The position numbers were made by a program, and so were the translations under genes. Below, one piece after another: positions 1 to 64,000 of a stretch of DNA of 64,000 nt; position 1 is the first letter of the stretch; the number at the start of each line of letters is the position of its first letter. Under the pieces are notes generated by a model that saw nothing but the letters and a program-made list of their open reading frames with translations, did no database searches and was not told the origin of the DNA. The stretch is from Whitmania pigra (lineage: Eukaryota > Annelida > Clitellata > Hirudinida > Haemopidae). Location: assembly GCA_021613335.1 (NCBI GenBank), contig JAJTWR010000141.1:16341-80340 (forward strand), in the 5' to 3' direction.

Positions 1-1
1 T

Positions 2-316
2 CTTTTAGACCAAAGAAAGTACATAAATAAGTTCGAAGATATCCAGTTTTTGTTGGGATTAAGCGATAAAGAGCGAGATCAGGTGTTAAGTATCAATTTA
101 GACAATAATCCGAACAGAAAATACAAAGAAGTATTTATCAGCTTAGGCGGGGTTAAAAGCGCCGTTTATGCTACAGAAGTATCTTCAGAAGAATACTACA
201 CGTATACTACCGAAGAAACAGAAAAAATAAAGTTATTACAATTAGCCCAAAAAAAAGGGAGCATACAAATGGCTATTACAGAATTAGCTAATCAAACAAG
301 AGAAAAAGAGAATTAA
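2..316 (+). CDS. traG: TraG C-terminal end (conjugative-transposon VirB4-like ATPase), 5' truncated by window edge
   Basis: The frame is open from the first bases of the window, so this is the 3' end of a longer gene; the TTG at 50 is internal. The residues KFEDIQFLLGLSDKER and the following VFISLGGVKSAVYATEVSSEEYY match the extreme C-terminus of Bacteroidota TraG, the VirB4-type ATPase that powers the mating-pair formation channel at the inner membrane. The Walker motifs lie upstream, outside the window. It heads a + strand tra operon that continues with traI-traQ. Family assignment rests on the C-terminal sequence and on gene order. Confidence 0.85.
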   Translation, partial: LLDQRKYINKFEDIQFLLGLSDKERDQVLSINLDNNPNRKYKEVFISLGGVKSAVYATEVSSEEYYTYTTEETEKIKLLQLAQKKGSIQMAITELANQTREKEN

Positions 317-324
317 TATATAAC

Positions 325-667
325 ATGAAAAAATTAATTTATGCGTTTTAGTCATCTTAACCATACTTAATTTATTGGTGTTCACGCGGCAACAAAATAT
401 TGTGCAAAATAATGATGGAGATAATTTTAAGAAAAAGTTTATTAGGCATTTGGAATAACATAAAATAGCTAAAAAAATTGCAATAAAAACAAAAGGAGAC
501 AAATATTTTTTATTTCTGCCGCCGCAACAAGTCTCCCTTATAGTCTTAAACAGATAAACAAAATAAAGTAATACGCGCTAACAGGTTTTGAACAAACAGA
601 TATTGGTTATTTACCGCATAGCGATTATATAATGATTAGTGTTGAAGGAAAAAAAGTAAAAAAATGA
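325..667 (+). pseudogene. decayed small gene between traG and traI
   Basis: An ATG at 325 starts a hydrophobic leader (MKKLIYAF) that stops after eight codons. The next frame continues a plausible signal or membrane segment (VILTILNLLVF) and then hits stops near 460 and 557. A third open stretch (FEQTDIGYLPHSDYIMISVE) ends in a TGA overlapping the traI ATG as ATGA. This looks like one small exported protein broken by at least two indels or stops. The ATGA overlap suggests it was once translationally coupled to traI. It occupies the slot where other Bacteroidota tra operons carry a small gene, but I cannot name the family. Confidence 0.55.
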
Positions 668-1278
668 AAAAAACATTATTATTGGTTATTTGTGGATTAG
701 GATTTATCCATAAAACCAACGCGCAGTGGGTAGTTTCTGATCCAGCAGGTTTCGCTCAAAATGCAGTCAATCAAATTCAGAATATGATAGAAAGCATTGA
801 ACATAAGGTGCAGTTAATAAAAGGAGCCTCAGAAACTCAAAAGATTTTTGATCAAGGCAAAGAATGGTATGATGCGCTAAAAAAGGTTAGCAACACCATA
901 CAAAATTACAAAAAGGTGTATGATGCGGTACAATTGGTATACGAAATTGCCAGCATTTATTCTGATAGTTTTTCAAGGATGAAAGCCGATCGAAATTTTA
1001 CGCCTGAAGAAATTGTGAGCATAGGAGAAGGTTATATCAAACTTGTAAAAGAAAGCTCGTCTTTATTAGACGAACTGAAGATGGGGTCTAATATAACAGA
1101 GATGAATTTGACTGATAAAGACCGTTTGGATATTATTAACCGCGTTTATGACAAATTGCTTGAGCATAAGGATTTGGTAACATATTACACCAATCAATGT
1201 ATAGAATTATCTTATATCCGGGCTAAACAAAAAAATGAAATAAACAACGTGTTAAAATTATATGGAATAAGGGAATAA
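664..1278 (+). CDS. traI: TraI, conjugative transposon protein (DUF4141)
   Basis: The 204-residue protein starts with a signal peptide (MKKTLLLVICGLGFIHKTNAQ) and continues WVVSDPAGFAQNAVNQIQNM, followed by alpha-helical sequence with YDALKKVSNTIQNYKKVYDAV. This is the pattern of Bacteroidota TraI (DUF4141), a periplasmic component of the conjugation apparatus, possibly analogous to VirB5. The length is normal for the family. It lies between the traG end and traJ as in CTnDOT-like elements, although a 730-bp insert separates it from traJ. Molecular function is not established beyond a requirement in transfer of related elements. Confidence 0.85.
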   Translation: MKKTLLLVICGLGFIHKTNAQWVVSDPAGFAQNAVNQIQNMIESIEHKVQLIKGASETQKIFDQGKEWYDALKKVSNTIQNYKKVYDAVQLVYEIASIYSDSFSRMKADRNFTPEEIVSIGEGYIKLVKESSSLLDELKMGSNITEMNLTDKDRLDIINRVYDKLLEHKDLVTYYTNQCIELSYIRAKQKNEINNVLKLYGIRE

Positions 1279-2010
1279 ATTAACCGGGGCGCACAAGGGT
1301 TTATATGGTCAATAAAAAAGAAGGAGTTATTTAAGAAAGGGAGAATATGGTTGTTTTTTTTGACAGGTATCAAACAAACAAAAACGGTTTAGCCGCCATA
1401 AAATGGTCATGGGCTTTAGCATGTTCCAAAAGCGGCGATGATAAACAAGCCTGTCGTTCCAACCATGCCCAAAACGACGTTATTGAAATGGCGGCAAAGG
1501 TCAGGAGTATCTGTTGCTCAAAGAGGCGCAGCGGTTTAGCCTTCAACCGCTTTAGAGCATTGTTGTTCATACAAAAAGTACTTATGCCGATGTTCGGCAG
1601 CAAACCTCTTTTTAAAGGCAGCGGTAAAAACGGCGCAAAAAAGAAAATAGCCGGCGCCACAGCGCTAAACGATCGTAAAACAGGTTTGTTTCAACAACAT
1701 ACCCGGTTATTCATCAGACCAAACCGTTTATGCTCGCGTAGTTACAAACAAATCGGTTACAAGTTTTTTAAAAAAATCAATCGCGTTTTAAAAATCAGGA
1801 GCCATACGCTTGGCTTTTTTCAACTCGCAGCCATTCGCCGAATAAAAGCATGGTTGTGCGGCGTTTATTCGCGGATGCGTAAAAAACATATGGAGAAAAA
1901 CCCTGACGAGTTTAGTTTTAGAAAAAACCAATCAGGTTACCGGCAACCATTTTTCATAAGCTAATTGAAATTGCGGTTTAAAATAAATTAAAATTAAGCA
2001 ATAAAAATTT
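1279..2010 (+). other. 730-bp interval inside the tra operon holding an unrecognised 205-codon ORF (1347-1964)
   Basis: In related operons traJ follows traI closely; here 730 bases intervene. One frame (1347-1964, 205 codons) is open throughout. Its product is strongly basic and Cys-containing (SICCSKRRSG, RRIKAWLCGVYSRMRKK), with no signal peptide, membrane segment or motif I recognise. The base composition is visibly richer in G+C (many ggc, gcc and cgg triplets) than the flanking tra genes. An antisense ORF (1660-1370) is hydrophobic and also unrecognised. The interval may be an inserted or degenerate sequence, a structured RNA, or an orphan gene; coding is doubtful. Confidence 0.35.
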
Positions 2011-2922
2011 ATGCCACTATTATTAGATATTCAATGGGATAATATGCACCAGTTTTTGGTGAAACTCTATGATGAAATGATGCCTTTATGTCGTGATTTA
2101 TTGGGAATAGCCAGGGGTATTGGCGGCATAGGCGCAATTTTTTATATCGCCAATCGGGTATGGCGGCATATGGTAAATAATGAGGCTATCAATTTTTATC
2201 CTTTGTTTAGGCCTTTTGTCATTGTTTTTTGCATCGGTATATTTCCGCTTGTTTTAGGTACGATTAACGGTATTTTAAAGCCCATTGTAACCGTTACCTC
2301 CGGAATGGTGCAAAAGCAAAATACAGATGTTGCCGCTTATACAAAAAGGCGCAGCGACATTGAAAGAGCCAATTATAACAAAGCCGGTAAATTATACGCA
2401 GACGACGATGACGCGCAGCATGATAAAAGACTAAAAGAATTAGGCATTTTTGTTTTAGGGTCAACTTCAAGTATGACAATGGAAAGAATGGCCTACAAGA
2501 TTAAAAAGAATTTTAGAGATTATTTAAAAGAATTATTAGACTTTTTGTATCAAGCAATTTCTTTGGTGATTGATGCCTTAAGAACATTTTTTCTTATCAT
2601 CATTTCAATTATAGGGCCAGTTAGTTTTGGCCTTTCTATATTCGAGGGTTTTCAAAGCACATTAACTCATTGGCTGATGCAGTACATCCAAGTTTTTTTA
2701 TGGCTGCCTATTGCCAATATTTTTGGTACGCTGATAGGGAAACTGCAAGTAATGATGTTACAAAAAGCCATAGACGATTTACGAACTAACGCTTTAAACA
2801 GCACTTTTGATTCTTCTGATATTGGTTACATGATTTTTATGTTAATAGCTATTATAGGATATGCCTCGGTTCCAACGGTAGCGGGTTATGTTGTGCGAAG
2901 AACCGGCGACCAAACCGCTTGA
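2011..2922 (+). CDS. traJ: TraJ, conjugative transposon inner-membrane channel protein (VirB6/TrbL-like)
   Basis: The 303-residue polytopic protein has hydrophobic segments near residues 30-50, 68-92, 180-210, 225-250 and 265-290. The text CRDLLGIARGIGGIGAIFYIANRVWRHM and the late segment GPVSFGLSIFEGFQSTLTHWL are typical of Bacteroidota TraJ, which plays the VirB6/TrbL role in the inner-membrane translocation channel. The ATG at 2011 follows an AT-rich stretch. A 220-base gap to traK contains no gene; it includes a GC-rich tract at about 2930-2960 (ctgccggcatgcctgccg) with partial self-complementarity. Confidence 0.87.
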   Translation: MPLLLDIQWDNMHQFLVKLYDEMMPLCRDLLGIARGIGGIGAIFYIANRVWRHMVNNEAINFYPLFRPFVIVFCIGIFPLVLGTINGILKPIVTVTSGMVQKQNTDVAAYTKRRSDIERANYNKAGKLYADDDDAQHDKRLKELGIFVLGSTSSMTMERMAYKIKKNFRDYLKELLDFLYQAISLVIDALRTFFLIIISIIGPVSFGLSIFEGFQSTLTHWLMQYIQVFLWLPIANIFGTLIGKLQVMMLQKAIDDLRTNALNSTFDSSDIGYMIFMLIAIIGYASVPTVAGYVVRRTGDQTA

Positions 2923-3142
2923 GGAAGAATGCGGTCTGCCGGCATGCCTGCCGCCGTAGCTGCTTGATAGCGTAAACAAAATAAGGAAGGATTTTTAAAT
3001 ATGCTGATAATAAACGCCGGAAATTTAAATAAGATATTCTTATGACTTCAAAAACAACAATAAACGCCCAAAATTTATTACCGGGTTGCGCTATGACAAA
3101 GAAGGCTTAAAATATAAATTCATTACTCATAAAATTTACATT

Positions 3143-3766
3143 ATGATATTTAAAAGTTTAGAAACCATAGAAAGTTCATTCAGAAAAATGCGCTTAATGA
3201 TGGTTGGATTTTTGATTTTTTGTACCGCCATCTGTATTGTGTCTATCATTTGGGCTTTCTCATTTGCAGAAAAACAAAGGCAAAAAGTATATGTGCTTGA
3301 TCGCGGTAAAAGTTTAATGTTAGCCTTAGCGCAAGATGTAAACGCCAACAGACCGGTAGAAGCCAAAGATCATATAAAGCGTTTTCATGAATTATTTTTT
3401 ACCCTTTCGCCCGATCAAAAGGCGATAGATTACAACATAGGACAAGCCTTGTATTTAGCCGATGAAAGCGCTAATACTGAATATAAAAACTTAATAGAAA
3501 ACGGTTATTTCAACAAATTAATAGCCGGTAATGTAAGTCAAAAAATTAAGGTGGATAGCATTCATTTAGTTATGGATAAATTCCCTAACTATGCCAAAAC
3601 CTACGCTACCGAAACCATTATTAGAAGCAGTTCTATAACCACGCGAAATTTAATTACCGAATGTTTTTTAAGAGAAGTGCAAAGGAGCGATAATAACCCG
3701 CATGGCTTTTTAATTGAGCGTTGGCGCGTTTTAGAGAATAAAGATACAAATATGATTCAAAGATAA
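3143..3766 (+). CDS. traK: TraK, conjugative transposon protein (VirB8-like)
   Basis: The protein begins MIFKSLETIESSFRKMRLMM, has one transmembrane segment (about residues 20-43, VGFLIFCTAICIVSIIWAF) and then a periplasmic domain ending RNLITECFLREVQRSDNNPHGFLIERW. This is the Bacteroidota TraK pattern, a VirB8-like scaffold of the conjugation channel. The frame is open 19 codons further upstream to 3086, but the family usually starts right at the M(I/E)FKSL sequence, so I place the start at 3143. One base separates its stop from the next gene, indicating an operon. Confidence 0.88.
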   Translation: MIFKSLETIESSFRKMRLMMVGFLIFCTAICIVSIIWAFSFAEKQRQKVYVLDRGKSLMLALAQDVNANRPVEAKDHIKRFHELFFTLSPDQKAIDYNIGQALYLADESANTEYKNLIENGYFNKLIAGNVSQKIKVDSIHLVMDKFPNYAKTYATETIIRSSSITTRNLITECFLREVQRSDNNPHGFLIERWRVLENKDTNMIQR

Positions 3767-3767
3767 A

Positions 3768-4247
3768 ATGAAATATGTCGACTTATTTATGATTGGATGG
3801 TCAATTTTATTAATTATCATCTCAGTTCCATTAGCTGTTTGCTTAACGGCTTTAACGGTTTTGCCCCAAAACAGAAAACCGCAGGATAACGATTGGTTTG
3901 GTAAAATGAGAATTTGGGTATGGAAAAAACAAGATGTTTTGATTGATTTTTTGAAAAAAAAGGAGAGCCGATTAAACAAAAAATCTAAAATTATATCCCT
4001 GGTTATATTTTGTATTACATGCTGTCTGTTTATTATCTTTTTTGGCAATTATCCGTCAAATAAAGACGATTTATTTTTTACGAACAATCCTAAAAAACCA
4101 ACAATATCGTCTGATAAAATTGATACCTCCCCAAAAAGCAAAGCAGATACAAATATTATTCTTAATGAGAAGGACTTTGAAAATTTAAAAAAAATAAAAA
4201 ACAGAAAATATATCGATACGACAATTGGGATTTCTAAAATAAGGTAA
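3768..4247 (+). CDS. small tra-operon membrane protein in the traL position
   Basis: The 159-residue protein has two transmembrane helices (about residues 7-33 and 75-93) separated by a basic cytoplasmic loop (LKKKESRLNKKSK). It ends in a polar, Lys-rich tail. It sits exactly between traK and traM, the traL slot of Bacteroidota conjugative transposons, and its two-helix topology fits TraL-type proteins, though it is longer than the roughly 100-residue versions I know. The gene symbol is left blank because assignment rests mainly on position. Confidence 0.6.
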   Translation: MKYVDLFMIGWSILLIIISVPLAVCLTALTVLPQNRKPQDNDWFGKMRIWVWKKQDVLIDFLKKKESRLNKKSKIISLVIFCITCCLFIIFFGNYPSNKDDLFFTNNPKKPTISSDKIDTSPKSKADTNIILNEKDFENLKKIKNRKYIDTTIGISKIR

Positions 4248-4271
4248 AATGGTTTCTTTAAATGATTTTTT

Positions 4272-5489
4272 ATGAATAGCAATGTACATCAACATTCACA
4301 AGAGTTTATCAGACGACGAAAAAAAGCCGTGGTTCTGCCCCTTTTCGTTGTTCCTTTTATGACAATAATATTTTGGATTTTTGGCGGCGGCAAAAAGGCC
4401 AATAGCGTTATGAAACATACCCAAACCGAAGGAGGGATCAATACTTCTATTCCTTCCAGTAAAAATCAAAAAATTATTTCCAATAAATTAGATGCTTACG
4501 ATAAAGAGTTTAAAGAAGAGGAAAAACAGAAAAAACAAATCGCTTTGGATGAATTTATATTTCCCAGTCGCGAGATAAACAGTCGAGACTCATTAAACAG
4601 AGAAATGGATGGCTCTAAAGGAGATACAACCATTGTCGAACTTTCCAAAAAAATAAGTTCGTTTTACCAAAAACCAAGGCGGCCCGAATACCAAGAAAAA
4701 ACAAAAGATTCTAAACCTAAAAAAGACGAACAATTAACCGAGCAACAACTAATTCAAAAAGAATTAGCAAAAGCAATGGCTTTCCGCAACCAACTCCTGG
4801 CCAAAACTGAAATACCTTCGCAACCACAGCCGGAACCAAAACTGCAAGAAACTGAAAAGCGAAAAGTAATGGAAGTGCAAATTAACGAAGAGACAAGGGT
4901 GGTTTCAAGTTTAAGCCCAAACAAAGCCAATATAGAGGCCTTTGGCAATAAAGCGCAACAAACAATCGGTAATTCTTTTTATGGTTCGGGAAAAGCCGGA
5001 AAAGAGAAAGGTTTCTCCAATACCATCTCGGCGGTAATTCACCAGGACCAAAGCGTAATTGATGGCGCTACCATTAAAATGCGCTTACTTTCAGATATTA
5101 AAATAAACGGCCTAACGATACCCAAAAATACTTTTATATACGGTATTGCAACTTTAAACGAAGAGCGTATAAATATTGAAATTAACAATATACGTTACCA
5201 AAACGGTATTTTCCCCGTTGAATTAAAGGTTTATGATACCGACGGTATTTTAGGGGTTTCCATGCCCGGATCTATATTGAGGAATGTTGGAAAAAATGCG
5301 ATAACGCAAGGAATACAAAATATGGGGCAAACAGGCGCTTATAATGTAACAATGTCTAATGATATTGGACAACAATTAGGCATGGAAGCCGCACGTACAG
5401 GGATTAACACAATTAAATCCTTATTAACTAAGCAAACACAACAGAAAAAGGTATTTGTAAAAGCGAATTACCGCATATATCTAAAATAA
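4272..5489 (+). CDS. traM: TraM, conjugative transposon protein (VirB10-like)
   Basis: The 405-residue protein has a short cytoplasmic N-terminus, one membrane helix (about residues 20-39, VVLPLFVVPFMTIIFWIF), a long charged and Gln/Pro-rich linker (residues 60-215), and a C-terminal domain with IHQDQSVIDGATIKMRLLSDIKINGLTIPKNTFIYG. That C-terminal text is characteristic of Bacteroidota TraM, the VirB10-like protein linking inner and outer membranes. Length and architecture are normal. It is followed after 27 bases by traN. Confidence 0.9.
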   Translation: MNSNVHQHSQEFIRRRKKAVVLPLFVVPFMTIIFWIFGGGKKANSVMKHTQTEGGINTSIPSSKNQKIISNKLDAYDKEFKEEEKQKKQIALDEFIFPSREINSRDSLNREMDGSKGDTTIVELSKKISSFYQKPRRPEYQEKTKDSKPKKDEQLTEQQLIQKELAKAMAFRNQLLAKTEIPSQPQPEPKLQETEKRKVMEVQINEETRVVSSLSPNKANIEAFGNKAQQTIGNSFYGSGKAGKEKGFSNTISAVIHQDQSVIDGATIKMRLLSDIKINGLTIPKNTFIYGIATLNEERINIEINNIRYQNGIFPVELKVYDTDGILGVSMPGSILRNVGKNAITQGIQNMGQTGAYNVTMSNDIGQQLGMEAARTGINTIKSLLTKQTQQKKVFVKANYRIYLK

Positions 5490-5516
5490 ATTAGAGAAAC
5501 TAAAATATTTACTGTT

Positions 5517-6419
5517 ATGAAAGTAAAATATAAAAGTTTACATTTTTTAACCGGTTTATGCTTGTTAGCAAATACCGCTACAGGACAATCGACCCATGTA
5601 ACTGAATTTAAAGACAGTCAAATATTAAATTCCTATCCCATATCGGTAGCGTTTGACAAAACCACGCACATTATTTTTCCGGCTTCGATTAAATATGTAG
5701 ACTTAGGCAACGACGGCATCATTGCCGATAAAGCTGAAGGAGTAGAAAACATTTTACGGATAAAAGCCAATTTTAAAGGCTTCCAACAAACCTCTTTAAG
5801 CGTAGTTACCGGCGATGGCAAATATTATTCCTTCTTGGTAGATTATTCAGAGCGGCCTAACACGTTAAATATATCCATAATCGGATCTGATTTTTCGGGT
5901 ACAACCAGAAAGGTGGCAATAGCTGATGAGGATGGAGAATCCATTGTTTCTTTTGAAGAAGTAAAAATGTCGGAAACTAAAATATCAAGACTGGCTTTTG
6001 AAATATCCAAAAGTAAACGGATCATCAAACATATCGGAATAGTAAAAGACGATATGTTATTTCTGCTTTATGGTTTATTTATAAAAGATAATGTAATATT
6101 CTTTAGAACCCATATTAAAAATAAATCAAATATTAACTATGATATCGACTTTGTAAAATTTTACATAAGGGATAAAGAAATACTAAAACGCACGGCGATA
6201 CAAGAGTTAGAAATAAACCCTTTGTATGTTTATAGTTCTTCGGATAATAATGATACCATTTTAGGAAAATCCTCTGTTGACAAAGTTTTTACATTACAAA
6301 AATTTACCATTCCCGACAATAAAATTCTGGAAGTGGAAATGTTTGAAAAAGGCGGCGGTCGTCATTTAAAATTTGAATTAAACAATCTGGATATTGTGAA
6401 TGCCAAATTGATAAAATAA
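5517..6419 (+). CDS. traN: TraN, conjugative transposon protein (DUF4138, VirB9-like)
   Basis: The 300-residue protein has a signal peptide ending near residue 24 (LLANTATGQ) and then the typical TraN start, with FDKTTHIIFPASIKYVDLGN and a phrase on DGKYYSFLVDYSERP. Bacteroidota TraN (DUF4138) is the VirB9-like periplasmic or outer-membrane core component and acts with TraM and TraO. Its stop codon overlaps the traO start (TAATG), showing translational coupling. The usual length is about 300 residues. Confidence 0.9.
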   Translation: MKVKYKSLHFLTGLCLLANTATGQSTHVTEFKDSQILNSYPISVAFDKTTHIIFPASIKYVDLGNDGIIADKAEGVENILRIKANFKGFQQTSLSVVTGDGKYYSFLVDYSERPNTLNISIIGSDFSGTTRKVAIADEDGESIVSFEEVKMSETKISRLAFEISKSKRIIKHIGIVKDDMLFLLYGLFIKDNVIFFRTHIKNKSNINYDIDFVKFYIRDKEILKRTAIQELEINPLYVYSSSDNNDTILGKSSVDKVFTLQKFTIPDNKILEVEMFEKGGGRHLKFELNNLDIVNAKLIK

Positions 6420-7012
6420 TGAAACGCTTAGGTATAATCATGATGTTGGTCGTTGCTTTTTACCCGGGTTATGGCCAAAGGCATTTAAAAGGACAACAAG
6501 GCCTTGAATTAAATGTGGGTGTTTTAGATAATTTCAATTTTTTTAAAGACAGAAATATAAAATCTTATTTTATCCAATCCGCTTATAGCTGGTATAATAA
6601 AAAAGAAGATTATTGGAAATGGGGTTTCAATTACAGCGAACAACGTTTTAAATCATTTATCAACCCCTCAAATTATTATCCGGTAAGGCAATATACAACC
6701 GACTTTATGTATTATAAAAAGTTAATCACCCCGCGAAATCGTTTCTTTTATTTCAATGTAGGATTTGGCCCCATGATAGGCTTTGAAACGGTAAATGACG
6801 GGGATTATGATTTATCAGACGGGGTAGTAAACTATCAAATACAGGATAAAAACCGGTTTTTATACGGAGCGGCCATATGCGGGGATATCGAATTATATTT
6901 AAATGACCGGATTATATTTATGATAGATGCAAAAGAACAATATTTATTTAACTCTGATGTTCAAGCAATGCACTTTCAGTTAGGATCCGGCTTAAAATTT
7001 ATCATTTATTAA
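6419..7012 (+). CDS. traO: TraO, conjugative transposon outer-membrane protein
   Basis: The 197-residue protein has a signal peptide (MKRLGIIMMLVVAFYPGYGQ) followed by alternating aromatic/polar strands (AYSWYNKKEDYWKWGFNYSE, TDFMYYKKLIT, FYFNVGFGPMIGFET) and a final aromatic strand (SGLKFIIY). These are the signs of a small beta-barrel, as in Bacteroidota TraO. It overlaps traN by one base and lies 9 bases before traQ. In CTnDOT-type operons a DNA primase gene (traP) lies between traO and traQ; it is absent here. Confidence 0.85.
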   Translation: MKRLGIIMMLVVAFYPGYGQRHLKGQQGLELNVGVLDNFNFFKDRNIKSYFIQSAYSWYNKKEDYWKWGFNYSEQRFKSFINPSNYYPVRQYTTDFMYYKKLITPRNRFFYFNVGFGPMIGFETVNDGDYDLSDGVVNYQIQDKNRFLYGAAICGDIELYLNDRIIFMIDAKEQYLFNSDVQAMHFQLGSGLKFIIY

Positions 7013-7021
7013 AAAATATTC

Positions 7022-7489
7022 ATGAAAAAGTTGACCAATTTATTGGCTTGTTTTAGCATTATATTGTTGTTGATTTCTTGTAAAAAAAACACGTTGAACA
7101 TTGCCGAAGACAAGGAAACGATTAATGCAATCCCTTACAATTTTTTAGTGCTTACCAATTCCGGAATAGACCAAATTTCAAAATCCGGTCAGCAAACATA
7201 TTCATTTTATTTAAGACAGCAAGAAATGTATGTTGCCGGGCAGATTTACAAACTATCATTTAAGTGCGGAGATTTTTATGACGGAAAATTAACCGTAAAC
7301 GGCTATACTTGGAGACAAGGCGATGTCATCTCTATCGATTATGACCAAGTAAAAAATAATAACTTTTTATTTGAAGGAAGTTATCAGCCCATTCCCCCGT
7401 CGGTAGGAAGTTATTCAATAACCTTTATCATTACAGACCGGTTTGGAAAAACCAAAACAGCCGTAAAGAAAATTAATGTAACGGAGTAA
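7022..7489 (+). CDS. traQ: TraQ-like conjugative transposon lipoprotein (DUF3872)
   Basis: The 155-residue protein has a lipoprotein signal with a lipobox cysteine near residue 20 (ILLLISC). The C-terminal half is predicted beta-rich (SYSITFIITDRFGKTKTAVKKINV), matching the DUF3872/TraQ family that closes Bacteroidota tra operons. It is the last tra gene in the window; no lysozyme, TraP or integrase gene follows. Identification combines the domain pattern with position. Confidence 0.7.
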   Translation: MKKLTNLLACFSIILLLISCKKNTLNIAEDKETINAIPYNFLVLTNSGIDQISKSGQQTYSFYLRQQEMYVAGQIYKLSFKCGDFYDGKLTVNGYTWRQGDVISIDYDQVKNNNFLFEGSYQPIPPSVGSYSITFIITDRFGKTKTAVKKINVTE

Positions 7490-8267
7490 TTTTACCCTGC
7501 CGCATTCTTTGTTTCGATTTGTGTAATGACAGAAAAACCTAAGCCGGCGGTATGCCAAAGCCGCTCAATAAAAACCCCATACAAGCCCTCTGCTCAAGGG
7601 GCAAGCGCAACAGGTTAATTAATTGGGTTTAAAATTAAGTATAAAAATCTGTGGCGGCGTTTTTATCACACAAATATTTTCCGGGCCCGTTATTAAGGCG
7701 GCGAAACCTTTGCGGGAGAAATATCTGGAAATAAAACTTTAACTATTTTACATTCAATAAATTATTTGCAGGGGGTATGAAACATTATAAAAACTCCAAT
7801 ACAGCGATGTCTTTTTCTTTTTACGTAGAACTTATGGCGTAAAAAGCAGTGTGCCGGCAAAACGTCAATACCTTGCGCAGAACACGTTTTGAAGGTATTG
7901 TCTATAACTTAAAAAGAAGTTCGAATTTAGTTGTTCAGCCGGCAAAATAATGGAGATTTCCCCAAAAAATCTCCAAATTCAAAATAAATATTGCAAGCGT
8001 TCTGTCTAAAATATTCGCTGATTTTTAAGAAAAGCAATTACCTGTTCTTGGAAAAACGGCGCCTTGCAAGGGTTTTTTTGGCTAAGTTCTGTTTGGTTTT
8101 TGCTCGGCAAATAATTCTGTTTGTTATTGTTAATATGTGCGCTTTTTTTGTCAATAAAATGTTGATAACAAGCCTTAACAAGGATAATTTCGCTTACTTA
8201 CCGGCTCGTACATCAATATAAAACGGCCGTAAAAATTCTTAAATGAAAAAAAATTAATTATTGATAG
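7490..8267. other. gene-poor junction after the tra operon, with two inverted repeats
   Basis: No convincing gene is present. A 76-codon TTG-start ORF (7991-8221) is compositionally unconvincing, and a 22-codon ORF at about 7777 is too short to judge. Two perfect inverted repeats are visible: 7866-7874/7892-7900 (caatacctt...aaggtattg) and 7952-7959/7967-7974 (ggagattt...aaatctcc, 7-base loop). The string gccggcaaaa occurs twice around them. These may be remnants of the conjugative element's end or a structured RNA; neither hairpin has a T-run on the + strand. Confidence 0.4.
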
Positions 8268-8297
8268 TTGATTTTCAATAAATTATAAATATATTTG
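8268..8297 (+). promoter_or_regulatory. candidate Bacteroidota promoter for the adhesin leader
   Basis: TTG at 8268-8270, a 19-base spacer and TATATTTG at 8290-8297 fit the Bacteroidota -33/-7 consensus (TTG, N19-20, TAnnTTTG). A second TATATTTG lies at 8341-8348, with TTTG 16 bases before it. Transcription from either would produce a leader of roughly 850-900 bases, including the 128-bp repeats, before the adhesin start at 9199. Confidence 0.45.
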
Positions 8298-8372
8298 TTT
8301 TGTTAAATTATCTTGATTATTTTGTTTACAAATCTTTTTATATATTTGTTAAATATTTTTCTAAATATATAA

Positions 8373-9135
8373 AAGTTATTAAATAATTAACAACAGGCTA
8401 TTAGTCGTTTTCGTATGATAAGAGAAAGAGATTTGAGAGGAGAAAAGAGAGTTAAGAGTTTGTTTAAAAAATGTTTATTACTCCCCCATCCCCTTCATGT
8501 AAGTTATTAAATAATTAACAACAGGCTATTAGTCGTTTTCGTATGATAAGAGAAAGAGATTTGAGAGAAGAAAAGAGAGTTAAGAGTTTGTTTAAAAAAT
8601 GTTTATTACTCCCCCATCCCCTTCATGTAAGTTATTGAATAATTAACAACAGGCTATTAGTCGTTTTCGTATGATAAGAGAAAGAGATTTGAGAGGAGAA
8701 AAGAGAGTTAAGAGTTTGTTTAAAAAATGTTTATTACTCCCCCATCCCCTTCATGTAAGCTATTGAATAATTAACAACAGGCTATTAGTCGTTTTCGTAT
8801 GATAAGAGAAAGAGATTTGAGAGAAGAAAAGAGAGTTAAGAGTTTGTTTAAAAAATGTTTATTACTCCCTCATCCCCTTCATGTAAGCTATTGAATAATT
8901 AACAACAGGCTATTAGTCGTTTTCGTATGATAAGAGAAAGAGATTTGAGAGAAGAAAAGAGAGTTAAGAGTTTGTTTAAAAATGTTTATTACTCCCTGAT
9001 CACATCAAATAAGCTGTTGAATTTAATAAGTAAGCTATTAGGCATTTTCATATGAGAGGAAAAAGTGATTTGAGAGAAGAAAAGAGTGTGAAGAGTTTAG
9101 TTAAAATATTTATTACGCATGCATTGCATATGTAA
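8373..9135 (+). repeat. tandem array of five 128-bp units plus a diverged sixth
   Basis: Units begin at 8373, 8501, 8629, 8757 and 8885 with spacing of exactly 128 bases. The sixth starts at 9011 after a 126-base fifth unit and is clearly diverged. Each unit starts aag(t/c)tatt(a/g)aataattaac, has a purine-rich core (agagaaagagatttgagag) and ends with a C-rich tract (ctcccccatcccc). The first four units differ at only a few positions. The array sits in the predicted untranslated leader of the giant adhesin. It has no spacers and is not CRISPR. Each unit contains a short ORF (see the next entry). Confidence 0.95.
8415..8510 (+). CDS. 31-codon ORF in each 128-bp unit (first copy given)
   Basis: An ATG in the unit core opens a 31-codon basic frame (MIRERDLRGEKRVKSLFKKC, then a Pro/His/Leu tail) ending TAA or TGA. 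Copies start at 8415, 8543, 8671 and 8799. The copy at 8927 loses one A in an A-run and reads on. The diverged sixth copy at 9052 also stays open and keeps DLREEK-VKSL-K before its own stop. Changes between units include silent ones (CCC/CCT, AGT/AGC, TAA/TGA) and one Gly/Glu change. No product family is recognised; translation is speculative. Confidence 0.25.
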   Translation: MIRERDLRGEKRVKSLFKKCLLLPHPLHVSY

Positions 9136-9156
9136 TTTGAGAATAATTCAAATTGT

Positions 9157-9185
9157 AAAACAGGCAGTTTTCTCTGTTTTTTATT
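9157..9185 (+). terminator. hairpin with T-rich tail just before the adhesin start (possible attenuator)
   Basis: AAAACAG (9157-9163) pairs with CTGTTTT (9174-9180) across a 10-base loop and is followed by a T-rich tail (ttatttt). It lies 14-40 bases before the ATG at 9199, inside the predicted leader, so it would act as an attenuator or stability element rather than an end-of-operon terminator. The stem is short and A/T-rich, hence low confidence. Confidence 0.3.
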
Positions 9186-9198
9186 TTATTAAATTATT

Positions 9199-12100
9199 AT
9201 GAAAAAAGATTTACTTTCAATTGTTAAGTTTTTCAGTTTAGCTATTGTTTTTTTAGCGTTTTCGTTTTCTGTAAATGCTGAAAGAAGGGGTTTAAAAAAT
9301 TTAACCGATAGTAGTAAAGCCGGGTATCCCCGATTTGCGCCTGCGCCATTTAAAGCCGATGCCGCTTCTAAATACAGGGCAACTGATTTTGGAAACGCCT
9401 TAAATTTTGACGGGGTAAATGATTTTGTTACCATATCGGCAACAGGGTTTACATTTCCCAATAACGAGTGGACAGAAGAGATGTGGCTTTACTTGCCGGC
9501 TGTACCCTCTGCTCAATTTACGGGAGTGATAGGCAGCGAAGATATGACTGTTTGGTCGAAAAGAGGCCCTTTTCTTCAAATTACTAGTGTTAATGGTTTG
9601 CATGGGGGGTTTGGTTATGGAACCGGGCAAACTCAGCATTTTTATGACTTTCGCAATGTGCTGGTTATCGGCGCCTGGAATCACGTTGCCCAAACTTATG
9701 ACGGAAGCAGATTAAAAGTTTATGTTAATGGGAATATAGTGGGAGATGTTAGCGCTCCCTCAACAGTTTCTAATGCCAACCCGATTAAGTATTTAAGCGG
9801 GGAGCAACCCGGGGTTTCTATTCGTTTTAAGGGGAGCATGGATGAGGTTAGGTTTTGGAAGCGCGCCCGTACCGAGGCGGAAATCAAATCCAACTATAAC
9901 AAAATCGTTAACGCGTCAGACCCTGATTTGCTGCTTTACTATTCCTTTAATCAGGGAGTAGCTAACGGCGATAATACAAGCATCAGCTCCGTTACGGATA
10001 ATACAGGAAAATTTAACGGTTCTCTTAACAATTTTACCCTAAACGGAACAAGTTCAAATTTTGTAGGTTCTTTCTTTTTAGAGGCGCCAACAGCTAATGC
10101 GGCAACAAATATTACCGATGGTTCATTTACTGCAAACTGGGCCGCCCCTTCAGGGGTGACTGTAAATAATTACATTTTAGAAGTAGCAAGGGACGCTAAC
10201 TTTATATCGTTAGTATCCGGTTATGAAAACCTGTCGGTACCGGCAGGAACAACCTCGCAAGCGGTAACCGGCTTAAGTCCTAATTCTACTTATTATTACA
10301 GGGTTAAGGCCGTATCAGGAGCGGCTAGCAGTCTTAGCAGTAATGTCATACAGGTAAAAACGCTGGCTTTAACCGGGTCTGGAAACGCTTTAAATTTTGA
10401 CGGGTCGGATGATTATGTTACTTTTTCTAAAGACGGGATTTCTTTCCCTAATAACCGGTGGACCGAAGAGATGTGGGTATATGTGCCTTCTTCTATCGGG
10501 GGAGGCTTTAAAAATCTTCTGGTAACCAATCTAATATCTGCTAGTACTGCGCCATTAAGGGGCCCTGTTATGTATGTTTTTAATAAAACGCAATTGAGTG
10601 GCGGTTATGGCGATGGCACAAATTGGAAATATTATATAACAAGCAAAGGAGCGTTTCAACTGGATGCATGGACTCATATTGCCCAAACTTATGACGGCAC
10701 AAACCTTAAAGTATACGTTAACGGCGTTTTTCGCGAATCTTTTAACATGCCCGGAATATCAAATGTTAATAAAGTTAATTATATCGGAAATGCGGAAAAC
10801 GCTCCTTCCTCTGAAGCTTTCTTAGGCAATATAGACGAGGTTAGAATTTGGAGCCGCGCCCTTACCGAGGCGGAAATCAAATCTAACTATGATAAAACCG
10901 TTGACTCGTCAGACCCTGATTTGCTGCTTTACTATTCTTTTAATCAGGGAGTAGCCAACGGCAATAATACAAGCATCAGCTCCGTTACGGATAATACAGG
11001 AAAATTTAACGGTTCTTTTAACAATTTTACCCTAAACGGAACAAGTTCAAATTTTGTAAATTCTTTTTTAGAGGCGCCAACAGCTAATGCGGCAACAAAT
11101 ATTACCGATTGTTCATTTACTGCAAACTGGGCCGCCCCTTCATGGATGACTGTAAATAATTACATTTTATCAGTAGCAAAGGACGCTAGCTTTGCATCGT
11201 TAGTGCCCGGTTATGAAAACCTGTCGTTACCGGCAGGGACAATCTCGCAAGCGATAACCGGCTTAAGTCCTGATTTTACTTATTATTACAGAGTTAGAGC
11301 CTTATCAGGATCGGCTAGCAGTTTTAACAGTAATGTTATACAAGTAAAAACGCTGGCTTTAACCGGGTTTGGAAACGCTTTAAATTTTGACGGGACGGAT
11401 GATTATGTTGCCTTTTCTAAAGGCGGGATTTCTTTCCCTAATAACGGGTGGACCGAAGAGATGTGGGTATATGTGCCTTCTTCTATCGGGGGAGGCTTTA
11501 AAAATCTTCTGGTAACCAATCTAATATCTGCTAGTACTGCGCAATTAAGAGCTCCTGTTATGTATGTTTATAATAAAACGCAATTGAGTGGCGGTTATGG
11601 CGATGGCACAAATTGGAAATATTATATAACAAGCAAAGAAGCGTTTCAACTGGATGCATGGACTCATATTGCCCAAACTTTTGACGGCACAAGCCTGAAA
11701 GTATACGTTAACGGCGTTTTTCGCGAATCTTTTAACATGCCCGGAATATCAAATGTTAATAAAGTTAATTATATCGGAAATGCGGAAAACGCTCCTTCCT
11801 CTGAAGCTTTCTTAGGCAATATAGACGAGGTTAGAATTTGGAGCCGCGCTCTTACCGAGGCGGAAATCAAAAAAAACTATAATATTTCTATCGATCAGAG
11901 CGCTGTGGGGGGGGTACAGGATTTACTGGCTTATTATGATTTTAATCAGGGGATAGCCGAAGGCAATAATACCCTTATCGATACCCTTATTGATAGCAAA
12001 AACGCTTACAACGCCGCCCTTAATAATTTTACTAAAGACGGCGCAAGGTCTAATTTTGTGGGCGATTTAAAGTTGGTTCCTCCTGTGGCCAGCGCGGCCG

Positions 12101-13959
12101 ATAACGTAGTCGCCGATTCATTTAAAGCTAAATGGGCGGCGGGAGCAACCTCAGTTCCGGTTGCCGTTAAATATTTTTTAGACGTATCAACCGATGCAAC
12201 CTTTGCCGATGCCGGTAAATTTGTATCGGGCTATCGCAATAAAGATGTAGGCAATGTTACCGATTTTGATGTAAAAGGGCTTAATTCGGGTACTACTTAT
12301 TATTACAGGCTTAGGGCCGGGTATGCCGCTCCTTGGTATCACCCTAGCGTTAATTCAAACACAATAACGGTAAGTACTATGCAAGCCAACAATATTGCGC
12401 TTGCTGCAACAGACGTAAAAACTTATGGAGATGCTCCTTATCAGCTGGCGGTATCAAGTTCGGGTACGGGGGCATATACTTATACCATTACTGCCGGCGA
12501 TGCGGTTTCGATAAGTAATACCGGGCAGGTAACCATTTTAAAAGCGGGTACCGCTACCATTGCCGTTACCCAAGCTGCAGACGCTGTTTATGGTTCGGCC
12601 GGCCCCGCTACTCAAACCATTACGGTTCAGCTTAAAAGGTTAACGGTTACTGTTACGGCAGCAGACAAAGAGTATAATGGCTCCGATGCAGCTAACGTAA
12701 CCCTTTTGGTAACCGGAACAGTATATGGAGATATAATAACCGCTACTGCCGGAGGAGCAACTTTTGATAATAAAAACGCCGGAACCGGTAAACCCGTAAC
12801 CGTAACCGGAATTACCCTTTCAGGAGCAAAAGCAAGCAATTATGCGCTTGTCAATACGCCTGCCACAACAGCTACCATTACCGCCAAGCCGGTAAAAATT
12901 ATTTTAAAGGCCAACAATAAAAAATATGACGGCAATGCCGCCGCTACCGGCTCGTTAACTGTTGACGGCGTAATAACAGGCGATAATGTTACGGCTACGG
13001 CGGTAAGCATTGCTTTTGCCGATAAGAATGCCGGCACGGGTAAAACGGTAACGGCTACCGGCATTAACCTAAGCAGTAATAATTATACGGCAATTACCCC
13101 GGTTACTTCTACGGGCAATATTACCGCCAAGGTTGTAACAGTTACCTTTAAGGCCAACAATAAAGTTTTTGACAATAACACCACGGCAACGGGAGTATTA
13201 ACGGTAACGGATTTAGAAGCAGGGGACGTAGCCACGGCTACGGCCTCCGCTATGAACTTTGCAGACCCCGCCGTTGGCACGGTCAAAACGGTAACGGCTA
13301 CCGGCATCAGCATTAATAACGCCAACTACGCGCCTTTAAATACTACGGCTACCTCTACGGCCAATATCAGCGGTAAATCGGTAACGGTAACCATTAATCA
13401 GGTATCGAGCAAAGTTTATAACGGCAATACGAGCGCGAGCGCTACTTTTAATATAAGCGGTTTAGCGACCGGAGAAACCCTTACGGTAATTTCTGCGGAT
13501 GTTACTTTTGCCGATAAGAATGCCGGCACGGGCAAACCGGTAACGGCTACTAATTTTAAGTTTAGCGACGTTAATTATTCGGCGGCTAATTCATCCGCAA
13601 CCTCTACGGGGAATATTACCGCCAAGGTTGTAACAGTTACCTTTAAGGCTAACAATAAAGTTTTTGATAATAATACCGCGGCAACGGGAGTATTAACGGT
13701 AACGGATTTAGAAGCAGGTGATGCGGCCACGGCTACGGCCACGGCCATGAACTTTGCAGACCCCGCCATAGGCACGGGCAAAACGGTAACGGCTACCGGC
13801 ATCAGCATTAATAACGCCAACTACGCGCCTTTAAATACTACGGCTACCTCTACGGCCAATATCAGCGGTAAATCGGTAACGGTAACCATTAATCAGGTAT
13901 CGAGCAAAGTTTATAACGGCAATACGAGCGCGAGCGCTACTTTTAATAAAGCGGTTTAG
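9199..13959 (+). pseudogene. giant T9SS adhesin, N-terminal piece (LamG/FN3/YDG), ended by a frameshift
   Basis: The 1586-codon ORF begins with a signal peptide (MKKDLLSIVKFFSLAIVFLAFSFSVNA). Three 330-residue modules follow, each a LamG/concanavalin-like domain (ALNFDG.DDYVTF, WTEEMWVY, WTHIAQTYDGT.LKVYVNG, IDEVRIWSRALTEAEIKSNY) plus a fibronectin type III domain (SFTANWAAPSG...YYYRV). Then come a Big-like domain (KTYGDAPYQLAVSSSGTG) and YDG-type repeats (KEYNGSDAANV, NKNAGTGKPVTVTG). The frame is lost near 13947, where aatataagcgg of sister copies reads aataaagcgg, giving a stop at 13957-13959. The rest continues in two more frames to 18229. As it stands this piece lacks a C-terminal sorting domain and should not be exported by T9SS. 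Confidence 0.85.
9391..12380 (+). repeat. three tandem 990-bp LamG+FN3 modules
   Basis: The string ggaaacgc(c/t)ttaaattttgacggg recurs at 9391, 10381 and 11371, a period of exactly 990 bases (330 codons). Modules 2 and 3 are close to identical over long stretches (for example 10461-10860 against 11451-11850); module 1 is more diverged. LamG domains commonly bind glycans or extracellular-matrix-like ligands. High identity between modules 2 and 3 indicates recent duplication or gene conversion. Confidence 0.9.
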
Positions 13960-16098
13960 CGGCCGGAGAAACCCTTACGGTAATTTCTGCGGATGTTACT
14001 TTTGCCGATAAGAATGCCGGCACGGGCAAACCGGTAACGGCTACTAATTTTAAGTTTAGCGACGTTAATTATTCGGCGGCTAATTCATCCGCAACTTCTA
14101 CGGGGAATATTACCGCCAAGGTTGTAACAGTTACCTTTAAGGCTAACAATAAAGTTTTTGATAATAACACCGCGGCAACGGGAGTATTAACGGTAACGGA
14201 TTTAGAAGCAGGTGATGCGGCCACGGCTACGGCCACGGCCATGAACTTTGCAGACCCCGCCATAGGCACGGGCAAAACGGTAACGGCTACCGGCATCAGC
14301 ATTAATAACGCCAACTACGCGCCTTTAAATACTACGGCTACCTCTACGGCCAATATCAGCGGTAAATCGGTAACGGTAACCATTAATCAGGTATCGAGCA
14401 AAGTTTATAACGGCAATACGAGCGCGAGCGCTACTTTTAATATAAGCGGCTTAGCGGCCGGAGAAACCCTTACGGTAATTTCTGCGGATGTTACTTTTGC
14501 CGATAAGAATGCCGGCACGGGCAAACCGGTAACGGCTACTAATTTTAAGTTTAGCGACGTTAATTATTCGGCGGCTAATTCATCCGCAACCTCTACGGGG
14601 AATATTACCGCCAAGGTTGTAACAGTTACCTTTAAGGCCAACAATAAAGTTTTTGATAATAACACCGCGGCAACGGGAGTATTAACGGTAACGGATTTAG
14701 AAGCAGGTGATGCGGCCACGGCTACGGCCTCGGCCATGAACTTTGCAGACCCCGCCATAGGCACGGGCAAAACGGTAACGGCTACCGGCATCAGCATTAA
14801 TAACGCCAACTACGCGCCTTTAAATACTACGGCTACCTCTACGGCCAATATCAGCGGTAAATCGGTAACGGTAACCATTAATCAGGTATCGAGCAAAGTT
14901 TATAACGGCAATACGAGCGCGAGCGCTACTTTTAATATAAGCGGTTTAGCGGCCGGAGAAACCCTTACGGTAATTTCTGCGGATGTTACTTTTGCCGATA
15001 AGAATGCCGGCACGGGCAAACCGGTAACGGCTACTAATTTTAAGTTTAGCGACGTTAATTATTCGGCGGCTAATTCATCCGCAACCTCTACGGGGAATAT
15101 TACCGCCAAGGTTGTAACAGTTACCTTTAAGGCTAACAATAAAGTTTTTGATAATAAACCGCGGCAACGGGAGTATTAACGGTAACGGATTTAGAAGCAG
15201 GAGATGCGGCCACGGCTACGGCCACGGCCATGAACTTTGCAGACCCCGCCATAGGCACGGGCAAAACGGTAACGGCTACCGGCATCAGCATTAATAACGC
15301 CAACTACGCGCCTTTAAATACTACGGCTACCTCTACGGCCAATATCAGCGGTAAATCGGTAACGGTAACCATTAATCAGGTATCGAGCAAAGTTTATAAC
15401 GGCAATACGAGCGCGAGCGCTACTTTTAATATAAGCGGTTTAGCGGCCGGAGAAACCCTTACGGTAATTTCTGCGGATGTTACTTTTGCCGATAAGAATG
15501 CCGGCACGGGCAAACCGGTAACGGCTACTAATTTTAAGTTTAGCGACGTTAATTATTCGGCGGCTAATTCATCCGCAACCTCTACGGGGAATATTACCGC
15601 CAAGGTTGTAACAGTTACCTTTAAGGCTAACAATAAAGTTTTTGATAATAATACCGCGGCAACGGGAGTATTAACGGTAACGGATTTAGAAGCAGGAGAT
15701 GCGGCCACGGCTACGGCCACGGCCATGAACTTTGCAGACCCCGCCATAGGCACGGGCAAAACGGTAACGGCTACCGGCATCAGCATTAATAACGCCAACT
15801 ACGCGCCTTTAAATACCACTGCTACCTCTACGGCCAATATCAGCGGTAAATTGGTAACGGTAATCATTAATCAGGTATCGAGCAAAGTTTATGACGGCAA
15901 CACAACGGCCAGCGCTACTTTTAATATAAGCGGTTTAGCGGCCGGAGAAACCCTTACGGTAATTTCTGCGGATGTTACTTTTGTCGATAAGAATGTTGGC
16001 ACAGGCAAACCGGTAACGGCTACTAATTTTAAGTTTAGCGATGCTAATTATTCGGCAGCTAATTCTTCAGCAAATTATAAGGGCAATATTACCGCCAA
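13132..16098 (+). repeat. six tandem 495-bp YDG superrepeats
   Basis: Units starting gttgtaacagttacctttaagg occur at 13132, 13627, 14121, 14616, 15111 and 15605. Spacing is 495 bases except for two 494-base intervals, which contain the frameshifts. Each unit encodes two YDG-type domains (165 residues): one with FKANNKVFDN...MNFADPA and one with INQVSSKVYNGN...VTFADKNAGTGKPVTATNFKF. The central copies are nearly identical; outer copies are diverged. Such arrays form long stalks in surface proteins and recombine readily. Confidence 0.95.
13950..15179 (+). pseudogene. giant adhesin, middle piece (YDG array) in a second frame
   Basis: After the first 1-base deletion the repeat protein continues in frame (SGLAAGETLTVISADVTF...) for about 410 codons until a second 1-base deletion near 15156 (gataataacaccgcgg of sister copies reads gataataaaccgcgg), which gives a TAA at 15177-15179. 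It has no start codon of its own apart from internal ATGs such as 14241, no signal peptide and no sorting domain, so it is a fragment of the gene starting at 9199. It consists only of YDG superrepeats. Confidence 0.85.
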
Positions 16099-18229
16099 GC
16101 CGGTAAAAATTATTTTAACGGTAAATGATAAGGAATATGATGGTTCTCTAATAGCCGGCGGCATGATTATCGTTTCTGCATCAGATTTAGTAAGCGGAGA
16201 AACCATTACGGCCACGGCCAGCAGCATTACTTTTGCCGATAAGAATGTTGGTACGGACAAACCGGTAACGGCTACCGGCATCAACCTAAGCAATAATAAT
16301 TATATGGCAATTACCCCGGTTACCTCTACCGCCAACATTACCGCCAAAGCTGTAACAGTTACCTTTAAGGCGAACGATAAAGTTTTTGATAATAACACCA
16401 CGGCAACGGGAGTATTAACGGTAACGGGTTTAGAAGCAGGGGATGTAGCCGCGGCTACAGCAGCCGCCATGAATTTTGCAGACCCCGCCATTGGCACAGG
16501 CAAAACGGTAACGGCTACCGGCATCAGCATTAATAACGCCAACTACAGGCCGCTAAATACCACAGCCACCTCTACGGCCAATATCAGCGGTAAAGGAGTC
16601 ACAGTAACCGTTAATCAGGTAGCAAGCAAAGTTTATAACGGTAATACAACGGCCAGCGCTACTTTTAATATTACCGGTTTAGCAGCCGGAGAAACCCTCA
16701 CGGTAATTTCTGCGGATGTTACTTTTGCCGATAAGAACGTTGGCACGGGTAAACCGGTAACGGCTACTAATTTTAAATTTAGCGACGTTAATTATTCGGC
16801 AAGTAATTCTTCGGCAACCTCTACGGGAAACATTACCCCCAAAGATTTAATTATTACCGCAGACAATAAAACAAAATTGCCGGGAGAAGATAACCCTCCG
16901 TTAACGGCCAGTTATAGCGGATTTGTAAGCGGAGAAAACAATACCAATGCATTAACCGCTCAACCCTTATTAACAACCCCGGCTACCAAAGCCTCGCCTC
17001 CCGGCAACTATCCGATTGAAATAAGCGGCGCGGTTGCGGCAAACTCTAATTACAACATTATTTATAATAAAGGCGCTTTAACCATTTCAACCGTTGTGAT
17101 TACGGCAGTAACTCTTAAAGCTAATACTTTGTATGCCAACAGCCCGAAAGGCACATTAGCGGGCACATTAACAGCTTCTTCAACCGAACCGAATGCCATA
17201 TACGCTTATTCGTTGGTTCCCGGAGTAGTTGATAACGGTAAGTTTATCATCAATGGCGATAAGCTGTATACTAATGCCGTTTTTGATTATGCAACTCAGA
17301 ATACCTTTACGGTAAGGATACAAGTTAACACGCAATCGGGAGGTATGCTTACAAAAGATTTCATATTAGCTATTTTGTATGTAAACGGCTCTCCAACAAT
17401 AGATGCGATTCCTGATCAGTCAATCTGCGTTACAACAGAAAATAATACAATCAACCTTAGCGGTATTACGCCCGGGGCGGAAACTAGTCAAACCACAAGC
17501 TTGTCAATAACCGGCAATAATAAGGACATGTTTAATGATTTGAGCATAAAACAATTAAGCGATGGCAAAGGAATAATAAACTATTCGCTAAAGGCAGGGG
17601 TTAGCGGGTCGGCTGTAATAACGGTAACGGTGAAGGATGATGGAGGAACAGCCGATGGCGGAGTTGATAGTTATAGCGTCAGTTTTACGGTTAATGTAAA
17701 CCCGCTTCCCGTAATAAATATTAGCACAAGTACGGGTAAATTAAGGGTAATCAGGGGCCGTACCATTGAGTTAACGGCAACAGCTCCGGGGACAACCGTT
17801 TATTCATGGACGGATGCCAAAGGAATTATAAGCGACCGGAACACAGCCAGGCTGAGGGTTAAACCAACCGAACGTACCGTTTATACGGTAAAGGCTACTT
17901 CTGCCGCCGGATGCGTCGATGTTAAACAAATCGCCATAGAAGTAGGAAACGAATACAGCGATGTTATAGCCAACAATATTATAACGCCTAATGGCGACGG
18001 GGTTAACGATGTATGGGTTATTGAGAATATCGAACAGTATCCGAACGCTACCGTAAAAGTGTTTGACATAGCCAGAAGATTGGTATTTAGCCAAACAAAT
18101 TACGACAACAAATGGAACGGATATTTTAAAGACAAGCCATTACATGAAGGCACTTACTATTATGTGATAGATTTTGGGACAGGTTTATATAAAGCAAAAG
18201 GGTATGTCGCCATTATCAACGAACAATAA
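15158..18229 (+). pseudogene. giant adhesin, C-terminal piece with MBG and CHU_C (T9SS type B) sorting domain
   Basis: The third frame is open from 15158 to the stop at 18229. It carries the last YDG repeats, an MBG-like domain (PKDLIITADNKTKLPGEDNP), cadherin/PKD-like beta domains, and at the end the CHU_C or gliding-motility-associated C-terminal domain (NIITPNGDGVNDVWVIENI...VFDIARRLVF...WNGYFKDKPLHEGTYYYVID). That domain directs export through the type IX secretion system and cell-surface display, as in SprB-like adhesins. With frames restored the whole gene would be about 3010 codons. It is followed after 14 bases by a PorP/SprF gene, the usual partner. Confidence 0.88.
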
Positions 18230-18243
18230 AAAACTAATATCAA

Positions 18244-19131
18244 ATGAAAAAGTTTTATATATTATTTGTATTACTTGGTTTGGGTATTACAACAGGCATA
18301 AAAGCGCAAATAGATCCATTAGCGACACAATATTTTAACAATCGTTATTTGGGCAACCCGGCCATGGCGGGTATTAATCAAGGTTATACCGTTAATGGGG
18401 TATACCGACAGTTATTTGAGGGCTTCCCAGTCGGTCCGGTGTCTCAAAGCTTGAGTGCGGATTATGGTTTTGAGAAGACAGGGGCAGGGTTAAATATCTT
18501 TAACGAGAGAGCCGGTTTGTTAAGGCAAACGCGCGTTGTTGGTTCTTTTTCTTACCATTTGCCTTTGTCGGGAGACGATAAACGGTTAAGTTTTGGGATT
18601 TCATTAGGGCTGCAGAATCAACGGCTGTCGCAGGGCGATATAATTGGCGCAAGCGGCGATGTTTTGGTGGTTAATTATAATAACAAGGCTGCTTATTTTG
18701 ACGGAGACTTTGGAACGGCTTATAGCGGTAAAGGCTTGGTTTTACAGGTTTCGATGCCAAACATGCGCAATTTGTTTAAGCGGGATTATGCCCTTCAGTC
18801 ACATGTTCCGATGTTTTATGCGGCGGCCAGTTATAAGATTAATTTAGAGAAATCGGGTTTTTCTTTTGAGCCTTTGGCAGCCTATCGAAGTTTTACCCAA
18901 ATTAAAGGGATTATAGATGTTGGGGCCCAGTTTTATTTGGCAAACGATCAGGTTTTTTTAATGGGCCTGTACCATAATAACGATGATAACAGCAGCGCAA
19001 CAATTGGTTTTGGGATGAATTTTAAGAAACATTATTTGGTAAGCGGAATGTACACAACCGGTACCTCAAATTTATCAGGTTATTCAAAAGGGAATTTTGA
19101 GTTAAGTTTGAGGTTTGCAGCTTGGAAATAA
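18244..19131 (+). CDS. PorP/SprF family T9SS membrane protein
   Basis: The 295-residue protein has a signal peptide ending KAQ, then the family hallmark IDPLATQYFNNRYLGNPAMAGINQGY. Beta-barrel strands follow (LSFGISLGLQNQRLSQGDIIG, FYLANDQVFLMGLYHNNDDN, ATIGFGMNFKKHYLVSGMY) with a terminal aromatic residue. PorP/SprF proteins are outer-membrane partners that attach or deliver CHU_C-type (type B) T9SS substrates. Being 14 bases downstream of the adhesin, it is almost certainly co-transcribed and dedicated to it. The gene is intact although its partner is frameshifted. Confidence 0.92.
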   Translation: MKKFYILFVLLGLGITTGIKAQIDPLATQYFNNRYLGNPAMAGINQGYTVNGVYRQLFEGFPVGPVSQSLSADYGFEKTGAGLNIFNERAGLLRQTRVVGSFSYHLPLSGDDKRLSFGISLGLQNQRLSQGDIIGASGDVLVVNYNNKAAYFDGDFGTAYSGKGLVLQVSMPNMRNLFKRDYALQSHVPMFYAAASYKINLEKSGFSFEPLAAYRSFTQIKGIIDVGAQFYLANDQVFLMGLYHNNDDNSSATIGFGMNFKKHYLVSGMYTTGTSNLSGYSKGNFELSLRFAAWK

Positions 19132-19228
19132 CAAAGGTTATACGGTTAACATAAATGTTATAAATGGAATTATTGTTGCCTAATTTTAATTTAGAGATGC
19201 CGTATCAATCAAAAAACGATATTTTACA

Positions 19229-19386
19229 TCACCTATCACCTTTTTCTAAACGCTCGAAAGCGATGTTTACATCTTGAATGTTAATGATTTCGCTTTCGGC
19301 GGCGATGTTGTAAAGCAGAAATCTAACATTTCCCGTGTTTCGGCCATGCCTCCGATATTAGAACGGGCAAAGCTTCCGCGTCTGTC
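19229..19386 (-). pseudogene. C-terminal scrap of a zinc-type NAD(P)-dependent alcohol dehydrogenase
   Basis: Two minus-strand frames encode RSNIGGMAETREMLDFC and, after a frameshift, NIAAESEIINIQDVNIAFER followed by LEKGDR and a TGA. This is the C-terminal signature of the AdhA/YahK alcohol dehydrogenase family (NIG...ETQEMLDFC...NI.AEIE.I....IN.A..RL.KGD). The remainder of the gene is absent. It is fused directly to the start of a glycosyltransferase-like gene, indicating a deletion junction. Confidence 0.65.
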
Positions 19387-19389
19387 AAT

Positions 19390-19466
19390 GACGCTGAAAA
19401 AATCATCGATCGTTCGCTACCGCCAAAGGAATAATTATCGCTAAATATCAGCAACCTTTTTTTCAT
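19390..19466 (-). pseudogene. N-terminal scrap of a family-4-type glycosyltransferase
   Basis: Starting at an ATG (19466, minus strand), about 25 codons read MKKRLLIFSDNYSFGGSERS. The pattern of hydrophobic strand plus (F)GG(S/A)E is typical of the first strand and loop of GT4 glycosyltransferases. Immediately after it the reading enters the dehydrogenase scrap. This suggests a deletion removed the rest of a glycosyltransferase that once belonged to the adjacent polysaccharide cluster. Confidence 0.5.
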
Positions 19467-19570
19467 TTAATAGCAGTTAAATAAAAGGTCAAAGAATCTA
19501 AAGGCCATAAATGCGATAACCGGTTTTCATAAAAGACAGGATGTTTTTCTGCATATTTTATGAATTTTAT

Positions 19571-20136
19571 TTAAAAAAAATTAACGCTGTTATCTGTCTT
19601 CCGCTTGCTGTTGAATTCAATTTTATCAACCTTGAATTGTGCTTTTGAATATTGATATTTTGCATGGAAAGGGTGCGAGGGGTCAAAATAATTAAACCGC
19701 CAAACACTAAAAAAATTAACATGAGTAGGGGCTATTACCGCATAAAAACTCCTGAAATATGGTACTTCAATGTAAACTTTAGCTCCTGATTTACAAATTC
19801 TATGTAATTCTTCTACTACTTTTAAAGGATTGGGCAAATGTTCTAAAACATTGTCCATCCATATTTCATCTATCTCCCCGTCGGTAAAAGGGCAAGGATG
19901 TGTTGTTAAATCATGAACAATATCAACTCCGGGCAAAGCAAGAGAATCAATTCTTAAATGACCTTCTCTTTTTGATGCGCCGCATCCTAAATCAAGTTTC
20001 TTTATGTCAAGGGGTTTAAAATAATTTTAGGCGTTGCAGGTAATCTTCCAAATTCAAATATATGCCAGACGACTAAAAATAAACATAAGCGAAAGAGGCT
20101 AGAGATTAAAATAAAGGGAAAAAGTCTTTTGGTCAT
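19571..20136 (-). pseudogene. SAM-dependent methyltransferase with one frameshift
   Basis: An ATG at 20136 (minus) opens a frame with a hydrophobic N-terminus (MTKRLFPFILISSLFRLCLF) that stops at TAA near 20010. The next frame then carries the methyltransferase core: motif I LDLGCGASKREGH, IDSLALPGVDIVHDL, and IWMDNVLEHLPNPLKVVEEL. It ends at 19571. The break falls at a run of four C bases; one extra C would join the two parts. It belongs to the class I methyltransferases found at the distal end of polysaccharide loci. An intact 121-codon ORF from TTG 19936 lacks motif I. Confidence 0.75.
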
Positions 20137-20152
20137 ATCGTTAAAATTTCTG

Positions 20153-21289
20153 CTATTCGAAATAATTTAAAATGCTGAAGTTCCCTTTTTTAAGATACTC
20201 GTCTTTTTTCATCAATTTCAAGTCTGAATGCATCATATCCTCCACTAAAGTTTGTAAGTTATATTTTGGCTGCCAATTAAGACGGTTTTTAGCTTTTGTT
20301 GGATCGCCCAGTAAAAGATCTACTTCTGTTGGCCTGAAATATCTTGGATCAACTTTAACAACAGTTTCTCCTAATTTTAATTGCTCCGGATTTACGTCAA
20401 GCACAGTCATTTTATCCGCATCCAAATCAACAATTATTCCTTTTTCGGCGTGGCCTTTGCCTGAAAACTCAATGGTTATGCCCACTTGGTTAAACGCCAT
20501 TTTCACAAATTCTCTAACGGTTGTAGTTATTCCGCTGGCAATTACATAGTCTTCGGCTTTTTCCTGTTGTAAAATCAGCCACATTGCTTCAATATAATCT
20601 TTAGCATGGCCCCAATCTCGTTGTGCAGACAGGTTGCCCAAGTATAAACACCGTTGTAAGCCCAAGGCTATTTTTGAGGCGGCTCTTGTAATTTTTCGGG
20701 TTACAAATGTTTCCCCCCGCAAAGGGCTTTCATGGTTAAACAATATTCCGTTAGAAGCGTGTATATTATAAGCTTCGCGATAATTTACCGTAATCCAGTA
20801 AGCATAAATTTTTGCCACGGCATAAGGCGAGCGAGGATAAAAAGGCGTGGTTTCATTCTGCGGAACAGTTTGTACCAAACCGTAAAGCTCGGATGTTGAA
20901 GCCTGATATATTTTGGTTTTGTTTGTTAGCCCAAGAATCCGAACGGCTTCCAATAGCCTTAAAATCCCTAGGCCATCGGCATTGGCGGTATATTCAGGCA
21001 TATCAAAACTTACTTTTACGTGGCTCATTGCCGCAAGATTGTAAATTTCATCCGGTTGTGTTTCCTGAATAATGCGAATGAGATTTGTTGAATCGGTTAA
21101 ATCGCCATAATGTAACCTGAAATTTATGTGGCTTTCGTGTTGGTCTTGATATAAATGATCAATCCTGTCGGTATTGAAAAGCGAAGTTCTTCTTTTAATC
21201 CCATGAACAAAATATCCTTTTTTAAGAAGAAAATCGGCTAGATATGCCCCGTCCTGACCTGTAACTCCTGTAATTAACGCTACCTTCAT
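20153..21289 (-). CDS. gmd: GDP-mannose 4,6-dehydratase
   Basis: The 378-residue SDR-fold enzyme has the NAD(P) site [20 protein letters not shown] at the N-terminus, [13 protein letters not shown], the catalytic STSELYG (Thr/Ser-Glu) and the YxxxK motif [10 protein letters not shown]. Later motifs are [21 protein letters not shown] and [14 protein letters not shown], diagnostic of Gmd. It converts GDP-mannose to GDP-4-keto-6-deoxymannose, the precursor of GDP-fucose or GDP-rhamnose. The next enzyme for GDP-fucose (Fcl) is not in the window. It lies 95 bases downstream of the nucleotide-sugar dehydrogenase gene on the same strand. Confidence 0.95.
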
Positions 21290-21384
21290 TAGCTGTGATT
21301 TTTTTTAAACGGTAAACTTAAAAAATTAACCTCTTATTTGAAACAAAGCAAACAACTCTTTCATTGTTATTTAATGAGATGTAT

Positions 21385-22656
21385 TTATAACCTGCCTGCA
21401 ACAACTGTTTTAGGCAGAAAAGATTTGGCATCAAAAATGATTGCTCCCGACTGTTTCATGGCTTCAAAATCTAATTCTGCAAATTGTTGATGAACAACGG
21501 CCAAAATAACCCCGTCGTATTTAAAATCCAATGATTGCGCTAAAGATATCCCATAGTCTTGAGATACTTTTTGAGGATTAACAACGGGGTCAAAAACAGT
21601 AACATGAATTCCAAACGATTTTAATTCATGGTAAATATCAATCACCTTTGTATTTCTGGTATCCGGGCAGTTTTCTTTAAAAGCAAAGCCCAAAATAAGC
21701 ACTTTAGAATCTTTAATAGGTTTTTCAGCCGCCGTCATAAGTTTTACCAGTTTGTTGGCCACAAAAACACCCATATTATCATTTACCTTCCGCCCAGAGA
21801 GAATAACCTGCGGAAAATAACCTAAGCTTTCTGATTTATGAGCCAGATAATAAGGATCTACCCCAATGCAATGCCCGCCAACCAAACCCGGCTTAAAAGG
21901 AAGAAAATTCCACTTTGTGCCAGCCGCTTCCAACACCTCGCCGGTATCAATCCCCATTCTGTCAAATATTAAAGCCAGTTCGTTCACAAAAGAAATGTTT
22001 ACATCGCGCTGGGCATTTTCTATGGCTTTTGCCGCTTCCGCAACTTTAATGCTTGCAGCTTTATAAGTGCCGGCAGTAATGATCTTTTTATAAAGCTGAT
22101 CTACAAACTCTGCGGCTCGGAGATTTGAACCCGAGGTTATCTTTTTTATTCTGGGAAGAGTGTTTTTTTTGTCGCCCGGATTGATTCTTTCGGGCGAATA
22201 ACCACAGAAAAAATCGACATTATATTTTAACCCCGAAACTTCTTCCAATACAGGCACACAGTCTTCTTCCGTACAACCGGGATAAACAGTCGACTCATAA
22301 ATAACCATATCTCCTTTTTTTAAAAGATTACCAACCATCTTTGAGGCTTTAAGCAAGGGTTGCAAATCGGGTTGTTTAAACTGATCTACGGGAGTAGGCA
22401 CGGTTATAATAAAAACATTGCAATATCTGACGTTTTCCAAATAATAACTTAACGCTAAATTTTTTCTCCTCGCAAGCTCAAGTTCAGCTATGTTCACTTG
22501 GCCGGTATGGTCTTTCCCCGCTTGAAGTTCTTTTATTCGTTTCTCATCAATATCAAATCCTACCACTTTATATTTTTTAGCGAAAGCGAGCGCTAAAGGC
22601 AGACCGACATAACCCAAGCCAATCACTCCAATTTTCGATTCGCTGATTGCTCTCAT
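21385..22656 (-). CDS. nucleotide-sugar dehydrogenase (TviB/WbpO-type UDP-HexNAc 6-dehydrogenase)
   Basis: The 423-residue protein has the Rossmann motif [21 protein letters not shown], the catalytic region with [20 protein letters not shown] (active-site Cys in GGHCIGVDP) and the C-terminal UDP-binding part [19 protein letters not shown]. This matches UDP-GlcNAc/GalNAc/ManNAc 6-dehydrogenases that make uronic-acid sugars for capsule or O-antigen. The exact sugar cannot be read from the sequence. Its start is adjacent to the rmlA stop (22656/22657), indicating a single operon. Confidence 0.85.
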
Positions 22657-23517
22657 CTATTTGATTAATTTCAACAGATAAGACCCGTACCCGCTTTTTA
22701 CCAAAGGAGTAGCTATTAATTTCAGTTGTTCTGCATCAATAAACCCCATGCGATAAGCAATTTCTTCAATACAACCGATCTTTAAGCCCTGCCTTTCCTC
22801 AATAATTTGAACAAACTGCCCCGCTTGCATTAAACTTGCAAAAGTACCGGTATCTAACCATGCGGTACCCCTGCTTAAAACTCCCGCTTTAAGTTTTCCT
22901 TTTTGAAGATAAACCTTGTTTACATCCGTAATTTCGTATTCGCCGCGTAAGGATGGCTTAATCTTTTTCGCAATTTCAACAACCTCATTATCATAAAAAT
23001 ACAAGCCTGGAACCGCATAATTCGATTTGGGAGCCACAGGTTTCTCTTCTATAGAGACAACCTGATGGTTGGCATTAAATTCTACCACGCCGTAACGCTC
23101 CGGATCTGATACCTGATAAGCAAAAACTATTCCTCCATCAGGGTTTGAACTTGCTTGTAACAGTTTGGTCATGCCATCTCCATAAAAAATATTATCGCCT
23201 AAAACTAAAGCAACTTTGTCTTTGCCTATAAATTCTTCGCCAATAACAAAGGCCTGTGCCAAACCATTGGGTTCTTGCTGTACGGCATAAACAAATTTGC
23301 ATCCGATATTGCTTCCGTCTGCCAAAAGTTTTTCAAAATTTGGCAAATCGCGGGGAGTAGAAATAATCAAAATTTCTTTAATACCCGCAAGCATTAACGT
23401 TGATAGCGGATAATAAATCATCGGCTTATCATAAACCGGCATCATCTGCTTGCTGCAAGCAAGCGTTAATGGATGAAGACGGGTGCCGCTACCGCCGGCC
23501 AGGATAATTCCTTTCAT
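22657..23517 (-). CDS. rmlA: glucose-1-phosphate thymidylyltransferase
   Basis: From the ATG at 23517 the protein begins [20 protein letters not shown], the nucleotidyltransferase signature, followed by [21 protein letters not shown] and [10 protein letters not shown]. These are hallmarks of RmlA, which makes dTDP-glucose from glucose-1-phosphate and dTTP. The frame is open 32 codons further upstream (to 23613), but the family starts at MKGIILAGG, so the shorter form is chosen. It lies between rmlD and the sugar dehydrogenase gene on the same strand. Confidence 0.95.
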
Positions 23518-23567
23518 CGAATAATTTTTTATTGTTCTGTTTAAAAATGTCCTCTTCTTTGTTTGAT

Positions 23568-24434
23568 TTACCCTCCCAGCGCTTTCAAGCATTTTGATAA
23601 ACTTTCTCGCCAATAGGGAATATCCAAGCCGTAAACGGCCTTGATTTTACTTTTGTCCATCACCGAAAACGAAGGACGTTTAGCTTTACTTGGATACGCG
23701 CTTGCAGATATTGGCGAAACGACCGCTTTCAGGTCAGCCATTTCGAATATAGCTTTTGCAAAATCGTACCAAGAAACCGCCCCCTCATTGCTGTAATGAT
23801 AAATACCGTAAATTGACTCTGAAGATTGGATAATATTTATTATTGCATGAGCTAAATCTATCGCATAAGTAGGCGAACCAATCTGATCGGCAATAATTTG
23901 CAGATTATTTCGCTCAGAACCCAATCTGAGCATTGTTTTAACAAAATTATTGGCAAACTCAGAATAAAGCCAGCTTGTACGAATAATAATGTGTTTATCA
24001 AAAATGGAAGTAATGGCTTTTTCTCCGGCCAATTTGGTTTGCCCGTAAACATTAACGGGTTTTGTCATATCTGTTTCTTTAAGCAGGCTAACGGTATTTC
24101 CGTCAAACACAAAATCGGTTGAAATATGGATAAGTATGGCATTTGCATTTTTGCAGGCTTTTGCCAAACAGGCAGCCCCTGTTTCGTTGACCGCTTTGGC
24201 TGCTTCTACTTCTTCTTCAGCCTTATCTACCGCTGTGTAAGCCGCGCAATTGACCACAAACTGGGCTTGTTCTCTTTCAAAAAAGACTTTCAGAGCAGCT
24301 TCATTTAAGATATTTGCATCGCGCTTGCTAGCAAAAACAACGGGATTAAAATTCCTTTCGGCGGTAACAGCCTTTAAGCACTGTCCTAACTGGCCGTTGG
24401 CGCCAAATACCAATACTTTTTTACGCTCTGTCAC
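23568..24434 (-). CDS. rmlD: dTDP-4-dehydrorhamnose reductase
   Basis: The 288-residue SDR protein has the cofactor motif [29 protein letters not shown] and the catalytic ISTDFVFDG with [12 protein letters not shown] (YxxxK). These define RmlD, which performs the last step of dTDP-L-rhamnose synthesis. Its first 14 bases overlap the end of rmlB, showing translational coupling. An rmlC (epimerase) gene, needed between the RmlB and RmlD steps, is not found in the window. Confidence 0.93.
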
Positions 24435-25476
24435 CGTATTGTTTTTCGTAGTATGTTTGATAATTGCCAGAGGTTACATTGTATAACCACTCTTGATTTT
24501 CGAGATACCAATCAACGGTTTTTTCCAAGCCTTCTTCAAACTGTAAACTGGGCGCCCAGCCGAACTCTTTTTGCAATTTAGCAGAATCGATGGCATAGCG
24601 TAAATCGTGTCCGGCTCTATCGGTTACAAAAGTGATTAACTTAGCCGATTCTCCTTCTGCACGGTTTAATTTCCTGTCCATGATTTTGCACAAAAGATGA
24701 ATCAAATCAATATTTTTCCATTCGTTATGGCCTCCGATGTTATAAGTAAGGCCGGCTTTTGCCTGATGAAAAATCACGTCAATTGCCCTTGCATGATCCT
24801 CCACCCATAACCAATCTCTCACATTTTCGCCTTTTCCATACACCGGAACAGGTTTGTTATTTTTGATGTTGTTAATGGCTAAAGGAATTAATTTTTCAGG
24901 AAAATGATGCGAACCATAATTATTAGAACAATTAGAAATTACGCAATTCATGCCATAAGTATTATGATAAGCTCTCACAAAGTGGTCTGAACCGGCTTTT
25001 GAAGCCGAATAAGGGCTACGCGGATCATAAGCAGTTGTTTCGGTAAACATGCCGTTTTTACCTAAAGCGCCATAAACCTCGTCTGTGCTTACATGATAGA
25101 ATCTTTTTTTATCGTATAGCCCTTTCCAGGATCGGCGCGCCGCATTTAACAAATTAACCGTTCCTACAACATTGGTCATAACAAAAGCCGTTGGATCGGT
25201 AATCGACCTGTCAACATGGCTTTCTGCGGCCAAATGAATAACCGCATCAAAATTTTCATTTTCAAATAACCGATTGATATTTGGAGCATCAACAATATCT
25301 GCTTTTACAAAACGGTAATTTGTTCTGTTTTCAATATCTTTAAGGTTAGCCAAATTACCTGCATAAGTCAGTTTATCTAAGTTTACAACTTGATAATTTG
25401 GATAACTGTTCACAAAATGCCTCGTCACATGCGAACCAATAAAACCCGCCCCGCCGGTTATAAGTATTTTTTTCAA
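24421..25476 (-). CDS. rmlB: dTDP-glucose 4,6-dehydratase
   Basis: The 351-residue SDR enzyme has ILITGGAGFIGSHVTRHFVN, HLAAESHVDRSITDP, the catalytic VSTDEVYG and the YSASKAGSDH motif (YxxxK), plus NNYGSHHFPEKLIPLAI and RDWLWVEDHARAI. All are diagnostic of RmlB, which converts dTDP-glucose to dTDP-4-keto-6-deoxyglucose. It is the first gene of the minus-strand sugar operon; the preceding 230 bases (25477-25706) hold no gene and should contain the promoter. Confidence 0.95.
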   Translation of the reverse strand: MKKILITGGAGFIGSHVTRHFVNSYPNYQVVNLDKLTYAGNLANLKDIENRTNYRFVKADIVDAPNINRLFENENFDAVIHLAAESHVDRSITDPTAFVMTNVVGTVNLLNAARRSWKGLYDKKRFYHVSTDEVYGALGKNGMFTETTAYDPRSPYSASKAGSDHFVRAYHNTYGMNCVISNCSNNYGSHHFPEKLIPLAINNIKNNKPVPVYGKGENVRDWLWVEDHARAIDVIFHQAKAGLTYNIGGHNEWKNIDLIHLLCKIMDRKLNRAEGESAKLITFVTDRAGHDLRYAIDSAKLQKEFGWAPSLQFEEGLEKTVDWYLENQEWLYNVTSGNYQTYYEKQYGDRA

Positions 25477-25706
25477 ATGATAAAAGTATTTTTAACAAAA
25501 ATAACAGTATTATCAATATTTCTGCTTTTTTACGATTTGATAAACAGTTCTGATCGGCCATAGCCGCCGGCCTAATTGCTCAAAGCTGCCATGAGCCGCT
25601 TTTTTGCCGCAAAAAAGTTTTTTGAAAAAAGAGAAAAGACTTACCGCTTTTTTATTTTGCCTTGTTGTATAGCCTTTTCTGCTGAAGGAGGCTTGGTCTT
25701 TTCTGT

Positions 25707-26264
25707 TTATTTTACTAAATTTTCCAATTCTGCATACCAGGTTTGCCCATATTTTCTAATCAAAGGTTCTTTTAAAAACTGGTATACCGGCACTTGCAGT
25801 TTATTGCCGTAAGCACAGGCATTATTGCAAATAGGCTGCCTGTCGTAACGGAGTACGTCAAACTCCGGGTAATGGGAAATACGAATAGGGTATAAATGAC
25901 AGGAAATTGGTTTTTTCCAATCCACTAAACCTTGCTCATACCCTTTTTCTATAGCGCATTTAGTAATTCCGTTTTCAAAAGTAACATAAGCGCATTCTTT
26001 ATTTCCATCTACGCAAGGGGTGGTTAAATCGCCATCGACATCTAAAACGGAAGTTCCGTTTTGTTCAATGGTTTTAGCGCCTTTTGGGGTAAGCAAATGC
26101 TTGATTTTGGAATATATATCTTCTAAAATTTGCTTCTCTTTATGCTCTAAAGGCGCTCCGGAGTTTCCTTCAATACAACAGATTCCTTTACACTTATTCA
26201 GGTTACAAACAAAATTTTCGCCAATCACATCCTCATATACCAAAACTTGTTGAACTTCAATCAT
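25707..26264 (-). CDS. DUF3109 family Cys-rich protein
   Basis: The 185-residue soluble protein has a dense set of cysteines (NLNKCKGICCIEGNSGAPL, TPCVDG, KECAYV, TKCAIEKG, PISCHLYPIR, PICNNACAYG). The KCxGxCC...SCHLYP...C pattern is the DUF3109 family, related to YkgJ-like putative metal-binding proteins common in Bacteroidota. No enzymatic role is established; metal-site binding is an inference from the cysteines. Its start overlaps the end of the DUF3108 gene by 4 bases, so the two are coupled. Confidence 0.85.
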   Translation of the reverse strand: MIEVQQVLVYEDVIGENFVCNLNKCKGICCIEGNSGAPLEHKEKQILEDIYSKIKHLLTPKGAKTIEQNGTSVLDVDGDLTTPCVDGNKECAYVTFENGITKCAIEKGYEQGLVDWKKPISCHLYPIRISHYPEFDVLRYDRQPICNNACAYGNKLQVPVYQFLKEPLIRKYGQTWYAELENLVK

Positions 26265-27034
26265 TTTACGTTAACAAGGGGATATTTTAAACCATTGGCC
26301 GAGGTAATTTCCATAGTAACCGAGCCCACTATAATTTCAACCTGCGCTTTTACCAGCAATCGATTACCATCGTCGGTTATCCAAAGGTGTAATTTACTGT
26401 CTTTTTTAAAGATGCGGCCAGGTTTAATGGAGGGAGAAAATTTAAAACATCGAACATAACCTAAATTACTTTTAATAATTTCTTTACCCAGATACTTTAT
26501 TTCCAAAGCGGAAGTTTCTTCGCCTAAAAAATAATTGAACTTATATGAATCGCCTATTTTTAATTTGCTGGTATCGATATTACGCGAAAAATAATAAACC
26601 GATAACAGATCGAAGGTTTGATCGGTAGGCGTTGTAAAACTTCCGCGATTGGAAATAATTTTTTTATCTTCCTGATAAAATCTTACTTTATCCTGTCGCC
26701 TGTAGCTTGATTCATGAATATTCTCTTGGTAAAAATAAGGCAATAAAGAGGTTTGGTCTATATATGAATCGTAATAATCTCTGACTTTATATATAATATC
26801 AAAAGCGCCTGATGTTTTGACTTCTGCTTTCAAAAGATAAGTCGGCTTGTCGTCAAATTTTACATCGGTCTCAAGCACTTTAAAGGCGGCTCTTGCAACC
26901 GTAAAAAAACCATATTCAAACCTGTAATTTAACTCCTCTCCAGGCCGAAACACCTTGTCGGGTTTTACGACGACTGATTGAGCAAATACAAAATTCTGCC
27001 AAAACAGAAATAAAAATATTTTTAAGCGTTTCAT
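26261..27034 (-). CDS. DUF3108 domain periplasmic protein
   Basis: From ATG 27034 the protein starts with a signal peptide (MKRLKIFLFLFWQNFVFAQS). The mature part, PGEELNYRFEYGFFTVARAAF...RDYYDSYID...LPYFYQENIHESSYRRQDKVRF, is the DUF3108 beta-rich fold. The frame runs 25 codons further upstream to 27109, overlapping the DUF2480 gene, but the signal peptide favours 27034. Function is unknown; in Bacteroidota it often neighbours DUF2480 and DUF3109 genes, as here. Confidence 0.85.
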   Translation of the reverse strand: MKRLKIFLFLFWQNFVFAQSVVVKPDKVFRPGEELNYRFEYGFFTVARAAFKVLETDVKFDDKPTYLLKAEVKTSGAFDIIYKVRDYYDSYIDQTSLLPYFYQENIHESSYRRQDKVRFYQEDKKIISNRGSFTTPTDQTFDLLSVYYFSRNIDTSKLKIGDSYKFNYFLGEETSALEIKYLGKEIIKSNLGYVRCFKFSPSIKPGRIFKKDSKLHLWITDDGNRLLVKAQVEIIVGSVTMEITSANGLKYPLVNVK

Positions 27035-27062
27035 ATGTATGGACAAACAAAAAGTAACTTGA

Positions 27063-27578
27063 TTAATCTTTTCGTTTATAAACAGGAACTGTTGAGCAAG
27101 GTTCGCCATACATAATGCTTTTTACAACAGGAGTTAATAGGGCGGTAAGCTCTACATAAGCAGCACAGGGTATTTCCAAATCGGCGCAACCTTTAATTAC
27201 TATGCGTTGATCTTTAAAACGGTTTACGTCTAGTTTTGCCAGCGATTTTGTATACAAAACCGTTTCAAGCGTATTTAAATCCCCAAACACCACTTGGTTG
27301 GCAAAAGGCTTTATTTTATTGGCCAATAACATATAAGCCCAAGTGGGTACAATCGCGTCTGTACTACAGGTAATTGCTACATTTTTATTTTGATATTGAC
27401 TCCAGTCGTGTTCTTTTATGAATTTCCTAAAGTCTTGTTCTTTCAAAATAAGCCCCTCAAACAGATTATCTTTTATATCATAGAGTATGCGCTCGCCTTT
27501 CACATAATAATCCTCTAAATTAAAAACAATCAATCCGCTGCCGGCAACTTTATTAACGATGTTTTCTTGAATAACCAT
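27063..27578 (-). CDS. DUF2480 family protein
   Basis: The 171-residue soluble protein begins MVIQENIVNKVAGSGLIVFN and contains DIKDNLFEGLILKEQDFRKF, AITCSTDAIVPTWAYMLLAN and IKGCADLEIPCAAYVELTALL, the conserved text of DUF2480. This family is nearly confined to Bacteroidota and has no assigned function. It opens the three-gene minus-strand cluster DUF2480-DUF3108-DUF3109. Confidence 0.88.
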   Translation of the reverse strand: MVIQENIVNKVAGSGLIVFNLEDYYVKGERILYDIKDNLFEGLILKEQDFRKFIKEHDWSQYQNKNVAITCSTDAIVPTWAYMLLANKIKPFANQVVFGDLNTLETVLYTKSLAKLDVNRFKDQRIVIKGCADLEIPCAAYVELTALLTPVVKSIMYGEPCSTVPVYKRKD

Positions 27579-27644
27579 AATTACAAAATAAAAAATTATC
27601 CCCTTATAACAGGAACAGTTGTAAAATTAATATTATTCATTAGT

Positions 27645-29729
27645 TTAATAGAATTTCACCCTATTGTCTTTTATATTGGCTTTATCTTGCATAGCTCTAA
27701 AAGCAGTTTCTAAAGAACGCTGACCTAACATTAAAGCCATGCTTTTCTTTTGTTGCATGATATTGGTTTGCTGCGCCGGATTGGTAAATCCGTCAACCGA
27801 AATTACATAAACGCCTCTTTCCCCTTTTATTGGTTTAGAAACTTTCCCTGTCTGAGAGCCAAAAGCATTACCCACAACCGCATTTTCTTGGGCTAAACCC
27901 GGAATAACCGGGTTAGCAAAAACGATGTTTTGAACCGGAACAACCTGCTTGCCAACTTTTTGGGCAATGGCCTCTAAACTTCCTTTCCCCGCCTTTTCAA
28001 ATTTTTCGATCAACAGTTTGGCTTTAACTGCATTAATTACATCCGACTGAATTTCTTTTTTAACATCCGCTAAAGATAATTGTCCTTTAGGCCTGATTTC
28101 AGTTAATTTAGCAACTACAAAAGCATCGTTCATTCCGTAAATTTCCGGCAATACATCGCCTTTATCAGCCTCGTATGCTGCTTTAATAATTGGGCGAGGG
28201 TTATCTAGCCCCGCAGCAAAGCCCTGCGTTGCCGTTAATCTGCCTGCCGACGCTATAGTATAGCCTCTTTTTTCTGCCAAAGAGTTGAAATTTTTGGAAT
28301 TGACTTCGTTTAAAAAAGTTGAAGCTTTTTTATAGGCCGCATCTCTTGTACTCTGACTGGGTTCCAAATTTTTTTCGATATACGCTAATTTTATAACCTT
28401 AGAAGAACCAATTTGCTTTTCTATTTTAACAACATGTATCCCAAATTGAGAAACCGCCACGTTTATTTCCCCAGATTTACCATCAAATGCAGCGTTTTCA
28501 AATTCAGTCACCATGGTTCCACGGCCAAAAGTCCCTAACTCGCCGCCTTTGTCTTTTGAGCCGTCAACGCTATATTTTGCAGCCAGTTCAGCAAAATTAC
28601 CTCCATTTTGCGCAACTGCTTTTAAAGAATCGGCCATTTTTTTAGCCGCTTCCAAACCGCCTACTTTTCCCGGATCGATAAGAATATGACTGGCTTTAAC
28701 AGAATCGGGAGAAAAACGAGCGGCAACAACTTTAAATAACTTATAAGAATTACCCAACAACACAGGGCCATAAAAACTACCCGCCGGAAGGCTAAACGCA
28801 ATCGAATCGATATTATAATCTAATTTACCTTTGGTTAACCAAGTATAAGGAACTTTATGATCAGAATTGCTGGCGGCAAACAAAGAATCGTTTGCGGCAG
28901 TTTTAAAATCAGCCGCTAACTTTTCTACGGTTGCTTTAATTGCTGCGCTGTCTTTAACGGTGGGCTTTATGCTAAAAGAAACATAATCTAAGTTGCGTTG
29001 TTCCTGTTGATTTACAAAACGGTTTTTATTTGCGTTGTAATAATCCTGATAATCATCATCGGTTATTTTTAACCCTTTATCGGCGAGGGAAGCATAATCC
29101 AACATCACATACTTGAAATTAACCAATTTATTACGGTTAATATGCTCGTCATTAGCTTCCAAACTTGTAACATAGATAGAATTGCTAATCAATTTCGCAT
29201 ATTTTTGCTGTAAAGCCTGCCTTTCAATTTCCTGTTCTAACAGCAGCCATTGCTTTTGAACGTCAGCATCATTAGATTTTCTTGAAGATAAGATAGCGGG
29301 GCGATCTATCTGACCTGTTTTGGGATTGCCGAAATATTGTACAATAAGCGGACTTGGTTTTTTCCCTTGCACCAAATCAAAAAGCTCATCGCCGGAAACG
29401 GTTAAACCAATCCGGTTATATTCTTTTTCTAAAAGCGTTTTTGCAATTTCCGATTGCCATGCTTGGTCTACGGCCATAGCCTGCATCTGCGGGTTTAAGC
29501 TCCCTCCGTATTGCTGGCTAAACTGCGCGGAACTTTGTTCTACTTTTTTATTGAATTCCTCATATTTGATTCTTTTGCCGTCAATAGAGCCCACATCCGT
29601 TGCGGATGCTCCAAAAAGGACGGACCCTTGCTGTAACAAGGGTTCTAAAACAAATAACGCCAATACAACTGCAATACCGCCAACAAGAAAATAACCCATC
29701 TTGGTACGCATGAAAGTCATTAATCCCAT
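27645..29729 (-). CDS. membrane-anchored peptidyl-prolyl isomerase / chaperone (PpiD/SurA-like)
   Basis: The 694-residue protein has one N-terminal membrane helix (about residues 11-31, MGYFLVGGIAVVLALFVLEP) followed by a SurA-type N-terminal domain (IDGKRIKYEEFNKKV). A parvulin rotamase domain follows around residues 340-440 (VKASHILIDPG, FAELAAKYSVDGSKDKGGELG, FGIHVVKIEKQ), then a second degenerate unit. PpiD-type proteins help outer-membrane proteins fold as they leave the Sec translocon. The gene is long and fully intact. It lies 129 bases downstream of the LptC-like gene on the same strand. Confidence 0.9.
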   Translation of the reverse strand: MGLMTFMRTKMGYFLVGGIAVVLALFVLEPLLQQGSVLFGASATDVGSIDGKRIKYEEFNKKVEQSSAQFSQQYGGSLNPQMQAMAVDQAWQSEIAKTLLEKEYNRIGLTVSGDELFDLVQGKKPSPLIVQYFGNPKTGQIDRPAILSSRKSNDADVQKQWLLLEQEIERQALQQKYAKLISNSIYVTSLEANDEHINRNKLVNFKYVMLDYASLADKGLKITDDDYQDYYNANKNRFVNQQEQRNLDYVSFSIKPTVKDSAAIKATVEKLAADFKTAANDSLFAASNSDHKVPYTWLTKGKLDYNIDSIAFSLPAGSFYGPVLLGNSYKLFKVVAARFSPDSVKASHILIDPGKVGGLEAAKKMADSLKAVAQNGGNFAELAAKYSVDGSKDKGGELGTFGRGTMVTEFENAAFDGKSGEINVAVSQFGIHVVKIEKQIGSSKVIKLAYIEKNLEPSQSTRDAAYKKASTFLNEVNSKNFNSLAEKRGYTIASAGRLTATQGFAAGLDNPRPIIKAAYEADKGDVLPEIYGMNDAFVVAKLTEIRPKGQLSLADVKKEIQSDVINAVKAKLLIEKFEKAGKGSLEAIAQKVGKQVVPVQNIVFANPVIPGLAQENAVVGNAFGSQTGKVSKPIKGERGVYVISVDGFTNPAQQTNIMQQKKSMALMLGQRSLETAFRAMQDKANIKDNRVKFY

Positions 29730-29858
29730 ACTGTTTTTTTGTATATTACTTTTTCTGTATAAAACTTTTTAAAAGAGGGCACAAGATACAAATTTTGTAT
29801 ATAATGTAGAAAATATAAATTATTAATTGATTTGGTAAAATACATACTGAAATTGTTT

Positions 29859-30428
29859 TTAAGGCGCTAATTGCTCCTCTAAATAAGTTTTCCCGGAGGC
29901 TTCAACAATTTTATACGAGCTAAAATCCTGCGGCGCGCTAAAATGTGTGCCGCTGATGGTAGAGCCGTCTTTCCATTTTACGGTTCCGTACGGAGAGGTA
30001 TACATTTTTGTATTCTCATTCCAGGTCAGCTCGTCTGTTGTAAAAGTCATATTATCGCTAACAAGCACCACATTTTTACGAAAAACGGTGATTTTATCTG
30101 TTTCCTTATTAATGGCATAATCTGAACGCAGGCTTCCGCTTTGATTCATATGATCGTCAAAAAAAATAATATTTAAGCCTTTCGGCATCTCGCTGTATGC
30201 GTTGCCGCTTGAAGGAGTAACCTTATCCAAAACAGGGGCAGTTCCTTTGGCCTTTACTTTAGCAGAATCGCTATATATGATTTCCACATCATAAGAACGG
30301 TCTTTTGACAGGGTTATCTTTTTTATAGAAATTGAAGAAACTTTTTTTAAATCGTCGCTGTTACAACCCAGCAAACAACCCGTTAAAAACAATGCCGGGA
30401 ATAAACCGTATTTTTTGGCAAAAGCCAT
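29859..30428 (-). CDS. lptC: LptC-like LPS export periplasmic protein
   Basis: The 189-residue protein has a lipoprotein-like signal (ALFLTGCLLGCN) and a beta-jellyroll pattern. Recognisable text includes KGLNIIFFDDHMNQSGSLRSDYAI and ELTWNENTKMYTSPYGTVKWKDGSTISGT, the latter typical of LptC/YrbK family proteins that carry LPS from LptB2FG to LptA. It lies between an outer-membrane barrel gene and ppiD, an arrangement frequent in Sphingobacteria. Symbol assigned by domain pattern and context. Confidence 0.8.
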   Translation of the reverse strand: MAFAKKYGLFPALFLTGCLLGCNSDDLKKVSSISIKKITLSKDRSYDVEIIYSDSAKVKAKGTAPVLDKVTPSSGNAYSEMPKGLNIIFFDDHMNQSGSLRSDYAINKETDKITVFRKNVVLVSDNMTFTTDELTWNENTKMYTSPYGTVKWKDGSTISGTHFSAPQDFSSYKIVEASGKTYLEEQLAP

Positions 30429-30433
30429 ACCTG

Positions 30434-31738
30434 CTAATCGAATTTAAAACGTTGGAACCACTTATCGTTTAATGTAAAACCCAGAGTAAAATTCACATAC
30501 CGCTCTGATAAAAGACCATTGGTTATCCTTCCGCGTTTGCCTAATTCTATTGCAACATTTGCCTTATAAAAAGTATTTCTGGAATACGATGAAAGCGGCA
30601 AGCCTAAACCAAATGTTATGGCCGTATTTTTAATGTTTTGCTGATTAATTTGAACATAGGTTTTATCATAACAGAAACCAAAACGGTAATCTACGCGCTT
30701 AAAATAACCGCTAATTGCAGTATTATCGGGCGTAAATTGGCCGCCTACAGAAAACCCGTACGTATCCTGAAGATTTTGATTTGTTCCGGAAATGATTAAT
30801 TCAGACCATTTGCCGATTCGGTAATCGACTCCAAATAACCATTTATTTTCTTTTTGAACAGAAAACCCAAAATTGTGCAACAAAGGTAATTTTAAATTTG
30901 TCGGCACATTTTCTTTTATCTCTAAGGTATCTATCGCTTCCATTTCATTCCCTGAAATGTCATTAAAATATTGTGTAACGTAGTTGCTTGTCTTAGATTT
31001 TAGCTTTGATTGCGACGAACCAGAATAACCTAGTACAAAGGACGTTTTGCGGGCAATTTTAAAATCATACTGTACGCCATAACTAAACGCAACGCCCTTT
31101 GTAGAATTTTTAACCTGATTTTTTAAATTTATGGAAGCTCCCTGTTCATCCGGATATTCGCTTGCCCGGCTTTGTATCAGGTTGCCAAACAAATACTCGG
31201 CATTTGCCCCTAAGCTGAAATGATTTCCAAATCGGATTCCATAACCTATATAAGCCTTAGATAAACCGCCTTCGCCACGGTAAATGTATTTCACGTTTTT
31301 AGACTGCGAACCCTCGCCCACAGTGGCGATATTAGAAAAATCATAACCTAATTCTGAATAAGGTAAAATGCCGATGCTTAAGGCTGATTTTAGCGTAACC
31401 GGAAACGCCATAGCCACGTGGGCTAAGGTGGCGTTAAAATTATTTTCGCTTATTTTACCGTTATCTAACCACCTGTAGGTTGTGCTGAGTCCAATATCTA
31501 TGGAAGTAAGACTGATGTTTGCATAAGTTGCCGGGTTTTGCATGTTAATATTATTAAAGAAATTACTTTTTTGAACGCCTGTTGAGATGCCTCCCATCGC
31601 TCTATACTGAGGAAGCAAGGAACCTTTTATATTCCCTAGTCCAAATTTAGAATAGGGCGATTGAATAGTAATTTGCGCATGGGCAGCGCCGATACTTAAA
31701 ATGGTAAAAACAAATATATTTCTTAACTTTTTATACAT
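30434..31738 (-). CDS. outer-membrane beta-barrel protein (FadL/porin-like)
   Basis: The 434-residue protein has a signal peptide ending AHAQ and begins ITIQSPYSKFGLGNIKGS. Many alternating aromatic strands follow, for example FSLGANAEYLFGN, SFVLGYSGSSQSKLK, WLFGVDYRIGKWSELIISG, FGFCYDKTYVQ, and a final ...GFTLNDKWFQRFKFD. This is a barrel of the FadL/OMPP1-like class common in Bacteroidota. It starts 2 bases after the coaX stop on the minus strand and ends 5 bases before lptC, so the three form an operon. Substrate unknown. Confidence 0.7.
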   Translation of the reverse strand: MYKKLRNIFVFTILSIGAAHAQITIQSPYSKFGLGNIKGSLLPQYRAMGGISTGVQKSNFFNNINMQNPATYANISLTSIDIGLSTTYRWLDNGKISENNFNATLAHVAMAFPVTLKSALSIGILPYSELGYDFSNIATVGEGSQSKNVKYIYRGEGGLSKAYIGYGIRFGNHFSLGANAEYLFGNLIQSRASEYPDEQGASINLKNQVKNSTKGVAFSYGVQYDFKIARKTSFVLGYSGSSQSKLKSKTSNYVTQYFNDISGNEMEAIDTLEIKENVPTNLKLPLLHNFGFSVQKENKWLFGVDYRIGKWSELIISGTNQNLQDTYGFSVGGQFTPDNTAISGYFKRVDYRFGFCYDKTYVQINQQNIKNTAITFGLGLPLSSYSRNTFYKANVAIELGKRGRITNGLLSERYVNFTLGFTLNDKWFQRFKFD

Positions 31739-31740
31739 AT

Positions 31741-32478
31741 CTATGATACAATAACTTCATTTAATCCTCTCAAAACCAAATAGGGTTCAATAATAATTTG
31801 GTTTGCAAAGATGCTACTTTTTAATTGTTTGCTCAAAAAATCTGCATCGCCGCCGGTTAATACTATTTTTAACGACGCGTTTCTGTTGTTTTCAATCTGC
31901 ATAAATCCCTCTATTTCGTTTAAAACTCCACGCAAAACGCCATTTTTCAGCGCGTTCTCCGTATTGTTACCCTCCGGCACAAATTCCTCGTTTTTATCAA
32001 AAAAAACCAGCGGCAGTCTTCCGGTATAATCATTCAAAGCCTTAAACCGCATATTTATGCCTAAACTTATGCTTCCGCCTTTGTATACCGATTCTGCGGT
32101 TAAAACATCGTAAGTAATACAAGTACCCGCGTCTATAAGCAACGAGTTTTGTTTATGATAAAGTTTAAAAGCGGCAACAATTTTGGCCCATCTATCCAAC
32201 CCTAAAGTAGATACAGATTGATATTCATTTTTGATACCCGGATTATAAGTTGTACTAAAACTCAGTATTTCAATATGCGGCGCTAAATAATCTGACAGCG
32301 GTTCCGTTTGATCGGCAACGCTTGATATCACCCCTTTTTTAATATTGAAACGCTCAATCAAAAAATCAAACACACTGTAATCGATTTGTTCTTTTCGTTC
32401 AAAATGCAATAGTTCTCTTTCTTGAAAAATTGCCGTTTTACAGGATGAATTACCAATGTCTATAACCAAATTAGACAT
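31741..32478 (-). CDS. coaX: type III pantothenate kinase
   Basis: The 245-residue ASKHA-fold kinase has the phosphate-1 motif LVIDIGNSSCKTAIF, the pantothenate site with STLGLDRWAKIVAAF (GxDR), phosphate-2 LLIDAGTCITYDVL, and KGGSISLGINMRFKAL. All are diagnostic of CoaX, which phosphorylates pantothenate in the first step of CoA synthesis and is insensitive to CoA feedback. Length is normal. It is the first gene of the coaX-OMP-lptC-ppiD group. Confidence 0.95.
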   Translation of the reverse strand: MSNLVIDIGNSSCKTAIFQERELLHFERKEQIDYSVFDFLIERFNIKKGVISSVADQTEPLSDYLAPHIEILSFSTTYNPGIKNEYQSVSTLGLDRWAKIVAAFKLYHKQNSLLIDAGTCITYDVLTAESVYKGGSISLGINMRFKALNDYTGRLPLVFFDKNEEFVPEGNNTENALKNGVLRGVLNEIEGFMQIENNRNASLKIVLTGGDADFLSKQLKSSIFANQIIIEPYLVLRGLNEVIVS

Positions 32479-32638
32479 ACAAAATAAAAAATTCGGGTAG
32501 TTTATTAGCCATTCCTGTAAGTTTTTAAATCTACCATTTTTATTATCTTTGTTACTTTTGAATTATAAAATTTCCGCATATACCCTGCAAAGCTATTAAT
32601 CTTTAGGGAGTTTAGCGGAGGGGTTTTGTTAAAAAAGG

Positions 32639-33625
32639 TTAAACCAGCAAAAAATATTGTATGGAGATAATCAGCAATACAAAAAGCAATTCGTAAAACC
32701 ATCTTTTTTTAGCGTTAGAAAAATAATATGCAAGCAAAACGGCTCCGGAGGGCGCCGCAAGCAAAAAATGATAAACCTTAAAATTTGGCTCCATGTAAAA
32801 GCTGGCAATAGACAGCAAAAACATGAAAAAAAGCAGTTGAAATCCTTTTCTTGTATTAATAAAACTCCTGAAAAAATTCTTCCAAAGCTGTAAAATGGCC
32901 AATACAAAAATTACCGCCACAGGAATAAGCGTTAAATAATCGCTGTAATTAATTTTTTTTAACGGCGAGGGATATTTGTTGGCCAAGGGTTTCCATATTT
33001 GATAAAACTGTTCTAAACGATCATTCCAGTAATAATAAACGGTTAAGAGAAAAAAAATGGTTAAAAAACCTAATAATCCGCATAACCACTCTCGCCAGTT
33101 AAATGGGCGAAAAAGCAAAAGCCCCAGCCAAACCAAAATCCATAAAGCTAAAAAGGGAAAATAAATAAGCGTTCCAAACGCAACAATCATCCCAATATCA
33201 AACGTAATTGCCATTGCAGAGGGTTCTTTGGCCATTTTTAAAAATTTTTCTATCATCGAAATAATCAAAAAATTACAAATTAATGGGGGGCTAAGAATCA
33301 TAAAAGGCAAAAAAAGGCTTGAACCGGTAATATACAACAGCCCCGGCAAATAACCCGGTTTTGATAAAAGGGCATTATTATTTATAATGCGATTAAAAAA
33401 TAAAGCCTGAACGTAAACGATAATTAAAGCAATAGCAGCATTTTCTCCGGCGGATAGCGAGTTTATTTTCAGGTATTTTTCAACAAATTGCGTATAAGGT
33501 TGTTCTAAAAAAGCAATATGAAACTCGGCGGGTAAACGCACAAAAATACCCGCGCGGATAAAAATGGTAAAAGCGGCCAATAAAAGCAGGTTTACCGGGT
33601 TTAGCGATCTAAACTGGTTAATCAT
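32639..33625 (-). CDS. DUF6427 family integral membrane protein
   Basis: The 328-residue protein has about nine to ten hydrophobic helices spread over its length (for example NLLLLAAFTIFIRAGIFV, ENAAIALIIVYVQALFF, LLYITGSSLFLPFMI, LIYFPFLALWILVWLGLLLF). Conserved text (MINQFRSLNPVNLLLL, FRPFNWREW) fits the DUF6427 family of Bacteroidota. No function is known. A 160-base gap separates it from coaX. Confidence 0.75.
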   Translation of the reverse strand: MINQFRSLNPVNLLLLAAFTIFIRAGIFVRLPAEFHIAFLEQPYTQFVEKYLKINSLSAGENAAIALIIVYVQALFFNRIINNNALLSKPGYLPGLLYITGSSLFLPFMILSPPLICNFLIISMIEKFLKMAKEPSAMAITFDIGMIVAFGTLIYFPFLALWILVWLGLLLFRPFNWREWLCGLLGFLTIFFLLTVYYYWNDRLEQFYQIWKPLANKYPSPLKKINYSDYLTLIPVAVIFVLAILQLWKNFFRSFINTRKGFQLLFFMFLLSIASFYMEPNFKVYHFLLAAPSGAVLLAYYFSNAKKRWFYELLFVLLIISIQYFLLV

Positions 33626-33652
33626 TTTCTTTAACCGACAAATTAAAGAAAA

Positions 33653-34639
33653 TTATCTTGCATAACGCTTTACTACCATGTCTATAATATCGGCTGTTTG
33701 ATTTGGAAAATAGAACTGATGTTCTTGCGGATTTTCTACAAATTGCCGAACAATAGATTCCCAGTTTTTATTGCTCCCATAAATTACGGGTAAGCCAAAT
33801 TGCTTAAGAGCATAAGCATTGCACTGCTGTTCGTATTGAAACCTCATTGGCGCAACCAGCAATTTTTTTTTTAAATAAAGCGCCTCTGCCGGGCCTTCAA
33901 AACCGCCTCCGGTAAACAAACCCTCGCAACTTGCCAAACTTGCATTAAACTTTTGGTTATTTACCGGTTCCACAAACACATTATGATATTGGTAAGCCTT
34001 TTTGCAATGTTTGGAAAAAATTTCCCATTTTACGGGAATCTCTTTGAGCAATTTAACTAAATGTTTGTCGTGTATTGCGGGTAAATAAACGGTATAATAT
34101 CCTTGATGGCTGGCGAGCATCTGCCTGATCTCAGTCCGAATTACAGGGGTGTAGATAAAATCGTCATACCTGTGGAAATGAAAACCCACATGATGGGTGG
34201 TTGGGGCATAATGATTTAAAATTTTTTTGCCCAAAGCCATGATGGATTTGGGACGGGGAACTTTTTTAGATTTAAATGCCGCTTGATGACTCAAAGATAC
34301 CGTTTCTATTTTTTGGCAGCGGCAGGCCCAGGCAGTTACCGGTTCAAAATCGTTGATAATAAGATTATACTCATGAAGGGGTATCCGTTTCATATCTTTT
34401 CTGAACTGAAACAAATCCATGTTTTTCCAAGTTTTCAAAAGGTCTACCGAGCCGTTTTTTCCGAAGATAAAACTGAAACCATGAAGGCGGTATTTTACTT
34501 CTTGGTTTAATTTAACATCAACTTGATTTCCCGATATCAGAATATCCAGGCGGCCATACTTTTGTAAATGCGGCACAATTTCGCGAGCTCTGCTAACATG
34601 ACCGTTGCCTGTACCTTGTATGGCATATAATATTTTCAT
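33653..34639 (-). CDS. glycosyltransferase family protein (GT-B, UGT/MurG-like)
   Basis: The 328-residue protein begins MKILYAIQGTGNGHVSRARE, the GT-B N-terminal glycine-rich motif with GxGH. Its C-terminal domain has ASCEGLFTGGGFEGPAEALYLKKKLLVAPM, the acceptor-side motif of MGT/UGT-type transferases. Bacteroidota often pair it with the downstream phosphoesterase gene, as here (28-base gap). Donor and acceptor cannot be deduced, though an envelope glycolipid role is plausible. Confidence 0.8.
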   Translation of the reverse strand: MKILYAIQGTGNGHVSRAREIVPHLQKYGRLDILISGNQVDVKLNQEVKYRLHGFSFIFGKNGSVDLLKTWKNMDLFQFRKDMKRIPLHEYNLIINDFEPVTAWACRCQKIETVSLSHQAAFKSKKVPRPKSIMALGKKILNHYAPTTHHVGFHFHRYDDFIYTPVIRTEIRQMLASHQGYYTVYLPAIHDKHLVKLLKEIPVKWEIFSKHCKKAYQYHNVFVEPVNNQKFNASLASCEGLFTGGGFEGPAEALYLKKKLLVAPMRFQYEQQCNAYALKQFGLPVIYGSNKNWESIVRQFVENPQEHQFYFPNQTADIIDMVVKRYAR

Positions 34640-34667
34640 ACGCTCAAATATCTATATTCTATTGGCC

Positions 34668-35519
34668 TTAGGCAATTCCCAACTTAATCTTTTCCAATAA
34701 AATGTTGACGTTTAGCTTGTTTTTCAGGTCTTCGCTGTCTGACAATAACCCCTCTTCGATCACTTCCTGCGTAAAATCATGCTCGCGATATTTAAAGATA
34801 GTCCATTGCCCGTTATAATATTCCAAAGCCGTAAGGCTTTCTACCCAATCGCCGCTGTTAAGATAATTTACCATACCATTAGGCGTAACGATTTCTCTTT
34901 TTTCCGGTTGATGAATGTGTCCGCAAATTACATTCTGATAGCCGTTTTCTGATGCAAGTTCGGCAACCGTTTGTTCAAATTTATTGATAAATTTAACCGC
35001 GTCTTTAAACTTTGATTTCACTTTTTGAGAGAAACTCATTTTTGGACGCCCTATTTTAACCATAAACCAGTTTACAAAACTGTTTAGCCATATCAGCAAA
35101 TCGTAACCGACAGAGCCTAATTTAGCTAACCATTTGCTGTGTTGCATGGTTACATCAAAAACATCGCCATGGAAAAACCAAGAACGCTTTCCGTCAATAT
35201 CCAAAACCAGCTTATTTTGTAAAAAAAAAGTTCCTAATTGCATTTCGGCATATTTACGCAACATTTCATCGTGGTTTCCCGTCAGGTAATGAACTGACGC
35301 TCCTTCAACTACAAATTTCATGAGCTTGCGGAGCACTTTGGTATGGGTTTCGGGCCAATAACTTTTGCTGAATTGCCAAATGTCTATAATATCTCCGTTG
35401 AGGATGATTTTTTGAGGGCGAATACTTTTCAGATATTTTAACAATTCTTTGGCATGACAACCATAAGTTCCTAAATGTACGTCAGAAATGACAACGATCT
35501 CAACACCTCTTTTTACCAT
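34668..35519 (-). CDS. metallophosphoesterase, UDP-2,3-diacylglucosamine pyrophosphatase-like (LpxH family)
   Basis: The 283-residue protein has the calcineurin-like motifs ISDVHLG (DxH), LNGDIIDIW (GDxxD), LTGNHDEML (GNHD), WFFHGDVFD and CGHIHQPEK (GHxH). This complete dinuclear metal site and the spacing match the LpxH-like COG2908 group, some of which hydrolyse UDP-2,3-diacylglucosamine in lipid A synthesis. It is immediately upstream of the GT-B gene on the same strand, consistent with an envelope lipid role. Substrate identity is an inference. Confidence 0.85.
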   Translation of the reverse strand: MVKRGVEIVVISDVHLGTYGCHAKELLKYLKSIRPQKIILNGDIIDIWQFSKSYWPETHTKVLRKLMKFVVEGASVHYLTGNHDEMLRKYAEMQLGTFFLQNKLVLDIDGKRSWFFHGDVFDVTMQHSKWLAKLGSVGYDLLIWLNSFVNWFMVKIGRPKMSFSQKVKSKFKDAVKFINKFEQTVAELASENGYQNVICGHIHQPEKREIVTPNGMVNYLNSGDWVESLTALEYYNGQWTIFKYREHDFTQEVIEEGLLSDSEDLKNKLNVNILLEKIKLGIA

Positions 35520-35551
35520 CGGTTTTATATGGATGATGCAAATACAAAACG

Positions 35552-35644
35552 TTAATCTTCCTCGTCTATAAACTTAAACTCGTACGGACTTAGAATAAAT
35601 GCGATTAACAGCGCCACTACAATAATTATAGCCAATTTTATCAT
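35552..35644 (-). CDS. 30-residue single-helix membrane microprotein
   Basis: A minus-strand ORF from ATG 35644 to TAA 35552 encodes a 30-residue peptide: MIKLAIIIVVALLIAFILSP, then an acidic tail ending KFIDEED. It consists of one predicted transmembrane helix with a short charged C-terminus. It fills the otherwise empty 250-base gap between YfhO and the phosphoesterase gene and lies on the same strand. Such small membrane peptides are usually missed by annotation; no family is recognised. Confidence 0.4.
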   Translation of the reverse strand: MIKLAIIIVVALLIAFILSPYEFKFIDEED

Positions 35645-35769
35645 TGTAAAGTAATTTACTATTGACAAAATTGCGCGCATAAAATTAAACAGACGTTAAC
35701 AAAAGATTATCATTTCCGCATCGGATAAAAAATCTCCAAAACCATTAAAAAACGGTTAAATTTCTTTAT

Positions 35770-38256
35770 TTAACGACGTTTTTTCTTTTCTTCGATATAA
35801 AAGGCAAAACCTAAAAATCCGACTAATAAAACAGAACCGGCCAAGGATATTTTTTCGCCCATGTAGTAAGATGAGGGTTCAAATTTAAACGCTACTTTAT
35901 GATTACCTGCCTCCAGTTGTGCCGCACGCAACACATAATTTGCCCTGAAATAAGGCTTTTTAACTCCATCCACATACATATTCCAACCTTTATGATAATA
36001 AATTTCCGAGAAAACGGCAATAATATCTCTAGGCGAGCTGTAGCTATATTCCATATGATCCGGATGGTATTTTTCCATTTTGATAAAGGCCGTCTGCTCA
36101 GAGCCTAAACGAGTTGTGTCTACCAGTTTTTTGTATTGCTGATCAACTATCGCTTCTTTTTTAGGGTCGAAACTGTTAATGGTTTTCATCTCCTGATCAC
36201 TGTTTTTAACCCACCGAATATCCTTTACAATCCAAACATTGCCTAAAGCCGTTTCATTGCGTTGCATGCTTATCGAGCCTGTTTTAGAATCTTGAATGAT
36301 GAAATACTTGGTATTCAACATATCCAGCGCATCCTGATTTACCGATTTAGAGAATTGATTTTGGATTAACTCATCATACCGTTTCAATTTGGCCGCATGA
36401 TAACCCCCGATGGTTTTATGAAAATATGAAGTACTTGCATCGTTAAACGTATTAATGGCGGCATCGTAAACACGAAAATTAGGATCTTTATCTGCCAAAA
36501 TAAAATTATCTACTTCGCGTTGTTGATAGTAGTTTTTTAATACGTTTTTACTTTCAAAATTGCCGCTGTTTAAGTAGCGCTTATCTACCTGCCACATATC
36601 AATTAATATCGCGACAGCCAATAAACAACAGGCCATATCGGCTTTCAATTTTCTGGTTATAAAAGCCCAAATAATGATGTAGCCCGTTAAAATAAAAAAG
36701 AACGAGCGAAAGGCATCGGCTTGGGCAATGGTAATGCGATCATCAACAACGGCTTGGGCAATACGCTGAGCCATGCCCGCATTGTCTTGCAAGGTTTGGG
36801 TTAACGCTTGCACAATTTGTCCATGATTAGAACTTGTAAAACTGAAAAATAAAGCGGGAAACAAGCCTACCAATAGGGCAAAACCTCCGGTAATTCCCGC
36901 GCTCCAGGTTAATTTTTTAATCAACTCTTTTTCCTTCAATTTACTTTCCATAGCTTCTTTAACCGCTAACAACGCTAAAACAGGAACCATTAAACCAACT
37001 ACCGCCAAAATAGACTCTACCGCTCTAAATTTGTTATACAAAGGGAAATAATCATAAAACAAATCAGACACTAATGGAAAATTTTTGCCGAATGATAACA
37101 GCATAAATAACGCCGTTACAACCAATGTCCACCATTTTAAGCGGCTACGCACAATGAATAAGCCAAAAATATAAAGGAAACATATGATAGCTCCGAAATA
37201 ATATCCGCCTTGCGTAAATTGTTTCTCGCCCCAGTATTGTTGTAGGTTTAAATTTTGAGCAAGATATTGGATAACCTGTTGAGTTTGCGCTTGGTCGCCA
37301 CCGGTAAGGTTTTCTGCAACCGCTTTAAAAACACGGCTTTCCGGTTTTATCATTTTATCAACCGAACTCGCCCCGCCATATAAATCCGGAATCAGGAAGG
37401 TAAAACTTTCGCCCACACCCTGACTCCAAGCGTAAGCGTAATCTTTGCCCATTGCTTCTTTTTTGCCTTCGGCATTGGTTAAATTAGATTTACCCCGAAT
37501 GGTTTCTTTGGCATATTCAAAGGTTGTCCAAAGCAAACCGGCATTAACCGTTACCGCCAAAATCACCGCCCCGACTAAAAAGCCAACAGCCTTGCCAAAA
37601 CCGGGTAACGTTTTATTTTTATAGGCATGATAAATTTCTATGCCTACGTAAATAAGCGTAGCCAAAAACAAATAGTAGGTCATTTGAACGTGGTTAGCCC
37701 GAATTTCTAACGCTAAAAACAAGGCTGTTAAACTTGCGCCAAGCAAATAACGCCCGCGTAGTGTCATAAAAATACCGGCCAATACCGGCGCAAAAAAGCC
37801 TATAGCCAAAATTTTATTACTATGCCCGGCAGCAATAAGTACAAAATTGTAGGTTGTAAATGCAAATGCCACCGCGCCGGCCGCCGCTAAATAGGGATTT
37901 ATTTTTAAACTGACAAACAAGAAATATGCGCCCGCCAAAAGTAAAAATACCGTGCCGATGGGCGCCGGAAAAGTCTGCGTAATAAACGCTATGCCATAAG
38001 TTGCTCCATTATAAGCATATTTTACCCATATTTGATAAGCCGGCATTCCGCCAAACATTCGGTTGGTCCATAAAGGGGCTTTCCCTTCTTTTTCTTTGTA
38101 TTCCATAATCTCTTTTTGTGCTGCTTTGCTCTGCAAAACATCACTTTGAGCCGGAATTTTACCTTGTAATACAGGGCTGAAATACGCAAAACATATTATA
38201 ACAAAAACAACCAAAATCGCCAAATGAATGACGTTTTTATTAAACCAATTGCTCAT
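35770..38256 (-). CDS. YfhO family membrane protein (GT-C-like)
   Basis: The 828-residue protein has about twelve to fourteen transmembrane helices, an extracytoplasmic C-terminal domain and a final helix. Text such as MFGGMPAYQIWVKY, GHSNKILAIGFFAPVLAGIF, LNTKYFIIQD, and the end motif FSEIYYHKGWNMYVDGVKKPY with EAGNHKVAFKFEPSSYYMG is typical of YfhO. These proteins are GT-C-fold-like and linked to glycosylation of envelope polymers in Firmicutes; the role in Bacteroidota is unknown. The gene is intact over 2.5 kb. Confidence 0.85.
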   Translation of the reverse strand: MSNWFNKNVIHLAILVVFVIICFAYFSPVLQGKIPAQSDVLQSKAAQKEIMEYKEKEGKAPLWTNRMFGGMPAYQIWVKYAYNGATYGIAFITQTFPAPIGTVFLLLAGAYFLFVSLKINPYLAAAGAVAFAFTTYNFVLIAAGHSNKILAIGFFAPVLAGIFMTLRGRYLLGASLTALFLALEIRANHVQMTYYLFLATLIYVGIEIYHAYKNKTLPGFGKAVGFLVGAVILAVTVNAGLLWTTFEYAKETIRGKSNLTNAEGKKEAMGKDYAYAWSQGVGESFTFLIPDLYGGASSVDKMIKPESRVFKAVAENLTGGDQAQTQQVIQYLAQNLNLQQYWGEKQFTQGGYYFGAIICFLYIFGLFIVRSRLKWWTLVVTALFMLLSFGKNFPLVSDLFYDYFPLYNKFRAVESILAVVGLMVPVLALLAVKEAMESKLKEKELIKKLTWSAGITGGFALLVGLFPALFFSFTSSNHGQIVQALTQTLQDNAGMAQRIAQAVVDDRITIAQADAFRSFFFILTGYIIIWAFITRKLKADMACCLLAVAILIDMWQVDKRYLNSGNFESKNVLKNYYQQREVDNFILADKDPNFRVYDAAINTFNDASTSYFHKTIGGYHAAKLKRYDELIQNQFSKSVNQDALDMLNTKYFIIQDSKTGSISMQRNETALGNVWIVKDIRWVKNSDQEMKTINSFDPKKEAIVDQQYKKLVDTTRLGSEQTAFIKMEKYHPDHMEYSYSSPRDIIAVFSEIYYHKGWNMYVDGVKKPYFRANYVLRAAQLEAGNHKVAFKFEPSSYYMGEKISLAGSVLLVGFLGFAFYIEEKKKRR

Positions 38257-38467
38257 TAAGTTTATATTAAAATTTTAAATCAAGTCAAAAATAAAAATTT
38301 GATACAGATTAGAAAACACAAGGCCGCAGTTTTCAACTGCCATTTAAATTATTCAGGTTTTTATTGAACTTTAACGGTCATCGTGCGGAGCTAATTTTTA
38401 ACGGATTTTTTTATAAAACGGCTTTTTTTGTTACGATACTCCACCCTATAAATATACAAAACATTAA

Positions 38468-38696
38468 GAAACTGTTTAAAAACAAAAAGCCAAAATTTCA
38501 TCTTGGCGACCTGTTTGACGTTTTATTTTGTTGGCTGAAAACAGATTCCCTGCCGCGGATAAGGCCGGAAAGAATTTGCTTATAGTTAGGAAAACTTCCG
38601 AAGACCTAGCAAGGATTTTGAATTCATGTTAAAATAATTCCCAAGCTATGATTTGGCATCCATAGAATTATTTTGAATAAAATTTAAACAGTTTCA
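38468..38696. mobile_element. 229-bp IS remnant with inverted ends
   Basis: GAAACTGTTTAAA at 38468-38480 and its exact reverse complement TTTAAACAGTTTC at 38683-38695 bound a 229-bp segment. The right 39 bases (38658-38696) match 53893-53931 with one mismatch, and weaker similarity extends left to about 38609. Just inside the right end a frame reads IHRIILNKI followed by a stop, paralleling the copy at 53840-53931. I infer an internally deleted insertion sequence keeping both terminal inverted repeats; a target-site duplication is not clear. The rest of the 38257-38929 gap shows no gene. Confidence 0.5.
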
Positions 38697-38929
38697 TTGA
38701 GTTTTTAAGAGGTTGCCTTAACTTTTGCCGTGAAAACGGCAATATATAAAATATCTGCGACAAAATTACAATGTTACATGCCTTTAATAAGTATTTAAGG
38801 TAAATAATCAGAATTTTTTTGTAAATTGCCCCCGTTTTTTGATTTTTTGGAACGCAGAATACCAAGTTTTTGAAAAAATGAATTATTTTATAACCAAAAC
38901 GATTAAAAAACATTAACTTTTGGTAAGTA

Positions 38930-39265
38930 TTGTATAAAAGTCGTATAAATACCGTTCGTTTAATTACGTTTTTTACTTTGGTTGTTTTTACCATCGCCGT
39001 TTCTCCTTGCCTTATTTTACATCATCACTCCAAACCGAGTGTGAAAGCGAAAAAAAATTGCAGCCATCAATTTCATTTAAAAGTTCCAGGCGATGAGCCT
39101 TGTTTGTTTTGCAAAGTTCATTTCGAAAAAGATTTTATATATAAGGCCAAAATCTTTGAGGCGTTTTTGGTTACACAAAATTTTTTTATAATCAATCCGA
39201 TTTCTAAAAGAATCTATATTAACTTAATTACCAATTCGTTACGCGGGCCTCCTTGTCTTTCTTAA
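38930..39265 (+). CDS. small His/Cys membrane protein upstream of a TonB receptor
   Basis: The 111-residue product starts at TTG 38930 (a stop lies two codons before; no in-frame ATG precedes the hydrophobic segment). It has one membrane or signal segment (VRLITFFTLVVFTIAVSPCL), then LHHHSKPSVKAKKNCSHQFH and EPCLFCKVHFEKDF, and ends SLRGPPCLS. The clustered His and Cys residues suggest metal handling. A short His/Cys protein ending RGPP is often found next to TonB receptors for metals in Bacteroidota. It precedes the receptor gene by 61 bases. Function not established. Confidence 0.6.
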   Translation: MYKSRINTVRLITFFTLVVFTIAVSPCLILHHHSKPSVKAKKNCSHQFHLKVPGDEPCLFCKVHFEKDFIYKAKIFEAFLVTQNFFIINPISKRIYINLITNSLRGPPCLS

Positions 39266-39326
39266 TTTCTAAAGCCATAAATTTATTTCCGCAACCCAGC
39301 GACTGTATCGCTTATTTCAAATTTTT

Positions 39327-41627
39327 ATGAAAAAAAGAATCTTATTGGGACTTATCTTTTTTATATCAAGTCTTACAAATCAAACTTTTGCTACGCGTTT
39401 GGCAGTATTAAAAGGCAAAGTCATAGAAGCTTACACCAAAAAACCTTTGGAAGGAGCCACGGTTTATATCTCTGATTTAAAATCCTTTACTATCACAAAC
39501 GCAGACGGTGAATTTACTTTTAAAAATGTGCCTGCTCGGGGAAGTTTTTTAATAGAAGTTCGCTTTTTAGGTTATAAAACCATTTCCAAACAAATAGACT
39601 TATCAAACAACACTGTTTTAGAGTTTTTTTTAGAACCTTCCGTTATTGAAAGCGCGGAGGTGGTAGTTACCGGGACCCCTTACAGCGCCAATAATAAAGC
39701 CAACAGTTTGGCGGTGATAACAATAAACAGAGAGAAATTGAGACACGGCAGTTCCGCCAATTTAATTGACGCTGTGGCTAAAGTTCCGGGCGTTTCGCAA
39801 ATTACTACGGGCGGAGCTATTTCTAAGCCAATTATTCGCGGTTTGGGCTACAATCGCGTTTTAACCATCATTGATGGCGCCAGAGAAGAAGTACAGCAAT
39901 GGGGAGATGAACACGGCATCCAGGCAGATCAATTCTCGGCTGCCAGAGTAGAAATTTTAAAAGGTCCTGCAAGTTTACTGTATGGTTCTGACGCATTGGG
40001 CGGGGTTATCAATATTATTGACGATTTAGCCCCTCCCGAAGGCGATTTCAACGGAAGTGTCTCAACAAATTACAATACTAATGCCGGCTTAACGGCCTCC
40101 TCAATAATGGCGCAAGGTAACGCAAAGGGCTTTGTATATCGCGGACGCGCCTCTTACAAAAATGCCTATGGCTTTGCTTATGGCAACAAAGTTGTGCCAA
40201 ACACAGGTTTTAACGAAATTGATTACAGCGCTTTACTTGGTTTAAACCAAACATGGGGCTACATGCATCTGAGCCTATCGCGTTTTAGCGCCAACCTTGG
40301 CCTGATTGAAGATGGCCCTGATGAAAATGGAAATTATTTAGACGAAAAAAGAAACATCATTAGCAATGCCGAAGGGAAAAAAAGAAAAATTGATTTGCCT
40401 TTTCAAAACGTCAATCATTACAGAACTGCGCTTAACGGCAACATTATTTTAGGCGGCGGACAACTAAAAACCGTTTTGGCTTTTCAACAAAACATACGCA
40501 AAGAGTTTAAAGAAAGTAAAACTAGGCCGGGTTTAAATCTGGGTCTAAAATCTTACACTTATGATGTAAAATACGCTTTGAGCAGCAACGTTGTTTGGCA
40601 ACCTACTTTTGGGATACAAGGGATGTACCAAACCAATAAGAACAAAGATAATGTGTTTTTGATTCCTGATTACGAGAGTAATAATGTTGGCGTTTTCGCT
40701 TATCTAAAGAGGAATTTTGAGAACGGCGCCTTAAATGCCGGCGTACGATACGATTACAAAAAAATTAACGCGCATGAACACGTTGATAACGAAAAACTCA
40801 TTTTTAGCCGCTTTAACGATCCGTTTACGTTTTCAAATATTTCCGGCTCAATAGGCGCGGCATTTGAAATTGCTAAAAACTTAAATTTTAAAGCTAACAT
40901 CGGCTCTGGTTTCAGAGCGCCAAACATTGCTGAACTTACAGCCAATGGCATACACGAAGGCACTTTCAGGCATGAAATTGGCAACAGCAAACTCAAACAA
41001 GAAACCAGCTTACAGTTTGACCTAGGCTTAACATACCAGGCAGAAAATATTACGCTGGGCTTAAATGCTTATAACAATATTATTTACAATTATATTTATC
41101 TTGCAAATTTAAATGGAGAAACTATTGATTTTAAAGAAAACGATAATACTTCAACTTTGTTTGTTTATCGTTATGTGCATACCGACGCCAATTTAATGGG
41201 AGGCGAAGCTTCTGTAGATTTTCATCCGATAAAGTCCCTGCATTTTGAAAACGCCTTTGTTTATGTAAAAGGAACTAACAAAGCCACTAACGGTTCTTTA
41301 CCATTTATGCCTGCTGCCGGTTTAAATAATGAACTCCGTTTGGAGCCTGCCATTAAAGGTTTGGCAGAAAGCTATATAAAAGTTGGGCTAACCAATGTTT
41401 TTAAGCAAAATCGTTTCGATGTTTTTGAAACCAAAACCAAAGGCTATACCTTGCTTGATGCAGGATTGGGAACATCCATCAAAACAAAATCCGGAAAAAT
41501 TAATCTGTTTATCATAGGACAAAATTTAACCAACAAGCTGTATTTTAATCATTTGAGTCGTTATAAAACGGTAGGCATTTACAACCCTGGCAGAAATATA
41601 ACCTTTGGCATTGATGTTTTTTTTTAA
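39327..41627 (+). CDS. TonB-dependent outer-membrane receptor, likely metal (ZnuD-like)
   Basis: The 766-residue protein has a signal peptide, a carboxypeptidase-like regulatory domain (KGKVIEAYTKKPLEGATVYI...GEFTFKNVP, residues 25-105), a plug domain (VAKVPGVSQITTGGAISKPI, RVLTIIDGAREE, VEILKGPASLLYGSDALGG) and a 22-strand-type barrel with a terminal Phe. The plug phrase QQWGDEHGIQAD resembles zinc/copper piracy receptors of the ZnuD type. The upstream His/Cys protein supports metal uptake. The gene is intact. Confidence 0.82.
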   Translation: MKKRILLGLIFFISSLTNQTFATRLAVLKGKVIEAYTKKPLEGATVYISDLKSFTITNADGEFTFKNVPARGSFLIEVRFLGYKTISKQIDLSNNTVLEFFLEPSVIESAEVVVTGTPYSANNKANSLAVITINREKLRHGSSANLIDAVAKVPGVSQITTGGAISKPIIRGLGYNRVLTIIDGAREEVQQWGDEHGIQADQFSAARVEILKGPASLLYGSDALGGVINIIDDLAPPEGDFNGSVSTNYNTNAGLTASSIMAQGNAKGFVYRGRASYKNAYGFAYGNKVVPNTGFNEIDYSALLGLNQTWGYMHLSLSRFSANLGLIEDGPDENGNYLDEKRNIISNAEGKKRKIDLPFQNVNHYRTALNGNIILGGGQLKTVLAFQQNIRKEFKESKTRPGLNLGLKSYTYDVKYALSSNVVWQPTFGIQGMYQTNKNKDNVFLIPDYESNNVGVFAYLKRNFENGALNAGVRYDYKKINAHEHVDNEKLIFSRFNDPFTFSNISGSIGAAFEIAKNLNFKANIGSGFRAPNIAELTANGIHEGTFRHEIGNSKLKQETSLQFDLGLTYQAENITLGLNAYNNIIYNYIYLANLNGETIDFKENDNTSTLFVYRYVHTDANLMGGEASVDFHPIKSLHFENAFVYVKGTNKATNGSLPFMPAAGLNNELRLEPAIKGLAESYIKVGLTNVFKQNRFDVFETKTKGYTLLDAGLGTSIKTKSGKINLFIIGQNLTNKLYFNHLSRYKTVGIYNPGRNITFGIDVFF

Positions 41628-41669
41628 TGCCCCCCCAATTTTCAGCCAAATAGCCTTAAGGATATAAAA

Positions 41670-42686
41670 TCAACTCTCCAGGATTTCCAGCTGCCAAATA
41701 ATTTCTTCTTGTTTAATTGGATTAGGTTTTTGGTTTACGATGGTTTGATAAGCGGCCTCGAAAATCTGTGAGTAGTCTCCTTTAGGCGATTGGGGATATA
41801 TTACATCAAACCCTTTGTTTTGATTTGCAACGGTTAATTTTCCTTTATCAGATGGATTTTCTATCCCATAGCAAGCATCCGTAGGTTTAATTCCCCGTAA
41901 CAATTGTTCTTCTTGAACGTCGGCATGGTTTTTTCTATAAGAGCCCTTGGTTCCATTAATTACAAATGCAGACAGAATTTCTGCCACTAAAAAACTTGCC
42001 GTGAGAAAAACATTCAAACCGTTTGGATAGGTTAGCTGAACATGAAAATAATCGTCTACCTGTGTGCCTGTCCGATTTTTGCTAAGGGTTTTATAATAAC
42101 GCTCCGGTTTGCCAAAAAGAGAAATAGCCTGATCTAAAAGGTGGGAGCCTAAGTCAAAAGACAAACCGCTGGCAGCAAAGGGTTCTTCTTTAAACGCTTT
42201 TGGCCCAATCTCTGTGCGATATCTGTCAAAGCGGAAATGCGCTTCTACCAACTTTCCCAATCGTTTGCTTTCTATAATCTCTTTAACAGCATTAAACCCG
42301 CTGTCATATCTTCTGTTTTGAAAAACCAATGCCTTTTTTTTTACCTTATCGGCTATTGTGAAAATAGCTTTAGCTTGTTCAACGGTTGCAACAAAAGGCT
42401 TTTCTACCAAAACATGTTTCCCTGCTAACAAGGCCTGCTTGGCAAATTCATAATGGGTATGATTGGGTGTATTTACAATTACCAAATCTATTTCCGTATC
42501 TGCTAAAACTTGATCAACGCTGTCGTAATTTTTAATATAGGGATAATCTGTTTTTGCAGTCTTTTTGCCGCGTTCTACTATCCCTTTTAAAAAAAAGCCC
42601 TGATGGACATGTATAAATGGCGCATGAAACACTTTTCCAGACATTCCGTAAGCCAACAAAGCCGTTATAATTTGTCCATTTTGCAT
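41670..42686 (-). CDS. Gfo/Idh/MocA family oxidoreductase
   Basis: The 338-residue protein has an N-terminal Rossmann domain (ALLAYGMSGKVFHAPFIHVH) and the family signatures VIVNTPNHTHYEFAKQALLA and HVLVEKPFVATVEQAKAI (EKP motif). The C-terminal dehydrogenase domain carries HFRFDRYRTEIGPKAFKEE and LSFDLGSHLLDQAI. It is a NAD(P)-dependent sugar or related dehydrogenase, similar to the YhhX/YvaA branch. The gene converges with the TonB receptor and diverges from the 115-residue conserved protein. Confidence 0.85.
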   Translation of the reverse strand: MQNGQIITALLAYGMSGKVFHAPFIHVHQGFFLKGIVERGKKTAKTDYPYIKNYDSVDQVLADTEIDLVIVNTPNHTHYEFAKQALLAGKHVLVEKPFVATVEQAKAIFTIADKVKKKALVFQNRRYDSGFNAVKEIIESKRLGKLVEAHFRFDRYRTEIGPKAFKEEPFAASGLSFDLGSHLLDQAISLFGKPERYYKTLSKNRTGTQVDDYFHVQLTYPNGLNVFLTASFLVAEILSAFVINGTKGSYRKNHADVQEEQLLRGIKPTDACYGIENPSDKGKLTVANQNKGFDVIYPQSPKGDYSQIFEAAYQTIVNQKPNPIKQEEIIWQLEILES

Positions 42687-42763
42687 ATCGCAAAACTAAA
42701 ATTTTAATTGAACAAATACGGTTTTGTTTCCTTTTTCCTTAAACCTTACCCTATATTTGTATA

Positions 42764-43111
42764 ATGAAATCTGCCGAGATAAATTTAAAATGGAAAGCGC
42801 TGCAAAAAAAAATTGCCGAAGATTTCAACGCCCCAGCGCCCGATTTAAAGGTTATCTTGTTTTTAATCGGCATACAGGAACTTGGCAAAGGCCCCGGCAA
42901 GTACAGCAAACGTCAAAAAGAAGAATTGATGCATATTGCAACCTGTCGTTTATTGAGCGAAATGGGATTTTATGAGCTTGAGGGCTTAGACCCGGACGGA
43001 TGGCCCCACTGGAAATTGGTTAAACAAATTCCGGCTTACGCGGCTCTTGAACAAGAAATGTTGTTAAAATCTTTGGCCATTAATTATTTTATAGATATTT
43101 ACGAATACTAA
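42764..43111 (+). CDS. conserved Bacteroidota hypothetical protein (115 aa)
   Basis: The protein starts MKSAEINLKWKALQKKIAED and contains ILFLIGIQELGKGPGKYSKR with MGFYELEGLDPDGWPHWKL. It is soluble, without signal or membrane segments. I recognise it as a type of small conserved protein seen across Bacteroidota but know no function. A competing frame (42724-42975) overlaps it and is a shadow. A TATATTTG lies at 42752-42759, only a few bases before the ATG. Confidence 0.7.
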   Translation: MKSAEINLKWKALQKKIAEDFNAPAPDLKVILFLIGIQELGKGPGKYSKRQKEELMHIATCRLLSEMGFYELEGLDPDGWPHWKLVKQIPAYAALEQEMLLKSLAINYFIDIYEY

Positions 43112-43157
43112 AAAAAACAATTAAGCTAAATTGTAACCGGTTTTTATACAGCCGTAA

Positions 43158-43838
43158 TTAATCATTGGCGTTTTGCTTGGCTTCTTTTTTCATTTGATCG
43201 TTAGCAACAATTACAATTTCAACTCTGCGGTTTTGGGCTCTTCCCTCTTCTGTTGCATTATCGGCAATAGGTTCTGAAAAACCTTTGCCCTCTGTAACCA
43301 ATCTGGATGACGGCACTCCTTGAGAAATGGCATAAGCCTTTACAGCCTCTCCTCTTCTTTCCGATAATTTTAAATTATATTGTTCTGAACCTTTATTATC
43401 GGTATGGCCGATTATTTTAATATCTGTTCCGGGATAATTGTTAATTGAGGCCGCTAAAGATTGAATATTTTTTTTGGCTTCTGCTTTTAATGCGGATTTA
43501 TCGAAATCAAACAAAATACCGCTGTCAAACTTTACAATGATTCCCTCGCCCTCTCGAATTACCTCGGCATTGGGAATTGCTGTTTTAATTTCAGCGGCTT
43601 GTTTATCCATTTTTTTACCAATTAAGCCGCCCGCCGTGCCGCCAATTGCGGCGCCAATCACCGCGCCAACAGCAGTATTACCTGCCTTTTTACCAATTAA
43701 ACCGCCGATAACAGCGCCGGCTGCCGCGCCAATTCCTGCCCCCTTTTGTGTTTTTGTAAGACTGTCGCAACCCTGAAAAATCATGATGCCTAAAGCAATT
43801 GCCACGTTTAATGTTGCTATTTTAATTTTTGTACCCAT
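43158..43838 (-). CDS. OmpA-family lipoprotein with glycine-zipper domain
   Basis: The 226-residue protein has a signal with a lipobox-like Cys (ALGIMIFQGC), a glycine-zipper segment (GAGIGAAAGAVIGGLIGKKA repeated twice, residues 34-77), and a C-terminal OmpA peptidoglycan-binding domain (ILFDFDKSALKAEAKKNIQSL, IIGHTDNKGSEQYNLKLSER, RRVEIVI). It anchors the outer membrane to peptidoglycan. Length and motif order are typical of the YiaD-like group. Confidence 0.9.
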   Translation of the reverse strand: MGTKIKIATLNVAIALGIMIFQGCDSLTKTQKGAGIGAAAGAVIGGLIGKKAGNTAVGAVIGAAIGGTAGGLIGKKMDKQAAEIKTAIPNAEVIREGEGIIVKFDSGILFDFDKSALKAEAKKNIQSLAASINNYPGTDIKIIGHTDNKGSEQYNLKLSERRGEAVKAYAISQGVPSSRLVTEGKGFSEPIADNATEEGRAQNRRVEIVIVANDQMKKEAKQNAND

Positions 43839-43993
43839 TATCTTAAAAGTTTATTTTAAAGTTTTCAGGAAAAAGTTGTATCGATTGAATACTAAGCTTT
43901 TATAAAGATTATCAAAAAAGTCAGGTAACGATTTGGTAACGGCGCTTATTGCTTTACTTTTCAACGTTTTTCCGCTAGTTCAAAGCAAATATA

Positions 43994-44032
43994 CAAAAAA
44001 TAAAAGGATAGGTTTTAAGCTTCCTGTCCTTT
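43994..44032 (-). terminator. intrinsic terminator after hsdR
   Basis: On the minus strand, AAAGGACAGG (44032-44023) pairs with CCTATCCTTT (44012-44003), nine of ten positions, with a 10-base loop. It is followed by TATTTTTTG (to 43994). It lies 46 bases beyond the hsdR stop, correct in strand and position for ending the hsd transcript. Confidence 0.6.
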
Positions 44033-44077
44033 ATTTATCACTTTTTAAATGTTTTTGACTCTCATGAATGCAAAACA

Positions 44078-46945
44078 CTAATTTCCTGATATTCCATTAA
44101 CAAAAGTATCTACAAAACCTATGATTTTATTTAGAACACGATCTCCGATTTCCTTAGATTTTAATACACTGGGTCTCCCTTCTTTTCGTAAATCTAAAAT
44201 TTCTTTTCGCAACGGTTCACGTTCTGTAAACAAATAATTCTCTATCAGTCTTTCCGTTTTTTCTTCAGAAAGATTTTCTGTCTTGACTAATTCTTGGAGT
44301 GCCTTTTCTTGCTCTACATTCCAAAATTTTTCAAACTCTTCGGGAATTGTATCCGTATCTTCAATATGTGGTAAATTTTCCTGAATAAAATTTTCAATCA
44401 ATTCTCTTTTACTTCTTAATGATACTTCGGTGTTCAGTAAATTGAAAATATCTTTTTCAATACTTTCTTTGTCTTTTGCATTATGTTTCGACTTGAATTT
44501 AATCAATAACTGGAGTATGTAAGTTACATTGATTTTATCACGTCTTATCAATTCCAATTCAAAATCTATATCATTGAGAATAGACGTTTTTTCAGGAGGC
44601 GGATCCGAACCTAATCTGTCTTTTAAATCCAAATACTTACTGGTGTAATCGGCAAAAAGCTGTTCTTCCATCTGTAAATCATCCCAAGTAAATTCTGTGT
44701 AATGGCTCATTTTCTTGTGTAAACGCATCATTGCACGGAAAGCCAAAATAAACTGTAATTGGTCTTCTTCCGAATATAAACCGTCAACAGATACTACTTC
44801 TGGAACGATTTCTAATAATTTTTGTGTTGCTTCTTTGAACTTTTCTACATACGCTTCGTATGGTTCAACGATAATCTGGTCAATTGCTTCTTTGTTACTA
44901 AATAAGGCGATGGCTTCGTCTGTCTTGTCTTTCAGGTTTCGAAAACAGACAATATTTCCCTGTGTTTTATTCTTATCCAAAATACGATTGGTACGGCTAA
45001 ATGCTTGTATCAATCCATGATATTTCAGATTTTTATCAACGTACAAGGTATTTAAATATTTGCTGTCGAAACCTGTCAAAAACATATTGGCAACCAGCAA
45101 AATATCTGTCTCATTTTGCTTTGATTTCTTTGCTACGGCATTGTAATAATTGTAGAATCCTTCGGTGTCTTTGACATTCTGTTTCTCTCCAAACAATTCA
45201 TTAAAGTCTTGCGCATACGTTTCTAATAATTCTCTACGATGAGGCTTGTAAACGTATTCTGCTTGTGGTTCGGCAACCATTCCTAATTGGGAATAAACAG
45301 CATCTTCCATTTCTTCTTCGTTCTGAGCAAAGCTAAAAATGGTCGCTATTTTTAAATCGTGCTGTCTCTTTTGTTTTTTTCGCTTGAAAATCTCATAGTA
45401 TTGAATGACCGCATCAATATCCTGTACGCACATCATCGCACAAAATTTCCTGTTTTGGGTTTTCTGATCGTGGTATTGAATGATGTAATCCACAATTGCT
45501 TCCTTTCGTTCAGGAGCTTCGAAAACTTCAGTTTCATTGATTTGTTCTACTTTCAAATCAATGATATGTTCTTTTTGTTTAAAGGTCTGAATATATTCTA
45601 CTGAAAATTTTAATACATTCTCATCACGTATGGCATCTGTAATCACATATTTATGCAGACATTTTCCAAATAAACTTGCGGTTGTTTTTTCTCCATCTGC
45701 ATTCTCTGCCAAAATAGGCGTACCTGTAAAACCAAACAGTTGAATATTGGTAAAATAATTGACAATGTTTTTATGGGTATCACCAAATTGCGAACGATGA
45801 CATTCATCAAAGACAAAAACCATTCTTTCATTCTGAATGGATTTCATTTTCGATAAATTTCTACCTGAAATCGCATTATTCAGCTTTTGAATAGTGGTAA
45901 CGATGATGCGAACATTTGGGTCATTGAATTTACGAATAAGGTCATCCGTATTAGTAGCAGAACTTACAGACCCTTTACTAAACTTATCATACTCCTGATT
46001 GGTTTGATAATCCAAATCTTTTCTATCCACCACAAAAACCACTTTTTTGATGGCTGGAATTTTGGATAGAATCTGACTGGCTTTAAAGCTGGTTAAGGTT
46101 TTACCGCTTCCTGTTGTATGCCAGATGTAGCCATTTTTTTCGATATTATAACCATTCAGTATTTCGTTTTCTTTTACCTTTTTGATAATACTTTCTACCG
46201 CATAATATTGGTATGGACGAAGTATCATCAGGCGTTTATCGGTTTCATTCAGTACAATGTATTTACATATCATTTTACTGATATGACAAGGTTCTAAAAA
46301 AGAATCGGTAAATCCGTTCAGAATATTGTTTAGTGGATTATTTTGTTCATCCGTCCAATGGAATGTCTGCAAAAATTCTTGTTTGTGCGAACCAGAATTG
46401 CTGAAATATTTGGTATTGACACCATTACTGATAATGAATAACTGAACAAAATGAAACAATCCTTTTCCTGCCCCGAAACTATGTTTTTGATAGCGGTTGA
46501 TTTGGTTGAATGCTTCTTTCATTTCCAAACCTCTTCGTTTCAGCTCGATTTGTACTAAAGGCAACCCATTCACCAGTAAGGTAACATCATAACGGTTTTC
46601 ATATTTACCTTTTTGCGTGATTTGATTGGTCACCTGATATTCGTTCTGACACCAATGTTCTACATTGAGAAAATCAAAATACAGGTTATCACCATTATCC
46701 CGAATAATATGATGCTTCTTTTCACGCAGTACTTTGGCTTTTTCAAATACAGAACCTTTATTGAGTATATTCAACACTTTTTCAAATTCACTATCGCTGA
46801 ATTGTATATGATTGTGCTTTTCTAACTGTGTTTTCAGGTTTGTCAGTAAAGCTTTTTCATCAGCAATAACAGCGTATTTATATCCCAATTTTTGTAATTG
46901 GGCAACGAGTTGCTCTTCTAAAATTTGTTCGGACTGTTTGCTCAA
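44078..46945 (-). CDS. hsdR: type I restriction endonuclease subunit R
   Basis: The 955-residue protein has the N-terminal nuclease domain with D120 and E134-L-K136 (YDVTLLVNG, VQIELKRRG), the Walker A loop TTGSGKT (about residues 277-283) and the DEAD-type box VFDECHRSQFG. Superfamily 2 helicase motifs such as FGFTGTPI and FSRTNRILDK follow, then a C-terminal helical domain that contacts the methylase. This is HsdR, which translocates and cleaves unmodified DNA with HsdM and HsdS. It is intact. Gene order hsdM-hsdS-integrase-hsdR on the minus strand is typical of Bacteroidota phase-variable type I systems. Confidence 0.95.
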   Translation of the reverse strand: MSKQSEQILEEQLVAQLQKLGYKYAVIADEKALLTNLKTQLEKHNHIQFSDSEFEKVLNILNKGSVFEKAKVLREKKHHIIRDNGDNLYFDFLNVEHWCQNEYQVTNQITQKGKYENRYDVTLLVNGLPLVQIELKRRGLEMKEAFNQINRYQKHSFGAGKGLFHFVQLFIISNGVNTKYFSNSGSHKQEFLQTFHWTDEQNNPLNNILNGFTDSFLEPCHISKMICKYIVLNETDKRLMILRPYQYYAVESIIKKVKENEILNGYNIEKNGYIWHTTGSGKTLTSFKASQILSKIPAIKKVVFVVDRKDLDYQTNQEYDKFSKGSVSSATNTDDLIRKFNDPNVRIIVTTIQKLNNAISGRNLSKMKSIQNERMVFVFDECHRSQFGDTHKNIVNYFTNIQLFGFTGTPILAENADGEKTTASLFGKCLHKYVITDAIRDENVLKFSVEYIQTFKQKEHIIDLKVEQINETEVFEAPERKEAIVDYIIQYHDQKTQNRKFCAMMCVQDIDAVIQYYEIFKRKKQKRQHDLKIATIFSFAQNEEEMEDAVYSQLGMVAEPQAEYVYKPHRRELLETYAQDFNELFGEKQNVKDTEGFYNYYNAVAKKSKQNETDILLVANMFLTGFDSKYLNTLYVDKNLKYHGLIQAFSRTNRILDKNKTQGNIVCFRNLKDKTDEAIALFSNKEAIDQIIVEPYEAYVEKFKEATQKLLEIVPEVVSVDGLYSEEDQLQFILAFRAMMRLHKKMSHYTEFTWDDLQMEEQLFADYTSKYLDLKDRLGSDPPPEKTSILNDIDFELELIRRDKINVTYILQLLIKFKSKHNAKDKESIEKDIFNLLNTEVSLRSKRELIENFIQENLPHIEDTDTIPEEFEKFWNVEQEKALQELVKTENLSEEKTERLIENYLFTEREPLRKEILDLRKEGRPSVLKSKEIGDRVLNKIIGFVDTFVNGISGN

Positions 46946-47024
46946 AATAATTATGAATTAGGAGTTTACATCTATGCACAAATTTAACAAAATAAAATTG
47001 CTCTCCTAATCCATAATCTAAAAC

Positions 47025-47948
47025 TTATCTAAGCGCCTTAAACATCTGCTCAATAGCTTTTTTCTTTTGTTCCATATTGGGATGAACATAAAGGTTTAGG
47101 GTTGTACTGATATTAGAGTGTCCTAATAGCACACTTACCGTTTTATAATCACAGTTACTTTCAATACATCGGGTTGCGAAACTATGTCTTAACCCGTGAA
47201 ATTTAAGCTCAGGCATTTTTAATGCTGCCATTAAGTTCTTGTAATAGCTTCTGTAGGTTCTGGGTTCCGTGGGTTTAGCATCGTTTGTCAATACAAAAAA
47301 CGAAGGGTTCACTATTTTTTTAAAGGGCTTCAATATCCGTAATAAATCTTTACTTATCGGAATTTCACGAATAGAATTTTTAGTTTTCGGAGTGTCCAGA
47401 ATCAATTCCGTTCTACGAATTCCATCTTCTATAACATATATCCGTTGGATTGTTCTATTAACACTGATAATTCCATTATCTGTATCGATATCTTCCCAAG
47501 TCAACGCACAGATTTCGCCAATACGCATGCCTGCACTCAAACATATATATACGCCTAAATTCCTAAATGTAAAATGCTCTTGTATATAGTTCATTATTTT
47601 TTTTTGATCAATTTTGGTAAGCACTTCAATATTATGCTTTTCTCTTTCGGTAGGAAACTGAATATCAAATGGGGTATAATGCAACCATTTGTTTTTAGCT
47701 CCGAATTTTAGAATCATTTTCAGAACAATTAAAATGTCTTTAATTGTTTTATGACTTAAACCTGTTTCTAACTTTTGGAATACAAAGCTTTGGACATCGG
47801 CTTCTTCAATTGCAAATTTATTGCCGAAATTAGGTAGCAGATGATTTTCAACCAATAGCGTATAAGCTGAGAAACTTGACTTTTTCACATACTGCTTTTT
47901 GTCTATTTTCCATAGATCAATCACTTCTGAGAGTTGTTTTTTGTTCAT
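47025..47948 (-). CDS. tyrosine recombinase embedded in the hsd locus (candidate hsdS invertase)
   Basis: The 307-residue protein has an N-terminal SAM-like core-binding domain (residues 15-85) and a catalytic domain with R142 (SAGMRIGEICALTWED), H251-x-x-R254 (KFHGLRHSFATRC), H277 (LLGHSNISTTL) and Y287 (LNLYVHP). The complete RHRHY set indicates an active enzyme. It lies between hsdR and the two opposed hsdS genes, the place where Bacteroidota keep the recombinase that inverts hsdS. The start at 47948 follows a 59-base gap from the silent cassette. Confidence 0.88.
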   Translation of the reverse strand: MNKKQLSEVIDLWKIDKKQYVKKSSFSAYTLLVENHLLPNFGNKFAIEEADVQSFVFQKLETGLSHKTIKDILIVLKMILKFGAKNKWLHYTPFDIQFPTEREKHNIEVLTKIDQKKIMNYIQEHFTFRNLGVYICLSAGMRIGEICALTWEDIDTDNGIISVNRTIQRIYVIEDGIRRTELILDTPKTKNSIREIPISKDLLRILKPFKKIVNPSFFVLTNDAKPTEPRTYRSYYKNLMAALKMPELKFHGLRHSFATRCIESNCDYKTVSVLLGHSNISTTLNLYVHPNMEQKKKAIEQMFKALR

Positions 47949-48109
47949 TTTATTTGAATTAAATATTTAAAATGACAAAGGAAGGAGAAAGGAATTAAAT
48001 GAGTTAGTATTTCAATCGGAGGATAAAGCTCTCCTCAATCTGCATTAAAGAGATTTGTAATCCCGATGTTCCTAATAAAGGAATTTCTTCAAAATCCAAT
48101 ACGCCAAAT

Positions 48110-49264
48110 TTGAGATTTCCAGGGTTTGAGGGGGAGTGGCAAGTGACCGAATTGAATGAATTAGGAGAGTTTTTAGGAGGAGGAACACCCTCATCATCAA
48201 ATGAAGATTTTTGGACAGGAAGTATCCCTTGGATCTCTTCTTCTGACTTGTCAGAAGGCGATATACATTCGGTGAATATTTCAAGATTCATAACCGAAGA
48301 CGCAATTAGTAATTCAGCAACAAAACTATGTTCAGGTCCCGTTATCTTAATAGTTTCAAGAGTCGGCGTGGGAAAAGTTGCATATTCAGAAAAGAGTTTA
48401 TGTACAAGTCAAGATTTTTTAAACATTATAAATTTTAAGTGTAACGGAATCTTTCTTTCTTATTTACTTTCCACTGAAATGAAAAAGGCTGCATCAGCCG
48501 TACAAGGAACATCAATTAAGGGGATTTCTTCTACCGAAATAAAATCGAAAAAATTATTTATTCCCAAAGAGAATGAGCAACAGAAAATAACATCAATCCT
48601 ATCGCTTATTGATGACCGTATTCAAACCCAAAACAAAATAATTGAACAATTAGAAACCTTAATTAACGGTGTATGTCAGAAACTGGCAAATAATAAACAA
48701 TGGGAAAAACAATATTTGCGAAATATACTTACTGAACGAAAAGAAACGAACAAAAACAATTTATCTGTTTTTTCTGTTTCGGTTAGCAAAGGTGTTATTA
48801 ATCAAATAGAATATCTTGGACGTTCTTTTGCGTCAAAAAATACAACTAATTACAACGTAGTACATTTTGGCGATGTTGTATATACTAAAAGTCCAACGGG
48901 AGAATTTCCTTATGGAATAATAAAACAAAGTTTTATTAGGGAAAATGTTGCAGTTTCTCCGCTATATGGTGTTTATGTACCAAAAAACATACATATTGGA
49001 AGTATTTTACACTATTATTTCAATAGCCCGAAAAATGCAAATAACTACCTGCATAGTTTAGTACAGAAAGGTGCAAAAAACACTATAAATATAACCAACC
49101 AAAGATTTCTGGATAATGCAATTTTTTTGCCAACTGATGAAATAGAAATAACAAAAATTGCATCGTTATTAAGTACTATTGATCACAAAATCCAAATTGA
49201 AAAAGCAATTTTAGAACAACTTGAAATGCAAAAGAAATACCTATTACAACAAATGTTTGTATAG
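48110..49264 (+). CDS. hsdS: silent inverted hsdS cassette lacking a start region
   Basis: The frame encodes two target-recognition domains and conserved regions of a type I specificity subunit (LRFPGFEGEWQVTELNELG...IQTQNKIIEQLETLI...EQLEMQKKYLLQQMFV). It runs opposite to the expressed hsdS. The frame is open back to 48008 but contains no ATG; only the TTG at 48110, inside the conserved LRFPGF motif, could start it. It therefore lacks the expressed gene's N-terminal MINKKLKVGNVP and probably any promoter. It is a storage copy usable after DNA inversion. Both recognition domains are intact. Confidence 0.82.
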   Translation: MRFPGFEGEWQVTELNELGEFLGGGTPSSSNEDFWTGSIPWISSSDLSEGDIHSVNISRFITEDAISNSATKLCSGPVILIVSRVGVGKVAYSEKSLCTSQDFLNIINFKCNGIFLSYLLSTEMKKAASAVQGTSIKGISSTEIKSKKLFIPKENEQQKITSILSLIDDRIQTQNKIIEQLETLINGVCQKLANNKQWEKQYLRNILTERKETNKNNLSVFSVSVSKGVINQIEYLGRSFASKNTTNYNVVHFGDVVYTKSPTGEFPYGIIKQSFIRENVAVSPLYGVYVPKNIHIGSILHYYFNSPKNANNYLHSLVQKGAKNTINITNQRFLDNAIFLPTDEIEITKIASLLSTIDHKIQIEKAILEQLEMQKKYLLQQMFV

Positions 49265-49951
49265 AATCTATACAAACATTTGTTGCAGTAAAAACTTTTT
49301 CTGTTCTTCTAATTTTTTCAATAGTTTGACTTCAATATCAATTTTTGAGTCGATAGATGAAAGGAAATCAGCAATTAGATTTTGTTCCCCTATAGAAGGA
49401 AGGTTAATTTCAACGTCAAAAAAATCAGAAACTCCGACATTTAAAAGACCGTGATTTCTGGCACCTTCCTGTGCTATTTTTTCGATTTCAATATTTTGTA
49501 TGCCCGATTCAAAATATTGTTCCATAAAATCTACATTAGCTGTTTGGTTTAATCTAAAGCAAATATATAAGGTTGAGACAATTCCTTTCTCATATCTTTT
49601 TAGTCTTTTTATAGCTCCCATTGGATAACCGCTAGAATAACTTTTGTTATATGCGAAGTCATTTTGTGTTAAAAGATAATATCCTGAAACATCTTTAGCC
49701 GAAACAGATTTATTAAAGAAATCAAGTTGACTTATTAACCCTAATCGAGCTGATATTGTCAAAACATTTTGATTATTCTCCGAGTTCTTCTGAATAATTC
49801 TTTCAGAAATATCCTTCAATTTAGAGATTTTCCATTCGGGAAATTCATTCCCATTATCATCTTTGAACCTTATTTTTTGTTTGAATATTTGATTGCGAAA
49901 ATGTCGGATTAAGGTTTCTAATTGTTCAATTATTTTGTTTTGGGTTTGAAT
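48620..49951. repeat. inner inverted repeat pair in the hsdS central conserved region (48620-48663 / 49908-49951)
   Basis: A perfect 44-base inverted repeat encodes IQTQNKIIEQLETLI in both hsdS copies, starting on a codon boundary in each. It falls between the first and second recognition domains. Inversion of the intervening 1.3 kb would swap the second recognition domain of the two genes without changing the frame. Confidence 0.9.
49247..49285. repeat. palindrome joining the 3' ends of the two hsdS genes
   Basis: Arms caacaaatgtttgtatag (49247-49264) and ctatacaaacatttgttg (49268-49285) are perfect reverse complements around the 3-base centre aat. Each arm encodes the shared C-terminus QQMFV and stop of one hsdS gene. 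It is the centre of symmetry of the invertible region and may also form a hairpin between the convergent genes. Confidence 0.9.
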
Positions 49952-50554
49952 TCTTTCGTCAAGTAAAGCTAAAAATGAAGAAATTTTACTCTGCTCATTT
50001 ACGGAGGGAAATGATAATTCTATTTTTGAAATCCTTCCAACATTGATGCTTAAAACCTTTGACCCTTGGGATTCTTTTTGAATTTGGGTTCTGACAGAAT
50101 TAGATTTAAACAAATAGCCATTAAAGCCCAAATGAAAAATACTTGCTTTTGGTCTTGCTAATAAGGTATGTAATCCTGATAATAATTTATCGCCATTGAC
50201 ATTTATAATTTCGATACTTTTACCTACATCATTCAAATCTTCGGAAGCATCTGCAAATATAACATCTCCTTCTTTGCAATAATTTTCATCCGAGATTCTT
50301 CCCACATTTATTTCGTCATTTATAAATGGGACTATTTCACTCGTAATATCAAATAAGGTTTGAAATTTAGTATGAATATCTCCGTAATGGATATTTTTTA
50401 CAGTTCCTATTTCGTAATTCAAATTTTCACGAGAAAAGGAATTGGTTACTTTGAAGTCCATAACTTCCCCCAACTTCTTAGTTTCCCACTCTTCAGTAAA
50501 CCCCGGAAATCTCAAATTAGGAACGTTACCTACTTTTAATTTTTTATTTATCAT
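49268..50554 (-). CDS. hsdS: type I restriction specificity subunit (expressed copy)
   Basis: The 428-residue protein begins MINKKLKVGNVPNLRFPGFT and has two target-recognition domains (about residues 15-190 and 235-410). These are separated by the central conserved helix with IQTQNKIIEQLETLI (residues 202-216); a second conserved helix lies at the C-terminus (KLLKKLEEQKKFLLQQMFV). HsdS sets the sequence recognised by the complex. It has a normal start and lies 47 bases downstream of hsdM on the same strand, so it is the expressed allele in this orientation. Confidence 0.92.
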   Translation of the reverse strand: MINKKLKVGNVPNLRFPGFTEEWETKKLGEVMDFKVTNSFSRENLNYEIGTVKNIHYGDIHTKFQTLFDITSEIVPFINDEINVGRISDENYCKEGDVIFADASEDLNDVGKSIEIINVNGDKLLSGLHTLLARPKASIFHLGFNGYLFKSNSVRTQIQKESQGSKVLSINVGRISKIELSFPSVNEQSKISSFLALLDERIQTQNKIIEQLETLIRHFRNQIFKQKIRFKDDNGNEFPEWKISKLKDISERIIQKNSENNQNVLTISARLGLISQLDFFNKSVSAKDVSGYYLLTQNDFAYNKSYSSGYPMGAIKRLKRYEKGIVSTLYICFRLNQTANVDFMEQYFESGIQNIEIEKIAQEGARNHGLLNVGVSDFFDVEINLPSIGEQNLIADFLSSIDSKIDIEVKLLKKLEEQKKFLLQQMFV

Positions 50555-50601
50555 CTCGATGATTCAATTTTCGTTAGTAAAAACATTAAGGATGTAAAAA
50601 A

Positions 50602-52151
50602 TTAAAAAACAAGTCCCAATTCTTTGAAGTACACATCAATTTCTTTGTCCAGTTCCGCTCGCTTTGCTTCTAAAGATTTGATTTCCTGCATTACGGCTTG
50701 GATATCGATTTCTTCTTCGGCTTCAAACGTATCTACGTAGCGAGGAATATTGAGGTTATAGTCATTCTCTTCAACTTCTTTTAAAGTAGCTAAGTGACTG
50801 TATTTTTCAATAGTCGTTCTGTTACGGTAGGTTTCCACAATCTTATCAATATGTTCTTCCCGTAACATATTTTGGTTCTTTACTTTCTCGAATTCCTTAC
50901 TGGCATCGATAAACAAGATATGGTCAGGATCTCCCTTACACTTTTTAAATACCAGAATACAAGTCGGTATACTTGTTCCGTAGAAAATATTGGCAGGCAA
51001 GCCGATGACTGCATCCAAGTAATTTTTCTGTTCAATCAGGTATTTACGGATGTGTAATTCTGCTGCTCCACGAAACAGCACACCATGAGGCAGAACAATA
51101 GCCATTGTTCCATTCTCTGCCAAATGATAAATCATGTGTTGCACAAATGCAAAATCAGCTTTGCTTGAAGGAGCTAATTTTCCATATTGGCTAAAACGGT
51201 CATCATTTAAAAATAATGGATTGGCGCTCCATTTCGCTGAAAAAGGAGGATTTGCTACAATCGCTTCAAACGGCATATCGTTCAAATGCTGTGGGTGTTC
51301 TAGTGTATCTTCCTGTTTAATATCGAACTGACGGTAATGCACTCCATGCAATATCATATTCATTCGGGCAAGATTGTACGTTGTGCGGTTCATTTCTTGT
51401 CCGTAAAAATTATTGACATCTTTTACTTCTCTTGCAACACGCAGTAATAAAGAACCCGAACCACAAGTTGGGTCATATACGGATTTTAAACGGTTTTTAC
51501 CTGTTGTAACAATTTTTGCCAGAATTTTGGATACTTCTTGAGGGGTATAAAATTCGCCCGCCTTTTTTCCTGCACCGCTCGCAAACTGACCGATCAAATA
51601 CTCATAAGCATCACCTAATACATCTAATTCTGTAGCATTAAGTTTGAAGTCAATTTCATCCAGATGCTTCAGAACTTTTACGATAAGCGCATTTCTAGCA
51701 TCGGCCGTTCTACCCAGATTGTTACTATTCAAATCCATATCAGAGAATAAGTCCTCAAAGTCCTCTTCACTTTGTGTTCCCATTGTACTGAATTGGATAT
51801 TGGTTAGAATTTTTTGTAAATCTTCAAGAATAAAATTGTCATCGCCTCTTTTGGTGATTTCGCTAAATAGTTCCGAAGGTTTTAAGAAATAGCCCAGTGT
51901 TTCCAAGGCTTCTCTCGAATCGCTTCAATATATTCTAAACCTTTAGGGGTATCTTCTTTAATGTCTCTGAATTGGATTTGATCTTCTTCTAAAATGGAAT
52001 TTGCATAAATTTCCATTTTTTCAGCTAAATATTTATAAAAAATAAATCCCAAAATATAATCTCGGAATTCATCTGCATTCATTTTTCCACGTAATGTATT
52101 GGCTATATTCCAGAGCTGTTGTTCTAATATTTTCTTCTGTTCTTCTGACAT
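50602..52151 (-). pseudogene. hsdM: type I restriction methylase hsdM with a 1-base frameshift
   Basis: The first 80-odd codons from ATG 52151 (MSEEQKKILEQQLWNIANTL...RDYILGFIFYKYLAEKME...LEYIEAIRE) are the HsdM N-terminal domain. The frame is lost at about 51905 and the protein continues in the next frame (EALETLGYFLKPSELFSEI...) to 50602. The latter carries the catalytic motifs DPTCGSGSLLL (motif I) and NPPF (motif IV). One missing base in gagagaagcc explains the break. As written, a 434-codon ORF from 51906 lacks the N-terminal domain. Either the methylase is inactive, switched off, or the base is a sequence error. Confidence 0.85.
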
Positions 52152-52574
52152 TGAATAACCGTTGTTTGATTAGGGATTTTGCATCTTTAAGAATCCGCTA
52201 AAATAGTAAACTTTTAGCTACTAAACATTATGCCTACTGTAAAAAAGGCGGATATTTGAATCGATAAATTTGGTTTGACAAGTTTTAAAAATATATTTCT
52301 TGGAATTGATGTTATCTGGTATAATTTTCTACCTTATTCTTTATTTTTCATTTCATTTTAAAAACTTTTAATCTTCGTAATTCTTTCTAAAAAGCATAAC
52401 CGTCCAATCTCGGAATTTCGAAAATATTCTAGTAAAAAAATCAAGAGATCTTTGGCAGGAAATTAATTCATCATATCTATTTTGTAAACAGAATTATCGG
52501 ATCATTTTGCGTCCAATGCTGAAAAATATTAACACTACAGTTTATTAAATAGCCCTGATATTTTAAACCTATAA
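52152..52574. other. 423-bp AT-rich interval upstream of hsdM, no gene seen
   Basis: I find no gene, repeat of note or clear TAnnTTTG promoter here. It should hold the promoter of the minus-strand hsd operon. A weak partial dyad lies near 52209-52229 (gtaaacttttagctactaaac). Its far end is the stop of the 56-codon ORF described next. Confidence 0.4.
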
Positions 52575-52745
52575 TTATTCATCATTTTTGATTATTAATT
52601 CAAATATTTTTAATTGTTCTTTAGATATTCTTTTTTGTTTAGATAAATATTCTTTCAGTTTTTCAAATGTTTTTGGTTTCAGATTGACTGAAGCTAATTG
52701 TTTTATAGTCTCAATTTCTGACACAAACTTTTCTTCGTTTACCAT
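52575..52745 (-). CDS. 56-residue hypothetical protein
   Basis: ATG 52745 to TAA 52575 (minus strand) encodes a hydrophilic, Lys/Glu-rich helical peptide (MVNEEKFVSEIETIKQLASV...KTFEKLKEYLSKQKRISKEQ). Its ATG overlaps the stop of the upstream 68-codon ORF (ATGGTAA), suggesting translational coupling. It is below the length many gene finders report. No family recognised; it accompanies the decayed ADP-ribosylglycohydrolase gene. Confidence 0.5.
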   Translation of the reverse strand: MVNEEKFVSEIETIKQLASVNLKPKTFEKLKEYLSKQKRISKEQLKIFELIIKNDE

Positions 52746-52945
52746 TGTTCGCTGTTAAGGTCATTGAAAAGTTTAGATACTAAAATACTTTGTCCTATCT
52801 CCAAATTTGCCTCAATAATTAAATTGTACTTTCCTTTTGTTAAAGTAGATTGTCTGCCAATATTGACAATTTTACCATTTCCTAAAGGAATAAATCCAAT
52901 TTCTTGATTTAGCTCAAAATCATCATTTTGAGGTTTATTCAGCAA
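52739..52945 (-). CDS. 68-codon hypothetical ORF, possibly the tail of the broken glycohydrolase gene
   Basis: The frame (GFIPLGNGKIVNIGRQSTLT...YNLIIEANLEIGQSILVSKL) starts at a TTG that overlaps the end of the preceding frame. It is predicted beta-rich and is not recognised. Because the preceding gene shows several frameshifts, this may be its C-terminal continuation in another frame rather than a separate gene. It is coupled to the 56-codon ORF downstream. Confidence 0.45.
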   Translation of the reverse strand: MLNKPQNDDFELNQEIGFIPLGNGKIVNIGRQSTLTKGKYNLIIEANLEIGQSILVSKLFNDLNSEQW

Positions 52946-53745
52946 TTTTTTTCTGTTGAGAAATTACTTTTTTCTTCTTCAAGTCTGTGTCTTCTGAAAT
53001 TGCCAAAAGCCTTTCTGATATTCTATCTAAATATTCAACGTCTTGTACACTTCTCCACTTTTCAGGAATAATATTGTGTCCGTGTAAGGCTCCAACTAAT
53101 CCACCTGCATTTGAGTTATATAGTTTTCCCAATTAAAATCTTCCGGTCTAATAACGATAATCTGATTAACAGCATATCCGTACAACATCGCTCCCAATAA
53201 TGCTCTTGGATGTCCGTGTGTGATAATACTGTTGCAAAAAATTTCTTCTTTAATTTTTTCAATATCTCCGAGATTGGCTAAAGCAATCGGCAGAACTCTC
53301 ATTGCAGCTCCGCTTTGTCTGTAATCGTTGTTGTTTTCTCCGTTTACTTTGAAGTTGTAAAAATTATTAAACCGTTGTACGGATTTTCGTTGAATTTTGT
53401 CTGCTGCTGTTTTTACAGTTCGCCCTCCGCCTCTTGCATAATCTAACCAATTGGCAAGTTCAATTTTTGCAAAATGATTATGGTCTAAACTTCCGTCAGC
53501 TTTTATACTTCTTGCCACTGCTAAAAGCAATGTGCATCGTCTGAATATGAACCAGCTTTAATGCTATCAATATATCCATAAAATCTACCGCGAACGGTCT
53601 TTTGCCAAGCATAGAATTTATCAATTTTTTCTGTGCCAAATTTTTCTTTGAGAGATTGAGGGCTTTTTTCAATTCCGTAATCCAGCCCAAAGCATCTCCA
53701 ATAGCCGATAATTTTATACTTGGTTTGATTTCGACAAAAAACCAA
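52935..53745 (-). pseudogene. ADP-ribosylglycohydrolase (DraG-like) pseudogene with several frameshifts
   Basis: Four minus-strand frames in succession encode one DraG-family protein: YKIIG then LGWITEL (53745-53650), LKEKFGTEKIDKFYAWQKTV and YIDSIKAGSYSDD (to 53521), LLLAVARSIKADGSLDHNHF through RQSGAAMRVLPIALANLGDI and THGHPRALLGAMLYGYA (53530-53096), and NSNAGGLVGALHGHNIIPEK (53132-52935). These families remove ADP-ribose from proteins. At least three frameshifts are present, and the expected late metal-binding DxDT motif is missing near 53115, so it is non-functional. It sits beside the restriction locus, where such genes are common cargo. Confidence 0.8.
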
Positions 53746-53839
53746 CGAGATTACGCAAAAAATTGATTTCCAATGGAAAAAGAAGGAAAAACATCTTGAA
53801 TAAACAAATCCTAAGCGTAAACACGGGCTGCCTTAGCGT

Positions 53840-53931
53840 TCAGCAATGATTTTAAATTCTTAATTAGAGTCTTAAGCTACGCTATATCCGGTATCCATAA
53901 AATTATTTTGAATAAAATTTAAACAGTTTCA
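53840..53931 (+). mobile_element. C-terminal scrap and right end of an insertion sequence
   Basis: The frame reads NDFKFLIRVLSYAISGIHKI followed by ILNKI and a stop. This resembles a transposase C-terminus and runs into the end ...TTTAAACAGTTTCA. Bases 53893-53931 match 38658-38696 with one mismatch, and similarity extends to about 53840 (agcaa.gatttt.aattc). No left end is found nearby, so only the 3' part remains. Confidence 0.5.
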
Positions 53932-54070
53932 GAAAAAAACCCGGAAACTACAAAATTATTTTAACGCGCTGTTTTAAATCTTTGTTTTGCGGCTTAATTT
54001 TACTTCGCCTTTCAAAAAAGGATTTAAATTTATTTTCCTGTAACAAAGCTAATTTCACATATTTGGAGAA

Positions 54071-55448
54071 ATGAAACTTCCCAAAATTTCAGGATTTGAC
54101 GAGCAGGCCTTAAACAAGTATTTCAAAAATACAGGATTATTGATTTTGAGCCGCATTATAAGTACAAGCATAAAAATGGTTATCAATATTGCGGTGGCTA
54201 ATTACCTGATGCCCATAAATAGCGGAATTTTAAATACTTCTGTTTCCTATGTTTTTCTGTTTGCCGGTATTGCCGGTTTGGGGTTAGACAGTTTCATTGT
54301 TAAAGAATTACACCGCTCTCCTAAACAAAAAGACATTATTCTGGGAACAACATTCAATTTAAAACTTTTTGGCGGCTTTGCTTGTATTCCTCTGATCTAT
54401 TTAGCATGGCTGTTTTTCCCTTTGAGCGGCATCCCATACCATTTCGTTTTTATTCTTTCGTTTATATGGCTTTTTCAATCCTTTTCGGTTATTGACAGTT
54501 ATTTCCAGTCAGAAGTACAATCTAAATATATCTTGTATGTACAAATTTTTGGCAATCTGATTTCTGTGCTCATAAAAACTGTACTCATTATTTTTAAAAG
54601 CAAAACTGATTTGGTTTTTTTATGCCTACAGCCTCGATATTTTATTGCTAAACATGGGGTATATTTTTGTGTACAACCGAAAAGGTCGCAACATTTTAAC
54701 ATGGAAATTTAACAGCCTTTTGGCAAAAAAACTGCTAAACTTGTCATGGCCTTTGATAATCAGCGGTTTAATGGTTTCCGTTTACATGAAAATTGACGGC
54801 ATTATGCTCAAAGAAATTTTAGGCGGCGACCTTGGCAACGGGGCCTCCGGAACTTACAGCGCCGTTGTTATGTTTAGCGAACCGCTAAATTTTGTTCCCG
54901 CAGTCATTGTTTCCTCTCTTTTCCCCGCTTTGTTAACCGCAAAACGGGATGATATGCAACGATATAAAAAACGCTTACAAAACCTCTATGACCTGATGAT
55001 ATGGATTAGCTTAAGCTTTGCCGTTTTTATTGGTATTGGAGCCCCTTTTATTTATAAACTTTTTAAACCCGCTTACGCGGAAGCTGCTCCGGTACTTTCA
55101 GTACATGTTTGGGGTAGTTTGTTTGTTTTTCTGGGAACAGCAAACGGACAGGCGCTGATTGCAGAAGGCTTTAACAAATTGATTTTTTTTCGTACAAGCG
55201 TAGGAGCTATTGTTAAAGTAGTTCTCAATTTTATTTTAATCCCCAAAATGGGCTTGATGGGAACTGCCATAGCAACCGTGGTTGCTTATTTTATCGCCGG
55301 CTTCTTTGTTTTTATTCATTCCAAAAACAAAACATCATGGTATAATGATGCTAAAATCTTTATTTTTGGTAACCGTTTTTCAAAAAATACTAATCCGTCG
55401 AAAAATTTAAAGGTATTGGTCTTTTCGGTTGCTGATTTATCCAGGTAA
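54071..55448 (+). pseudogene. polysaccharide flippase (MOP superfamily, Wzx-like) with a frameshift
   Basis: From ATG 54071 the first 180 or so residues contain typical flippase helices (YFKNTGLLILSRIISTSIKM, VSYVFLFAGIAGLGLDSFIV, GGFACIPLIYLAWLF). The frame breaks around 54620-54650. The second part continues in another frame from about 54620 to 55448 with LLNLSWPLIISGLMVSVYMK, IDGIMLKEILG, VFLGTANGQALIAEGF and PKMGLMGTAIATVVAYFIAG. Wzx-type proteins flip lipid-linked sugar units across the inner membrane. One indel separates the halves. The hydrophobic tail after 55448 lies in yet another frame (to about 55600), so the C-terminus may also be damaged. Confidence 0.82.
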
Positions 55449-55675
55449 TTGATTTTCTTGACAACGGTAAACTTATAGCCGCAATGTTTACTAATTTATC
55501 TTTTGAAAATTTTGCGCCTTTAGCGATTTTTTACATTTTTTTTAGCCCAATTCTAAGAAATATTTTCTATTTTATCGACATCCGCTCAACTCCTATCGCT
55601 TAAATAAAGCAATTTTAATTATTTTCGTAAACTATTTCATAACTCTTAGTTTAAAGAACAACAATTGGTATCAGC

Positions 55676-57306
55676 ATGGACTTAGAATTTAACAAAAACG
55701 AGGACGTTAACAAACAATCGGTATATGAGTTAAAAGAAAAACTTAAAAAGATATTTGCCGGCGGGGGAGAAAGCAGCGCCGCTAAACAAAAAAAAAGGGG
55801 GAAGCTTTTGGCCCGGGAACGTATCAATTACCTGATTGACGAGGGAAGTTCTTTTTTAGAAATAGGAGCATTTGCCGCTTATGATATGTATATTGCCGAG
55901 GGAGGTTGCCCCAGCGCAGGGGTAGTGGCAGGCATTGGTTACGTGAGCAAAAGACAATGCGTTATCGTTGCTAACGATGCAACGGTTAAAGCCGGAGCTT
56001 GGTTTCCGATGACTGCCAAAAAAAACTTAAGAGCCCAAGAAATTGCCATGGAAAACAGGTTGCCTATTATTTATCTGGTAGACAGCGCGGGCGTTTATCT
56101 TCCAATGCAAGACGAAATATTTCCCGATAAAGAGCATTTTGGCAGAATTTTCAGAAACAACGCCGTCATGTCGGCAGAAGGCATTGTACAAATATCGGCA
56201 ATTATGGGCGCTTGCGTTGCCGGAGGCGCTTATTTGCCCATTATGAGCGATGAGGCAATGATTGTTGATAAAACAGGCTCTGTTTTTTTGGCGGGGTCTT
56301 ATTTGGTAAAATCGGCCATTGGCGAAGACGTGGATAATGAAACATTAGGAGGAGCCACCACCCATTGTGAAATTTCAGGGGTAACAGATTACAAGCATCC
56401 GAACGACGAGGCATGCTTAAACAGTATCAAAAAAATAATGAGTATGCTGGGTAGCCCTCAGCAAGCGGGCTTTGATCGGGTTTAAACCTGCTTTGCCTAA
56501 GCTTAAGCAAGAAGAAATTTTCGGCATTTTGCCCGATAACCGAGAAAAACCTTACGATATGATGGAAATCATCAGTCGCTTGGTAGATGATTCGGAGTTT
56601 GAGCCTTTTAAAAAGTTATACGGTCAAAGTATTATTTGCGGCTTGGCCCGTATTAATGGCTGGGCAGTGGGTATTGTGGCCAATCAGCGCAAAGTGGTTA
56701 AATCAAAAAAGGGAGAAATGCAGTTTGGAGGGGTTATTTACTCAGACAGCGCAGATAAAGCCGCGCGCGTTTTATTATGAACTGTAATCAGAAAAAATTC
56801 CTTTGGTTTTTTTGCAAGATGTTACAGGTTTTATGGTTGGAGGCAGGTCAGAGCATGGCGGCATTATTAAAGACGGCGCAAAAATGGTAAACGCCATGGC
56901 TAATTCGGTGGTTCCAAAAATTACAATTATAATTGGTAATTCTTACGGAGCGGGTAATTATGCAATGTGCGGCAAAGCGTACGACCCCAGATTAATATAC
57001 GCTTGGCCAAGCGCCAAAATTGCTGTAATGGGCGGCGCGCAAGCTGCAAAAGTGTTGCTTCAAATTCAAGAAACTTCTTTGAAAACCAAAGGGGAAGAAA
57101 TCTCTCCGGAAAGAGAAAAAGAACTGTTGAACCGTATTAAAGAAAAATACGAAGGCCAAACCACCCCTTATTATGCCGCGGCAAGGCTTTGGATTGATGG
57201 AATTATCAATCCTTTAGAAACGCGCAAAGTAATTTCTATGGGTATTGAAGCTGCAAACCAAGCTCCGCTTAAAAAACCGTATAACGTAGGCATTATTCAA
57301 ACATAA
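55676..57306 (+). pseudogene. acyl-CoA carboxylase carboxyltransferase (beta) subunit with three indels
   Basis: Piece 1 (55676-56485) has GKLLARERINYLIDEGSSFLEI, SAGVYLPMQDEIFPDKEHFG and MGACVAGGAYLPIMSDEAMI, as in methylcrotonyl-CoA carboxylase beta. It ends in a stop caused by an extra T at about 56480. Piece 2 (to 56780) carries GILPDNREKPYDMMEII. An extra CG pair at about 56765 and a missing A in the A-run at about 56792-56797 then shift the frame into piece 3 (56803-57306; FLQDVTGFMVGGRSEHGG, GNSYGAGNYAMCGKAYDPRL). Total length (about 543 codons) is normal for the family. The biotin-carboxylase subunit is not nearby. Three lesions in 1.6 kb point to gene death. Confidence 0.88.
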
Positions 57307-57385
57307 TAAAGCCGCTGAAAGTTGTTTGTAAATCGGTCGCCCGACAAATAATTTTGACTTATCTGCCGCAAAATTTTTTTTATCA

Positions 57386-57487
57386 ATGCCAAACAACAAG
57401 GAACATATTTATAGCCAGGAGAACCAAAAAGATGAAGACAAGATGGTTAATTACGGCAAAAAAACAGGTTACCGTAATTCGGAATAA
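57386..57487 (+). CDS. 33-codon hydrophilic ORF enclosed by an inverted repeat
   Basis: ATG 57386 to TAA 57487 encodes MPNNKEHIYSQENQKDEDKM and a short basic tail ending GYRNSE. It lies in the 309-base gap between the carboxylase pseudogene and trxB. An imperfect inverted repeat encloses it: cttatctgc...aaaattttttt at 57358-57380 against aaaatttttgcagataag at 57486-57503. No family is recognised. It may be a microprotein, or the whole gap may be a structured element. Confidence 0.28.
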   Translation: MPNNKEHIYSQENQKDEDKMVNYGKKTGYRNSE

Positions 57488-57569
57488 AATTTTTGCAGAT
57501 AAGCCGCAATCCTGCTAATTTTAAAACGCTAATCATTTTCCACAATCTGACAACTTATTTTCACACTGC

Positions 57570-57599
57570 TTGCGCTTTGAAACATTAAGCTTAAATTTG
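57570..57599 (+). promoter_or_regulatory. candidate promoter of trxB
   Basis: TTG (57570-57572), a 19-base spacer and TAAATTTG (57592-57599) fit the Bacteroidota -33/-7 consensus. The ATG of trxB follows at 57616, giving a short leader. Confidence 0.5.
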
Positions 57600-57615
57600 T
57601 TTAAATTTTTAAAAA

Positions 57616-58587
57616 ATGCCTCAAGAAAAAGAACACGTTCAATGTTTAATCATAGGGTCGGGGCCGGCAGGTTATACGGCGGCAATTTATGCGGCAAGAG
57701 CCGATTTAAGGCCCGTTGTATATACCGGTTTGGAAGAGGGCGGGCAATTAACTCAAACCACTGATGTAGATAATTTTCCGGGTTATCCCCAAGGGGTACA
57801 AGGACCAAAAATGATGGAAGATTTTAGAAAACAAGCCGAGCGTTTCGGGGCTCAAATTCGTTTCGGTTACGTAAGTTCCGTAGATTTTTCATCGTTACCC
57901 CATAAAGTGATTGTTGATGAAACCAAAACCGTCACTGCAGAGGTCGTTATTATAGCTACCGGAGCAAAGGCTAAATGGTTAGGTTTACCAAGCGAACAAA
58001 AATATAATGGCTTTGGCGTTTCGGCTTGTGCCGTTTGTGATGGTTTTTTCTTTAAAGGACTGGACGTGGCCATTGTAGGCGCAGGCGATACCGCTGCTGA
58101 AGAAGCAACTTATTTGGCAAAACTTTGTCGTAAAGTATACATGCTGGTTCGCAGAGACGAGTTAAGAGCCTCTAAAGCCATGCAACATCGGATAAAAACA
58201 ACTGAAAATATCCAAATCCTTTACAACACAGAAACACAAGAGATTATCGGCGATGGTAAAAATGTAACCGGGGTAAGGGTGTTTAATCGTAAAACCAACC
58301 AGGAATCTACCGTTAATATCGACGGATTTTTTGTAGCAATTGGGCATAAACCCAATACCGATGTTTTTAAAGGCTGGTTGGATATGGATGAAGCGGGTTA
58401 TCTAAAAACATTGCCCGGAACATCAAAAACCAATATTGAAGGTGTTTTTGCTTGTGGCGATGTACAGGATAGTCATTACAGGCAGGCGGTAACCGCTGCC
58501 GGCTCAGGCTGTATGGCAGCTTTAGACGCCGAGCGTTATCTGGCAAAAAAAGCGGATGAAATAAAATCTCCGGCCGGTTGCATTTAG
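57616..58587 (+). CDS. trxB: thioredoxin-disulfide reductase
   Basis: The 323-residue FAD enzyme has the FAD motif CLIIGSGPAGYTAAIYAARA (GSGPAG at residues 14-19), the redox-active CAVC (Cys138, Cys141), the NADPH motif VAIVGAGDTAAEEATYLA and the C-terminal FAD motif VFACGDVQDSHYRQAVTAAG. All are standard for TrxB, which uses NADPH to keep thioredoxin reduced in the cytoplasm. Length is normal and the gene is intact. Confidence 0.97.
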   Translation: MPQEKEHVQCLIIGSGPAGYTAAIYAARADLRPVVYTGLEEGGQLTQTTDVDNFPGYPQGVQGPKMMEDFRKQAERFGAQIRFGYVSSVDFSSLPHKVIVDETKTVTAEVVIIATGAKAKWLGLPSEQKYNGFGVSACAVCDGFFFKGLDVAIVGAGDTAAEEATYLAKLCRKVYMLVRRDELRASKAMQHRIKTTENIQILYNTETQEIIGDGKNVTGVRVFNRKTNQESTVNIDGFFVAIGHKPNTDVFKGWLDMDEAGYLKTLPGTSKTNIEGVFACGDVQDSHYRQAVTAAGSGCMAALDAERYLAKKADEIKSPAGCI

Positions 58588-58827
58588 AGCTTTTTATATG
58601 CCATTTAACCGTAAATCGTTAGGCAGAGATAATGAAGCCTGAAAAGCGGGCATGGTTTGCAAAATTATTTTATAAGCGAAAACCGAATCTTAAGAACCGA
58701 ATTGGGGTATTTTAAAAGGCAAACGGAAATCAAATCGCATAAAAAAGAATTAAAAACAGTTTATCGAGAAAAATCAAAGTCTTTTTATTTCCAAAAATGG
58801 ATTAACCATGTAATTTGGCGTTTTATT

Positions 58828-59469
58828 ATGTTTAAAATGAAAATTCAACTTAACTTAAATTGTATTGTTTCGATTTTATTGACAGGCATTATTTACTCTG
58901 CTTGCACAACAGATAAAGAAACAGAGACCGGTAAAGATGTAAAAACCGCGGTTACAGCCTCTAAATCAACCAATCCTTTTCCGTTTTACAAAAACATAGA
59001 AATTAAACCGGGCTACTATTTCGAGGTGCTAAGCTGGGGCAAAGGCGTAGATACCCTTGGCGGGTATTTGATATTAATGTCTGATTCATTAAAAAACAAA
59101 TACAGATCTATAGCCGTAGAGCGGGAAGGTATCATAACAGACGCCTGGAATATGGATTTGGATAATGACGGAAATCCCGAAATCTATATCCAATACGCGG
59201 CGCGCAAAAATGTAACCGATTTACAGGTGTACGAGTTTGTTGGAAATAATTTCGACAAAATTAATTTTCCGGAATTAAAAGAAAGCCTAAAGAAAGCCTA
59301 TAAAGGAGGCGATAAATTTTTTGTTAAAAATGGCGACCTTTTCAGATCTGTGCCTTTGACGCAAACAGACAGCGTAAAAACCACTACTTTAGTAAAAACT
59401 TTAAAATATAGCTTAAAAGGGAACAGCTTTAGCAGCCAAGAAGTTAAACCAGAACAACAGCTACTCTAA
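58828..59469 (+). CDS. hypothetical lipoprotein
   Basis: From ATG 58828 (or 58837) the product has a lipoprotein signal (CIVSILLTGIIYSAC, lipobox Cys), a polar linker (TTDKETETGKDVKTAVTASK) and a soluble domain including WNMDLDNDGNPEIYIQYAAR, reminiscent of a calcium-binding-like DxDxDG loop. The frame is open to 58657 but that part is basic and unlike a signal peptide. Its last 9 bases overlap the convergent DUF922-like gene. No defined family; probably an exported protein with an FG-GAP-like or EF-type acidic loop. Confidence 0.65.
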   Translation: MFKMKIQLNLNCIVSILLTGIIYSACTTDKETETGKDVKTAVTASKSTNPFPFYKNIEIKPGYYFEVLSWGKGVDTLGGYLILMSDSLKNKYRSIAVEREGIITDAWNMDLDNDGNPEIYIQYAARKNVTDLQVYEFVGNNFDKINFPELKESLKKAYKGGDKFFVKNGDLFRSVPLTQTDSVKTTTLVKTLKYSLKGNSFSSQEVKPEQQLL

Positions 59470-60006
59470 TTTAGCCGTCTCCTGTTGTATAAAATCATCC
59501 CAGCGTTGTTGCGCTATTAAATCAGAACCGTGTTTAGTTTCTACGTCATAACGAATTTGCATCTCGTTGTAATGATTTTCTAACTTATTGGCTTTGCGTC
59601 GAATTAACCTTTTGTAATTACCGGGCGTGTAATTTTGGTTTAAGAGCATATTTTTGCCGTTTTTCAGTTGAAGATAGTTGATGTAAACATGTCCTTGCTC
59701 GTGGTTAAGCAGTTGCTTGTTTTTCTTTGGATTTTTTATCATGTCTCGCTTTACCCATGATTTTGAAGGTTCAACTCCGGCCTTAAAATAAAAATCGATT
59801 TGTATTTGGTCATCCTCAACAAAGGCTTTATAATGGTAACGCCATTTGGTTACCGTTAAAGCCGCAAAGGGAGAGTTTTTGTCCGGAACGCCTAAAAAAT
59901 GCGTATCCCAATCTAAAATGGTAAGTTGGGTATCGGCTCCGGGCAAAAAACTTGTACCCGCAAGCATAACAGAAAGTAACGCACATTTTAATCTCGCCGG
60001 TATCAT
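59461..60006 (-). CDS. putative secreted Zn-dependent protease (DUF922-like)
   Basis: The 181-residue protein has a signal-like N-terminus (ARLKCALLSVMLAGTSFLPG) and the text WDTHFLGVPDKNSPFAALTV. It also has the HExxH motif in LLNHEQGHVYINYLQL, followed by a conserved helical tail with HYNEMQIRYDVETKHG. This arrangement resembles DUF922, a predicted metalloprotease family. It converges with the lipoprotein gene, sharing 9 bases. Catalytic activity is inferred from the motif only. Confidence 0.65.
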   Translation of the reverse strand: MIPARLKCALLSVMLAGTSFLPGADTQLTILDWDTHFLGVPDKNSPFAALTVTKWRYHYKAFVEDDQIQIDFYFKAGVEPSKSWVKRDMIKNPKKNKQLLNHEQGHVYINYLQLKNGKNMLLNQNYTPGNYKRLIRRKANKLENHYNEMQIRYDVETKHGSDLIAQQRWDDFIQQETAKLE

Positions 60007-60041
60007 GTAAAAAAAAGCGCTTAAAGGTTTTTTACAAAAGA

Positions 60042-60647
60042 TTAATGTTTATTAAATTGTTCGCTTATTCGGTTAAATTTTTCTATAAGTAAAGTAATTC
60101 GCTCTTTGTTGCGTTTAATAATCGCTTTTCTAAGCAATGTTGAGCAAAAAACAAACCATCCAAAACTGAAAAAAATGGCCGCGCCCTGAATCCAGCGGTT
60201 TAAACCGGCCAGTATTTCCCAATAAGAAAATGCCGTGCCCAACGAAAGGGCAAACACATAAAACCAATAGAGTTTACGATAAAGCGCATAATGATTTAGC
60301 TGATATTTTTTTAAATTATTTAAAAATTCAATTGGGTTGGCGGTAAAATCCGTTTTCGAAATAATTTTATGGTTGTTGTATAAAATAACGGTAAAAACCA
60401 TTATAGACAGAGTGATGATACTTATCCCAATGTGGGTAAGTACGGAATAGAAATCAAATACGAGCCAAAGTGCCCAAAGACCAAAAAACAATAACGTCAT
60501 TCCCATCATTCCCATTATATTCAGCATTTCTCTCCTGCGGATTCCGCCAACTTCTTTCTTGGCCTGTTTAAGCATTTCATCAGCCGATACCCTGATATCA
60601 ACCTGATGGGCGGCCCAAATTGCTTCTATGTGATCAAACTCTTGCAT
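60042..60647 (-). CDS. four-helix membrane protein, candidate anti-sigma factor
   Basis: The 201-residue protein has a cytoplasmic N-terminus of about 45 residues (MQEFDHIEAIWAAHQVDIRV...DEMLKQAKKEVGGIRRRE), four hydrophobic helices (about 47-65, 70-92, 125-145, 150-170) and a basic C-terminus. Its start overlaps the end of the sigma-factor gene by 14 bases on the same strand. Coupling to an ECF sigma gene and an N-terminal cytoplasmic domain suggest regulation of that sigma factor, but no anti-sigma zinc or FecR motif is seen. Confidence 0.55.
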   Translation of the reverse strand: MQEFDHIEAIWAAHQVDIRVSADEMLKQAKKEVGGIRRREMLNIMGMMGMTLLFFGLWALWLVFDFYSVLTHIGISIITLSIMVFTVILYNNHKIISKTDFTANPIEFLNNLKKYQLNHYALYRKLYWFYVFALSLGTAFSYWEILAGLNRWIQGAAIFFSFGWFVFCSTLLRKAIIKRNKERITLLIEKFNRISEQFNKH

Positions 60648-61131
60648 TCTGATTGTATAATTTGGTCAATTTTTGCTTTATGCGATGTATTTTTACCCTC
60701 AAATTTCCCTCGCTTATACCCGATATTTCTGCAATATCAGAATATGGAATTTCATCCAGTACCATGGTAATAATCAAACGATCATTTTCATCCAGCATGG
60801 CTATTGATTTATATAACAACGCTACCTGATCATTTTTTTCAGAATATTCTTCCGCACGATTTTCAATAATGTTTTCGCTTAACTCATCTCTGCCTTGTCG
60901 TTTTTCATATCTTAAATAAGTCAAGCACGTATTTATGGCAATACGGTATATCCAAGTCGAAATCATTGATTTGCTGCGAAAATTATCCAAGTTTTGCCAT
61001 ACTTTAAGAAAGGTTTCCTGCATCAAATCATTTGCAGAATCAGCCTCGCCGGTGTAACCGTAACACAAATGGAAAATCTTTTTTGAGTTATTATTGAAAA
61101 TTTCTTTAAATAATATATCTTTATTTTTCAC
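60634..61131 (-). CDS. ECF-type RNA polymerase sigma factor
   Basis: The 165-residue protein has region 2 (ADSANDLMQETFLKVWQNLD, STWIYRIAINTCLTYLRYEK) and region 4 (IITMVLDEIPYSDIAEISGI...LRVKIHRIKQKL). It belongs to the group IV (ECF/SigW-like) sigma-70 factors. Translation must start at GTG 61131, because an in-frame TAA lies just upstream and no ATG is available. The overlapping downstream membrane gene is its likely partner. It diverges from the symporter gene across a 149-base interval. Confidence 0.9.
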   Translation of the reverse strand: MKNKDILFKEIFNNNSKKIFHLCYGYTGEADSANDLMQETFLKVWQNLDNFRSKSMISTWIYRIAINTCLTYLRYEKRQGRDELSENIIENRAEEYSEKNDQVALLYKSIAMLDENDRLIITMVLDEIPYSDIAEISGISEGNLRVKIHRIKQKLTKLYNQNARV

Positions 61132-61227
61132 TCCGCGCTTTTAATTTCCTTTAGATGAATCAGGGTTGTTTTGCGTTACACAAATTACAAAAAAACTAAT
61201 ATGCATTTTTATCAAAAATCTTTAACT

Positions 61228-61246
61228 ACTACAATATTATTGTAGT
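61228..61246. promoter_or_regulatory. perfect dyad between divergent sigma-factor and symporter genes
   Basis: ACTACAAT and ATTGTAGT are perfect inverted repeats (8 bases each) around ATT at 61228-61246. They lie 35 bases before the symporter ATG and 97 bases from the sigma-factor start. The position and symmetry suit an operator for a dimeric regulator; a short hairpin is the alternative. Confidence 0.4.
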
Positions 61247-61280
61247 TTTACGGATTATTACAGCGAAAAAAAAACAAAAT

Positions 61281-62663
61281 ATGCCAACTAAAAACAAACT
61301 TACGCTTTTCATTTTTATTGCCTTGATATTGGGAGTATTTGCGGGTTATTTCTTAAATAGAAATATAGTTGCCAACTATAATACCGGTATTGCACAAGCA
61401 GAAGCAAAAATCAAAAAAATAGAAGCAAAAATGGAGTTACTGCCAAGTAATTCTACAGACAGACAGACCTTTAAAGAAGAAAAATCGGCGTTGGTTGCTT
61501 TAAAAAAAACAAACGAAAAAGCGCGCGATAAAACCTTAGAACCATTTAGCGTACTGAGCGATATCTTTTTAAGATTAATAAAAATGATAGTGGCTCCTTT
61601 GGTTTTCAGCACCTTGGTTGTAGGAGTGGCAAAGGTGGGAGATATTAACGCTGTGGGGCGTATAGGAGGAAAAACGATGTTATGGTTTGTTTCAGCCTCA
61701 TTAATGTCGTTGACGTTAGGTTTAATACTGGTTAATTTATATAAACCCGGAGAAACCATGAACTTACCTTTGCCTAGCGCCCATACCGATACGGGTATTA
61801 AAGCAACAACCATTTCTTTCAAAGATTTTATTACGCATGTTTTTCCTAAAAGTTTTACAGAAGCAATGGCTACCAATGAGATTTTACAAATAGTGGTGTT
61901 TTCTTTGTTTTTTGGAATAGCTACCGCCGCAATAGGAAAGAAAGGAAAAGCAGTAATAGAGTTTATGGATACGGTGGCGCACATTATTTTAAAGATAACG
62001 GGTTATGTAATGAATTTTGCGCCATTTGCCGTTTTTGGCGCTATGGCAGCTATTATAGCCAAACAAGGCATTGGCGTGCTAAATATTTACGCTTTATTTA
62101 TAGGCGAGTTTTATTCCAGTATGCTTATTTTATGGGTTCTTTTGATTTTTGTGGGTTATCTGATTTTGAAAAAAAGAGTATTCAATTTGATTGGCAGGAT
62201 GAAAGAACCTGTTTTGCTGGCATTTAGTACGGCTAGCAGCGAAGCCGCATATCCCCCTACCATGTTACAGTTAGAACGTTTTGGTTGCAAAAATAAGATT
62301 GTAAGTTTTGTACTTCCATTAGGCTATTCGTTTAATCTGGACGGTTCTATGCTTTATATGACATTTGCCTCATTGTTTATAGCCCAAAGTTATGGTATAG
62401 GTCTTTCTTTTGATCAGCAAATAACCATGCTTTTGATTTTAATGCTTACCAGCAAAGGAATTGCAGGAGTCCCGCGCGCATCTTTAGTGGTAATAGCAGG
62501 CACCATTGCCGCCTTTAATATTCCCGAGGCCGGATTAGCGCTTCTTATTGGTATAGATCCTTTGTTGGATATGGGGCGTTCGGCCACCAATGTTATTGGC
62601 AACAGTATTGCCACAGCTGTGGTAAGCAAATGGGAGGGAGAATTAAATATGCCTTTAGATTAA
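61281..62663 (+). CDS. dicarboxylate/amino acid:cation symporter (DAACS family)
   Basis: The 460-residue protein has about eight transmembrane helices and two re-entrant loops. Signatures include VAPLVFSTLVVGVAKVGD, the serine-rich hairpin AFSTASSEAAYPPTMLQLER, YSFNLDGSMLYMTFASLFIA and IDPLLDMGRSATNVIGN (the conserved NMDGT-like and binding motifs of GltPh/DctA). A coiled, charged insert (residues 40-85, AEAKIKKIEAKMELLPSNST) follows helix 1. It imports glutamate/aspartate or C4-dicarboxylates with cations; exact substrate unknown. Confidence 0.92.
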   Translation: MPTKNKLTLFIFIALILGVFAGYFLNRNIVANYNTGIAQAEAKIKKIEAKMELLPSNSTDRQTFKEEKSALVALKKTNEKARDKTLEPFSVLSDIFLRLIKMIVAPLVFSTLVVGVAKVGDINAVGRIGGKTMLWFVSASLMSLTLGLILVNLYKPGETMNLPLPSAHTDTGIKATTISFKDFITHVFPKSFTEAMATNEILQIVVFSLFFGIATAAIGKKGKAVIEFMDTVAHIILKITGYVMNFAPFAVFGAMAAIIAKQGIGVLNIYALFIGEFYSSMLILWVLLIFVGYLILKKRVFNLIGRMKEPVLLAFSTASSEAAYPPTMLQLERFGCKNKIVSFVLPLGYSFNLDGSMLYMTFASLFIAQSYGIGLSFDQQITMLLILMLTSKGIAGVPRASLVVIAGTIAAFNIPEAGLALLIGIDPLLDMGRSATNVIGNSIATAVVSKWEGELNMPLD

Positions 62664-62690
62664 GCAGATAATCAGAAAACAATAAGCATA

Positions 62691-63188
62691 ATGACAGACA
62701 ATGGCAAAAAAATGTTCTTAATCACCTCGGTAGTATTGCCGTTTTTAATTTATAGTATTATTTACTATGCCCCCATCATCAGAAACGCGCCTTTTAAAGC
62801 TGCCGAATTTGTTGCGTTCGAATATAAATGGGGAACGGGCGCGCATCTTCAAAACGCTTATAATTCGGCTTCCGGCGAGTATCGATATATCAACCGCAAA
62901 GACTCTCTTATTATCAGGAAAGTTAAGTTGAAAAAATCTGAATTTAAATATTTAGACAGCGTTGCCGACGTACAAGGTTTTTGGAACTTACCCAATACGA
63001 TTGCCAATAAAGAAAGCGATATAAAAAACCCTAAATTGTTACGTTACCAAATAAAATTTCATTATCAAAAAAAATCTAAAGAAGTTGTCTTTTTCCCTGA
63101 TTTTAATAAAAATGAAAAGATGCGCAGCGCTGCGGCAGTCGTGCAAAAAACTATTGAAAACGTTATTAATAATGCCGATCAAAAATAA
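62691..63188 (+). CDS. hypothetical membrane-anchored protein, paralogue 1
   Basis: The 165-residue protein has an N-terminal membrane anchor (MFLITSVVLPFLIYSIIYY) and a soluble domain with FVAFEYKWGTGAHLQNAYNS, RYINRKDSL and FWNLPNTIANKESDIKNPKL. It is clearly similar to the next gene in the same order of motifs (FV-L--KWGTG--LQN-Y-SASG). They are tandem paralogues of unknown function. Its last base is the first base of the next gene's ATG (TAATG), so they are coupled. Confidence 0.7.
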   Translation: MTDNGKKMFLITSVVLPFLIYSIIYYAPIIRNAPFKAAEFVAFEYKWGTGAHLQNAYNSASGEYRYINRKDSLIIRKVKLKKSEFKYLDSVADVQGFWNLPNTIANKESDIKNPKLLRYQIKFHYQKKSKEVVFFPDFNKNEKMRSAAAVVQKTIENVINNADQK

Positions 63189-63697
63189 TGGCTGCGTTTT
63201 TTAAAAAAAATCATTCGGTTATAACCGGTTTGTTGGTTGTTGCAATTGCCATCAGCCTTAGTTATTACCTAACGGGATTGAAAAAAAGTAAATACTCTCC
63301 TTCGTCGTTTGTGTCGCTAAGCATTAAATGGGGAACCGGCGACTCTCTTCAAAACAGTTACGATTCTGCAAGCGGAATTTATACTTATTTAGACCGGCAA
63401 AACCGATTGGCTGGCAAGCGGGCGCCTTTACGCGCCAACGAAATTATTTTTTTAGACAGCAAATTTAACGAGCTTTCTTTTTGGAGTTTGCCCGGTGTGG
63501 TTGTCAATAAAGGCAGTAATATGAAAGATCCAAATGTGGTAAGGTTTGAAATAAACATCAAATATGAAAAAGAAGATAAACGCCTGATTTATCAAAGTAA
63601 TTACCATGAAGATCAGGATGTAGCAAAAAGAGCCGCTCAATTACAAGCCTGCATTATTACAGCTATTCATCAGGCAGAAGAGCGTTATGGGCCATAA
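63188..63697 (+). CDS. hypothetical membrane-anchored protein, paralogue 2
   Basis: The 169-residue protein has one N-terminal helix (VITGLLVVAIAISLSYYLTG) and the same domain as its upstream neighbour: FVSLSIKWGTGDSLQNSYDS, YTYLDRQNRL and FWSLPGVVVNKGSNMKDPNV. The pair arose by tandem duplication and is translationally coupled. The family is not recognised; the shared WGTG and FW.LP motifs are useful search handles. Confidence 0.7.
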   Translation: MAAFFKKNHSVITGLLVVAIAISLSYYLTGLKKSKYSPSSFVSLSIKWGTGDSLQNSYDSASGIYTYLDRQNRLAGKRAPLRANEIIFLDSKFNELSFWSLPGVVVNKGSNMKDPNVVRFEINIKYEKEDKRLIYQSNYHEDQDVAKRAAQLQACIITAIHQAEERYGP

Positions 63698-63732
63698 TAC
63701 ATAATCAACTCGCCTGCTTATTTTTAAGCATA

Positions 63733-63764
63733 TTTGTCTTTAAATTGTTTTTGTTCTATATTTG
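63733..63764 (+). promoter_or_regulatory. candidate promoter of rplU
   Basis: TTTG (63733-63736), a 20-base spacer and TATATTTG (63757-63764) match the Bacteroidota consensus well. It lies 43 bases before the ATG of the ribosomal protein gene. Confidence 0.6.
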
Positions 63765-63807
63765 CACCTCGATTAAAAAAAATTAACAATTAAAATAATT
63801 ATTAACA

Positions 63808-64000
63808 ATGTACGCAATAGTAAATATAGCCGGGCAACAATTTAAAGTTGTAAAAGACCAGCATCTTTTTGTACACCGTTTACAGGGAGACGAGGGCGCT
63901 AGTATTGAATTTGACAATGTATTGTTGGTTGATAATGGCGGAAAAATTACTGTTGGAACTCCTTCGGTAAACGGCGCTAAAATTTCAGCTAAAATCATGT
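63808..64000 (+). CDS. rplU: 50S ribosomal protein L21, 3' truncated by window edge
   Basis: The frame begins MYAIVNIAGQQFKVVKDQHL and continues FVHRLQGDEGASIEFDNVLL, the N-terminus of bacterial L21 (bL21), a 23S rRNA-binding protein of the large subunit. It runs off the end of the window after 64 codons of about 100. rpmA normally follows. Confidence 0.95.
   Translation, partial: MYAIVNIAGQQFKVVKDQHLFVHRLQGDEGASIEFDNVLLVDNGGKITVGTPSVNGAKISAKIM

Follow-up and report, generated by a model that had tools for sequence, protein, structure and literature searches.

When two hsdS genes face each other at one locus, the question arises whether the second copy takes part in an inversion switch, a shufflon, or is left over from a duplication. 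Here, we analyzed such a pair in a stretch of 64,000 nucleotides, hereafter the window, which belongs to a bacterial contig amid eukaryote-sized data (the assembly holds 178 Mb in 381 contigs). An interspersed repeat common to many contigs, including C4, C38 and C73, the contig of the window, suggests that these belong to one bacterial genome. Judged from its sequence and that of its relatives, the locus is very likely a type I restriction-modification island of a Bacteroidota-type bacterium with a two-site hsdS shufflon.

The minus strand carries hsdM, an hsdS with an ATG start, a tyrosine recombinase gene and hsdR, and a second hsdS converges from the plus strand. The three genes that define a type I system, hsdR, hsdM and hsdS, are present at one locus, hsdM being split by one frameshift. 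The restriction subunit gene hsdR (44078–46945, minus strand) encodes 955 aa with the Pfam domains HSDR_N, SWI2_SNF2 and EcoR124_C and a TIGR00348 match above cut-off. The tyrosine recombinase of 307 aa, presumably the invertase, is encoded at 47025–47948 (minus strand; Phage_integrase PF00589, E 5e-29); the motifs RIGE, HGLRH, LGH and LYVH were located in it, which we take to be the catalytic motifs. The hsdS copy adjoining hsdM (49268–50554, minus strand) is an ORF of 428 aa with Methylase_S (PF01420), starts with an ATG at 50554 and is presumed to be expressed. Two stretches of PF01420 were found in the convergent copy (48110–49264, plus strand), which has no ATG start. Its frame is open from 48008, after a stop at 48005, and contains no ATG, GTG or TTG until a TTG at 48110, the first in-frame ATG coming only at 48479. 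The original prediction had described an expressed and a silent hsdS, convergent and with an ATG on the minus-strand copy only, and this description holds. The two ORFs of hsdM (50602–52151, minus strand; N6_Mtase and HsdM_N) are separated by a 1-nt difference at 51912, which is absent from contigs C4 and C144 in alignments and is probably a sequencing error in the window contig. None of the three hsdM copies in the assembly is frame-intact, and the recombinase gene of C4 is frameshifted.

An exact-repeat comparison returned a central 44-nt inverted repeat at 48620–48663 in the silent copy (plus strand), where it includes the family-wide 20-mer ACCCAAAACAAAATAATTGA, and at 49908–49951 in the expressed copy (minus strand). 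The two are identical at 44/44 positions and in codon phase 0 in both genes. This is the sole exact inverted repeat of at least 20 nt in the 64-kb window; with a codon-shuffled partner, the longest match in 300 shuffles was 18 nt. Near the 5′ ends, a 24-nt repeat with two mismatches lies at 48104–48127 in the silent copy (plus strand) and 50498–50521 in the expressed copy (minus strand), inside a 39-nt alignment of 79% identity that runs to 48142 and from 50483, respectively, and its 14-nt exact part is in phase. Where the genes converge, their 3′ ends form a tail-to-tail palindrome (49247–49285) with 19-nt arms (49247–49265 and 49267–49285) around a 1-nt centre. All three repeats were thus recovered as they had been predicted, and the common codon phase claimed for them applies to their exact parts. 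The palindrome was considered as a third switching site and rejected; it probably does not act as one, since inversion over a 1-nt centre would change nothing. More likely, it arises where two genes sharing a conserved 3′ end converge, and a terminator role is possible.

Contig C4, which holds a second copy of the island, allowed the outer site to be placed. Comparison of its flanks with those of the window, 8.45 kb in all, showed 10 substitutions and 16 small indels. In C4, the hsdM-side flank continues into the leader that belongs to the silent gene in the window, and the recombinase-side flank into the leader of the expressed gene; the two joins overlap in 9 bp, GTTCCTAAT. This outer core is located at 48068–48076 on the silent side (plus strand) and at 50516–50524 on the hsdM side (minus strand). 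Contig C144, which ends at window position 50440, has the hsdM-side arrangement of the window. Because the leaders were exchanged at GTTCCTAAT between C4 and the window, we conclude from the two sequences that an outer-site rearrangement has occurred in this lineage. As the crossover, the 24-nt repeat was discarded: the exchange maps to the 9-mer, which on the silent side ends 27 nt outside that repeat. The cassette of C4 is ~1 kb longer than that of the window, and a domain comparison found no recognition domain common to both. For C4, three origins are conceivable: a second locus, a different strain or a chimeric join.

We propose that the locus works as a compact four-state hsdS shufflon, and we are highly confident that it belongs to this known family. 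Only the hsdS copy adjoining hsdM has a start codon, and the adjacent tyrosine recombinase would invert the DNA between two pairs of sites. Inversion at the outer GTTCCTAAT cores would replace the expressed gene by the whole silent gene, inversion at the central repeats would swap the second recognition domain alone, and both inversions together would swap the first alone. Thereby, two first and two second domains would give four HsdS proteins and, with them, four methylation and restriction specificities. In silico, all four states gave an uninterrupted HsdS (428, 408, 415 and 421 aa). The window has the layout of the four-way inverting scheme of Atack et al., with repeats before the 5′ recognition domain and between the domains, one hsdS with and one without a start, and states that are all in frame. 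Regarding the predicted two-site inversion, the four combinations stood as open reading frames, whereas the outer exchange had to be moved from the 24-nt repeat to the 9-bp core. From its position, the neighbouring recombinase very probably flips the DNA between the hsdS copies, and we infer that inversion occurs now in this strain and changes methylation and restriction specificity. Alternative arrangements were looked for among relatives, as the original prediction implied, and natural ones were found for both sites: for the outer site in C4, with other domains, and in larger cassettes with either of two gene types first; for the central site in the reassortment of domains and in a protein, P0282, ~90% identical to the expressed first and the silent second domain.

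For the distribution of the recombinase, one genome for each of 84,980 species was scanned; of 219 related stretches, the best 80 were kept, with identities ranging from 97% to 75%. They belong to Epilithonimonas, Chryseobacterium, Myroides, Flavobacterium, Sphingobacterium, Mucilaginibacter, Dysgonomonas, Bacteroides and others, and to a few metagenome bins otherwise labelled. Each of the 120 best-listed database proteins, one of which is that of the window itself, was at least 91% identical to the recombinase. At 58 genome loci, the sequence extends for 600 nt or more upstream of the recombinase gene; a convergent hsdS (minus strand) lies within 500 nt of this gene in 56 of them, the exceptions being L079 and L105, and hsdR lies within 5 kb downstream in 43. 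Cassettes with hsdM in reach were compared; 42 of 43 were left after L079, whose cassette has 196 nt, was dropped. These 42 include the window, C4, the viral-collection locus L113, and L082 and L085, which are contigs from a single Dysgonomonas and whose recognition domains are 100% identical. The usual forms are ~2.5 kb with two full hsdS genes and ~3.6 kb in the order full, half, half, full; several cassettes are irregular or have additional genes between hsdM and hsdS. A plasmid origin was rejected, the recombinase region having no near match in the plasmid collection, and so was a virus as the source; two viral-collection loci encode a relative. The adjacent recombinase, the 9-bp outer core, the leader swap in C4 and the wide family are additions to the original prediction.

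Both sides carried a recognisable outer 9-mer in 32 of the 42 cassettes, one side did in six and neither in four. In all 32 cassettes with both, the two sides are identical, although ten core types occur, six of which differ among themselves solely at third codon positions. When sides were permuted in 10,000 trials, identical sides occurred in 6.0 cassettes on average and in 15 at most (observed: 32/32), a significance that is overstated, since cassettes and pairs are not phylogenetically independent and shared ancestry inflates it; yet each change of the core had to appear on both sides. Mean identity between sides was 0.41 in the 20 nt outside the outer core and 0.79 in the 20 nt inside. Also, at 21 of the 80 genome loci the contig ends within 400 nt upstream of the recombinase. 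A core was recognisable at 17 of these, where 10 contigs end within 34 nt past it and the distance for the others is 50 to 290 nt. Since recognition requires a contig that extends beyond the core, ends before the core are indistinguishable from absent cores, and at 4 of the 21 loci none was recognised. Such contig ends may reflect the presence of both orientations among the reads, given how an assembler would behave where two orientations have one core and then diverge.

At the central site, the 20-mer ACCCAAAACAAAATAATTGA was found with at most three mismatches in both full hsdS genes of 38 of the 42 cassettes, and it is absent or too divergent in one gene of the other four. Shuffling gave an expectation of ~1.2 matches in the whole set, even at four mismatches. 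With boundaries of the recognition domains (TRDs) set, here as in the other domain comparisons, as fixed offsets from the central site and not by domain prediction, 81 gene pairs have a common first and an unlike second domain, and 61 show the reverse. The domain change-over falls between ~60 nt ahead of the first base of the 20-mer and 30 nt beyond it; the 20-mer is 89–97% identical in both sets. The change-over can be placed only within roughly −60 to +30, because conserved coding sequence raises identity ~50 nt before the 20-mer, a rise that belongs to the gene pairs with a common second domain. In one locus, L072, a run of 503 bases that begins in the outer-core region and finishes with the 20-mer is identical between the expressed and silent genes. 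In a longest-match comparison of loci, several of the longest matches were due to chance and lay outside the site. Recognition-domain families sit in expressed, silent and half-gene places in different genomes. P0282, named as a protein of a Bacteroidetes metagenome-assembled genome, joins a relative of the expressed TRD1 (89%) centrally to one of the silent TRD2 (91%), and as listed it begins downstream of the leader. Its composition is the one that central inversion predicts. Among the 240 listed proteins, with domains matched at 45% identity or more, 44 combine the first and second domains of the expressed gene (two in swapped order), 36 those of the silent gene, and two the expressed first with the silent second domain. 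At this threshold, no protein with the silent first and the expressed second domain was among these 240. The counts are not frequencies, since they come from two top-120 lists ranked by similarity to the two parents.

For the larger form, 11 full-half-half-full cassettes were typed, leaving out the duplicate L085 and irregular ones such as L039. Their two full genes differ just after the 20-mer, type A having TTAATTAAAGG and type B lacking it. By the better-matching strand, an A-type half gene is opposite the A-type full gene in 10 of the 11, with a tie in L109; as the motif is near-palindromic, A-like motifs occur on either strand in most of them. Eight cassettes are B-first and three A-first, a mix as whole-cassette inversion would predict. 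This form would give two first and four second domains with four kinds of site, which would agree with the four repeat sets and eight combinations of Bacteroides fragilis. The window represents the smaller 2 × 2 form with two A-like genes, which accounts for its long 44-nt central repeat. A central site made of a reversed outer core, suggested by GTTTCTAAT in the reverse complement of the 44-mer, was rejected, the part common across loci being ACCCAAAACAAAATAATTGA instead; comparison across loci established no recognition sequence common to outer and central sites.

The same observations bear on other readings of the locus. The second hsdS might be a leftover of a frozen or decayed duplication, its repeats conserved coding sequence, with no present inversion, as would suit the conservation of central and C-terminal regions in HsdS proteins and the frameshifted hsdM of the window contig. 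This is highly improbable in view of the fully open frame of the silent hsdS, the leader swap in C4, the natural recombinant relative P0282, the contig ends near the core in relatives and the outer core itself, the sides of which agree in 32/32 cassettes even though six types differ at third positions alone and the flanks outside do not agree. Alternatively, the rearrangements could be real and due to general homologous recombination by RecA between the repeats, the recombinase having another role. Some homologous recombination could be sustained by the perfect 44-bp identity of the central repeats, and there is a precedent in pneumococcal spnIII recombination, which is reportedly, by the title of the paper on it (PMC6620402), independent of all known site-specific recombinases. 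Against this stand the outer sites of the window, which have only the 9-bp core in common before unlike leaders, and 9 bp is too short for RecA; together with the convergent hsdS beside the recombinase in 56/58 loci, this makes a RecA-driven switch very unlikely.

An arrangement of C4 that arose as an assembly chimera or strain mix would make its apparent inversion uninformative here and still leave the shufflon possible. The assembly is rich in indels, the recognition domains of C4 differ from those of the window, and its homology breaks off inside hsdR (window 44527) and at 55418, with unrelated sequence beyond. Nonetheless, C4 has a contiguous order of hsdM, outer core, cassette, outer core, recombinase and hsdR with the leaders swapped, and a misjoin could yield this only by striking at both 9-bp cores with a reciprocal exchange of leaders; we regard a chimera or mix as unlikely, though deserving some weight. 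Going beyond a shufflon within one genome, the outer cores could also act between molecules, the recombinase exchanging hsdS cassettes or single recognition domains between genomes; we hold this to be rather doubtful. Equally doubtful is the corresponding picture of the hsdM/recombinase/hsdR island as a docking chassis for a Bacteroidota-wide pool of recognition domains. What points towards such exchange is that the flanks of window and C4 are near-identical up to the 9-bp cores, yet enclose no common domain, and that, of 297 domain pairs compared between loci, 53 show a domain similarity exceeding that of the recombinase genes by 5 points or more (up to 98% vs 77%). The other 244 pairs have no such excess, and ordinary homologous recombination could be the source of the 53.

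With the shufflon as the preferred reading, a bacterium within a eukaryote-sized assembly carries the Bacteroides hsdS shufflon in a compact form with four states, and the same island is present in many environmental and host-associated Bacteroidota. If the switch operates, cells can change which sequence they mark and cut, and a clonal population could maintain several phage-defence specificities side by side. Two directly testable elements emerge from the comparison, an outer 9-bp core and a central 20-mer, and with them a search rule, combining recombinase and core, for loci whose short outer repeats could be missed by filters for long perfect repeats. For instance, a short outer site could escape the REBASE survey, since only 100% identical repeats above a length limit are recorded there (PMC7394358). 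The terms "Chryseobacterium" and "Flavobacter" are absent from the main text of that survey (PMC7394358). Literature on an invertible hsdS with a recombinase in Flavobacterium was not found, and none of the matches listed for phase-variation or shufflon literature paired hsdS with Elizabethkingia or Chryseobacterium. The wider distribution of the island may be undescribed in the literature searched.

Signs of hsdS inversion are described for 13 species (PMC5903667), and in a gut community invertons overlap hsdS genes and are enriched near tyrosine recombinases (PMC11892184). The four-way inverting type I systems surveyed in REBASE, such as that of Streptococcus suis, follow the same scheme as the window, with one repeat before the 5′ recognition domain, another between the domains and four alleles, although the window comes from another phylum (PMC7394358). 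By description, the pneumococcal cod/SpnD39III locus with PsrA resembles it in encoding its own tyrosine recombinase, which inverts hsdS in vitro at short repeats; inversion there needs a short outer repeat (the 15-bp IR1) plus upstream sequence, a short outer site being present here as well, and unlike the window cod has three hsdS genes and three repeats (PMC7096588). As described for domain movement (DoMo) in HsdS, recognition-domain families occur at both first and second positions among the relatives (P0173, P0187), but DoMo moves sequence between positions in one gene, whereas the switch of the window would swap domains position for position (PMC3077401).

The closest likeness is to B. 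fragilis, where the phase-variable hsdS locus BF1839-1842 of NCTC 9343, shufflon BB, is described with eight combinations and four inverted-repeat sets (PMC3090145). In B. fragilis shufflon BB and its 638R relative, as in the window, a tyrosine integrase or recombinase stands immediately beside the last hsdS, and in shufflon BB several hsdS copies exchange recognition domains at inverted repeats (PMC3090145). The conserved 38-bp repeat described for the B. fragilis shufflon, CTTATTGATGAACGTATCGCTACCCAAAACAAAATCAT (PMC3090145), matches the silent copy of the window at 32/38 and the expressed copy at 27/38 positions, the next best place in the window reaching 23/38. In contrast to NCTC 9343 as described, the window has two switching repeats and four combinations (PMC3090145). 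Larger full-half-half-full cassettes exist among its relatives (C4, L035 and others). Systems of this kind were already known from gut Bacteroides, and the window adds a further example.

Cassettes related to that of the window, each lying between hsdM and a tyrosine recombinase gene, carry perfect palindromes of 38-48 nt at loci L035, L036, L039, L053 and L088, and some of these palindromes are located at tail-to-tail junctions. In the full-half-half-full cassettes, in which two full hsdS genes flank two half genes, the motif TTAATTAAAGG, similar to its own reverse complement, is found where the heads of the half genes meet. At the Mucilaginibacter oryzae locus (L079), just 196 nt (9721-9917) separate hsdM from the extrapolated start of the recombinase gene, and the entire hsdS cassette appears from this spacing to have been lost, with hsdM, the recombinase gene and hsdR kept.

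Within the window, hsdM (at 51882-51906) as well as a flippase-like (54071-55448) and a carboxylase-like gene (55676-57306), the latter two named by eye, are split into adjacent or overlapping ORF pieces, which suggests 1-nt frameshifts. The splits in hsdM and the flippase-like gene coincide with small indels relative to contigs C4 or C144 of the same assembly, which carry further copies of hsdM, so that sequencing error is the likely source of these two frameshifts. A long repetitive protein with many near-identical repeats is also present as three ORF fragments (9199-18229).

Similarity matches within the assembly revealed an interspersed repeat of 42 to about 220 nt, with a first window copy at 38480-38706 and 32 further matches of 70-95% identity, among them the second window copy (53842-53930), within which the homology between C144 and the window stops at 53887. 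The matches are distributed over contigs C4, C38, C47, C49, C50, C57, C69, C73 (the window's own contig), C78, C83, C101 and C140.

Contig C38 also harbors a second, different type I system, named by eye and comprising hsdR, hsdS pieces and hsdM (L012, 1426-7617), whose hsdS shares 73% DNA identity over ~465 nt with the first recognition domain of the window's expressed gene. Both recognition domains of this expressed gene have relatives in swapped order in two database HsdS proteins, P0173 and P0187, the latter bearing the source name Vibrio cholerae.
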